Assembly: GCF_015155755.1 (NCBI RefSeq)
Contig: NZ_VWPI01000029.1
Location: 1-38,827 of the forward strand
Origin: Komagataeibacter sp. FXV3
GTDB taxonomy: Bacteria; Pseudomonadota; Alphaproteobacteria; Acetobacterales; Acetobacteraceae
Direction of reading: 5' to 3'
Length of the DNA stretch: 38,827 bases
The translations under genes were made by a program, and so were the position numbers. The first letter of the stretch is position 1. Every line of letters starts with the position of its first letter. This document shows, one piece after another, positions 1 through 38,827 of this stretch. The notes under the pieces are model-generated. The model saw only the letters and a list, made by a program, of their open reading frames with translations. It had not been told where the DNA came from and searched no databases.

Positions 1-644
1 GGGCGGGGAAAAGCACGTTCATGCGCATGCTGGCGGGGCTGCAGCCCCCTGATTGCGGGCATGTCACGCTGCTGGGCGATGACATGAGCCGGATCAGCCC
101 GACATTACGCGCCCGGCAGCTTGCCTTCGTGCCACAGGATGGCGGGACGCCACCCCCCATGCCCGTGCGCGCGCTGGTGGCACTGGGCCGTCTGCCGCAT
201 GGGCAGGTCAATGCACATGCCGCCCATCACCCGGCGGTGGCGTATGCCCTGGGCGCCACCGGCCTGCTGGACCTGTGCGCGCGCCCGGCCAGCCACCTGT
301 CCGGCGGGGAACGGGCGCGCATGAACCTGGCGCGCGCACTGGCCACTGATGCGCCGGTCATACTGGCCGATGAACCGATCGCGGCACTCGACCCGGCGCA
401 TGCCCTGTCGATGATGCAGCTTTTCCGCCAGCAGGCGGGGCAGGGGAAGGGCATTGTCGTCGTACTGCATGACCTGGTGCTGGCAACCCGGTTCTGTGAT
501 GAACTGGTACTGATGGACAAGGGCGCCGTCATCCGTCATGGCCCGGCCACGCAGGTGCTGGATGATGACATCATGCGCACGGTTTACGGGGTCACGGCCC
601 GGCGGGTGGACGGGGCCGTCCTGCCATGGGCACTGTGCCGCTGA
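1..644 (+). CDS. ABC transporter ATP-binding protein, iron-siderophore/heme/B12 type (5' partial)
   Basis: The 5' end lies outside the window. Reading frame 3 is open from the first base and gives AGKST, the end of a Walker A loop, just before the first internal ATG at 21, so that ATG is not the start. Further motifs follow in order: the Q-loop region FVPQDGG, the ABC signature LSGGE, Walker B VILADEP with D-loop ALDP, and the switch histidine in VVLHD. The length and order match the FecE/HmuV/BtuD group of ATPases, which energise import of ferric siderophores, heme or cobalamin at the inner membrane. The substrate cannot be told from this fragment. The permease and binding-protein genes should lie upstream, outside the window. 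The gene is followed by a strong terminator at 731-770. Confidence 0.9.
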   Translation, partial: AGKSTFMRMLAGLQPPDCGHVTLLGDDMSRISPTLRARQLAFVPQDGGTPPPMPVRALVALGRLPHGQVNAHAAHHPAVAYALGATGLLDLCARPASHLSGGERARMNLARALATDAPVILADEPIAALDPAHALSMMQLFRQQAGQGKGIVVVLHDLVLATRFCDELVLMDKGAVIRHGPATQVLDDDIMRTVYGVTARRVDGAVLPWALCR

Positions 645-730
645 TCGTGCATGATTTCCCAGTGGCCATTACCCGCGCGCGATCCTGTGCGCCTTTGCCT
701 TGTTCCCGCGCAACGCAACCGTACGACCAT

Positions 731-770
731 AAAAAAAGCCGGGGCACCATTCCGATGCCCCGGCTTTTTT
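731..770. terminator. Bidirectional rho-independent terminator
   Basis: A perfect stem GCCGGGGCA / TGCCCCGGC with a 9-nt loop is preceded by a run of A and followed by a run of T, so it can end transcripts on both strands. It would stop the ABC ATPase operon from the left. From the right it could stop read-through of the minus-strand aminotransferase gene, whose stop is at 955. Confidence 0.85.
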
Positions 771-838
771 ATGCATATGGCTCCCGCCCTTATAGACTGT
801 TTGAAAAGTCAATTCATGACAGTGCTTTGAAATCAATG

Positions 839-940
839 GAAGTTTTCGGTAAAGCGATTTGCGGAAAGCTTCAAAAGGAACGCCGCTTTTTTTCAAAAAA
901 GGCAGCGCCCGAAAACCTTTATTTTTATAAACAAACTGTT
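839..940 (+). repeat. Dispersed two-hairpin intergenic repeat, copy A (most diverged)
   Basis: About 100 bp that align with 10714-10815 and 38264-38365. The shared order is a GTTTTTGGTAAAG-like start, an AAGCTT-containing palindrome, a GCCGCTTTTTT..AAAAAAGGC hairpin, then CCGGAAACTTTTA. This copy has several substitutions in the first palindrome and a mutated right arm in the second. It sits between converging transcription units, just past the 3' end of the aminotransferase gene. Confidence 0.75.
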
Positions 941-954
941 TTTTAGACGGTTTT

Positions 955-2157
955 TTACTTCAGCCCATCCACAAAGGCCGCGATACGGCGGCATCCTTCG
1001 CGCAGGGTATCCGTGCTTGTGGCATAGGAAATACGGAAAAACGGACTCATGCCATAGGCCGCGCCCTGCACGGACGCCACCTGCTGTTCTTCCAGCAGCG
1101 CCATGACAAAATCGGCGTCTGTCGCGATCAGGCGGCCACCGGCCGAAGTCTTGCCCATGCACCCGCTGATATCGGGATAGACATAGAACGCACCCTGCGG
1201 CGTATGGCACTGCACGCCGGGAATGGCGTTGAGCAGGGAGACCACCAGGTCACGCCGCGCCTGATATTCCGCCGCACGGTCCTTCAGGAAATCCTGCGGG
1301 CCGTTCAGCGCGGCCACGGCGGCGGCCTGCGCCAGCGTGTTGATGCCGCTGGTGGACTGGCCCTGCATGTTGTTCATGGCCGCAATCAGTTCGCGGGGGC
1401 CGCCACAGTAGCCGACGCGCCAGCCGGTCATGGCATAGGCCTTGGACACGCCGTTGACGGTCAGGACACGGTCCTTCAGCCGTGGTTCGACCTCGGCGAT
1501 CGTGCAGAAGGTGAAGCCGTCATAGATCAGGTGTTCGTAGATGTCATCGGTCATGATCCAGACCTGCGGATGTTTCAGCAGGACGGCGGCGATGGCTTCC
1601 ATGTCCGCGCGCGGGCAGCATGCACCGGTGGGATTGCCGGGGAAGTTCAGGACCAGCCACTTGGTCTTTGGCGTGATCGCGGCTTCGAGTGCCGCGGCCG
1701 ACAGGCGGAAGCCCCCTTCGGCGGGGCAGGCCACGGACACGATGGAAGCCCCGGCAAGGCGGGCGATATCGGCATAGCTGATCCAGCTTGGTGTGGGCAG
1801 CACCACCTCGTCACCGGGGTTGATGGTGGCCATCATGGCGTCATAGATGATCTGCTTGGCGCCGTTGGCCACCAGGATTTCATCCAGTGCGTAATCAAGG
1901 TGATTTTCACGCTGGAACTTGCCCTGCACCGCCTTTTTCAGCGCGGGCTTGCCATCCTGCGGCGGGTATTTGGTGTCACCCGCGCGTGCTGCGGCAATCG
2001 CGGCGTCCACGACATGTTCGGGGGTGGGGAAGTCGGGTTCGCCTGATGACAGGCTGACGATCTTCATCCCTTCCGCCTTCAGCATCGATGCCTTGTCGGT
2101 CATCGCGGCGGAAGCCGAAATCCCAATTCCATTCAGTCGATCCGCAAACCCAGGCAT
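955..2157 (-). CDS. Class I PLP-dependent aminotransferase (aspartate aminotransferase type)
   Basis: 400 residues, full length for the Ib subgroup of aspartate aminotransferases. SLSSGEPDFPTP at 35-46 is the substrate-loop signature, NPTG at 175-178 holds the asparagine that contacts the PLP ring, D204/D205 and Y207 lie in TDDIYEHLIYDG, and SKAYAMTGWR carries the Schiff-base lysine K239. The likely reaction is glutamate + oxaloacetate = 2-oxoglutarate + aspartate, in the cytosol. Other amino-acid specificities in the same subgroup, such as glutamate-prephenate aminotransferase, cannot be excluded. It is the last gene of a minus-strand run that begins with pxpB and is 136 nt after the MFS gene. 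This fits conversion of glutamate made by the Pxp proteins into aspartate for AspA, but the operon link is inferred. Confidence 0.88.
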   Translation of the reverse strand: MPGFADRLNGIGISASAAMTDKASMLKAEGMKIVSLSSGEPDFPTPEHVVDAAIAAARAGDTKYPPQDGKPALKKAVQGKFQRENHLDYALDEILVANGAKQIIYDAMMATINPGDEVVLPTPSWISYADIARLAGASIVSVACPAEGGFRLSAAALEAAITPKTKWLVLNFPGNPTGACCPRADMEAIAAVLLKHPQVWIMTDDIYEHLIYDGFTFCTIAEVEPRLKDRVLTVNGVSKAYAMTGWRVGYCGGPRELIAAMNNMQGQSTSGINTLAQAAAVAALNGPQDFLKDRAAEYQARRDLVVSLLNAIPGVQCHTPQGAFYVYPDISGCMGKTSAGGRLIATDADFVMALLEEQQVASVQGAAYGMSPFFRISYATSTDTLREGCRRIAAFVDGLK

Positions 2158-2293
2158 CAGACGTTCTCTCCACTTCTACTCATGTAACAGGACACAATGC
2201 TCACACCGCATCGTAAATCGTTTCGACGCGGCTTAGATACCGACGAAAATCATCTGGCCCCATACAACAATACTATGAAGGCCGGATTGCGCC

Positions 2294-3556
2294 TTACCCC
2301 GCCTGTCCATCCATGCGGATCGGGTTGCGCACCATGGCTAGCGACAGCCCGGCCGCAATGACCAGCGCGGCGGCGCACATATACCACGCCATGTCAAAAC
2401 TGCCGGTCCATGCCACGATATATCCGGTCAGGATGGGCGACAGCAGCCCCAGCGAATTGCTGCATGTCAGCGTCACGCCGGTCACGGCGCCCATTTTCTG
2501 GCCATCTTCCACCATGTCGGTCAGCAGCGCGGTATTGGCGCCATTGGCCGCCATAAGGCAGGCCAGCGCACCCGACAGGACCAGCAGGATGGGCATCATC
2601 GTATGGAACTGCGGCAGCAGCCCGATCGTGGCGGCACCGATCAGGCAGGTGGCGACAACAAAACGGCGGGAGGGCGGATGAATGCCATTGCGGAAGACCA
2701 CATGTTCCAGCACCCGCCCGATAACGACCGCGCCAATGGCCGCGGCCAGATAGCACAGGGCCGTGCTGTTGCCGGTGCCGGTGGTGTTGATGTGCAGTTC
2801 ATGGATCAGGTACAGCGGCATCCACGACATGACCAGGAAATTCAGGTAATTCTGCGTACACTGCACCACCAGTATCCCCAGGAAGGACGACGAGCGGAAC
2901 AGGTTCCTGATTTCCCGCACGGTGATGGGCCTGCGCGGCGCGGCATCGGCCTTCCGTGCGGGGTTGCGGTACACCAGCCACCACACCAGCGCCCATGCGA
3001 TGCCCACCGCGCCCAGCGCCATGAATTCGCACCGCCACCCGAAAAAAGTAATCAGGTACGCCCCCGCGATCGTGCCACCGGCCAGCCCAAGCTGCATGCC
3101 CGTCAGCAGCACGGTCATGACCGACCCGCGTTCGCGTGGCTGCGCCCAGTTGCGCACCACGGTGGCCCCCACGCCAAAGGTCGGTGCCTCGCCCACCCCC
3201 AGCAGCACGCGCGTCAGCAGGAACTGCGTGATGTTCTGCGCCATGCCGCCCAGCAGCATGGCGAAAGACCATATGCCCACGGCAAAACTGCCGATGGCGC
3301 GCGCGCCCACCATGTCCAGCACGATGGTCGATGGCAGGTTGAGCAGGAAATACGACCACAGGAAACTGGATGAAACCCAGCCCATCTGCACCGGTGTAAG
3401 GGAAAACTCCCTGCCCATCGAAGGCAGGGCAATCGACAGCGCGGCACGGTCGCCATAGCTGATGGCGTACATCAGGAACACAAGAAAGAAAAACACGTAG
3501 CGGGCCGGAATGGCACGCCCGCTTCGTGCGTCGGTGGTCATTTCACCTGTTGTCAC
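2294..3556 (-). CDS. MFS transporter, anion:cation symporter (ACS) type
   Basis: About 420 residues with the 12-helix pattern of the major facilitator superfamily. The N-terminal helix YAISYGDRAALSIALP and the LLGVGEAPTFG segment near helix 4 are characteristic of the ACS family, whose members take up galactonate, glucarate, hexuronates and similar organic anions with protons. The start shown is GTG at 3556, preceded by AGGAG at good distance. An ATG five codons later (3541) with AGGTGA in front is an alternative. It lies between the DMT transporter gene (65 nt upstream) and the aminotransferase gene, all on the minus strand. Uptake of a carboxylate such as 5-oxoproline is attractive from context but not shown by the sequence. 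Confidence 0.85.
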   Translation of the reverse strand: MTTGEMTTDARSGRAIPARYVFFFLVFLMYAISYGDRAALSIALPSMGREFSLTPVQMGWVSSSFLWSYFLLNLPSTIVLDMVGARAIGSFAVGIWSFAMLLGGMAQNITQFLLTRVLLGVGEAPTFGVGATVVRNWAQPRERGSVMTVLLTGMQLGLAGGTIAGAYLITFFGWRCEFMALGAVGIAWALVWWLVYRNPARKADAAPRRPITVREIRNLFRSSSFLGILVVQCTQNYLNFLVMSWMPLYLIHELHINTTGTGNSTALCYLAAAIGAVVIGRVLEHVVFRNGIHPPSRRFVVATCLIGAATIGLLPQFHTMMPILLVLSGALACLMAANGANTALLTDMVEDGQKMGAVTGVTLTCSNSLGLLSPILTGYIVAWTGSFDMAWYMCAAALVIAAGLSLAMVRNPIRMDGQAG

Positions 3557-3621
3557 GCTGTAGGACTCCTGGTGTGCCGTGAATTACGATTGGGTGGGGA
3601 CCGCCATGCGTGGACCGTGCC

Positions 3622-4545
3622 TCATGGTGGGGTGCCGGTGGCCGCGTCCATCGTGCCCTCCGCCACGGCTTTCTGCTTTGCGGGGCGGTCATGGCGCAGC
3701 ATCCACACGCCGGAGCCGATGATCAGCAGCCCGCCAATCACCATGGCGACGCCGGGTATTTCACCGAACCCGAACCACCCGATCAGCGCCGCCCACAACA
3801 GCCCGGAATAGGCAAAGGGGCCAATGGCGGACACCTGCGCCGAGGCAAAGGCCTCGGTCTGCAGGACCTGCGCGATCCCTGCAAAGGCACCGACGGCGAC
3901 AAGGCATGCGGCCTCGGTCATGCCGGGTGTGGTCCAGATGAAGGGCAGGGGCAGCGCGGTCATGAGCGTCATCAGGATTGCCTGCCACAATGCGATGGTG
4001 GTGCTGGATTCCGTGGCCGAAAGCTGGCGGATCTGCATGGTGGTCAGCGCCCCCACCGCGCCCTGCGCCAGGGCAACGAAATAGGCCCAGCCGGGCACCG
4101 CGCCGCCCGCACCATGCAGCAGCCCCTTGCCAAGGGCGACCACGATCACGCCCGAAAACCCCAGGCAGACCGCGATCCAGCGCTGCAGCGACGGCCGTTC
4201 ATGCAGCAGCGGAATGGACAGCAGCACCAGGAACAGCGGCTGCGTGTAGGACAGCACCTGCTGTTCAGCCAGCGGCAGGCGCGTCACGGTAATCACCACC
4301 ATGATCATGCTGATCAGGCCAACGACCGAACGCAGGACATGACCGCCAAAATGGCGTGTTTTCAGGACAATGCCCGTGCGCGATGCGATCAGCAGCACGA
4401 AGGGCAGGGAAAACAGGTTGCGGAAGAAAATGATTTCCAGCGCGGGCAGCGACGACCCGGTCAGTTTCTGCAGGGCATTGAGGGCGGCGGTAAAAAATGT
4501 TGCCGATGCCAGAAGAAGGGCACCACGTTTCAGGTCATGCTTCAT
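3622..4545 (-). CDS. DMT-superfamily transporter, two EamA domains
   Basis: 307 residues, about ten predicted membrane helices in two EamA repeats. The first repeat runs from about residue 10 to 140 (FFRNLFSLPFVLLIA, then LGFSGVIVVALGKG) and the second from about 155 to 290 (ending VIGGLLIIGSGVWMLR). Members of this family export amino acids, metabolites or drugs at the inner membrane, and some import. The ATG at 4545 is the only good start. The 172-nt space upstream, between this gene and pxpA, holds two perfect palindromes (4630-4647 and 4689-4703), so the gene may have its own regulated promoter. An amino-acid or lactam exporter role is a guess from the neighbours. Confidence 0.82.
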   Translation of the reverse strand: MKHDLKRGALLLASATFFTAALNALQKLTGSSLPALEIIFFRNLFSLPFVLLIASRTGIVLKTRHFGGHVLRSVVGLISMIMVVITVTRLPLAEQQVLSYTQPLFLVLLSIPLLHERPSLQRWIAVCLGFSGVIVVALGKGLLHGAGGAVPGWAYFVALAQGAVGALTTMQIRQLSATESSTTIALWQAILMTLMTALPLPFIWTTPGMTEAACLVAVGAFAGIAQVLQTEAFASAQVSAIGPFAYSGLLWAALIGWFGFGEIPGVAMVIGGLLIIGSGVWMLRHDRPAKQKAVAEGTMDAATGTPP

Positions 4546-4629
4546 TTTGTCCGTACCTCAACTGCACGACATGGACGGGAGCGCGCTTCATGAAAGATCA
4601 GTCTGGCCGGTCATCCCCGCCTGTTTTCA

Positions 4630-4647
4630 CGTTACGACACCGTAACG
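4630..4647. promoter_or_regulatory. Palindrome CGTTACG-N4-CGTAACG
   Basis: Perfect 7-bp inverted repeat with a 4-nt spacer, roughly 85-100 bp upstream of the DMT transporter start. It is not followed by a T-run in either direction, so an operator is more likely than a terminator. The binding protein is unknown. Confidence 0.4.
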
Positions 4648-4688
4648 CATGGGGCGCATCCCGGGTCATAGGAGTTCGTTGCGGCGCA

Positions 4689-4703
4689 ATAAGAAATTCT
4701 TAT
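4689..4703. promoter_or_regulatory. LysR-type operator candidate, ATAAGAA-A-TTCTTAT
   Basis: A perfect 15-bp palindrome with the T-N11-A core used by LysR-type regulators. It lies between the pxpA stop and the DMT transporter gene. A Nac-like LysR gene is found at 12350-13300 and is the obvious candidate to bind it. A shorter ATAA-TC-TTAT palindrome is present at 7348-7357 in the divergent pxpB/SDR region. Confidence 0.4.
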
Positions 4704-4717
4704 GGGTAGGGGACGGA

Positions 4718-5485
4718 TCAGTCCCCAAGCTGGCAGGCAGGCGTCAGCACGCCGCCACTGGCCTCGATTTCCGCACGGATGGCGCGCGCCAGTTCCAGTG
4801 ACCCCGGCGTGTCGCTGTGTACCAGAATGGACCGGGCCTTTACCGGCAGGCGCTTGCCGTCAATGGTCGTGACCGACCCGTCCTGCAGGAACTGCCTTAC
4901 ACGTGCGCGCACGCCCGCCAGGTCGTGAATGACCGCCCCTGGCTGCCCACGCGGCACCAACGTGCCCGCCGTGGTATAGGCCCGATCGGCCAGGAACAGC
5001 GTCCGTGCCCGCAGCCCGGCTTTTTCCGCCGCGCGCTCGGTCGCCTGACCGGGCATGCAGAATACACTCAGGTTCCGGTCAAGGGCGGCAATGGCCCGCG
5101 TCAGGCGCAGGGCAAGGGCTTCATCCGCATTGGCCATGTTGCCGAACGCCGCATGGTAGCTGACATGGGTGACACGGTGGCCATGGCGGGCGGCAATGCC
5201 CTGCAACGCGCCGATCTGGTAGCACATCATGGATTCCATGTCCGCGTCCGACACGGCCATGTTGCGCCGCCCGAAACCCATAAGGTCCGGCAGGCCGGGA
5301 TGGGCACCGATGCCAACGCCCTTTTCCTTCGCCATCTGCACGGTGCGGTCCATGATGGCGTAGTCACCGGCATGGAACCCGCAGGCGATATTGGCCGAAG
5401 ACACGGTATCCATCAGCCCGTCATCATCGGCAATGCGCCACCGGCCGAAGCCTTCGCCCATGTCGGAATTGAGGTCGATCTTCAT
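4718..5485 (-). CDS. pxpA: 5-oxoprolinase subunit A (LamB/YcsF family)
   Basis: 255 residues from the ATG at 5485, which overlaps the pxpC stop as ATGA. The frame is open further upstream inside pxpC, but the family's conserved start MKIDLNSDMGEGFG fixes this one. Family motifs are DLNSDMGE at 3-10, the ANIACGFHAGD segment, and HPGLPDLMGFGRR. PxpA works with PxpB and PxpC in ATP-dependent opening of 5-oxoproline (pyroglutamate), a toxic by-product of glutamine and glutathione chemistry, to glutamate. The gene is third in the translationally coupled set pxpB-pxpC-pxpA. Related YcsF-family proteins also accompany other lactam or amide carboxylases, so the exact substrate is inferred. Confidence 0.9.
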   Translation of the reverse strand: MKIDLNSDMGEGFGRWRIADDDGLMDTVSSANIACGFHAGDYAIMDRTVQMAKEKGVGIGAHPGLPDLMGFGRRNMAVSDADMESMMCYQIGALQGIAARHGHRVTHVSYHAAFGNMANADEALALRLTRAIAALDRNLSVFCMPGQATERAAEKAGLRARTLFLADRAYTTAGTLVPRGQPGAVIHDLAGVRARVRQFLQDGSVTTIDGKRLPVKARSILVHSDTPGSLELARAIRAEIEASGGVLTPACQLGD

Positions 5486-6492
5486 GCCTTGTCTCCAGAC
5501 TTGATGCCAGCGCGGCAGCGCGCGGATGTGCGGTAACGGGCGACCATCATGCGCAGGTCGTCCAGGTAGGCATCGACCGGCCGCATGGCGGCGACCCCTT
5601 CGGCAAAGCTGCATTCATGAAAGCGGATGCGCGTGCCGATCCGCGCCTGCGCCAGCCGCCACAGATCGGCTTCGATCACAGTGGCGATGCGGGGATAGCC
5701 GCCCACGGTATTGGCATCGGCCAACTGCACGATCGGCTCGCCCGCCGGTGGCACCTGCACGATACCGGCAATGACACCGTAGGAGCGCAGTTCAACCCGG
5801 TGGTGCAGTTCCAGCGGCGCGCCCGACAGGCGGTAGCCCACGCGGTTGCTCTGCGGTGTGATGCGCCATGGGGTATCCCACAGGCGCTGCCGGGATTCAG
5901 GGGTGAACAGTTCGTAATCGGTCGCCGGCATCGCGCGCAGGCTGATGACCTTCGCATCATCCTCGCGGGACACGGCATCCAGCACCGTTGCGGGGGGCAG
6001 GGCGCCGTAACCCGACACATCCAGCGTGGCCCCCGTGGTTTTCAGCGTATCGCCTGCTTCCAGCGGGCGACCGTCCAGACCACCAAAGCCGCCACGCAGC
6101 TGCGTGCTGCGCGATCCCAGCACCACGGGCACCTCGATCCCGCCCGCGATGCAGATATAGCCGCGCGCGCCCGACCTGGGTGGCCCCACGCGCAGCACCT
6201 GTCCCGCCGATACGGTTTCAACCATCCATGGCAGCATGGTGCGGCCATCGATTTCGATTGCGGCGTCAATGCCTGTCACCGCAAGGCTGGCCGGTGCGTC
6301 AAAGCGCAGCACGAAGGGATAGGTCTGCAGTTCGATACAGGCATCATCCACGGGGTTGCCCAGCAGGATATTGCCCACCCGCAGCGCAAGGGTGTCCATC
6401 ACGCCCGATGTGCCCACGCCAAGGTTGCGGTAACCGGGGCGGCCCAGATCCTGCACCGTGTTCAGGGCGGATGTTTCAAGGATGGTAATCAC
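5482..6492 (-). CDS. pxpC: 5-oxoprolinase subunit C / biotin-dependent carboxyltransferase family (AHS2, KipA-like)
   Basis: 336 residues. The opening segment TVQDLGRPGYRNLGV, then GVMDTLALRVGNILLGNP and YICIAGGIEVPVVLGSRST, are hallmark motifs of the AHS2 (KipA/YbgK) domain. In urea carboxylase the same domain forms half of the carboxyltransferase. The gene overlaps pxpB upstream and pxpA downstream by four bases each (ATGA), so the three are translationally coupled and probably act together. In 5-oxoprolinase, PxpB and PxpC form one complex. Here a biotin carboxylase and carrier are encoded divergently just beyond pxpB, so a genuine carboxyltransferase activity is worth considering. Confidence 0.9.
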   Translation of the reverse strand: MITILETSALNTVQDLGRPGYRNLGVGTSGVMDTLALRVGNILLGNPVDDACIELQTYPFVLRFDAPASLAVTGIDAAIEIDGRTMLPWMVETVSAGQVLRVGPPRSGARGYICIAGGIEVPVVLGSRSTQLRGGFGGLDGRPLEAGDTLKTTGATLDVSGYGALPPATVLDAVSREDDAKVISLRAMPATDYELFTPESRQRLWDTPWRITPQSNRVGYRLSGAPLELHHRVELRSYGVIAGIVQVPPAGEPIVQLADANTVGGYPRIATVIEADLWRLAQARIGTRIRFHECSFAEGVAAMRPVDAYLDDLRMMVARYRTSARCRAGIKSGDKA

Positions 6493-7169
6493 AGCGCGAT
6501 GCTTTCGGGATAAAAGCGGATACGGTCACCAATGGCGAACAGGGCGGGCGGCTGCCTGTCGGGATCGAACAGGTTTATGTCGGTATAGCCGATGGAATTC
6601 CACCCGTTCGGCCCTGTCAGCGCGGAAATGCCCGCCTGCATGCCGCCAATGGTGACGGTCCCGGCCAGCATGTTCAGTGATGGCACGGTCTTGCGCGGGG
6701 TGGCGATGCGCGGGTCCAGCCCGTGCAGGTAGCCAAAGCCCGGCGCGCTGCCTATGGCGCAGACGGTGTATTCACTGCCGTGGTGAATGGCGATGACCTC
6801 TTCGGGCGGCAGGCCCGCATGGGCGGCGACAGCGGCCAGGTCATTGCCCAGTTCACCGCCATAGCGTACGCCGATTTCAAACAGGCGGCCTTCGATATGC
6901 CGTTCGGGCAGGGTGTCCCATGCATGGCGCAGCCAGTCGGCCACGGCCTGCGGGCTGCCGGGGGGTGCCGCGAAGATCAGCATGAGGTTGGTCACGCCCG
7001 GAATGAGTTCGCACACATCGGGCCGTGCCTGTGCCGCGTCCATCAGTGCCCAGATCCGGCGCTGGTGGGCCATGGTGAAATCCCCCGGCGCCTCGAACAG
7101 CATGGCACGGGTGCCGATCATGCTGATGGTGGGTGCTGCACGGGTGTCGCGCGCCACGTCGTTCTTCAT
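6489..7169 (-). CDS. pxpB: 5-oxoprolinase subunit B (AHS1, KipI-like)
   Basis: 226 residues from the ATG at 7169. A TTG four codons upstream (7181) is a weaker choice. The C-terminal half has the AHS1 signature: GSAPGFGYLHGLDPRIATPR, followed by VTIGGMQAGIS and GPNGWNSIGYT. AHS1 pairs with AHS2 (PxpC) either as the PxpB-PxpC part of ATP-dependent 5-oxoprolinase or, in urea carboxylase, as the carboxyltransferase. In Bacillus the homologue KipI inhibits sporulation kinase A; that role is not expected in a genome of this type. It is the first gene of the minus-strand operon, diverging from the SDR/carboxylase operon across about 350 bp that should hold both promoters. Confidence 0.9.
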   Translation of the reverse strand: MKNDVARDTRAAPTISMIGTRAMLFEAPGDFTMAHQRRIWALMDAAQARPDVCELIPGVTNLMLIFAAPPGSPQAVADWLRHAWDTLPERHIEGRLFEIGVRYGGELGNDLAAVAAHAGLPPEEVIAIHHGSEYTVCAIGSAPGFGYLHGLDPRIATPRKTVPSLNMLAGTVTIGGMQAGISALTGPNGWNSIGYTDINLFDPDRQPPALFAIGDRIRFYPESIAL

Positions 7170-7525
7170 ATCCGTGTTCAAAATACACAGTCCCTGGAAC
7201 AGTGCTGGTCATATCCCGGAAAATGACAGGATCCGGTATCGGGCCTGAACCATGATAATACAGGTTTCGCGGCATCTGGTGCCGACGTGCAAATTATGGC
7301 CGTTTGCGTAACGATGAACAGTGCAATTCTGGTTGTATGGCTATTGGATAATCTTATGGATCAGGGTGATAGCCGGGCCATCGTATATTGTTATGGCGTG
7401 AGAACGAAGTGCTCTTGGCGCTGGCGGCACGGGGTCGGTAGCATGTAGTGAATAGCTGAGCATCCGGGATCCGTTGTGGGGCCGGGTGGGATTAGTTTCT
7501 CTGTTCAGGATCGGGTTTTCTTACC
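7170..7525. promoter_or_regulatory. Divergent promoter region between pxpB and the SDR/carboxylase operon
   Basis: About 350 bp without a convincing gene, noticeably more AT-rich than the flanks. It contains the palindrome ATAA-TC-TTAT (7348-7357) and several other ATA/TAT half-sites of the sort read by Nac-like LysR proteins. Both divergent operons must be transcribed from here. I could not fix the -35 and -10 boxes with confidence. Confidence 0.4.
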
Positions 7526-8281
7526 ATGAGCAACCAGCCGTACCGTACCGCCCTCGTCACCGGCGCATCCTCCGGCATTGGCGCGGAAATCGTCCGCCGC
7601 CTGTCAAAAGAAGGGATCGAGGTGCATGCCCTGGCGCGTGACGCGGCGCGACTGGAACAGCTGTCACGGGAAACCGGCTGCGTCGTGCATGCCGTCAGCG
7701 TATCCGACCAGGCGGGGATCGAGGCGCTGGTCAAGGGGCTGGAAATCGACATCCTGGTCAACAATGCCGGACAGTCGCGCACGGGCAACATCACCAATAC
7801 CACGCCGGAAGATATCGATGCGCTGGTTGACGTGAACCTGCGTGCGGTGCTGCAGCTGACCCGGCTGGTGGTCGCGGGCATGATCGAACGTGACCGCGGG
7901 CATATCGTCAACATCACCTCCATTGCCGGGCATTATGCCTTTGCGGGCGGCAACACGGTCTATCATGCCACCAAGGCCGGCGTGCATTCGCTGTCGCAGC
8001 AGCTGCGCTGTGACCTGTTCGGCCACCGCATCCGCGTGACCGAGGTCTCGCCCGCGCGGTGCGAAACCGAAGTGTTCGGTCGCCTGATCGGCAACATGGA
8101 AGAAGCGAAGAAGCGCTTTTTCGATGAATATGAGTCCCTGCTGCCCGAAGACATCGCCAACTCCGTCGCCTTTGCCGTCATGGCGCCGCAGCGCATGAAT
8201 GTCAGCTTCATGGAAGTGCTGCCGACCATGCAGGTGGTGGGCGGCCTGAACTTCGCCAAGAAGACGTCCGGCGCGGCGTAA
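7526..8281 (+). CDS. SDR-family NAD(P)-dependent oxidoreductase (YdfG-like)
   Basis: 251 residues, a classical short-chain dehydrogenase. TGASSGIG at 12-19 is the cofactor-binding glycine motif, NNAG is at 79-82, and the catalytic residues are S132, Y146 and K150 (YHATK). The segment after the active site (VSPARCETEVFGR) resembles the YdfG/3-hydroxy-acid (serine, malonic semialdehyde) dehydrogenase group more than FabG. It is the first gene of a plus-strand operon with a biotin carrier, biotin carboxylase and second carrier only a few bases away. A hydroxy-acid or semialdehyde step in the same catabolic route is plausible, but the substrate is unknown. Confidence 0.88.
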   Translation: MSNQPYRTALVTGASSGIGAEIVRRLSKEGIEVHALARDAARLEQLSRETGCVVHAVSVSDQAGIEALVKGLEIDILVNNAGQSRTGNITNTTPEDIDALVDVNLRAVLQLTRLVVAGMIERDRGHIVNITSIAGHYAFAGGNTVYHATKAGVHSLSQQLRCDLFGHRIRVTEVSPARCETEVFGRLIGNMEEAKKRFFDEYESLLPEDIANSVAFAVMAPQRMNVSFMEVLPTMQVVGGLNFAKKTSGAA

Positions 8282-8286
8282 GACTG

Positions 8287-8727
8287 GTGGATCTCACGTA
8301 TGTCAGGCGGCTGATCGACCTTATGGCCCATGCCCCGGTGACGGAGCTTGAGGTTGAGGAAGGTGGCTGCCGTATCCGCATCGCCCGTGGTGGTGGCACG
8401 CAGCCTGCCGCAACCCCCGCACCTGCAATCGCCGCCGTGGACACGGGCAGTGCGCCTGTGGCCACGGCCCCCGCGCCGGCAGCGCCCGTGGCGGACGCCG
8501 TCATCACGGCCCCGTCCTATGGTGTGTTCCATCTCTCGCCATCGCCCGGTGCGGCGCCCTACGTCACGGTGGGGCAGGACGTGCAGGCCGGGCAGGAAGT
8601 GGGACTGGTCGAGGCCATGAAGGTGTTCAACGCTGTCCGCACCACGCAGGCTGGCAGGATCGCCGCCGTGCTGGTGGAAGACGGCACCGAAGTGGAGGCG
8701 GGGACCCCCCTGTTCCGGCTGGCATGA
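8287..8727 (+). CDS. accB: Biotin carboxyl carrier protein
   Basis: 146 residues starting with GTG at 8287, five bases after the SDR stop. The N-terminal helix region (residues 3-33, VRRLIDLMAHAPVTELEVEEG) is typical of AccB. It is followed by a Pro/Ala-rich linker (about 38-75) and a biotinyl domain ending the protein, with the biotinylation motif EAMKVFN and target lysine K112. It carries carboxybiotin from biotin carboxylase to a carboxyltransferase. The stop overlaps the biotin carboxylase start (ATGA). Because it lies next to pxp genes and not to accA or accD, it is probably a second, dedicated carrier and not the fatty-acid AccB. The symbol is a family name only. Confidence 0.92.
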   Translation: MDLTYVRRLIDLMAHAPVTELEVEEGGCRIRIARGGGTQPAATPAPAIAAVDTGSAPVATAPAPAAPVADAVITAPSYGVFHLSPSPGAAPYVTVGQDVQAGQEVGLVEAMKVFNAVRTTQAGRIAAVLVEDGTEVEAGTPLFRLA

Positions 8728-10091
8728 GTGAGACCCCACGTTTCAACCGGGTGCTGATCGCCAATCGTGGCGAAATCGCGCTGCGTATCCAACGTGCCTG
8801 CCGCCAGCTTGGGCTGGAGACGGTGGCCGTGTATTCCGAAGCCGATGCCGACAGCCGCCATGTGCACGAGGCCGATATCGCCCTGTGCATCGGCCCGGCC
8901 GCCGCCGCGCGCAGCTATCTGGATGCTGACGGGCTGCTGCTGGCCGCCCGCCTGACCGGGGCGCAGGCCATCCATCCCGGTTACGGCTTCCTGTCGGAAA
9001 ATGCCGATTTCGCCGATGCGGTGGAGGCAGCGGGCCTGACCTTCATCGGGCCGACGGGTGCGTCGATCCGCATGATGGGCGACAAGATTACCGCCAAGCG
9101 CGCCATGCGCGACGCGGGCGTGCCGTGCGTGCCGGGATCGGACGGGCCGCTGCCCGCGGACATGGACGCGGTGAAGGCCATTGCGTCGCAGGTGGGCTTC
9201 CCGGTCATTGTCAAGGCATCGGGCGGTGGTGGCGGGCGCGGCATGCGCGTGGTCGAGCGCGAGGCCGACCTGGCGCAGGCCGTCACACTGACCGCCAAGG
9301 AAGCGCAGCAGGCATTTGGCAACCCGACGCTGTACCTTGAACGCTTCATGCAGAAGCCGCGCCATATCGAAATACAGGTGCTGTGTGACACGCACGGCAC
9401 GGCACTGTGGCTGGGGGCACGCGACTGCTCATTGCAGCGTCGCCACCAGAAGGTGCTGGAGGAGGCGTCCGCCCCCGGCATCGCACCCGAAACGATTGCC
9501 GAAATTGGCGAACGCTGCGCCGAAGCCTGCCGCCGTATCGGCTACCGTGGCGCGGGCACGTTCGAATTCCTGTATGAAGACGGCGTGTTCGCCTTCATCG
9601 AAATGAATACCCGCGTGCAGGTCGAACATCCGATTACGGAAGAAACGACAGGCATCGATATCGTGGCCGGGCAGTTGCGCGTGGCCCAGGGCGAAGCGCT
9701 GGATATCGCGCAGTCGGACATTCCGCTGCTGGGGCATTCCATCGAATGCCGCCTGAATGCGGAAGATCCGTTCACCTTCATGCCCTCGCCGGGTACCATC
9801 ACGCGCTGGGACCTGCCCGGTGGGCCGGGTATCCGGGTCGATACGCATGTTGTCGCGGGCTATACGGTGCAGCCCTATTATGACTCGCTGATCGGCAAGA
9901 TCATAAGCCATGGCGCAACCCGTGCCGAAGCCATTGCGCGGATGCAGGTGGCGCTGGCGGAAATGAAGGTGGAAGGGGTGTCAACCAATATCGCCCTGCA
10001 CCGTGACCTGCTGGCGGACCCGGATTTCCGGCATGGCGGGGTGGACATCCACTATCTTGAACGCTGGCTTGCACAGAGGACGGCCCCATGA
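8724..10091 (+). CDS. accC: Biotin carboxylase (ATP-grasp)
   Basis: 455 residues, the usual AccC length. The N-terminal domain starts RVLIANRGEIALRI. The ATP-grasp glycine loop ASGGGGGRGM is at 165-174, the bicarbonate/ATP lysine lies in RRHQKVLEE (K243), and EMNTRVQVEH (293-302) holds E293, N295, R297 and E301, which correspond to the metal and carboxylation residues of E. coli AccC. All key residues are present. It carboxylates biotin on a carrier protein using ATP and bicarbonate. Start and stop overlap the two carrier genes by four bases each, so carrier, carboxylase and second carrier should be made together. Context points to a partner other than acetyl-CoA, probably the PxpB/PxpC carboxyltransferase-like pair. 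Confidence 0.93.
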   Translation: MSETPRFNRVLIANRGEIALRIQRACRQLGLETVAVYSEADADSRHVHEADIALCIGPAAAARSYLDADGLLLAARLTGAQAIHPGYGFLSENADFADAVEAAGLTFIGPTGASIRMMGDKITAKRAMRDAGVPCVPGSDGPLPADMDAVKAIASQVGFPVIVKASGGGGGRGMRVVEREADLAQAVTLTAKEAQQAFGNPTLYLERFMQKPRHIEIQVLCDTHGTALWLGARDCSLQRRHQKVLEEASAPGIAPETIAEIGERCAEACRRIGYRGAGTFEFLYEDGVFAFIEMNTRVQVEHPITEETTGIDIVAGQLRVAQGEALDIAQSDIPLLGHSIECRLNAEDPFTFMPSPGTITRWDLPGGPGIRVDTHVVAGYTVQPYYDSLIGKIISHGATRAEAIARMQVALAEMKVEGVSTNIALHRDLLADPDFRHGGVDIHYLERWLAQRTAP

Positions 10092-10546
10092 ACAACCGGT
10101 CCGAACAGTTGGTGCCCCACTTTGACCGCCTGCCCGAACCCGAACAGATCGCGCAGATGGCGACATGGCTGGCGCAGGCGGGGCTGGACAGTCTGGAACT
10201 GACGAATGAGGCGGCGGGACTGAAGCTGCGCATCCGTGTGGGACAGGCAGGCACGGCCCCGCCCGCAGCGCAGGCCGCGGCCCCGCAGGAGGATGCCGGG
10301 GCAGGGCATGTTGCGGTAAAAACGCCCTATTTCGGTCACCTGTGCCTGACCCATCCGTCGCGCGATACGCCCTTTGCCCCGGTGGGGACAGGGGTGGCGC
10401 AGGGGGATGTGGTTGCCCTCCTGACACTGGACAGCCTGCAGGTGCCGGTTATCGCGCCGGTGGCAGGCACGGTGGTGGATGTTGTGGGACAGCCCGGCGC
10501 GCTGGTCGGATATGGCGCGACCGTCATGCACATCCAGCCCGACTGA
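10088..10546 (+). CDS. Biotin/lipoyl-like carrier protein lacking the biotin lysine
   Basis: 152 residues with the same layout as the carrier at 8287-8727. It has an N-terminal helix region (IAQMATWLAQAGLDSLELTN, then GLKLRIRVG), an Ala/Pro linker at about 53-75, and a C-terminal biotinyl-like barrel (IAPVAGTVVDVVGQPGALVGYG). At the hairpin where the target lysine should stand (EAMKM) it reads LTLDSLQVPV, so there is no lysine to biotinylate. It is coupled to the biotin carboxylase by an ATGA overlap. Probable roles are structural or regulatory in the carboxylase complex; decay of a duplicate is the alternative. The intact frame and translational coupling argue for function. Confidence 0.8.
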   Translation: MNNRSEQLVPHFDRLPEPEQIAQMATWLAQAGLDSLELTNEAAGLKLRIRVGQAGTAPPAAQAAAPQEDAGAGHVAVKTPYFGHLCLTHPSRDTPFAPVGTGVAQGDVVALLTLDSLQVPVIAPVAGTVVDVVGQPGALVGYGATVMHIQPD

Positions 10547-10556
10547 TACACACCGG

Positions 10557-10592
10557 CCGAATACTGTGCGCCATACGGGCAACAGTATTCGG
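10557..10592. terminator. Hairpin CCGAATACTGT / ACAGTATTCGG after the carboxylase operon
   Basis: Perfect 11-bp inverted repeat with a 14-nt loop, starting ten bases after the second carrier gene's stop. There is no clear T-run, so it may act as a weak or factor-assisted terminator, an mRNA 3'-end stabiliser or an operator. Confidence 0.45.
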
Positions 10593-10713
10593 CGCGGTCG
10601 GGCGTGCTGTTTTATTGACGTGACATGTGGGCAGCATGCACGGGACTTCGTGGATGGTGCCGTTATTGCGGGCGCTGGTCCGGTTTGGGTCAGTAAAGAT
10701 CCCACAATCATAA

Positions 10714-10815
10714 GAACGTTTTTGGTAAAGCTTTTTTCAAAAAGCTTCGAAGAATGCAGCCTTTTTGAAAAAAGACGGCATCCGGAAACTTTTATTGTTT
10801 CATCAACAGATTGTT
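10714..10815 (+). repeat. Dispersed two-hairpin intergenic repeat, copy B
   Basis: It contains GTTTTTGGTAAAGC, the palindrome AAGCTTTTTTCAAAAAGCTT (10728-10747 approximately), a second hairpin with CCTTTTTGAAAAAAG at its core, and CCGGAAACTTTTA. It aligns base for base over most of its length with copy C and more loosely with copy A. It lies in the 300-bp gap between the carboxylase operon and aspA, ending about 30 bp before the aspA start, so it may contribute to the aspA leader. Confidence 0.8.
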
Positions 10816-10847
10816 TCAAGGCAATCTTTTAACCTGCATAGGCTGAA

Positions 10848-12344
10848 ATGATGAATATGCCCCCTTCGGCACCAGACGCCGCGACCTGTACCCCCGCAGG
10901 CCAGGCCCGGCCCGTGAAGCCGGGGACGGCAGTGCCCGGTCAGCGCACGGAGCGCGACCTGTTGGGCGAGGTCATCATTCCCCCCGGTGCCCTGTGGGGC
11001 GTGCATACAAAGCGCGCGCTGGATAACTTTCCCATAAGCGGCACGACGGTTGGCACGTTCGGGGAACTGGTGCAGGGACTGGTGACGGTCAAGCAGGCGG
11101 CGGCCCGGGCCAATCTTGCGCTGGGTTACCTGGATCGCACGCGCGCCGACGCCATTGAGGGCGCATGCCGGTGGATACTGGAAAATCCCGCCTGTCATGA
11201 CCAGTTTGTCGTGGACGCCATGCAGGGCGGGGCTGGCACATCGACAAACATGAACGCCAATGAGGTCATTGCCAATGTGGCCCTTGGGCTGCTGGGGGAA
11301 AAGCCGGGCACATATGCGGTGCTGCACCCCAATGACCATGTCAACATGGCGCAGTCCACCAATGACGTTTATCCGACAGCACTCCGTCTGGGCCTGTTGC
11401 TGGCGGTTGACCCGCTGGTGCGCGCCCTTGAGGGGCTGCACGGGGCGTTGGGTGAAAAGGCGGAAGCGTTTGGCGCGATCCTGAAGGTCGGCCGCACGCA
11501 GTTGCGCGATGCCGTACCCATGACCGTGGGGCAGGAATTCGGGGCGTTCCGCACGGCCATCGCCACGGAAATCAGCAGTATGAAAACCCATGCCGCAGCG
11601 TTCGAGCAGGTCAATCTGGGTGGGACGGCCATCGGGACGGGACTGAATACCGATCCGCGTTATGCATCGACCGTCATGACGGAACTGCGCCACCTGACCG
11701 GACGACCCATGGCCAGTGCGCCAGATTTGATCGAGGCGACATCGGATGTGGGCGCCTTTGTCCTGTTTTCCGGCGTGCTGAAGCGCCTGGCGCTGAAACT
11801 GTCAAAGATGTCCAGCGACCTGCGCCTGCTGTCCAGCGGGCCGCGCACGGGACTGGGTGAAATCGTGCTGCCGGCGGTGCAGGCGGGATCATCCATCATG
11901 CCGGGCAAGGTCAATCCCGTCATACCCGAAGCCGTCAATCAGGTGGCCTATCTGGTCGCGGGCCATGACATGACCATTACCATGTGTGCCGATGGCGGGC
12001 AGTTGCAGCTGAATGCGTTTGAACCGATGATTGGCTACTGCCTGTTTACATCCATCAGGACATTGCGTGCCGCCATCGAAACCCTGACCACGCGCTGCAT
12101 CAACGGTATTACCGTTGACCGGGCGCGGTGCCAGTACCTGTCGGACATCAATATCGGCATCATCACGGCGCTGGTGCCGGTGCTGGGTTACGATACGTGT
12201 TCAACCATTGCCAAGCGCGCGCTGGCGGAAAACCGCAGGGTGACGGACCTGATCGTGGAAGACGGCCTGCTTTCCCCCGAACGGCTTGCGGCCCTGCTGC
12301 GCCCCGATGCGCTGACCCGCCCCAATGTCGGGCGGGCGGGCTGA
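10848..12344 (+). CDS. aspA: Aspartate ammonia-lyase
   Basis: 498 residues. After a 35-residue Pro/Ala-rich extension the protein follows AspA closely: RTERDLLGEVIIPPGALWGVH, then GGAGTSTNMNANEVIAN, LNPNDHVN-type HPNDHVNMAQSTNDVYPTA, and the superfamily signature GSSIMPGKVNP with the catalytic serine loop. It converts aspartate to fumarate and ammonia. Fumarase C shares the fold; the N-terminal block and the C-terminal NGITVDRARC segment favour aspartase. Several ATGs cluster at 10848-10857, so the exact start is uncertain. It is convergent with the LysR gene, five bases apart. With the Pxp genes and the aminotransferase it completes a route from 5-oxoproline through glutamate and aspartate to fumarate plus ammonia. 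Confidence 0.9.
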   Translation: MMNMPPSAPDAATCTPAGQARPVKPGTAVPGQRTERDLLGEVIIPPGALWGVHTKRALDNFPISGTTVGTFGELVQGLVTVKQAAARANLALGYLDRTRADAIEGACRWILENPACHDQFVVDAMQGGAGTSTNMNANEVIANVALGLLGEKPGTYAVLHPNDHVNMAQSTNDVYPTALRLGLLLAVDPLVRALEGLHGALGEKAEAFGAILKVGRTQLRDAVPMTVGQEFGAFRTAIATEISSMKTHAAAFEQVNLGGTAIGTGLNTDPRYASTVMTELRHLTGRPMASAPDLIEATSDVGAFVLFSGVLKRLALKLSKMSSDLRLLSSGPRTGLGEIVLPAVQAGSSIMPGKVNPVIPEAVNQVAYLVAGHDMTITMCADGGQLQLNAFEPMIGYCLFTSIRTLRAAIETLTTRCINGITVDRARCQYLSDINIGIITALVPVLGYDTCSTIAKRALAENRRVTDLIVEDGLLSPERLAALLRPDALTRPNVGRAG

Positions 12345-12349
12345 ACCCG

Positions 12350-13300
12350 TCAGCCGAAAGGCTGGGCGCCGGGCCAGTTATGCGAGGCGGCCATGGCCTG
12401 GGCCAGTTCAATGAGCAGTTCGCGCACCGCGACGGACGCTTCCGTTTCAGGAATGATTTCAGGAACGCACAGTGACACGTCTTCCTGAATGACCGGGTTG
12501 CGCAGCGGGTAAATGCGCGAACGTCCCGGTACGACAATACGGCTGGCGACGGACCATGGCAGGATGGTGCTGCCAATGCCTTCCTCTATCGCGCCCTGCA
12601 AGGTAATCAGTGCCTCGATTTCCGCAACGATGCGCGGTTCAAGCTGTTTGCGCATGAAGGCCATGTCCACGCTCTTGCGGACAAAGTTGTGCCTGGGCGG
12701 CAGGAGCAGGGGCGTGTCGGCTATGTCCACCAGTTGCACCGCCCCGGTTTCATCCTGCGGGAATTCTAGCCCGTGGGGGGCGAGCAGGAAGAATTCCTCC
12801 TTCATCAGCGGGGTGAAGATAACCCCCTTGATCGGTCCCGCGCCGTGGATGACCGCCATGTCCAGCCGCCCGGTCATGATCAGTTCACTGTAGATGTCAT
12901 CAAAGCTTTCGGTCAGGTGCAGCGTGATGTTGGGCAGGCACGCGCGCACGCGCTGCAGCAGCTTGACCGACAGCGTGGACCCCGCGCTGTAGGGTGACAG
13001 CCCGACCGATACCTTGCCCACCAGCGGTCCGGCCCCCTGGGTTATTTCAACCATGGCCCGGTCGAACTGTTTGGTCAGGGTCTGCGCGTGCCGGTACAGT
13101 TCCGACCCTGCCGTGGTGGGTGTGACGCCGCTTTTACTTCTGATGACAAGTTTCTGCTTGAAGGCGTTTTCAAGCGTGGCCAGCTGCTGGCTCAACGCGG
13201 GCTGTGCAATATTCAGCAGGTCAGCCGCACGGGAAATGCTGCCAAGGTCGATGATTTTAATAAAAGCCTGCAGTCGCCGTATATCCAACTGGAACTCCAT
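12350..13300 (-). CDS. LysR-family transcriptional regulator, Nac-like
   Basis: 316 residues. The N-terminal winged helix-turn-helix (about residues 5-65) contains the recognition segment ISRAADLLNIAQPALSQQLATLE. The sequence resembles Nac (nitrogen assimilation control) closely at FIKIIDLGSISRAA, RSKSGVTPTTAG and the following KVSVGLSPYSAGSTLSVKLLQ. The effector-binding domain spans about 95-300. It reads divergently from the TonB-dependent receptor gene and convergently with aspA, so it is a natural regulator of the receptor and, by context, of the aspA/pxp/carboxylase genes. LysR proteins usually bind T-N11-A palindromes; one lies at 4689-4703. The effector is unknown. Confidence 0.87.
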   Translation of the reverse strand: MEFQLDIRRLQAFIKIIDLGSISRAADLLNIAQPALSQQLATLENAFKQKLVIRSKSGVTPTTAGSELYRHAQTLTKQFDRAMVEITQGAGPLVGKVSVGLSPYSAGSTLSVKLLQRVRACLPNITLHLTESFDDIYSELIMTGRLDMAVIHGAGPIKGVIFTPLMKEEFFLLAPHGLEFPQDETGAVQLVDIADTPLLLPPRHNFVRKSVDMAFMRKQLEPRIVAEIEALITLQGAIEEGIGSTILPWSVASRIVVPGRSRIYPLRNPVIQEDVSLCVPEIIPETEASVAVRELLIELAQAMAASHNWPGAQPFG

Positions 13301-13669
13301 AAATATTATAGGCTTGGGCTTTATTCCATTGATAATAGGGATATTTCTGGAATTGTCAATATATTGTCATGTGCGTACGGAACGTTTCGGCAAATGAACG
13401 CTTTGTGCGCGCAGGGGCGGGGCATGACGGCTTGATCCGTTTTCGAAACAGGATTCCTGATACTTGCGATGTATAGTGTCCAAAATGCGACGGGTCCAAA
13501 AAACTGAAGCATTTTCAGTTATATAATTCATCAAACCCCAATAAGAACCGCAGCCGTCCCTGAACATATCAATAATCCATATGACGCCACATCGTAACGA
13601 ATGCGCATCATAACCTTGCACATATTCGTTACCAAACGTCCGGTTCGCGTTTTCAGGGGGGGAAGGCAG
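13301..13669. promoter_or_regulatory. Divergent LysR / TonB-receptor promoter region
   Basis: About 370 bp, AT-rich in the half near the regulator. It holds a direct repeat ATTGTCA at 13352-13358 and 13363-13369, one helical turn apart, and several ATA/TAT half-sites near 13299-13345. GGAAGG at 13661-13666 is the ribosome-binding site of the receptor gene. No small gene could be supported in it. Confidence 0.45.
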
Positions 13670-16150
13670 ATGTCAGGCCTATCAAAGCGGAAGTTATATC
13701 TGGTGGCTGGGGTCGCGTTCGGTACGTTCGTACCGGTTGTGGGTGAAGCCGCGACGGCAGCCGTTTCATCCCCTGAAAAACATTACAGGGTTGCCCCCAC
13801 CAAAAAGACGACGGTCGTAAAGCACGCCACGCCCACGGCGCTGCGCGCGTCCGACCAGCCGGAAGTGATCCATGTGGGTGGCCACCAGACCAACTCCATC
13901 TTCTCACCGGGGGCAGCGCGCCACAGCACCACGCAGGTGACGGTCGTGACCGGTGCGGAACTGCTCAAGACCGGCCAGACCAATGTGCTTTCCGCGCTGG
14001 CGCAGGCCAACCCCGCCATTACCACAGCCGCCCTGCCCGGTGGTGGCGCAAGCTCCTTTGTCCAGACCATGCAGCTGCGCGGGCAGTCGCCTGATGACAC
14101 GCTGATCCTGGTGAACGGCCATCGCCGCCATATCGGTGCCAACTTCAATTCCAACGCGGGCACCAACTGGGGCAGTGAACCGGCCGATATCTCGCTTATC
14201 CCCATCACGGCGATCGACCATATCGAAGTCATTACCGAAGGCGCGTCCGCGCTGTACGGTCAGGACGCCATTGCCGGCGCGGTCAATATCGTGCTGAAGC
14301 GTGACACGCATGGCGGCACCGTCAATTTCAAGAACAGCGGCTATTACGCGGGCGACGGGCAGGGGCTGGATGGTTCGGCCAGCTATGCCATGGCGCTGGG
14401 TAACAAGGGCGGCTACCTTGACCTTGCGGCACAGGTCACCCACCAGCTGCCCACGACGCGCGGCGGTGATTTCTATGGCACCCTGTTTTCCGATGCCACG
14501 CGCAATGCAACGGCGGACCGTAACGTGCAGCGTGGCCTGGGCCTGCCCAAGTCCACGCTTGAGACGCTGAGCGAAAACATGTCCGTTCCCTTCGCGCACG
14601 GGTTCAGCTTCTACAGCACGTCCACCTTCTCGCACCGTCGCGCCAACGTGCCTGAAACATACCGCGCCAATTCAGGGGCGGATGAATGGATCAACCCGTC
14701 GCTCTACCCCAATGGTGACCAGCCCTACATCACCATGGACCAGTATGATTTCGAGACGGATAACGGCATCCGCGCGCGCAAATTCGGTTTCGCGTGGGAT
14801 GCGTACGTAACCTATGGCCGTGACCAGCAGAAATACGGTACCAAGGATTCCGAAAACGCCACGATGTCGGGTGGATCCTACGTCTATGACCCCACCCAGA
14901 CATCGTTTTATGATGGTGAGTCGATTTCGTCCGAACTGACGACGGGGCTGCGGGGATCGCGTTCGTTCCACACCGGCCTGCTGCCCAAGGACATCAACCT
15001 GAAATTTGGCGCGGAATACCGTCACGATACCTTCCAGATGACGCAGGGTGAAACCGCATCATGGGGCGGGCAGGGGGCAACCGATCACCCCGGTAACGTA
15101 CCCATGGCGGTCACGAACCAGAACCGTGACGTGTATGAAGGTTTCGTCAACCTTGATTTCTACATCACCAAGAAGTGGGAATGGACGATGGGCGGTCGGG
15201 TTGACAGCTACAACAACCTGGCCACTGTCGAGACCGGGTCCATCGGCACGCGCTACAACTTCAACAAGCGCTGGGCCATCCGCGCCAACATCAATTCCGG
15301 CTACCGGCCGCCCACGCTGGGTGAAATGTCCTATTTCTATTCAGCGCCCTATCCCGGTTACACCGTGGACCAGGTGCCCGCGAACAGCGCCGTTGCCAAA
15401 TACCTGGGTGCCGGCACCATGAAGGGCGAGTATTCGCGCAGCTATACGATCGGGCTGGATGCGACGCCGGTTGATGACTTCCACATCACGGGCAACCTGT
15501 ACTACATCGCGATCAATGACCGCCTGGGCAGCACGAAATCCTATACGGTCAATGCCAATGATACCGAACTGGAAAAACTGCTGGCAGCGGCGAATATTTC
15601 CAGCGCAACGTCGCTGTCATACTATGCCAACCTGTACAACACCCAGACATTCGGCGGTGACCTGAGCGCAGATTACACGCTGCATACGCACCGCTTTGGC
15701 AAGTTCCGCTTCGCCATGGGCATCAACTTCTCCGATAACGAGATCCGTTCCGCCCGCAACAACCTGGTGAACGAATACACCAAGGAAATGGTCCTGCATT
15801 CCGCGCCCAAGAACCGCGAGCAGATCAGCGTGAACTGGCAGTATAAGAAATGGTCGGTATTCCTGCAGGAAATGCGTTATGGCTCCATCACCTACATGGC
15901 GGCCCCGACCGGTCCCGGTTCCGTTCCGTTTGAACAGAACCCGGCCTTCATCACCAACCTGGAAGTGGACTACAAGCCCATTCCGCGGTGGACCATCGGT
16001 GTCGGCGCCAACAACCTTGGCAACAAGTACCCGACCCGCATTTCCAGCGCGATCGCCAATTCGCAGCAGGGACTGGCGAAATATGCATCCTATTCCCCCT
16101 ATGGGTTCAATGGCGGGATGTATTACGTCAAGACGTCCCTCGATTTCTGA
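13670..16150 (+). CDS. TonB-dependent outer-membrane receptor
   Basis: 826 residues from the ATG at 13670, chosen because a strong GGAAGG precedes it and a signal peptide follows (basic MSGLSKRK, hydrophobic core, cleavage near GEAATA at 25-30). An ATG 23 codons upstream lacks both. EVIHV at 65-69 looks like a TonB box. The plug domain spans about 85-195 (TGAELLKTGQTNVLSALAQ, LRGQSPDDTLILVNGHRRH, ITEGASALYGQDAIAGAVNIV). The rest is the 22-strand barrel ending in a terminal phenylalanine (KTSLDF). It imports a scarce ligand across the outer membrane with TonB energy. Position next to a Nac-like regulator suggests a nitrogenous ligand such as a peptide or lactam rather than iron, but this is inference. 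Confidence 0.93.
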   Translation: MSGLSKRKLYLVAGVAFGTFVPVVGEAATAAVSSPEKHYRVAPTKKTTVVKHATPTALRASDQPEVIHVGGHQTNSIFSPGAARHSTTQVTVVTGAELLKTGQTNVLSALAQANPAITTAALPGGGASSFVQTMQLRGQSPDDTLILVNGHRRHIGANFNSNAGTNWGSEPADISLIPITAIDHIEVITEGASALYGQDAIAGAVNIVLKRDTHGGTVNFKNSGYYAGDGQGLDGSASYAMALGNKGGYLDLAAQVTHQLPTTRGGDFYGTLFSDATRNATADRNVQRGLGLPKSTLETLSENMSVPFAHGFSFYSTSTFSHRRANVPETYRANSGADEWINPSLYPNGDQPYITMDQYDFETDNGIRARKFGFAWDAYVTYGRDQQKYGTKDSENATMSGGSYVYDPTQTSFYDGESISSELTTGLRGSRSFHTGLLPKDINLKFGAEYRHDTFQMTQGETASWGGQGATDHPGNVPMAVTNQNRDVYEGFVNLDFYITKKWEWTMGGRVDSYNNLATVETGSIGTRYNFNKRWAIRANINSGYRPPTLGEMSYFYSAPYPGYTVDQVPANSAVAKYLGAGTMKGEYSRSYTIGLDATPVDDFHITGNLYYIAINDRLGSTKSYTVNANDTELEKLLAAANISSATSLSYYANLYNTQTFGGDLSADYTLHTHRFGKFRFAMGINFSDNEIRSARNNLVNEYTKEMVLHSAPKNREQISVNWQYKKWSVFLQEMRYGSITYMAAPTGPGSVPFEQNPAFITNLEVDYKPIPRWTIGVGANNLGNKYPTRISSAIANSQQGLAKYASYSPYGFNGGMYYVKTSLDF

Positions 16151-16197
16151 TACGGCCTGACATACAGGCAACGTCATGACCGGACATGGCTGATGGT

Positions 16198-16237
16198 AAC
16201 GGCTTCCTTTCCCGAACGGTCGGGAAGGGGGGCCGTT
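16198..16237 (+). terminator. Long hairpin after the TonB-receptor gene
   Basis: AACGGC..CCTTCCCGA-type arms pair with TCGGGAAGG..GCCGTT across a short ACGG loop, giving a long stem with small internal loops. It starts about 48 bp after the receptor stop. There is no T-tail, so termination efficiency is uncertain. Confidence 0.45.
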
Positions 16238-16358
16238 GACCTGTTCCGGCGGGGCGGTATCGGGGCGCCAGCCCACCATGCTTCACGTTTCCCCCATACC
16301 CCGGCGCATATCCATGCGGTCCCGCGGGCGTTATGGTGAAAAATGGGGAGGAGCGGAA

Positions 16359-17006
16359 ATGTGCAACCTTTATGCCATGACAGCCGGGCAGCAGGCGGTC
16401 CGTGCGGCAGCGCGGGTCATGACGGACCGTACCGGCAACCTGGCGCCTCTGCCCGATATCTGGCCCAATACCCTGGCGCCAATCGTGCGCAACACGTCTG
16501 GCGGCCGCGAACTGGTCATGGCGCGCTGGGGTATGCCCACGCCGCCGAATTACCTGAAGGGGCGCCGTGTCGACCGGGGCGTGACCAATATCCGCAATCC
16601 GGCATCAGCATGGTGGAAACGCTGGGAAGGGGTCGCGTATCGCTGCCTTGTACCGCTTACGGCCTTTTCTGAGCCGGAACGCCAGCCCGATGGAACCAGC
16701 AGGCCGGTCTGGTTCGCCCGTACCGACGGGGTGAAGCTGGCTTTCTTTGCCGGGGTCTGGTGCCAGTGGACATCGGTGCGCAGGCTGGCGGATGGCGAGA
16801 CGACGGATGACCTGTTCGGATTCCTGACCACTGCCGCCAATCGGGAAGTGGGATCAATCCACCCCAGGGCCATGCCCGTCATCCTGACCACGCCGGATGA
16901 ACTGGATACATGGATGAATGCGCCCGCACCCGAGGCCCTGCGCCTGCAGCGCCCGCTGAACGATGGTGTCCTGACGGTCGTGCCTGCGCCCCTGTCGCAC
17001 GGATAG
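16359..17006 (+). CDS. SRAP-family protein (YedK/HMCES-like abasic-site crosslinker)
   Basis: 215 residues from the ATG at 16359, preceded by GGGGAGGAG. This start leaves cysteine at position 2, the residue that after methionine removal forms a thiazolidine crosslink with abasic sites in single-stranded DNA. Other expected residues are present: N77 in VTNIRNP, E105 in PLTAFSEP and H168 in IHPRAMPVIL. The family shields abasic sites at replication forks. This short version with TNIRN instead of NARAE is a variant branch seen in alphaproteobacteria. The gene converges on the SDR gene, 11 bp away, and has no operon partner. Confidence 0.9.
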   Translation: MCNLYAMTAGQQAVRAAARVMTDRTGNLAPLPDIWPNTLAPIVRNTSGGRELVMARWGMPTPPNYLKGRRVDRGVTNIRNPASAWWKRWEGVAYRCLVPLTAFSEPERQPDGTSRPVWFARTDGVKLAFFAGVWCQWTSVRRLADGETTDDLFGFLTTAANREVGSIHPRAMPVILTTPDELDTWMNAPAPEALRLQRPLNDGVLTVVPAPLSHG

Positions 17007-17017
17007 GGTCCGGGCGG

Positions 17018-17776
17018 TCAGTTCATGTACCACCCGCCGTTGAGGTTGATTGTCTGCCCCGTGACATAGCCGTTGCGCAGCGTCGCGACCGTCAGGTCCG
17101 CGACCTCATCCGCCGTGCCAAACCGGCCCATCGGGATCATGTCGGGACGTATGGCGGGATTGTTGGCAATCATGTCACTTTCGATCAGCGCGGGTGCGAT
17201 CGCGTTGACTGTAATGCCTTCACGCGCCAGCAGGTTGGCGTAGGAATGCGTCAGTCCCAGCATGCCCGCCTTGGATGCCGCATAATGCGGGCCGATCACG
17301 CCGCCAGTCTGTGCCGCGATGGATGACATGTTGATGATCCGGCCCCACCGCGCCTGCCGCATCGGGGGCAGGACGGCCTGTGTCATGAGGAAGGCGGATG
17401 TCAGGTTGGTGCGCAGCAGGTCGTTCCAGTCCTGCAGTTCAATCCGGTCCAGCGGCACCAGACGGGAAATCCCGGCGTTATTGACCAGAACTGTCACGGT
17501 ACCGAGGGTATCGCGTGCCTTGCGCACAAGGGCTGCGACATCATCCGCTTCGCCCACATCGGCACGGATGGCGACCGCACGGGACCCCATGGCCTCGATC
17601 CTGGCGCAGACTTCGCGGGCGGCGGCTTCATCAGAATGGTAATTGACGGCGACATGCACCCCCGCCCGCCCAAGGGCAAGGGCCACCGCGCGACCGATCC
17701 CGCGTGATCCGCCGGTTACGATCGCGACACGGCCGGAAAGGGTATTGTCGATCGGCGTGCGGGTATCTGGTGTCAT
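17018..17776 (-). CDS. SDR-family oxidoreductase, FabG-like (3-oxoacyl-ACP reductase type)
   Basis: 252 residues from the ATG at 17776. The frame runs 43 codons further upstream but without SDR homology, and an A/G-rich stretch precedes the chosen start. Motifs are TGGSRGIGRAVA (cofactor), NNAGIS, the serine of NMSSIAAQTGG, and YAASKAG with catalytic Y and K. VTGQTINLNGGWYMN at the C-terminus is the classic FabG-type ending. It reduces a keto group with NADPH. There is no fatty-acid operon nearby, and the sequence also fits acetoacetyl-CoA reductase, so the substrate is open. The small basic protein gene lies 138 bp upstream on the same strand. Confidence 0.88.
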   Translation of the reverse strand: MTPDTRTPIDNTLSGRVAIVTGGSRGIGRAVALALGRAGVHVAVNYHSDEAAAREVCARIEAMGSRAVAIRADVGEADDVAALVRKARDTLGTVTVLVNNAGISRLVPLDRIELQDWNDLLRTNLTSAFLMTQAVLPPMRQARWGRIINMSSIAAQTGGVIGPHYAASKAGMLGLTHSYANLLAREGITVNAIAPALIESDMIANNPAIRPDMIPMGRFGTADEVADLTVATLRNGYVTGQTINLNGGWYMN

Positions 17777-17914
17777 GGCGTTCCGGTCTCCAGGCGTGTG
17801 CAGGGCAGGGGGCTGCATTATACGGCCTGTCCGGGCCTTGTCGAAAACCGTGCCATGCCATGGCCGGTACCCGGACCCGCCATGCCGGGTGTCGGCATGC
17901 GCCACGGGTACGGT

Positions 17915-18220
17915 CTACTTTCCCGCGTTTTTCCGGCGGGTTTCAGCCGCCTTTTTTGCCGAGGCCGAACGTTCTTCCGCCGTGCGGCGCGCCGACGCCG
18001 CCCCGCCGGCCTTTCCGCCCCTGCGCGCGGGTTCGTGCGTTGTGGCGTGGCCCCGGCCTGAACCGCTTTTTTTGCCGCCCCCTGTCTCCTTGTTGACGGT
18101 GGCCCAGGCGCGGCGTTCGGCCTCGTCCGCGCTGACGCCATGGGCTTCGTAGCTTTCCCCGATATGTTCGGCCTGTCGTTTCTGCTTGTCCGTGTAGGCG
18201 GATTTGTCACCACGCGGCAT
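17915..18220 (-). CDS. Small basic Lys/Ala-rich protein (family often labelled plasmid stabilization protein)
   Basis: 101 residues from the ATG at 18220. The first half is conserved-looking (MPRGDKSAYTDKQKRQAEHI, then GVSADEAERRAWATVNKETGGGKKSG). The second half is low-complexity, with a RRGGKAGGAAS segment and a SAKKAAETRRKNAGK tail like histone-H1-type or KGG-motif proteins. It is probably soluble, partly disordered and able to bind nucleic acid. Databases often call this family plasmid stabilization protein, but I know of no firm function. It is divergent from the radical SAM gene across about 490 bp. Confidence 0.75.
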   Translation of the reverse strand: MPRGDKSAYTDKQKRQAEHIGESYEAHGVSADEAERRAWATVNKETGGGKKSGSGRGHATTHEPARRGGKAGGAASARRTAEERSASAKKAAETRRKNAGK

Positions 18221-18709
18221 GATCCATGCTCCTGTTCCAGGTGGCTGGCGGGGCGTTCCGTCCCCCATGCGGCCAAAGGCCCTTCGGTGTGACAATGCCG
18301 GACCATGGAAAAAATTTGCCTGCCCCACGCATCATATCGGCCCGCGCCGGGCATGCCGTGGACCCGGACGCGGCGGTCTGTCCATCGGGCATCATGGATA
18401 AAAGCGCGCCGCGATGCGCGCGGGGCAGGCATCGGGCACCGGCGTGTCAGGCAGGGCCGACGGGGGTTTTCGTATTTCTGTTACATTTTGCAAAGTGGCT
18501 ATCCGACATTGCAAATGCTCTTCTATCGCTATTGTGGGGCAAGAGGTGTACAGACTCCCTTCATCCAGATGGAAGACCCACATGACGACCGTTCGCCGGA
18601 ATAGAGCCATTCCAACAAAGATGGATCAGTCCGTCCGCATGCGCCCTGCCACCAGCCAGGGAGGCCGTTTCAATCATGAAGGGGAGGCAGATCAAGGAAT
18701 TTCATCATA
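18221..18709. other. Intergenic region upstream of the radical SAM gene
   Basis: About 490 bp with no convincing gene; the open frames in it have poor codon usage. The notable element is a direct repeat TTGCAAA at 18488-18494 and 18509-18515, spaced by 21 bp (two helical turns). It could be an activator site for the radical SAM gene. AAGGAA at 18694-18699 is that gene's ribosome-binding site. Confidence 0.4.
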
Positions 18710-20308
18710 ATGACCGATACCTGCAAGGTCCTGATGATCTTCCCGCTCTTCAACGCCAATTCATTCTGGAACTATCAGGAAGCCTGTGATCTGGCCGGTG
18801 CGCGCTATCCGGCCGCACCGCTCGGCCTGATTACCGTTGCGGCCCTGCTGCCCGAAAACTGGGAAATCCGGCTGGTCAACCGCAATACAGAACAGCTGGA
18901 TGATGCGGATTTCGCATGGGCTGATATCGTGATGACCGGCGGCATGCTGCCGCAGCGTAACGATGCCCTCCGCATTATCGAAATGTGCCGTGCCTGTGAC
19001 AAACCGGTGGTGGTTGGCGGCCCCGATGTCACATCCAGCCCCGCGCTTTACAGTGATGCGAATTTTCAGGTCCTGGGCGAAGCCGAGGAAATCATGGTCG
19101 ATTTCATCGCCGCCTGGCGGCGCGGTGACCGGCAGGGCGTGTTCGAAGCGCCGATGGGCAAGACCGATGTCACCAAAAGCCCGCTGCCCCGCTTTGACCT
19201 GCTGAAGCTGGACCAGTACCTGCATGTTGGCGTCCAGTTTTCGCGCGGGTGCCCGTTCAGTTGCGAATTCTGTGATATTATCGAACTGTATGGCCGGGTG
19301 CCGCGCACCAAGACCAATGCACAGGTCATGGCCGAACTCGATGCCCTGTACGCCCTTGGCTATCGCGGGCATGTGGATTTTGTTGATGACAACCTGATTG
19401 GCAACAAGAAGGCGCTGAAGAAATTCCTGCCCGACCTGAAACGCTGGCAGGATGAGAAGAAATTTCCCTTCGAATTTTCGACCGAGGCCTCCATCAACCT
19501 CGCGGATGATCCAGACCTGCTGCGCAGCCTGTCGGACACGAATTTCTTTGCCATATTCGTCGGTATCGAAAGCCCGGATACGGACTCCCTCGTGCTGATG
19601 CAGAAAAAGCAGAACACACGGCGTAGCCTGCAGCAGAGTATCGAGACAATCCACAAGGCCGGGATTTTCGTCAATGCGGGCTTCATCGTGGGCTTCGACA
19701 GTGAAAAGGGCAGCGTTGCCCAGGGCATGATCGACTGTATCGAGGATACGTCGATCCCGGTCTGCATGGTCGGCCTGCTTTATGCCCTGCCCACGACGCA
19801 GCTGACGCGCCGCCTGCTGGCGGAAGGCCGTCTTTTTTCCGGCAGCGAACAGACGCAGTCGGGTGACCAGTGTACGGCCGGGCTGAATTTCGCCACCAGC
19901 CGCCCGCGTCGCGACGTGCTGAACGATTACAGGACGGTGCTTGCGGCCATCTATGAACCGGTCGCCTATTTCGGCCGTGTCCGCGGGCTGGGCCGGATGC
20001 TGAAGCGCGGGCGCGCGCACCGGATGATAAAGGGCGACCTGCGCAGCTTTGTCCGGCTGATGTTCCGTATCCACCGCGCGGGACCGGGAACAGCCAGACA
20101 GTTCTGGCGCATGATGCTGGATTGCGCCCTGCATAACCCGCGCGCGCTGCCCTATGTGGTGATGACCAGCGCGCTATACCTGCATCTTGGCCCGTTTTCG
20201 CGGCAGGTCATTGCCGAGATTGACCGCGAGATCGCGGATGTGGACCAGGGCCGCTGGCATGCCCCGCCTGTCATGCGGCCTGTCGAGGCGGAGCTTGTGC
20301 CCGCCTGA
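18710..20308 (+). CDS. B12-binding-domain radical SAM protein (DUF4070 type)
   Basis: 532 residues. An N-terminal cobalamin-binding Rossmann-like domain (about 1-150; VVVGGPDVTSSP and VLGEAEEIMVDF are typical) is followed by the radical SAM core with C181, C185 and C188 in CPFSCEFC, which bind the 4Fe-4S cluster. DFVDDNLIGNKK and VGIESPD are further core motifs, and a DUF4070-like C-terminal domain runs from about 350. Members of this class methylate unactivated carbons or make ring and chain rearrangements. The hopanoid methylases HpnP and HpnR and HpnJ are distant relatives, and acetic acid bacteria make hopanoids. The sequence is not close enough to those for me to assign it. It is a single-gene unit. 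Confidence 0.85.
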   Translation: MTDTCKVLMIFPLFNANSFWNYQEACDLAGARYPAAPLGLITVAALLPENWEIRLVNRNTEQLDDADFAWADIVMTGGMLPQRNDALRIIEMCRACDKPVVVGGPDVTSSPALYSDANFQVLGEAEEIMVDFIAAWRRGDRQGVFEAPMGKTDVTKSPLPRFDLLKLDQYLHVGVQFSRGCPFSCEFCDIIELYGRVPRTKTNAQVMAELDALYALGYRGHVDFVDDNLIGNKKALKKFLPDLKRWQDEKKFPFEFSTEASINLADDPDLLRSLSDTNFFAIFVGIESPDTDSLVLMQKKQNTRRSLQQSIETIHKAGIFVNAGFIVGFDSEKGSVAQGMIDCIEDTSIPVCMVGLLYALPTTQLTRRLLAEGRLFSGSEQTQSGDQCTAGLNFATSRPRRDVLNDYRTVLAAIYEPVAYFGRVRGLGRMLKRGRAHRMIKGDLRSFVRLMFRIHRAGPGTARQFWRMMLDCALHNPRALPYVVMTSALYLHLGPFSRQVIAEIDREIADVDQGRWHAPPVMRPVEAELVPA

Positions 20309-20327
20309 TCCGGTCTGGCGCGGGTGT

Positions 20328-20347
20328 AAAAACCCGCTGCCAGCGGG
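20328..20347 (-). terminator. Rho-independent terminator on the minus strand
   Basis: On the minus strand CCCGCT-GGC-AGCGGG is followed directly by TTTTT. It lies 57 bp downstream of the stop of the 48-residue minus-strand small ORF (20404-20550), and supports transcription of that strand. It could also end read-through from the tRNA-Val gene. Confidence 0.6.
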
Positions 20348-20403
20348 GCAGGGAAGTCGGCCTGCCTCCACCGCAGTTGAAGCCTGGGGGATGGGGTAAG
20401 GCA

Positions 20404-20550
20404 TCATTGCCTGATGATGGGCAGGATCACCACGTCCGTTCCCGCTCGCGGCATCCCATAATATGCGCTCAGGCGCGGCGAGGAAGAAGTGTACGGGGCA
20501 AAGGCCAGAACGGCTTCACGGGAATTCCATGCATGCGGACGGATTTCCAT
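20404..20550 (-). CDS. Small ORF of 48 residues, unknown function
   Basis: The minus strand reads MEIRPHAWNSREAV..., continues through LAFAPYTSSSPRLSAYYG and ends VVILPIIRQ. CAGGGG stands just before the ATG as a possible ribosome-binding site, codon choice is mostly GC-ending as in neighbouring genes, and a minus-strand terminator follows 57 bp downstream. I recognise no domain or membrane helix; the C-terminal DVVILPII is short and hydrophobic. It lies between the radical SAM gene and tRNA-Val. It might instead be the 3' remnant of a larger decayed gene, since tRNA flanks collect integrated DNA. Confidence 0.45.
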   Translation of the reverse strand: MEIRPHAWNSREAVLAFAPYTSSSPRLSAYYGMPRAGTDVVILPIIRQ

Positions 20551-20636
20551 GGCCCCTGACAGACGGGCGCAAGCTTACCCCTGCTGGGAGACTATCGCGC
20601 ATCATATTGATTTTATGGGAGTTCTGACCGGAGCGG

Positions 20637-20711
20637 TGGTGGGCGCAACAGGGATTGAACCTGTGACCCCTACCATGTCAAGGTAGTGCTCTACCGCTGA
20701 GCTATGCGCCC
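20637..20711 (-). tRNA. tRNA-Val (anticodon GAC)
   Basis: On the minus strand a full cloverleaf starts GGGCGCATAGCTCAGCGG. The anticodon arm is CTACC-TTGACAT-GGTAG with anticodon GAC, the T arm contains GGTTCAATCCC, and the acceptor end closes as TGCGCCC followed by ACCA. CCA is genome-encoded. GAC reads the valine codons GUC and GUU. The gene is enclosed by an 11-bp inverted repeat, ACCGGAGCGGT / ACCGCTCCGGT (20627-20637 and 20714-20724), whose left arm overlaps the CCA end and could extend the precursor stem. Confidence 0.96.
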
Positions 20712-20905
20712 TAACCGCTCCGGTGAGGTGGCTTTTACTTGCCCTTTCAGGGGGATGCAACCCCTGTTTTAAAAAAAATCGCATTGACCGCAAACCGGCC
20801 TCCTGTCCCTATGGCAGGCATGTGCTGTACTGCTTTCCCGCCTGTGGCCATCCGGGGCTGTCCGTGGCCGTTACCCGCGGCAAAAACGCCGTGACGGACC
20901 CCGCC

Positions 20906-21751
20906 ATGCCGCCGTTTCATATCCACCACCCCGATGGGGCGGGGACGCCCGTCATCGTGGCGTCGCCACATTCGGGCCGGAATTATCCGGCGGAATTCCT
21001 GCGTATGTCGCGGCTGGATGCACGGTCCCTGCGCCGCAGCGAGGACTGTTACGTGGATCAGCTGTTCGCATCCGCACCGGGGCGGGGTGCGACATTACTG
21101 CACGCGACCTTTCCCCGTGCCTATTGCGATGCCAACCGCGAGGCATGGGAACTTGACCCCACCATGTTCCGTGAAAAACTGCCTGACTGGTGCAATACCA
21201 CCAGCCGCAAGGTACGGGCGGGCTTTGGCACGATCGCGCGCATTGTTTCCCATGACGGGCCGATCTATCCCCGCCCGCTGCCCTTCAGCGAGGCCGAGGC
21301 CCGCATCCGCACCTGCTGGCAGCCCTATCATGATGCGCTGGCCGGTCTTGTGGCCGACAATGTGGCACGGCATGGCGGCTGTATCCTGCTGGATGCCCAT
21401 TCCATGCCCATGCTGAAGGGGCGGGGCGCACAGCCGGATTTTGTTCTGGGGAATGCGTGGGGCACGGCGTGTTCGCCGCAACTGACGGCGCTGGTGGAAC
21501 GCACGCTGCTGGCCCATGGGTACAGTGTCGCGCGCAATGTCCCGTTTGCCGGTGGCTACGTCACGCGGCATTACGGCCGCCCGCGCCGGGGCGTGCAGGC
21601 GCTGCAGCTGGAAATCTGCCGGGCGCTGTACATGGATCAGGATACACTCGCCCCCCATGCGGGCTTTACGGCATTGCAGGTCGTGCTGGGGGATCTGGTG
21701 GACCGCCTGGTACAGTATGGCGGCATGCTGGAGCAGCAGGCGGCGGAATGA
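20906..21751 (+). CDS. N-formylglutamate amidohydrolase family protein
   Basis: 281 residues from the ATG at 20906. A GTG at 20891 is possible. The frame is open back to the tRNA gene, but that part has no homology. Family motifs are VIVASPHSGRNYP near the N-terminus, the CDANREAWELDPTMF block, LLDAHSMPM (metal/catalytic histidine) in the middle and the acidic LQLEICRALYM near the end. True HutG enzymes release formate and glutamate in histidine degradation. There are no hut genes here, so it may hydrolyse another N-acylated amino acid. It converges on the yidB-like gene, whose terminator overlaps its stop codon. Confidence 0.82.
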   Translation: MPPFHIHHPDGAGTPVIVASPHSGRNYPAEFLRMSRLDARSLRRSEDCYVDQLFASAPGRGATLLHATFPRAYCDANREAWELDPTMFREKLPDWCNTTSRKVRAGFGTIARIVSHDGPIYPRPLPFSEAEARIRTCWQPYHDALAGLVADNVARHGGCILLDAHSMPMLKGRGAQPDFVLGNAWGTACSPQLTALVERTLLAHGYSVARNVPFAGGYVTRHYGRPRRGVQALQLEICRALYMDQDTLAPHAGFTALQVVLGDLVDRLVQYGGMLEQQAAE

Positions 21752-21777
21752 AAAAAGGCCGGGCATGATACCCGGCC
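21751..21777 (-). terminator. Rho-independent terminator of the YidB-family gene
   Basis: On the minus strand GGCCGGG-N7-CCCGGCC is followed by six T. It lies 11 bp after the YidB-family stop, and its T-run abuts the stop codon of the convergent amidohydrolase gene. Confidence 0.8.
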
Positions 21778-21788
21778 CCTGTCGCATA

Positions 21789-22151
21789 TCAGGCAGTCTT
21801 GGTGGGTACCGCGCCCTGCGGTGTCTGGGTATTGACGGCTTCGGGCAGCAGGTGCGCCAGAACCGGCAGGATGGTGGCGGCCGGCAGGCCGGTCTTGTCC
21901 ACCATGGCCTGAACCTGCTGGCTGCTGAGCAGGCTGCGCAGTTCATCTGTGGAGATGGGCAGGTTGTGGCCATCTCCGATCCACGAACGCACCTTGTCCC
22001 CCAGCCCGGCCTGTTCCGCCTGCGTTACCAGTGAACCGATGGTCGCGGGCGTCAGCAGCTGCGACAGGTAGGAATGCACCTGCTGCGACAGGCCCGATGC
22101 GCCCGCCAGGTCATTCAGCTTGCCCATGACGTCATTGAAGATACCGCTCAT
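21789..22151 (-). CDS. YidB-family protein (DUF937)
   Basis: 120 residues. The pattern fits the YidB/DUF937 family: LTPATIGSLVTQAEQAGLGDKVRSW with the conserved helix and SWIG motif, followed by LPISTDELRSLLSSQQVQ and the amphipathic helix GLPAATILPVLAHLLPEAV, then a short Pro/Thr tail. It has no signal peptide or membrane helix. The function of the family is unknown. It is a single-gene unit with its own terminator. Confidence 0.88.
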   Translation of the reverse strand: MSGIFNDVMGKLNDLAGASGLSQQVHSYLSQLLTPATIGSLVTQAEQAGLGDKVRSWIGDGHNLPISTDELRSLLSSQQVQAMVDKTGLPAATILPVLAHLLPEAVNTQTPQGAVPTKTA

Positions 22152-22238
22152 TCTGCTCTCTTTCCCGTCTCTCGTATGTGTGGGGACCCGACTATACTAC
22201 ACGACATACAGTTATAGGAAATTTATATAAGACGGGCC

Positions 22239-22317
22239 AAAAAAAAGCGGTGCATATGCACCGCTGAGTTTAGGGAGGAAACGTCCAAGAAGCAGTTGCA
22301 CAAGGCAGTCTGCTTCC
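22239..22317 (-). ncRNA. Small RNA, alpha-r8/MmgR-like (Rfam suhB type)
   Basis: On the minus strand a strong sigma-70 promoter (TTGACA, 17-bp spacer, TCATAA) is followed about 6 bp later by an RNA of roughly 79 nt. Its 5' hairpin pairs GAAGCAG (22316-22310) with CTGCTTC (22295-22289). A single-stranded middle carries TTTCCTCCCT (22281-22272). It ends in a perfect 20-nt palindrome AGCGGTGCATATGCACCGCT and eight T. Size, hairpin-loop-terminator order and the ten-base UUUCCUCCCU motif match, as I recall it, the alphaproteobacterial MmgR (alpha-r8) family, an Hfq-dependent riboregulator linked to polyhydroxybutyrate control in Sinorhizobium. The CCUCCC loop can pair with Shine-Dalgarno sequences. 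Confidence 0.82.
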
Positions 22318-22322
22318 GACCC

Positions 22323-22351
22323 TTATGATTGTCCTCACGGGGTTGTGTCAA
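22323..22351 (-). promoter_or_regulatory. Promoter of the small RNA
   Basis: The minus strand has TTGACA at 22351-22346 and TCATAA at 22328-22323, separated by exactly 17 bp. It starts 15 bp past the Nudix gene's stop region, so the RNA is an independent gene and not a processed 3'-UTR. Confidence 0.78.
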
Positions 22352-22366
22352 CAAAAAAAGCGGCGC

Positions 22367-23053
22367 TTACCGACGGGCCTGGTACATGTGCCATGAAAGC
22401 AACGTTTTCGCGTCCGTCATGCCAATATCGGGCACCGCCGACAGGTCAATGACCCGCAGGTGGATGTGTTCATGTTCCCGTGCAACGCCGGTCTGCCGGT
22501 CGCGCAGGGCCTTGGCCAGCGTCTCGTTTATGTTCAGTTCGGCATAATACAGGCCTATTGCCTCATCACAGCCGCCGGGGGACAGCCAGACATCGGTCAG
22601 CTTCACCAGATCCTGCGCGCGCACCTGCAGGTCGGCGCCGACTTCTTCCGACAGTTCACGCACCGCGGTGCTGACAAACGCGCCACCGTCCAGCATCCCG
22701 GCGGGCAGCGCCAGCAGGTCAGGTTTCGCCACGGGTACCCGTGCCTCGCATGTCAGTACGGTGCGGTCGGGATAGCCCGGACATTTCAGCACCAGCAGCA
22801 CCGATACGGAATCCCCGCGCAGCAGGGCCAGTCCCGGCACGGGGTTGCCTTCATGCAGGGCGTCGGCTTCGACCAGTATGAACCCCATGCGTTGCGCGTC
22901 AAAGGCAATGGCGTCGCGCACCAGCACATGACGCAGGGTAAAGCGCGTGCGCATCCCGTCATACCACCGCCGGAAATGCGGCGCGGCCAGCACGCGCGCC
23001 TGAAGGGCGGCGTCAATGCCGGGAGCGAAGGAAATAATGTCCGTCTGGTCCAT
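22367..23053 (-). CDS. Nudix hydrolase, ADP-sugar diphosphatase type
   Basis: 228 residues. The Nudix core RELSEEVGA is at 132-140, preceded by LPAGMLDGG. The first glutamate of the canonical box (GX5EX7REUXEE) is replaced by glycine. SPGGCDE at 158-164 and the closing TDAKTLLSW match, from memory, plant NUDX14 ADP-sugar diphosphatase, which has the same loop (PSAGGCDE). The likely reaction is ADP-glucose or ADP-ribose + H2O to AMP and sugar phosphate, in the cytosol. An N-terminal domain (1-75) probably swaps in a dimer as in ADP-ribose pyrophosphatases. ADP-glucose removal would connect to glucan metabolism. It is 45 bp downstream of the glycosyltransferase gene on the same strand. Confidence 0.84.
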   Translation of the reverse strand: MDQTDIISFAPGIDAALQARVLAAPHFRRWYDGMRTRFTLRHVLVRDAIAFDAQRMGFILVEADALHEGNPVPGLALLRGDSVSVLLVLKCPGYPDRTVLTCEARVPVAKPDLLALPAGMLDGGAFVSTAVRELSEEVGADLQVRAQDLVKLTDVWLSPGGCDEAIGLYYAELNINETLAKALRDRQTGVAREHEHIHLRVIDLSAVPDIGMTDAKTLLSWHMYQARR

Positions 23054-23098
23054 GGTATCCGGTTCCTGTCGGTTGGGCGCCGGAAACAGGCCCGGCCG

Positions 23099-26050
23099 CT
23101 AGCCTTGCATGAATACGGTGTCCATGATTGCGGCTACCGCGTTGCGGTAATCCAGCGGGGCATGTTCGGTTGTGATGCGTGTCAGCGCATTGTCGCGCAC
23201 TGTGTCCCACAATGTCCTGTCATGATAGAGGCGGACCACCTGCCGCGCAAAATCCGCGGGATCGGTAATGCTGGCGCATAGCATGTCCTGACCATCGCGC
23301 CAGCCTGCCTGCCGGCATAACAGGGGCGACCCGACAACCGGCAGGCCGTTGGCGGCGGCTTCATGCAGTTTGTAGGCAATGCCGGCGCCGTAACGGGTGG
23401 GGGCAACGAATACGCGATGGTGGTCATAGACCGGGGCGGTATCGGCCACGCGGCCCAGCATGCGCACGTTGGGATGGTGGCGCAGCGGGCCAAGGTCAAC
23501 GCGCGGGCTGGCATGGCCACACACGCTGAAACGGATGTCAGGCCCCAGCTGGTCCACCAGCAGCGGCAGGACCTGCCCGCTGAACCATGCCAGTGAATCA
23601 AGGTTGGGGGATGCCATGTCATGCACCGCGCCAAGGAACAGGATATCACGCCGCGCCGCCCATTCCGGCCCGGTGGCACGCGGCACCTGCACATGGCCCA
23701 GCACCGACACGTTATCAAATCCGGCGCCACGCAGCAGGTCGGCCTCCGCCGCGTTGACCGCCACCACACGCTGCGCCAGGAACAGCGGGCGCAGTTCATC
23801 CGCCAGTCGCGCGCCCAGCGGGCGCAGGGGCGTGATCGCGTGCAGGCGGTCGTATTCCATGTCCCGGCAGGCGGCCAGTGCCTCGGTATCGACCACGATG
23901 CGCCCGGCAGGAATGTACGACGCCGCGTCGTTCAGGATACTGGCCACGCGGGCGGCGTTATGGGTGCGGGCGATCCATATCGCATCGAAACACCCGCTGC
24001 GCGCGCGCAGGAAATCGGGCAGGTCGGGCAACTCGCGGTCATGGATGACCTCCACATCCTCGGGGAAGGCCGCGGCCAGCGTCGCGGCGTCCTCGATCGG
24101 GCGGAACATGGGATAGATCGTGACGTGGTAGCCAAGGCCGGCCAACGTGGTCACGATGTCATTCGACCGGGTAAAGCCCGAACCCAGATGGCGCAGCGGC
24201 AGCCTGTCCTCGATGAACAGGATATGCCGCCCGTCATCGGCATGGCGCGCGCGGGCCTCGTTCGGTGCATGCCGCAGCAGCCTGCGCCGCAGGCCGGAAG
24301 TGTGGCGGCGGATGAACAGGTCGCTGTTGCGCGCGATCAGGCGCGATGCGCTGGCCCCGTCCGACGTGCCGCATTCATAATGGACCAGGCAGACGGCCGG
24401 ATCGTACAGGATCCGGTACCCCAGCGCCTGGATACGCACGCACAGGTCGGTTTCCTCAAAATAGGCGGGCGCGAAGCTTTCATCAAAACCATCCAGCACC
24501 TGCACCACTTCGGTCCGGACCATCAGGAACACGCCCGAACAGAAATCCACCGCGCGCACGAACCCCGCTTCGGGCACACAGGGGTGGGCGTCGCGCATGT
24601 AGCCCTGCACCGATCCGTCGCGCCAGATCATGCTGCCTGCTTCCTGCAGCATGCCGTGCGTGCGGATGATGCGTCCGCCGACCGCGCCCGTCGTTTCATC
24701 CGCCACAAGCCGCGACAGGGCGTTTGCAATGGCGCCGTATTGCAGGTCCACATCATTATTGAGGAACAGCGTGGCAGGTGCGCGCACCCGGCGCAGGCCG
24801 GCGTTACACCCACGCACGAAGCCGATATTGCCCGCGAAGCGCAGCACCTCGATCCCGCGCACATGGTCCTCGATACGGGCCACGCCGTCACGTGATCCGG
24901 AATCCACCATCACCACCTGCATCGGCCCATGGTAATTCGCCCGGAGCGAGGCAAGGGTGGACATGGTCAGTTCAAACTGGTCATGCGCCACGATAATGAC
25001 GCTCAGGGCAGGGGGGGCGTCGGTCGTGAAATCAATCCCGCCATCCAGCAGCAGCGGCAGGCGGGCGGCGCACATGTGGCGGAACAGGGCGCGGGCCTGG
25101 TTTTCCGTGACCTGCGGCGGCGGCGGTGGCTTCAGGTCGGGGCGGGCGGCCAGGTAATGGCCCAGACCGTCACGCGCGCGGCGGCGGGCGATATCGGCCT
25201 GCACGCCGGGGTCGCGCATATACTGCGCAAGATCCAGCGTGGAACACGGCTTGCGCTGTTCATGCACCCCGTCGCTGAGGAAATGGGCGTAGCCATTGCG
25301 CAGGGCCCCGGCCTCGATCGCGGCCTGCACGTCGGGGTTGACCATGGCGTAGAAGGATTCAGAAAAGAACGGTCCCGGGTCGAACGCCTGCGGCGTGGTG
25401 TTGCACAGGTAATGATGCAGGGCGCTGCGCCACAGGCCCTGCGTGATTTCCGCATGGGCTTCGGGATAGGCCTGCACGTACCATTCCGCATCGAAATACA
25501 GCGACAGGCTGCGGCATGGCAGCGCGTCCATGCCGTGTCGCAGGTATGTGGCAAAGGGGCGTTGCGTGCCGCCGCGGTCGCATTCCGCCAGCAGGGCAAT
25601 GCAGGTTTCGGGGTCGAAAAAGCATGACCCGCTGCGCATTTCCCCATCACCCGCGCGCAGGTAATGGTCATAGGCGTTGCGGTATCCGCCCGCGTCCAGC
25701 GTGGCGGGGGTTATGTCGGGACAGGCCGCCAGATAGGCGCGTTCATCAAACAGCCAGTGTGGGTTATGGGTGCGCGCGCCCGCGTTCAGGTAGTGGTCGA
25801 ACCCGCTGCGCCATGTGCCGGCCGCCACCTGTGCCGCGACATCGGGATAGGTGGCGCGGTACCATGCCTCATCAAAAAAGGGGTTGGGCGCATGACCCAG
25901 CGCAGCGCCATGCGTGTCATAGAATTCCTGTGCCTGTTGCGCGGGAATGTCCATAAGGTCCAGCATCGCCGCGTAACGGGCGCGGTACCATGCGGGATCG
26001 AACATGGCCCATTCATCAGCCATTTCCGCATTGTTCGGGGAAACAGCCAT
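23099..26050 (-). CDS. Large glycosyltransferase: seven short repeats + GT2 domain + GT4-like domain
   Basis: 983 residues in three parts. Residues 17-303 hold seven repeats of about 42-44 residues (starting near 17, 59, 101, 145, 186, 229 and 272) with the pattern FD..WY...YPDV......G.....HYL..G. Residues 348-590 are a GT2 domain of the rhamnosyl-/N-acetylglucosaminyltransferase type: LSVIIVAHDQ, VDSGSRDG, GFVRGCNAGL, the metal motif FLNNDVD (429-435) and FEETDLCVRIQALGYR. Residues 608-980 are a GT-B domain (LFLGAVH, GYGAG-like TRYGAGIAYKLHEAAANGLPVV with the sugar-nucleotide glutamate). It probably adds two sugars to a surface polysaccharide at the cytoplasmic face. No membrane helix is seen. 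It is upstream of the Nudix gene, same strand, 45 bp apart. Acceptor unknown. Confidence 0.88.
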   Translation of the reverse strand: MAVSPNNAEMADEWAMFDPAWYRARYAAMLDLMDIPAQQAQEFYDTHGAALGHAPNPFFDEAWYRATYPDVAAQVAAGTWRSGFDHYLNAGARTHNPHWLFDERAYLAACPDITPATLDAGGYRNAYDHYLRAGDGEMRSGSCFFDPETCIALLAECDRGGTQRPFATYLRHGMDALPCRSLSLYFDAEWYVQAYPEAHAEITQGLWRSALHHYLCNTTPQAFDPGPFFSESFYAMVNPDVQAAIEAGALRNGYAHFLSDGVHEQRKPCSTLDLAQYMRDPGVQADIARRRARDGLGHYLAARPDLKPPPPPQVTENQARALFRHMCAARLPLLLDGGIDFTTDAPPALSVIIVAHDQFELTMSTLASLRANYHGPMQVVMVDSGSRDGVARIEDHVRGIEVLRFAGNIGFVRGCNAGLRRVRAPATLFLNNDVDLQYGAIANALSRLVADETTGAVGGRIIRTHGMLQEAGSMIWRDGSVQGYMRDAHPCVPEAGFVRAVDFCSGVFLMVRTEVVQVLDGFDESFAPAYFEETDLCVRIQALGYRILYDPAVCLVHYECGTSDGASASRLIARNSDLFIRRHTSGLRRRLLRHAPNEARARHADDGRHILFIEDRLPLRHLGSGFTRSNDIVTTLAGLGYHVTIYPMFRPIEDAATLAAAFPEDVEVIHDRELPDLPDFLRARSGCFDAIWIARTHNAARVASILNDAASYIPAGRIVVDTEALAACRDMEYDRLHAITPLRPLGARLADELRPLFLAQRVVAVNAAEADLLRGAGFDNVSVLGHVQVPRATGPEWAARRDILFLGAVHDMASPNLDSLAWFSGQVLPLLVDQLGPDIRFSVCGHASPRVDLGPLRHHPNVRMLGRVADTAPVYDHHRVFVAPTRYGAGIAYKLHEAAANGLPVVGSPLLCRQAGWRDGQDMLCASITDPADFARQVVRLYHDRTLWDTVRDNALTRITTEHAPLDYRNAVAAIMDTVFMQG

Positions 26051-26100
26051 CGTGCATCCTGTCCCTGTTCTGTTCAGGGACGGGTTATGGACGTCAAAGG

Positions 26101-26607
26101 TTAATTTTTGATTGGTTCCACCGGGGCGGGGGCGGCGGAAATATCGGCCACGCGTGCCGCCACCGCCTTCTGCGCATCAGCGGGGGCAATGCGCACCACC
26201 AGCCCCTGGTCGCCCGCATTAATATAGACATGCGGGCAGGCCATGGCATCCGCCGACACGATGACGGGCAACTGGTGTGCCTGACCGAACGGGCTGGTCC
26301 CGCCAGAGCGGAAGCCGGTCAGTTCCGCTGATTTTTCCGGACTCATCATCCGTGCGTTGCGCCCGTCAAACAGGGCGGCGACCTTCTTGAAATTCACCTT
26401 GTGGTCGGCAGGCACCACCAGGCATACCGGCGTCTTGCGATCCACTTCCACCACCAGCGTCTTGAGCACGCAGCCCGGGTCCGCCCCGATGGACTGCGCC
26501 GCCTGCATCCCGATCAGCCCGCCACCGGGCGCGTATTCGTAATCATGCACCGAAAAGGACACGCCGCTGGCGGTCAGGAATTCGGTGGCTTTGGTCTGTT
26601 TCGTCAC
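26101..26607 (-). CDS. ybaK: YbaK/EbsC-family Cys-tRNA(Pro) deacylase
   Basis: 168 residues with GTG start at 26607. CVLKTLVVEVD carries the family lysine (K49, equivalent to K46 of Haemophilus YbaK), and GGTSPFG at 102-108 is the substrate-binding loop that clamps the tRNA CCA end. YbaK removes cysteine wrongly attached to tRNA-Pro by prolyl-tRNA synthetase. The Pro/Ala-rich tail after about residue 150 is longer than usual. It is 50 bp upstream of the glycosyltransferase start on the same strand and probably transcribed separately. Confidence 0.92.
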   Translation of the reverse strand: MTKQTKATEFLTASGVSFSVHDYEYAPGGGLIGMQAAQSIGADPGCVLKTLVVEVDRKTPVCLVVPADHKVNFKKVAALFDGRNARMMSPEKSAELTGFRSGGTSPFGQAHQLPVIVSADAMACPHVYINAGDQGLVVRIAPADAQKAVAARVADISAAPAPVEPIKN

Positions 26608-26700
26608 GTGATGCTCCCGGCGTGTTGCGGGCCTGCCCGCATTTTCAGCATCAAGGATAAAATAGCACCGGGTGCCATTGCAAGCACTTGCCGCGGCGGG

Positions 26701-27393
26701 TCAGCGCCGCATCGCCCGCCGCAGCCCCGGCAGCGCAAGGGCCACCAGCCCGGCCCCCATGAACACCAGCATCCCTATGCCATACATCCGGTAGCCCGCC
26801 GCACCCACGATCCCGCCCAGCACGAAACAGGCAATGATCGCACCATGCAGCCGCAGCCGTTCGCGCACCCGCGAAGCACCGGGATCGAGCAGCCATTGCC
26901 CCAGTTCCATGCCAAGGTCGGTCAGCATGCCGGTCATGTGGGTGGTACGCACCCGCGCGCCGGAAATATGGGTGACGGTGGCGTTCTGCAATCCCATAAG
27001 GAAACCCAGCCCGCAGCCCAGCCCGCCTGCCTCCATCCACGCGGGCAGCACCCGCGACAGGACGCCAAGGGCGATCAGCAGCGTGCCCTCCAGCGCGATG
27101 CTCGCGGCATGGACCGCGCGCATGCCCCGCCTGCGGCCCATGCCCACCATCAGTGTCGCGCCGCAGCCGCCCGCAACGAACGCCGCCAGCACGCCCGCGC
27201 ATGACAGCATGGACACCATGCCCCCGTCGCCCACGCCAACGGCCAGCGCCGATAGGTTGCCGGTCATGTTGGCGGTGTAATACCCGATGGCCAGAAACCC
27301 CGCCACATTGACCGCGCCCGCCACCGCCGCCAGCGTGCAGCCCAGGCGCAGGTCGGTGCCGATACTGCGCGTTGCCCCTTCGTGAACCAGCAT
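26701..27393 (-). CDS. YoaK/DUF1275-family membrane protein
   Basis: 230 residues from ATG 27393, preceded by AAGGGG; the frame extends to another ATG at 27468 without a ribosome-binding site. Six or so hydrophobic helices are visible. Family motifs are NMTGNLSALA in the first helix region and GLQNATVTHISGARVRTTHM followed by TGMLTDLGMELG. DUF1275 proteins are inner-membrane proteins of unproven transport function. It stands alone; upstream is a 920-bp gap. Confidence 0.85.
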   Translation of the reverse strand: MLVHEGATRSIGTDLRLGCTLAAVAGAVNVAGFLAIGYYTANMTGNLSALAVGVGDGGMVSMLSCAGVLAAFVAGGCGATLMVGMGRRRGMRAVHAASIALEGTLLIALGVLSRVLPAWMEAGGLGCGLGFLMGLQNATVTHISGARVRTTHMTGMLTDLGMELGQWLLDPGASRVRERLRLHGAIIACFVLGGIVGAAGYRMYGIGMLVFMGAGLVALALPGLRRAMRR

Positions 27394-28315
27394 GCCCCTT
27401 GTTCCATTGATGGCGGGAGGGTTCCCGCCCTGCATCATGGTATCCGCCACGGGGCAGGGGGAATGCAAGCCATCACCATGATCGGGCCACCATGCGGAAC
27501 GATCCGATCACATCATGGCGAGGGGCGGGCGGGAATAAAGTCAGTTGCAACTGATGGTTGCGTGCATCGGCATGTGTCATAAATATTTAATATAGACTTT
27601 TTGAAGCATGCCGACCGCGCGCCCTGCGGGGCGACAGGCATGGCGCGACGCAGGGCGCGGCGATGTTTTCGCAATCAGGAATATGGCGCGATCAAGGCAG
27701 CGCGCAATTTAGCAACACTATGAAACATTAAATAGCTGATAGGGCTTGATTTACATTTTTTAATACAATGATTACAGAAAATCGCAAATGACCAATACCC
27801 CATCCCGGTTTAACCTGATGGATGACATTCCTGTATTCGCTCCCGAAGCCATTCCGCCTCCGGGGATTAGGAAACAATACCTACAAACAGCATGATGACT
27901 GCGGGTATTCTTGTGATGTAATCATGTTTTAACCGGAAGTTAAGCTTATGGACCTATTAGGATAAATGTACATTCCTGATAACTTATCGCCCGATGGAAG
28001 GAAGACCCTTACTCCTTTTGGTGTACATAAATGCTGCTTTTAGTTAATTGTTTGTAATCAATACAGCCGCCATGGAAACTCCACTGCATCCAGATGCATT
28101 GTTTTTTCACAATCCGAGGTTGTTGTTGCTGATATTTCCCGACATGTCCGCATCTATACATATGGACAGACACGCATGATGATGGCATGTTCCAAAAAAA
28201 CACTTAAATAATTTACTTAAGTAGTGATTGGTTCAGTATTCACGCGTCCAGTTTTCCGGTGTGTCGGATTTCCCCCATCCCATGCGCATCGGGACTGGAA
28301 CAGTATGGTTAAGTA
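27394..28315. other. Long AT-rich intergenic region
   Basis: About 920 bp with no supported full gene. Contents: a strong GC hairpin at 27615-27660 (CCGCGCGCCCTGCG against CGCAGGGCGCGG); a possible 35-codon ORF at 27788-27895; and an AT-rich stretch to 28315 that includes overlapping ACTTAA/CTTAAG motifs near 28202-28224. The composition differs from the neighbouring genes, so it may be decayed or acquired DNA, or a regulatory region for the purine-type cluster. Confidence 0.5.
27788..27895 (+). CDS. Possible 35-residue small ORF
   Basis: The frame reads MTNTPSRFNLMDDIPVFAPE, continues AIPPPGIRKQYLQTA and stops. The first 26 codons look gene-like in a region otherwise without coding signal, but no ribosome-binding site is visible. 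It may be a leader peptide or the remnant of a lost gene. I recognise no family. Confidence 0.2.
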   Translation: MTNTPSRFNLMDDIPVFAPEAIPPPGIRKQYLQTA

Positions 28316-29665
28316 ATGATCGATATTCTGATTTGTGATGCCCACCTGTACATTGACCGCGAATGGGAGATTCCCGGCGGCTGGATCGCCATTGAAAAAG
28401 ATCGCGTCCATTCCGTCGGCGGCCCCGGACAGCCCCCGCCGCCGGCCACGCGCGTCATGAACGCGCGTGGCCGGCTGGTCACGCCCGGCCTGGTCAATGC
28501 ACACCATCATATGTACCAGAACCTGACGCGGTCCTACGCCCCCGCCACGCGGATGCGGCTGTTCCCATGGCTGCAGACCCTGTACCCGCTATGGGCCGGG
28601 CTGGATGCGGATTCCGTATTCGTCTCAAGCTATGTCGCCATGGTGGAACTGCTGATGGGGGGGTGCACCACCTCCATGGACCATATGTTCATCCATCCCC
28701 GTCCGCGTCTGATTGACGAACAGTTCCGTGCCGCGCGTGAAATCGGTTTCCGCTTTTATGCAACCCGTGGCAGCATGACGCGCGCGCAGGAAGATGGCGG
28801 CCTGCCCCCCACCGCCGTGGTTCAGGACGAAGACACGATCATGGCCGACTGCGAACGGCTGGCCAGCACGTACCATGATCCCGGCCCGGGCGCGATGGGG
28901 CGGGTGGCGCTGGGTCCGGTTTCGCTGTTTTCGGCATCCGAAGGGATCATGCGCAAATCCCTCGCCATGGCCGAACGGCTCGACCTGCGCCTGCATACCC
29001 ACCTGGCCGAGGATATGGAGGAGGACGATTACTGCCTGAGCCTGTACGGCTGCACCCCCACCGAACAGTTCGAGCGCATGGGCTGGGCCTGTCCGCGCAC
29101 GTGGGTGGCGCATTACATCTATCCCTCGTCATCGGAAATCGACCGCATTGCGGATGCCGGGGTCAGCGTGGTGCAGTGCCCCAGTTCCAACATGATGATC
29201 GGCGGTGGCAGCGCCGATGCGCTGGACATGCGCGAGCGGGGCATCCGCGTGGGCCTTGGCTGCAACGGGTCGGCCACGACGGACCATGCCTCCATGTGGA
29301 TGGAAACGCGCAACGCCATGCTGCTGGGCCGCATAAGCCACGGCCCGCAGGCCATGGGCGCGCGTGAGGCGCTGGACATGGCAACCCGTGGCGGGGCCGC
29401 CTGCCTGGGCTGGGAAGACGAGATCGGGCACCTCCGCCCCGGCGCGTGCGCCGATCTTGTGATCTGGCATGCAAGTGACGTGGCGCTGGCCGGCGCCCTG
29501 ACCGACCCGGTGGAGGCATGGCTGCGCTGTGGCCCCACCGTGGCGGGGACCACCATCGTGGCGGGAAGGGTGCTGGTGGAAAACTGCGAACCCACGATGG
29601 CGGGCCTGGGCGACATGCTGCGTGAACATACGCGGCAGGCACGGCGGATACAGCAGCTGGACTGA
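28316..29665 (+). CDS. Amidohydrolase, 8-oxoguanine deaminase / AtzB-like
   Basis: 449 residues, a metal-dependent cytosine-deaminase-like amidohydrolase. PGLVNAHHHMYQNLTRS contains the first metal histidines and is the form seen in 8-oxoguanine and isoguanine deaminases. HTHLAED gives the next histidine and glutamate, WVAHYIYPSSSEI the third histidine, and LGCNGSATTDHASM the catalytic aspartate region (NGSASND type). It probably removes the amino group of an oxidised purine such as 8-oxoguanine, giving urate. A triazine or other aminoheterocycle is also possible. It begins a plus-strand group with an oxygenase, a hydrolase and a BMP-type binding protein, and a guanine deaminase lies 7 kb away. 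Confidence 0.86.
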   Translation: MIDILICDAHLYIDREWEIPGGWIAIEKDRVHSVGGPGQPPPPATRVMNARGRLVTPGLVNAHHHMYQNLTRSYAPATRMRLFPWLQTLYPLWAGLDADSVFVSSYVAMVELLMGGCTTSMDHMFIHPRPRLIDEQFRAAREIGFRFYATRGSMTRAQEDGGLPPTAVVQDEDTIMADCERLASTYHDPGPGAMGRVALGPVSLFSASEGIMRKSLAMAERLDLRLHTHLAEDMEEDDYCLSLYGCTPTEQFERMGWACPRTWVAHYIYPSSSEIDRIADAGVSVVQCPSSNMMIGGGSADALDMRERGIRVGLGCNGSATTDHASMWMETRNAMLLGRISHGPQAMGAREALDMATRGGAACLGWEDEIGHLRPGACADLVIWHASDVALAGALTDPVEAWLRCGPTVAGTTIVAGRVLVENCEPTMAGLGDMLREHTRQARRIQQLD

Positions 29666-29737
29666 TATCCGCCGCGGGGGCGCGTGTGCCCCCGGGGGCC
29701 GCTATCCAGTATCAATCCATACCGGGGGATATCCGTC

Positions 29738-30712
29738 ATGTCACAGCACCCATCCTGCGCGGCGGGACAACGGCTGCCTGTCATTTCCATCGCGGGCCTG
29801 TTTGATCCGGACCCTGCCGCGCGTCGTGCGGTGGGGGCGGCGCTGCATGCCGCCTGCCGGGACATGGGCTTTTTCTACTGTGCCGACCACCGGATCCCGC
29901 CGGACCTGATCGCGGCGGTATTCGAACAGTCGCGCCGTTTCTTCGCGTTGCCCGAAGCGGACAGGCGGGCGCTGGACAAGGGGCGTTCCCCCTGCAACCG
30001 GGGGTATGAACCCCTGCGCGACCAGACGCTGGAACCCGGCACGCCACCGGACCTGAAGGAAGGGTTCTATATCGGCCCGGAAAAGCCGTTATGTGATCCC
30101 GCCGTCATGGCCGGGCGGTTCAACCAGGGGCCAAACCAGTGGCCCGCGATGCTGCCCGAATTCCGGCCGGTCATGATGACCTACAGCGCCGCCATGACCC
30201 GGCTTGCGGAAACCCTCATGCAGGGGATCGCGCTGTCGCTTAACCTGCCGGAGGACTATTTCGCCACCTTCTGCCATGATCCGCTGACCACGCTGCGCCT
30301 GCTGCACTACCCGCCGCAGCCCGCACGGCCCCTGCCGGGGGAAAAGGGGGCGGGCGCACATACCGATTTTGGCGGCCTGACCCTGCTGCTGCAGGATGAC
30401 AGTGGTGGCCTGCAGGTTCGTGCGCCCGACGGGAACTGGGTGGACGCCACCCCCATCGCGGGCACCTTTGTCGTCAACCTGGGCGATATGATCGCGCGCT
30501 GGACCAATAACCGCTACCGTTCCACGCTGCACCGGGTCATCAATACGTCGGGGCGGGAACGGTATTCGGTGCCGTTCTTCCATACCGGCAACCCCGATCA
30601 GGTCATCAGCTGCCTGCCCGGCTGCGTACCGGCAGGGGAGGCGCCATTGTGGCCACCCGTTACGGTGGAAGATCACCTGCGCGCGATGTACACCCGGACC
30701 TATGGCCGATGA
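29738..30712 (+). CDS. Fe(II)/2-oxoglutarate-dependent oxygenase (isopenicillin-N-synthase family)
   Basis: 324 residues from the ATG at 29738, preceded by GGGGGA at 29723-29728. The N-terminal DIOX_N-like domain starts RLPVISIAGLFDPDP. The C-terminal jelly-roll has the iron triad AHTDFGGLTLL (H and D) and STLHRVIN (H), and RYSVPFF carries the arginine-x-serine that binds 2-oxoglutarate. It hydroxylates or oxidises a small molecule. In this group of genes a purine or other N-heterocycle is the best guess. It overlaps the next gene by four bases (ATGA). Confidence 0.9.
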   Translation: MSQHPSCAAGQRLPVISIAGLFDPDPAARRAVGAALHAACRDMGFFYCADHRIPPDLIAAVFEQSRRFFALPEADRRALDKGRSPCNRGYEPLRDQTLEPGTPPDLKEGFYIGPEKPLCDPAVMAGRFNQGPNQWPAMLPEFRPVMMTYSAAMTRLAETLMQGIALSLNLPEDYFATFCHDPLTTLRLLHYPPQPARPLPGEKGAGAHTDFGGLTLLLQDDSGGLQVRAPDGNWVDATPIAGTFVVNLGDMIARWTNNRYRSTLHRVINTSGRERYSVPFFHTGNPDQVISCLPGCVPAGEAPLWPPVTVEDHLRAMYTRTYGR

Positions 30713-31461
30713 CCCGGCCAGATCCCGTCATCCTGATCCACGGCGCATGGCAGGGCAGCTGGGTATGGGACCGCTTCCTTGCGGCCTGGCAGCGGCGTAC
30801 CGACATTTGCGCCCATGCGGTCGACCTGCCGGGCAACGGGGCGGATGGCACGCCCGCGCGCGACGCCACGCTTGGCCGCTATGTGGACCATGTGGGCGCG
30901 GTCATGGACCGGCTGGGGGCGGCATCGGTCAGCCTTGTCGCCCATTCCGGCGGCGGGGTTGTCGCGTCCGCCGTGGCGGAACGGTTTGCCGGCCGGGTGC
31001 GGCGCATTGCCTATCTGGCCGGGATGATGCTGCCCGATGGCATGGGCTTCGGGCAGGCGGTGGAACAGGTGCTGCCTGACCACCCGCAGGCAGCTGGCAT
31101 CAACCCCTACCTGCGCTGGCCCGAACCGGACGTCGTATCGGTCGTGCCGCCGGAAGCGGCGGTGGCGGTCTTCCTGCATGACTGCCCGGCGGATGTGGCC
31201 ATTGCCGCATCCCTCCGCCTGACACCACAGGGGATCCATGGGCTGGACCTGCGCGCGCGCCTGACGGCGGGGCGCTTCGGGCAGGTGCCGCGCCTGTATG
31301 TCGAGGCAACGGAGGACCGTTCCGTCATCCTGCCGGTCCAGCGCCGGATGCAGGCCCTTGTGCCCGGCGCGCAGGTGGTTACCATGCATACCGGCCATGC
31401 CCCGCAGGTGGCGGACCCTGAGGGTACGGTTGCGCACCTTCTGCCCTTTATTGAAGGATAA
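30709..31461 (+). CDS. Alpha/beta-hydrolase, plant MES/hydroxynitrile-lyase-like
   Basis: 250 residues from the ATG at 30709, which overlaps the oxygenase stop. VILIHGAWQGSWVWDRF is the oxyanion-hole region, AHSGGGVVAS the nucleophile elbow (G-H/S-x-S-x-G type with catalytic serine), VEATEDRSVILP the acid, and HTGHAPQ the catalytic histidine. It resembles the methylesterase, salicylate-binding and pyrethroid-hydrolase branch. Possible jobs are to open a lactone or lactam or hydrolyse an ester produced by the oxygenase. The substrate is unknown. Confidence 0.85.
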   Translation: MTRPDPVILIHGAWQGSWVWDRFLAAWQRRTDICAHAVDLPGNGADGTPARDATLGRYVDHVGAVMDRLGAASVSLVAHSGGGVVASAVAERFAGRVRRIAYLAGMMLPDGMGFGQAVEQVLPDHPQAAGINPYLRWPEPDVVSVVPPEAAVAVFLHDCPADVAIAASLRLTPQGIHGLDLRARLTAGRFGQVPRLYVEATEDRSVILPVQRRMQALVPGAQVVTMHTGHAPQVADPEGTVAHLLPFIEG

Positions 31462-31466
31462 CATGC

Positions 31467-32615
31467 ATGATCCTGCCGCGCCGGCAGCTTCTGGCCACTG
31501 CGGGGGCCGCGTTTTCCACCGGGTTGCTGCCCCGTGCGGGCCGGGCGGCCGCACCCACGGCCACCGAACGGCTTCTGGCGGGGCTTGCCGCCCCCTATGC
31601 CAACGTGCCGCCCATGCCCCCCGTGGCGGAGGAGGACGCCCTGCTGGCGCTGGGCTATGTCGGGCCGACCAGCGATGGCGGCTGGACCGAAATGCACCAT
31701 GTGGCGCTGCAGGCCGTGCGCCGTACCTTCCCGAAGCTGCGCACGGTGTATGTGGAAAGCGTGCCGTATTCGGCCGACGCCACGCGCCTGCTGCGTGAAT
31801 TCGTGGCCGAGGGCGCGCAGCTGGTCATGACCGGTGCGGATTATGGCGACTTCCTGACCGATGTGGCGGCGCGCGCGCCCGAAACCGCCTTCATGCAGTG
31901 CGATGGACGCCCCCTGCGGGGCAATGTCAGCTGGTACTACATCGCGCACTGGTATGTCAGCTACGTGATCGGTGTGGCGGCGGGCCTGCTGAGCAGGGAT
32001 GGAAAGCTGGGCTTCATCGCGTCCTTCCCGCTGCCTTCGGCCTATGCCGGGGCCAATGCAACGCTTATGGGCGCGCGCAGCGTCAACCCCGACGCCACCA
32101 TGCAGGTCATCAGCATCAATGCATGGTTCGACCCGCAGGCCGCCATTCAGGCCGCCAACGCGCTGGCGGACAAGGGGTGTGACTTCCTGTTCGGCATCAT
32201 GGACGAAGCGGGCTACCTGCATGTGGCGCAGGAACGCGGGCTGTGGGCGGCCATGTGGAACAAGGACATACGGCAGTTCGGGCCGGATGCGTACGTAGCA
32301 TCCGTCGTGCTGGATTTCACGCAGTTCTATATTGCGCAGGTGCGCGCGCGGCTGGCGGGCACATGGCGGCCGGTCCCGGAACTGCTGAGGATGGGCCAGG
32401 GCGTGGACCGCGACCCATGGGGCCAGCGCGTGCCGCAGGCGGTGCGCGACCGGGCGGACGCCGTGCGCGCGCGGATCATGGGCGGCTGGTCGCCCTTCAA
32501 CGGCCCCATCCATGACCAGCATGGGCAGTTGCGCGTGGCCGAAGGGACGACGATGAACGACCTTGAACTGTATGACTGGAACTGGGCGGTGGATGGGGTA
32601 AGCGGCCTGCCATAA
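31467..32615 (+). CDS. BMP-family (PnrA-like) substrate-binding protein, orphan
   Basis: 382 residues. A twin-arginine-like signal (PRRQLLATAGAAFSTGLLP, cleavage near AGRAAA) sends it to the periplasm. The mature part follows the basic-membrane-protein family: LGYVGPTSDGGWTEMHH, MTGADYGDF, and GFIASFPLPSAYAGANATLMGARSVNP. These proteins bind nucleosides or purines for ABC importers. AAGGAT at 31453-31458 is its ribosome-binding site, six bases after the hydrolase stop. No permease or ATPase gene is next to it, which is unusual; it must share a transporter encoded elsewhere or act alone. Confidence 0.87.
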   Translation: MILPRRQLLATAGAAFSTGLLPRAGRAAAPTATERLLAGLAAPYANVPPMPPVAEEDALLALGYVGPTSDGGWTEMHHVALQAVRRTFPKLRTVYVESVPYSADATRLLREFVAEGAQLVMTGADYGDFLTDVAARAPETAFMQCDGRPLRGNVSWYYIAHWYVSYVIGVAAGLLSRDGKLGFIASFPLPSAYAGANATLMGARSVNPDATMQVISINAWFDPQAAIQAANALADKGCDFLFGIMDEAGYLHVAQERGLWAAMWNKDIRQFGPDAYVASVVLDFTQFYIAQVRARLAGTWRPVPELLRMGQGVDRDPWGQRVPQAVRDRADAVRARIMGGWSPFNGPIHDQHGQLRVAEGTTMNDLELYDWNWAVDGVSGLP

Positions 32616-32616
32616 A

Positions 32617-32645
32617 CCCTGCCCGCCGTAATGCGGCGGGCAGGG
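32617..32645. terminator. Hairpin between the converging BMP and M48 genes
   Basis: CCCTGCCCGCC pairs perfectly with GGCGGGCAGGG around a short loop (32617-32627 and 32635-32645). It lies directly after the BMP stop and four bases from the protease stop (32649). It has no T-tail, but its strength and place suggest a shared terminator. Confidence 0.6.
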
Positions 32646-32648
32646 ATA

Positions 32649-34112
32649 TCATGGGGTCTGTTTCTGGGCCGCGATGCACTGCTGCTCGATGCCGTCATCG
32701 CCAATGGCCTCACATTGCGCTTCCAGCTTCACGTTCATGACACCGTTCTTGCTCTTGCGCGCGTTCAGTAGCCGAATGGGCAGGAAAGACCGGTCATTGA
32801 ACTTGTTCTGCTCATCAGCCATGTATTTTTCCGCCGCATCTGCCTTACCTAGCTGCGTCAGCAGTTTTCCCCACTCAAGGGCAATTGGCAGGGTCACATC
32901 GGGACGGTTGGCTGCCTTGATCAGGATCTGCAGGGCGTCAAGGGTCTTCCCGGTATGGGCTTCCACCATGTAATGCAGCCATGTCCAGTAAGCGCTCTGG
33001 TTGGTGGGAAACCCGATTTTTGCCAGCGTCGGACGGGCGGCGGACCAGTTGTTATTCCCCACGGCTTCCGCGGCACTCTGCAAAAGATTCATCTGGTTCA
33101 GGAAGGATGTAACAGCGGCGCTGTTTATCCATGTGACCATGGGCCTGGTATGCAGCGCGATAATGTCCTGATCGGCATAAACATGGTCGATATACTGGGA
33201 AACCGCCTTCAGCCGCGCTTCCGCATGCGGGTGCCGCTGGGTCAGCGTGTTCAGGCCGCTGACCAGCCTGCCATCAAGGTCATCAGGCTTTGAAGCCGTC
33301 AGGGTGACGCTGTCTATCTGGAATTTCTGCGGGCCGGTCTTTTTTGCCCTGGCGTTTTTCTCCGCGTCGCGTTTTTCTTCCGCAACCAGTACGCGTTCCA
33401 CCTTCAGTGCCTCGTCCAGCACGTAGCCCGATCGCGCCATGAGGTCGATGGCCAGGGTATCGGCCTCGGTTTCCTGCCCGCGCGACCATGACGGGAACAG
33501 CGCCGTATCGGCCAGCGCCTTGGCCCCCATGTTGGACACCAGCGCCTCCCCCGCGACCGACCCGGCATGGCTGACCGCCCCACCGATCAGGGTGCCCCAC
33601 TTTACCGCGGCGGATGCATAATTCTTTATGTTGGTGTTGCGCTGCTGGGCCACGGTATGTCCCAGAAGCACATGAGACAGTTCATGCGCCAGCACGAAGG
33701 CCAGCGCATCTTCGGACTGGATATCGCGATTGTCGTGGAAATACTGGATCAGCCCGGCATTGATGAAGATCGCCCCGGCTTCCGATACGTCGGATGTGAA
33801 ATCCTCGGTCGGTACCAGAAAAACCTGGACCTTTGGCTTCACCCCGTCCCAGTGCGTGAGCAGCCTATCGATGATGGACTGTGGATAGTTGGAAACCTGC
33901 GGGTCAATGATAATACCCGTCGGGTGCGTGCTGGCCGGACGCAGCAGGTCCTGCAGCGCCATGCTGCCCGGATAGCTGGTGCGCGGCTGGATGCGCGTAA
34001 TCAGCGGGGTGTTGTCCTTCGCCACCGCATCCACCGGGCAGGTGCCCAGCGCCATGGTGGCGCAGAGCACGGACGACAGCACAAGGCGTTTTCCCATCGC
34101 GCTAGCTGCCAT
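32649..34112 (-). CDS. M48-family zinc metalloprotease, exported
   Basis: 487 residues. It starts with a signal peptide (basic MAASAMGKR, hydrophobic LVLSSVLCATMALG, cleavage near VDAVA). The zinc site is HELSH at 143-147 with third ligand E214 in QETEAD, the M48 pattern. TPR-like helices follow from about 280 (HPHAEARL, then YWTWLHYMVEAHTGKTLDAL), as in BepA (YfgC), which edits misassembled outer-membrane proteins. FLVPTEDFTSDVSEAGAIFINAGLI is typical of the fold. The likely place is the periplasm. The start overlaps the stop of the small secreted protein gene by about 11 bp, so the two are coupled. It is the last gene of the CHASE2 operon. Confidence 0.9.
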   Translation of the reverse strand: MAASAMGKRLVLSSVLCATMALGTCPVDAVAKDNTPLITRIQPRTSYPGSMALQDLLRPASTHPTGIIIDPQVSNYPQSIIDRLLTHWDGVKPKVQVFLVPTEDFTSDVSEAGAIFINAGLIQYFHDNRDIQSEDALAFVLAHELSHVLLGHTVAQQRNTNIKNYASAAVKWGTLIGGAVSHAGSVAGEALVSNMGAKALADTALFPSWSRGQETEADTLAIDLMARSGYVLDEALKVERVLVAEEKRDAEKNARAKKTGPQKFQIDSVTLTASKPDDLDGRLVSGLNTLTQRHPHAEARLKAVSQYIDHVYADQDIIALHTRPMVTWINSAAVTSFLNQMNLLQSAAEAVGNNNWSAARPTLAKIGFPTNQSAYWTWLHYMVEAHTGKTLDALQILIKAANRPDVTLPIALEWGKLLTQLGKADAAEKYMADEQNKFNDRSFLPIRLLNARKSKNGVMNVKLEAQCEAIGDDGIEQQCIAAQKQTP

Positions 34113-34479
34113 GACACCCGCTGCCCAGGTTGTTGCTGATTCCGCCGGCCTGATCGATGCTGCCGGGGCCGATCTTCACGCACGCGGTTTCAGCCGGCGG
34201 GGCGGAGGTAATGTTGGTCTGCACGGCGGCGGGCTTCACCAGCACCACGCCCTTGTCGGTGCGAACCTTCAGCAGGCCGGTGCCGGCATCCTGCCCCACG
34301 ATGGGATCACCAATCAGTTCCGCGGCCGGGAACTGCCCCAGACGCTTGTGGTCCAGCCCGTAGACCGGAACCGTCTCGGCAAAGGTGCCCGTAATCTGCT
34401 TTCCGCCCGCAGCCTGCGCCGACAGCGGCAGGGCCAGGATGCAACCCGTCACAAGATACATGAAAGGCCTTGGGTTCAT
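34102..34479 (-). CDS. Small secreted protein, SH3-like
   Basis: 125 residues with a clear signal peptide (FMYLVTGCILALPLSAQAAG). The mature part (about 25-90) has alternating short hydrophobic strands (VPVYGLDHKRLGQFPAAELIG, LLKVRTDKGVVLVKPAAVQT) that look like a bacterial SH3 barrel. It ends in a Gly/Ser tail with two cysteines (C101 and C123) that could form a disulfide. I recognise no named family. It lies three bases after the CHASE2 gene and overlaps the M48 protease gene, so it probably works with both in the periplasm. Confidence 0.78.
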   Translation of the reverse strand: MNPRPFMYLVTGCILALPLSAQAAGGKQITGTFAETVPVYGLDHKRLGQFPAAELIGDPIVGQDAGTGLLKVRTDKGVVLVKPAAVQTNITSAPPAETACVKIGPGSIDQAGGISNNLGSGCHGS

Positions 34480-34482
34480 TTT

Positions 34483-36363
34483 CTAGATTTCCCTTTTGTG
34501 AAAAATGGTCAGGACGCGGTTCATCCAGCCACGCCCCCAATCGGACAGCAGGCGTCCGCCGCCGCCCACCACGTTTGAAAACCAGGCGACGAAGCCACCG
34601 GGCTCGGCAGCTTCCTGCGTGGCCAGGCGCAGCAGCAGCAGGCCGATCCAGTCGGCATTGGGCCAGCGGGGGCCGTCGCCGTTCAGCACGAACCCGATTG
34701 CGGCAAGCGTGGCCAGCAGGATCAGGTTGGCAAGATAGGATGATTCCCGCTTCTCTTCCGGCTTGCCCTGCGTCGGTTGCGCGGGTTTTTTCATGGAAAT
34801 GACGATGGGGCAGGCCCATGTCACCATAAACAGCATGGCAAGCAGGAAATATGCACCCACCAGGTTGCCCAAGCCATGCGTGGTGCCGCGCTGCACCAGG
34901 TCAATGAGCCAAAGGCAGATCGCGACAGAAAAGAGGACGAAAAAGCGCGTCCAGTACCAGCGGAAAGTCACGATGGAATCCACCACCGGGAACGATTTCT
35001 GGTGAACATGCGCAAGGTACCGCCGGGCATGCGCCAGCAGCCGCTGGCCATGATAGATGCACAACCGCAGGCCGGGCCATGAACGCAGTTTCTGTCGGTC
35101 GTACAGCGGCCACTGGCGGCGCACGACCATATACAGCGCGAAGCCCATCCACAGGACCAGTTCCGCGATTTCCGCCCAGTCAAGGCAGATGAATTCGCCC
35201 GGTTCATGAAAATAGCGCTTGCCGTAAACCACCAGGTTGTCGAACGCCATGGCATGCACGATCACGCCCGGCACACGGCCCAGCATGGGGATGTAGGTAT
35301 CGTCATGCTGGTCACGCAGGTCGGTGCCGTAGAACACCGCGCGCCCCTGAAGCAGGGATCCCAGCGCAGGGGAGCCCTCGGGCGTGCCAAGGCCACGTTG
35401 GCCCAACTGCTCCGCCCCGATTTCCAGCGGATAGAATGCAAAGACGTATTTGCCCGGTGTACGGTAGCGGAAGGTGTAGTGGAACCCCAGCGACATCGCC
35501 ATGCCCAGCCGCCCGCAGCCAAGGAACTGCTGGGTCTGGCAGCGCACCTGCCAGTAGTCGTCCAGTTGACTGACCATATGCTGTGCGGGATCGGGTTTCA
35601 GACCCCATTGTATGATCATCGGCGACCTGAAATCCTGGGGCCGGAAGCCGGGGCATCGCCCGCCCCAGCCGTCCTGACACAGACGACTGTACAGGTCATA
35701 GGCGGCGTTACCGCTTATGGGCGGACCTTCCTCATGCGTTTCAGGTTCGTGTTTTGCTTTTTTTCCGCCTTCCTCCTCCGGTTCATGGATCAGCGGATAG
35801 GCTCCGCCTTCGGCCCGGATGCCGGCGGTGTAACCCTCGCTGTGGATCAGGGGTTCGGGCAGGTCGGGCTGGTCATTACCATCATCGCCACGGCCGAATA
35901 GCAGCGGCACGCCCATGTCTTTCGCGCGCTGGATTACCGGCCTGAATTCATCCAGTGATTCCCCGGGGCGTTCATACATCATCCGCAGGTCGACAAAGAT
36001 CGCTGCCGGATGTGCATCCAGTATCCGGTTTAGCGTGTCGATATGACGCTTATATTCAAACGGGAAGGATGTATCGTATGCATCCAGCGTATGGTCGGTA
36101 ATGGCGACAACGGCAACATTGCGGTGCGTCGCATCCGATGACATGCCATAAAATGGCGCGCTGATAGCGTTGAACATGGTGGCCGATGACTGCTTGGTGG
36201 CGGATTCCAGCCCCATCGGATCAATGAATTTGAATACGCCCCAGAAAAGAAGCATGACCAGAAGATAAATAATTGAATTCATCCCTTTTTTTTGGGGACG
36301 ATCTTTCTTATTTTTGTTTTTGTCTTCCGTTTTATTTATAGTCTGCCTGTTTTTCCGGGCCAT
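34483..36363 (-). CDS. CHASE2-domain integral membrane protein without an output domain
   Basis: 626 residues. A very basic cytoplasmic start (about 1-27, Lys/Asn-rich) precedes a membrane helix (about 28-46). Residues 65-390 form an extracytoplasmic CHASE2 sensor: VAVVAITDHTLDAY, FVDLRMMYERPGESL, and the ending LQGRAVFYGTDLRDQHDDTYIP followed by GVIVHAMAFDNLV are hallmarks. An acidic insert lies at about 190-215. Four or so membrane helices follow (near 405, 475, 505, 550), then a short tail. CHASE2 usually fronts kinases, adenylate or diguanylate cyclases; none is present. It is first in an operon with an SH3-like secreted protein and an M48 protease, so it may sense envelope state and act through them. 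Confidence 0.87.
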   Translation of the reverse strand: MARKNRQTINKTEDKNKNKKDRPQKKGMNSIIYLLVMLLFWGVFKFIDPMGLESATKQSSATMFNAISAPFYGMSSDATHRNVAVVAITDHTLDAYDTSFPFEYKRHIDTLNRILDAHPAAIFVDLRMMYERPGESLDEFRPVIQRAKDMGVPLLFGRGDDGNDQPDLPEPLIHSEGYTAGIRAEGGAYPLIHEPEEEGGKKAKHEPETHEEGPPISGNAAYDLYSRLCQDGWGGRCPGFRPQDFRSPMIIQWGLKPDPAQHMVSQLDDYWQVRCQTQQFLGCGRLGMAMSLGFHYTFRYRTPGKYVFAFYPLEIGAEQLGQRGLGTPEGSPALGSLLQGRAVFYGTDLRDQHDDTYIPMLGRVPGVIVHAMAFDNLVVYGKRYFHEPGEFICLDWAEIAELVLWMGFALYMVVRRQWPLYDRQKLRSWPGLRLCIYHGQRLLAHARRYLAHVHQKSFPVVDSIVTFRWYWTRFFVLFSVAICLWLIDLVQRGTTHGLGNLVGAYFLLAMLFMVTWACPIVISMKKPAQPTQGKPEEKRESSYLANLILLATLAAIGFVLNGDGPRWPNADWIGLLLLRLATQEAAEPGGFVAWFSNVVGGGGRLLSDWGRGWMNRVLTIFHKREI

Positions 36364-36594
36364 ATATTGCAGTTCTTTATTTATAAAATAACATCAAAAT
36401 CCTGTTACAATCTGTGACCCAGAACTGTCAATAGGTAATAAACAAATAACAATCGTGGAAAAATATGGCGGTTTTGGTAAATCCTTATATATCTGGCAAT
36501 TAATCATACAGAACCAAATAGTTCCTGTATGAAAAATATGCCATGCCAGATGTCGGCTTGTTACTACCGGACACGAAAGGGGCGGGACTGGCCT
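36364..36594. other. AT-rich promoter region of the CHASE2 operon
   Basis: About 230 bp between the guanine deaminase stop and the CHASE2 start. It includes an imperfect inverted repeat at 36505-36531 (CATACAG..AAC / GTT..CTGTATG, one bulge), which may be an operator or a weak terminator for the deaminase gene. No gene is supported here. Confidence 0.4.
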
Positions 36595-37968
36595 TCAGTC
36601 TACATCCCCATGTACGCGGCGTCCGGCCACCCAGACAGCACGGATATCGGGGCGGCCCATATTACACAGCATCTGCTGCACCACATCCGCCGCAGTGTCG
36701 TCCGTACGGCCCGGACCAGGGGGCAGGATATTGCTGCCGGGGGCGGCACGGTCGATCAGGATGGCGTCAAACGCCTGTCCCGCATCAAACTGTCCCGCCG
36801 CGATATCCAGCGCTGCCATCCCCCCGCGCGTGGCCAGCCACAACCCTTCGGTAAAGGTCAGGCGCGCACCCGGCCTGCCGCGTTTCCCTGCCGTGCGCGC
36901 GGGGTCGGTGCCGGTATCAAGCATGCGCGATGCGGTGACCGCCATGGCGGCATTGACCGCGACGGAAGGGGAATACCCGCCCGAAATATCCGTGCCCAGC
37001 CCCACATGCACGCCCGCCTGCCATGCCTTGCGCAGTGGCAGCACCGCACCGGCGAAATAGGCGTTTGAAACGGGGCAGTGCGCAATGGCCGCGCCGCGTG
37101 CGTGGACCAGCGCCATGTCATCGGCTGTCATGAAACACGAATGGGCCAGCACCGTGCCGCGCCGCAGCAGGCCGAAGCGGTCCAGCGCCACGGTATCGTT
37201 CACGCCGGTCCGCTGGCGGACATAATCATGTTCCCAGTCACTTTCGGAACAGTGGGTCTGGATCAGGCAGTCTTCCGCCGCCGCCAGTGCGGCCAGTCCG
37301 CGCAGCAGGCCATCCGTGCAGGCCGGGATGAAGCGTGGCGTGACCATGGGACGCACAAGGCCCCTTTCGTTACCCGGCAGGGCGCGCACGGCATGGATGA
37401 AGCGGCGGGTGGCGTCCAGCGCCTGTTCCACGCCGGCATTGCGATAGGTGGGGGGGCACAGCGCCGGATCATCCATCGCCACCAGCCCGACATGGGCACG
37501 CAGGCCGTGGCGCAGGCAGGTGCGCGCCAGCAGCAGGCTGCTTTCTTCATGAATGGTGGCGAAAAAGACGGCGGTGGTGGTGCCATTGGCCAGCAGGGTG
37601 CGGACCATTTCATCATAGACCGGGGCAGCAAAGGCGGGATCGGCAAAACGGGCCTCCAGCGGAAAGGTCCGCTGTTCCAGCCAGTCCCGCAGCGGCAGGT
37701 CCAGCGCCCGGCCCATCTGCGGCCATTGCGGGGCATGGACATGCAGGTCGGCAAATCCCGGCATGAGCAGTTGCGCGGGCGAAAGCACCTGCACGGCCAT
37801 GCCATGGCGGGCGGCGTGGTCCAGTACCTGTGCCGCCATGGGGGTACTGGCATCATGCCGGGCCATGATCGTGCCATCCGCGCCCACATGCACCACACTG
37901 TCTGTCATGGTGGCCCGGTCGGTGGCGACCGGGTTGATGACATGACCGCGGATAACGAATTCATCCAT
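36595..37968 (-). CDS. guaD: Guanine deaminase family amidohydrolase
   Basis: 457 residues. PGFADLHVHAPQWPQMGRALD carries the metal histidines in the form H-x-H-x-PQ typical of guanine deaminase. IQTHCSESDWE and LAHSCFM supply the next histidines, and GLGTDISGGYSPSV the catalytic aspartate with the family's GGYSPS loop. It converts guanine to xanthine and ammonia. With the 8-oxoguanine-deaminase-like enzyme and BMP protein it forms a purine salvage or nitrogen theme in this region. It reads on the minus strand with its own upstream region (37969-38360). The CHASE2 operon follows 231 bp downstream. Confidence 0.85.
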   Translation of the reverse strand: MDEFVIRGHVINPVATDRATMTDSVVHVGADGTIMARHDASTPMAAQVLDHAARHGMAVQVLSPAQLLMPGFADLHVHAPQWPQMGRALDLPLRDWLEQRTFPLEARFADPAFAAPVYDEMVRTLLANGTTTAVFFATIHEESSLLLARTCLRHGLRAHVGLVAMDDPALCPPTYRNAGVEQALDATRRFIHAVRALPGNERGLVRPMVTPRFIPACTDGLLRGLAALAAAEDCLIQTHCSESDWEHDYVRQRTGVNDTVALDRFGLLRRGTVLAHSCFMTADDMALVHARGAAIAHCPVSNAYFAGAVLPLRKAWQAGVHVGLGTDISGGYSPSVAVNAAMAVTASRMLDTGTDPARTAGKRGRPGARLTFTEGLWLATRGGMAALDIAAGQFDAGQAFDAILIDRAAPGSNILPPGPGRTDDTAADVVQQMLCNMGRPDIRAVWVAGRRVHGDVD

Positions 37969-38360
37969 GCTGCAACTGAACCCCTACATTACGAAAACGC
38001 ATTATTATTTCCGTAAAGCACCCGTCTGCACAGTCCAAAAATCATTCCCGCAACCCCATGCGGACGGAAGGCGGGGCATGGGGGCGGGCAAACTCCACGA
38101 CCATTGGAAAACACATTGGAACTAAAGGGAAAATACGGATCTCCCAATTTTTTCCACAGGGTTATCTTTCTCCCTATCCCCGGAATCTGTGGATAAAGCG
38201 GGGCGGCCGTCCGAACGCCAGCCAAAGACCCATCATCTGGAACAGATTATTGATAGGCAAAGAAAGTTTCTGGTGAAGCTTTTTTCAAAAAGCTTCGGGG
38301 AATACCGCCCTTTGGAAAAAAGGCGGCACCCAGGAACCTTTTTCCATTCTTTCAATCAGT
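37969..38360. other. Intergenic region with DnaA-box-like sites and repeat copy C
   Basis: About 390 bp between the guanine deaminase start and the cupin stop. It has a consensus DnaA box TTATCCACA on the minus strand at 38188-38196, a one-mismatch box TTTTCCACA on the plus strand at 38150-38158, and AT-rich sequence around them. The repeat copy fills the right quarter. Confidence 0.5.
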
Positions 38361-38365
38361 TCAGT
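38264..38365 (+). repeat. Dispersed two-hairpin intergenic repeat, copy C
   Basis: It contains AGTTTCTGGTGAAGC, the palindrome AAGCTTTTTTCAAAAAGCTT, a second hairpin CCGCCCTTTGGAAAAAAGGCGG, and CCAGGAACCTTTTT. It aligns with copies at 10714-10815 and 839-940. It abuts and slightly overlaps the cupin stop codon, so on the minus strand its hairpins could serve as a 3' end for the cupin transcript. Confidence 0.8.
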
Positions 38366-38827
38366 GATACCGGCAGGGCTGGTTGATGACCGGTTCATTG
38401 GCGGACTGGATGACCATCAGCGTCACCGGCCCGCTGCCGATATTGCCCGCGTCATGTCCCTTTTTACCCCGATACGGGCCGGTTTGCATGGGGCGCACGC
38501 CCTGGTCCTCGCCGAACAGGATGTCACCCGGCCCCATTTCCACCCGCGTGCCGTCCATGGCGCGGACATACCACCGGCCCTGCAGGGGCACGATCCACTG
38601 GGGCCTGGGATCCGGGTGCCACGTGCCGTTCCAGCGCGCGGGCTGCACTGTCACCATCACGGTTGCAACCTGCGGGGCCATCGGGTCCTGCCATTGCGGG
38701 CCGGCGGGCGGGGACATGCTTTTAAGGAAAAAGTCATGCACTGGGCAGGTGGTGATGTGGCTGATCCCTTTGTCATCGGTCCATAAATGCCGGTACGACC
38801 GCTGGGGCGGGGCGGGCTGCGTGGTGT
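38361..38827 (-). CDS. Cupin-domain protein (5' partial)
   Basis: The frame is open to the window edge, so the true start lies to the right; the GTG at 38741 is probably internal, because the residues before it (RYHLWTDDKGISHIT) look like normal protein. The visible part has the cupin pattern: HPDPRPQWIVPLQGRWYVRA for the first metal-binding motif, MGPGDILFGED, and a later GHDAGNIGSGPVTLMVI with the final histidine. It is a small metal-dependent barrel; the family is functionally broad and I cannot name a substrate. Confidence 0.75.
   Translation of the reverse strand, partial: TTQPAPPQRSYRHLWTDDKGISHITTCPVHDFFLKSMSPPAGPQWQDPMAPQVATVMVTVQPARWNGTWHPDPRPQWIVPLQGRWYVRAMDGTRVEMGPGDILFGEDQGVRPMQTGPYRGKKGHDAGNIGSGPVTLMVIQSANEPVINQPCRYH

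Follow-up and report, generated by a model that had tools for sequence, protein, structure and literature searches.

A conserved Komagataeibacter locus pairing pxpBCA with its own biotin carboxylase and carrier genes: a probable biotin-dependent carboxylase-hydrolase

The window, a stretch of 38,827 nucleotides from Komagataeibacter sp. FXV3 (contig NZ_VWPI01000029.1), harbors two divergent groups of genes, whose seven members were confirmed by family scores at the positions given in the original prediction. The minus strand carries pxpB (6489..7181; CT_C_D, carboxyltransferase subdomains C and D, 213 bits), pxpC (5482..6492; GTG start; CT_A_B, carboxyltransferase subdomains A and B, 292 bits) and pxpA (4718..5485), which encodes a LamB/YcsF family hydrolase of 255 aa (LamB_YcsF, 306 bits). 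On the plus strand, an SDR oxidoreductase gene (7526..8281), relatives of which occur in differently arranged versions of the module, is located 5 bp upstream of accB1 (8287..8727), encoding a biotin carboxyl carrier protein (BCCP; Biotin_lipoyl, 59 bits); accB1 is followed by the biotin carboxylase (BC) gene accC (8724..10091) and by accB2 (10088..10546), encoding a BCCP-like protein (Biotin_lipoyl, 27 bits). The two arms, predicted to lie about 350 bp apart, are separated by a pxpB-SDR gap of 344 bp, and the ATGA overlaps ascribed to the coupled pxp and acc pairs were found at pxpC/pxpA, accB1/accC and accC/accB2, whereas the pxpB/pxpC junction is GTGA.

The family-model search placed the products of this module unevenly with respect to their named relatives. 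PxpB (174 bits against a cut-off of 146, TIGR00370), PxpA (336 against 226, NF003814) and AccC (650.8 against 626.5, accC equivalog TIGR00514) score above the respective thresholds, while PxpC reaches 284 bits against the 500 of the PxpC equivalog NF045499. AccC contains the expected biotin carboxylase domains (Biotin_carb_N 146.6, ATP-grasp 246.1 and Biotin_carb_C 136.4 bits) and is distinct from the canonical copy of the genome, with which it shares 58% identity. Structure prediction assigned the carboxyltransferase (CT) fold to PxpC, and the transferase of the module is predicted to be a carboxyltransferase of the known urea-carboxylase type. Against the urea carboxylase model TIGR02712 (cut-off 1303.85), which describes a single chain, AccC and PxpC score 493.8 and 168.5, both far below the cut-off. 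The locus had been regarded as a complete urea-carboxylase-like machine, a description that can apply to BC, BCCP and CT alone; allophanate hydrolase was not seen among the scanned window proteins, a subset of the open reading frames.

The two carrier-like proteins differ at the biotinyl residue. AccB1 retains an intact biotinyl motif, EAMKV, with Lys112 encoded at 8620-8622, and would probably be biotinylated. AccB2, which had been considered a second biotin carrier, turned out to be a lysine-less paralogue, in which Ser116 (TLDSLQVP; codon 10433-10435) aligns with Lys112 of AccB1, and the biotinyl lysine is absent from AccB2 in 61 of 61 loci. Both proteins fall below the BCCP equivalog cut-off of 115.2 (TIGR00531), with 108.7 bits for AccB1 and 28.3 for AccB2, while the canonical copy scores 115.3. 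AccB2 may serve as a scaffold or docking subunit, and a lysine-less BCCP paralogue would represent a kind of carboxylase subunit not described in the literature examined.

The assumption that the acc and pxp genes constitute one unit was borne out by the neighbourhood, which is kept in 57 of 61 loci; since PxpB of the window was the query, their relatedness follows from the search itself, and many of them are closely related. The acc-pxp module occurs in vinegar bacteria and rhizobia, and the acc pair remains with pxpBC across families and through rearrangements. In a broader sample of 120 genomes of the phylum, 47 CT_A_B matches were obtained, including two of the window genome itself, one fragment (G043) that was left out, and 14 with frames longer than 1100 aa, which were counted as fused urea carboxylases without their surroundings (L043 being the reference); the other 30 were fetched as stand-alone loci. 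A biotin carboxylase gene was found within about 8 kb at 11 of these 30, against a chance expectation of about 1.5% per locus (arithmetic for seven such genes in a 7.8-Mb genome), and the linkage therefore exceeds chance. At the remaining 19 loci no acc gene lies within about 8 kb, which implies that the CT fold can work without a linked carboxylase. Linked carboxylases were encountered in three lineages, two of them within one genome, as the window genome contains the pairing again in a second, distant lineage. The tree was built from 15 of the 64 loci L074-L137, with L042 left out and with L100 and L136 labelled as six-gene loci although the set lies outside their fetched stretch. In the record search, 456 records matched, 25 were listed and six of the latter were opened. 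The locus does not hold the only accB-accC pair of the genome, which also has a separate canonical aroQ-accB-accC group together with accA and accD. The assembly consists of 208 contigs, so that a transferase gene could have been overlooked.

The neighbours were considered for clues to the substrate. An aspartate-transaminase-like aminotransferase (955..2157, minus strand; 66% to R. leguminosarum and 70% to Bradyrhizobium sp. 62B) is a conserved partner of the module, while MFS (2294..3556) and EamA (3622..4545) transporter genes, on the same strand as pxpBCA, occur in most Acetobacteraceae loci. In most of these loci the module also adjoins a gene for an aspartate ammonia-lyase family protein (10848..12344, plus strand), beyond which the window contains a Nac-like LysR regulator (12350..13300, minus strand; 297 bits, cut-off 309), whose rhizobial counterpart in L138 reaches 329 bits. 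An RraA-type protein is encoded at 8 of 70 loci. The aminotransferase, the SDR, the Nac-like regulator and the RraA-type protein point to an amino acid product, without naming it. Indole-acetate, opine and hydantoin pathways were considered and provisionally set aside.

The PxpA of the window carries Ser109, Ala112, Leu163 and Leu221 where the 27 PxpA proteins sampled from three other groups have, without exception, Lys, Gly, Glu and Cys, and Leu165 and Ser224 are also unlike most others. At these four positions, Ser, Ala, Leu and Leu are each found in 94-97% of 68 six-gene PxpA proteins, with L054 in neither count. Moreover, the aminotransferase and the SDR replace, at the window locus, the pyroglutamate genes of part of a sister lineage. 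Taken together, these observations suggest that another lactam or amide, as the original prediction had allowed, is at least as likely a substrate as 5-oxoproline. The substrate would presumably be a pyroglutamate-like lactam, with the chances of 5-oxoproline itself being roughly evenly balanced.

Comparison with known systems clarifies what is particular to the module. Relative to the prokaryotic 5-oxoprolinase PxpABC (YbgJ/YbgK/YbgL in E. coli and KipI/KipA/YcsF in B. subtilis), the module additionally has a dedicated biotin carboxylase, a carrier and the lysine-less paralogue, its PxpC scores far under the equivalog cut-off and its PxpA is altered at conserved sites. Compared with urea carboxylase (K. 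lactis urea amidolyase, 5I8I/3VA7, and the bacterial fused enzymes), the module consists of separate proteins and includes PxpA, and the scanned window proteins yielded no allophanate hydrolase. In addition to its low score against the urea carboxylase model, its general-base lysine motif is not identical: TPRKTVP of PxpB stands at the place of TTKYNP, with Arg in the column of K1605 of the K. lactis enzyme and Lys next to it, although a second alignment pairs this Lys with the Lys of a relative, so that the two registers disagree. The exact urea carboxylase lysine was found in the C165-type lineage only (PKYxxP). On its own, this column does not mark biotin dependence and was dropped for that purpose, because Arg occurs there in the other acc-linked as well as in the acc-less PxpB proteins and cannot separate them. 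Likewise, conserved differences distinguish six-gene from unlinked proteins at a single position in PxpB and a single one in PxpC.

A further likeness is offered by the BC-BCCP-fused Pxp clusters (among them Eleftheria terrae L149 and Aureimonas sp. AU20 L148), in which PxpA, CT and biotin carboxylase are encoded in one operon, with a biotinyl [ED]AMKM motif in all six loci checked. In these clusters, BC is fused to BCCP and PxpB mostly to PxpC, accB2 was not seen, and D-glutamate cyclase or pyroglutamyl peptidase genes are neighbours in 7 of 12, as against 0 of 12 for the aminotransferase and the SDR. Since a D-glutamate cyclase gene is likewise present at one of 19 loci without acc linkage (L060), it is not specific to acc-linked clusters. 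In M. smegmatis PDB entry 9YX5 (released 2025-11-26), the PxpBC-type pair MSMEG_0435-MSMEG_0436 is present alongside the BC-BCCP protein AccA3 in a long chain acyl-CoA carboxylase complex; AccA3 is shared there, in contrast with the dedicated AccC and AccB1 of the window, no match to PxpA was found among the chains, and a literature search by entry code found no paper on it. Caprolactamase CapAB/OplAB opens lactams at the expense of ATP and requires bicarbonate; according to the available parts of two papers (PMC8453981, PMC11033972), no biotin part is described for it, and it has an actin-like ATPase motif and is described as dissimilar to PxpABC (PMC8453981).

We consider it probable that the module constitutes a dedicated biotin-dependent carboxylase-hydrolase, whose proteins would form a complex and carry out carboxylation chemistry. 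AccC would load the biotin of AccB1 with a carboxyl group at the expense of ATP and bicarbonate, and the split urea-carboxylase-type transferase PxpB-PxpC would move that group onto a lactam or amide, at its ring nitrogen (or oxygen). The amide bond so activated would then be hydrolytically cleaved by PxpA. The N-carboxy product would release CO2, whereby ATP would power an otherwise uphill ring opening, and the resulting amino acid might be delivered to the neighbouring aminotransferase. AccB2 may be the structural subunit joining carboxylase and transferase. The company of a dedicated carboxylase and carrier suggests ring activation by attachment of CO2, by analogy with urea carboxylase, rather than of phosphate. 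In the available parts of the literature, PxpBC is assumed to phosphorylate 5-oxoproline, and no bicarbonate need is reported for the bacterial enzyme (PMC13274462, PMC8453981, PMC11033972); a proposal of biotin dependence for PxpABC was not found among the matches listed. An extra BC/BCCP accompanying pxpB and pxpC in L. pentosus relative to L. plantarum has been read as acetyl-CoA carboxylase in the accessible part of one report (PMC12427679).

It is unlikely that PxpABC is an ordinary phosphorylating 5-oxoprolinase accompanied by a co-regulated acetyl-CoA carboxylase half, accB-accC, serving AccA and AccD. The published assumption of phosphorylation (PMC13274462, as far as available), the frequency of pxpABC loci without acc, and the scores of PxpB, PxpA and AccC above their cut-offs agree with it. 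However, the genome possesses a canonical accB-accC together with accA and accD, the acc pair accompanies pxpBC through rearrangements and across families, the genome holds such a pairing a second time in a distant lineage, and PxpC falls well short of its equivalog. Carboxylation of a urea-like, ureido or guanidino compound, with PxpA as the carboxy-amide hydrolase, appears distinctly improbable: the parts and the CT fold accord with urea carboxylase, a Nac-type nitrogen regulator adjoins the module and the PxpA changes favour a different substrate, but allophanate hydrolase was absent from the scanned window proteins, the exact lysine belongs to the C165-type lineage rather than to this PxpB, PxpA is of the 5-oxoprolinase-subunit family and the sister clusters often include pyroglutamate genes. 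The notion that PxpBC is a regulator that binds biotin carboxylase and diverts or inhibits acyl-CoA carboxylation, PxpA acting alone, is highly improbable. The host of the bound pair in 9YX5 is an acyl-CoA carboxylase complex, so that the pair might be a regulator and not its transferase, and KipI, a solved PxpB relative, carries the name kinase A inhibitor; yet regulation would hardly be expected to target a dedicated, non-canonical AccB-AccC, and pxpA is ATGA-coupled to pxpC and retained in the set.

The dedicated carboxylase-hydrolase favoured for the window might extend to PxpABC in general, with acc-less systems such as those of E. coli and B. subtilis borrowing a housekeeping or shared BC-BCCP, although we regard this extension as rather doubtful; the MSMEG_0435-0436 pair may borrow AccA3 in this manner in 9YX5. 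If it were true, component A of the P. putida 5-oxoprolinase, for which 64 and 51 kDa are given in the available part of one paper (PMC8453981), would be BC-BCCP plus a PxpB-PxpC fusion, which measure 60.5 and 55.6 kDa in L144; this is a match by sizes alone, in which 51 and 55.6 kDa fit loosely. A study of biotin-dependent carboxylases in 2011, in its available part, described stand-alone urea-carboxylase-type transferases as widespread and asked whether they use other biotin carboxylases or serve another purpose (PMC3199775), a question that three carboxylase-linked lineages, together with one genome containing two, now render testable. If the proposal for this module is true, powering the hydrolysis of lactams or amides would be a new use for biotin-dependent carboxylation, and many genes annotated as 5-oxoprolinase or acetyl-CoA carboxylase would bear the wrong names.

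The pxpB, pxpC and pxpA genes occupy the minus strand of the window and are separated by 344 bp from SDR, accB1, accC and accB2 on the plus strand. The ATGA coupling described in the original prediction holds for pxpC/pxpA, accB1/accC and accC/accB2, while the pxpB/pxpC overlap is GTGA. Behind pxpA, also on the minus strand, come an EamA, an MFS and an aminotransferase gene, and the closest match of the window PxpB is found in K. europaeus (96%). About 10 kb off the module lies an N-formylglutamate amidohydrolase family protein (PF05013; 20723-21751). A nucleobase-type catabolic locus is perhaps encoded at 28316-32615 and 36595-37968, where two proteins of the amidohydrolase family are accompanied by a 2OG-Fe(II) oxygenase and by a binding protein of the Bmp/PnrA type.

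A scan with the window's PxpB yielded 61 named loci from Acetobacteraceae, Rhizobiaceae and neighbours, 57 of which hold the full six-gene set (the three pxp genes, accB1, accC and accB2) inside the fetched stretch, and the neighbourhood is thus kept in relatives. In the four exceptions, the set is spread over ~16 kb (L100), accB1-accC-accB2 opens another contig of the genome (L091), the locus is an additional copy that shares its contig with L098 (L136), or the contig measures 5 kb (L110). On plasmid p1 of Bradyrhizobium sp. 62B (L074, 3746-10912), pxpA faces the set from the opposite strand and is followed on its own strand by a second pxpC-pxpB pair.

The PxpC family (CT_A_B) was matched in 11 of 40 genomes of an order-level sample; with urea-carboxylase-like loci set aside, all eight intact stand-alone loci (seven genomes, both loci of the window's genome included) are acc-linked. 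The sole unlinked locus, L042 (G025 C1:1726000-1743000), has broken pxpA and pxpC frames, a truncated pxpB and no linked acc genes, which looks like joint decay; its genome gave just two biotin carboxylase matches, both elsewhere. A phylum sample gave matches in 34 of 120 genomes; of 30 stand-alone loci fetched from it, 11 had biotin carboxylase within ~8 kb and 19 had none.

For a tree of 57 rows, built by a quick method, the PxpB and PxpC domains were joined, urea carboxylase served as the root, and support came from SH-aLRT alone. It holds a clade of 24 six-gene rows (support 99), whose sister pair comprises L051, without acc genes, and L054, acc-linked and outside the window's class (jointly 26 rows, support 99). 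A clade with fused biotin carboxylase and carrier (BC-BCCP; 6 rows, support 100) and the type on contig C165 of the window's genome (4 rows, support 100, closest to the root) were also resolved, and this placement indicates that acc linkage occurs across three lineages. The PKYxxP of the C165 type aligns with the TKYNP of urea carboxylase, a position where the window type reads PRKTVP; according to PMC5770610, the general base is most likely the TKYNP lysine, K1605 in the urea amidolyase of K. lactis.

Three biotin carboxylases were found in the window's genome, namely the window's accC, one on C165 and the canonical one in aroQ-accB-accC on C37, so that the window's pair is not the only accB/accC. 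The carboxyltransferases comprise one AccA, one AccD and two CT_A_B/CT_C_D pairs, and no pyruvate/oxaloacetate-type enzyme was found. The C165 end (L019, C165:1-8000) carries pxpA-accB-accC-pxpB', divergent to LysR and cut within pxpB, and the C87 start (L018) carries 'pxpB-pxpC ahead of a TonB receptor gene and the biotin synthase gene bioB; we infer that these ends adjoin in a second, more urea-carboxylase-like cluster. By this tally and the C165/C87 gene content, every urea-carboxylase-type pair of the genome has its own carboxylase and carrier. No other unassigned transferase for the window's carboxylase emerged among the families searched in this 208-contig assembly, where a gene may have been missed.

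The proposal that accB2 is a second biotin carrier must be abandoned, as 0/61 accB2 sequences, the window's included, have Lys at the biotinyl column or adjacent, and EAMK is present in each accB1 found across these loci. Among 21 aligned BCCP-like sequences, E(A/V)MK is present in 12 accB1-type rows, canonical AccB among them, and absent from nine accB2-type rows; EVMK occurs in the C165 cluster and ESMK in the rearranged L100. Judged by its dN/dS of 0.16-0.30 against seven relatives, near the 0.17-0.25 of accB1, accB2 is evidently a real gene. It retains Leu-x-Gly-x-Gly close to the C-terminal end and BCCP-like N-terminal positions, and may act as a scaffold.

The available text of PMC13274462 assumes that 5-oxoproline is phosphorylated by PxpB and PxpC. 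Public annotation calls this kind of PxpC a 'biotin-dependent carboxyltransferase family protein' and accB2 a 'biotin/lipoyl-containing protein' or 'acetyl-CoA carboxylase', names that hint at a biotin-dependent reading and state no function. The window system falls outside urea carboxylase by family model, and outside the PxpABC 5-oxoprolinase by the PxpC equivalog and the PxpA residues; it is filed here as a new form of biotin-dependent carboxylase that would work like urea carboxylase.

Lys, Gly, Glu and Cys, all invariant in 27 PxpA of three other groups, are replaced in the six-gene PxpA. Among 12 BC-BCCP-fused loci, six of them chosen from a list of matches, D-glutamate cyclase occurs in five and pyroglutamyl peptidase in two; the former also occurs at 1/19 unlinked loci, and neither at any of 70 six-gene loci. 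The six-gene loci carry aminotransferase (68/70), SDR (64/70) and an RraA-type protein (8/70, the flanks often being too short to reveal one), and neither aminotransferase nor SDR was found at the 19 unlinked loci. Plasmid loci L144-L149 bear the fusion inside Pxp operons, with D-glutamate cyclase in L145, L146 and L148 and pyroglutamyl peptidase plus DUF969/DUF979 in L144 and L149. Based on the neighbour counts and altered PxpA residues, a pyroglutamate-like lactam or amide giving a dicarboxylic amino acid is the favoured substrate, with roughly an even chance that it is 5-oxoproline itself. In Acetobacteraceae, aminotransferase and aspartase could free ammonium from glutamate.
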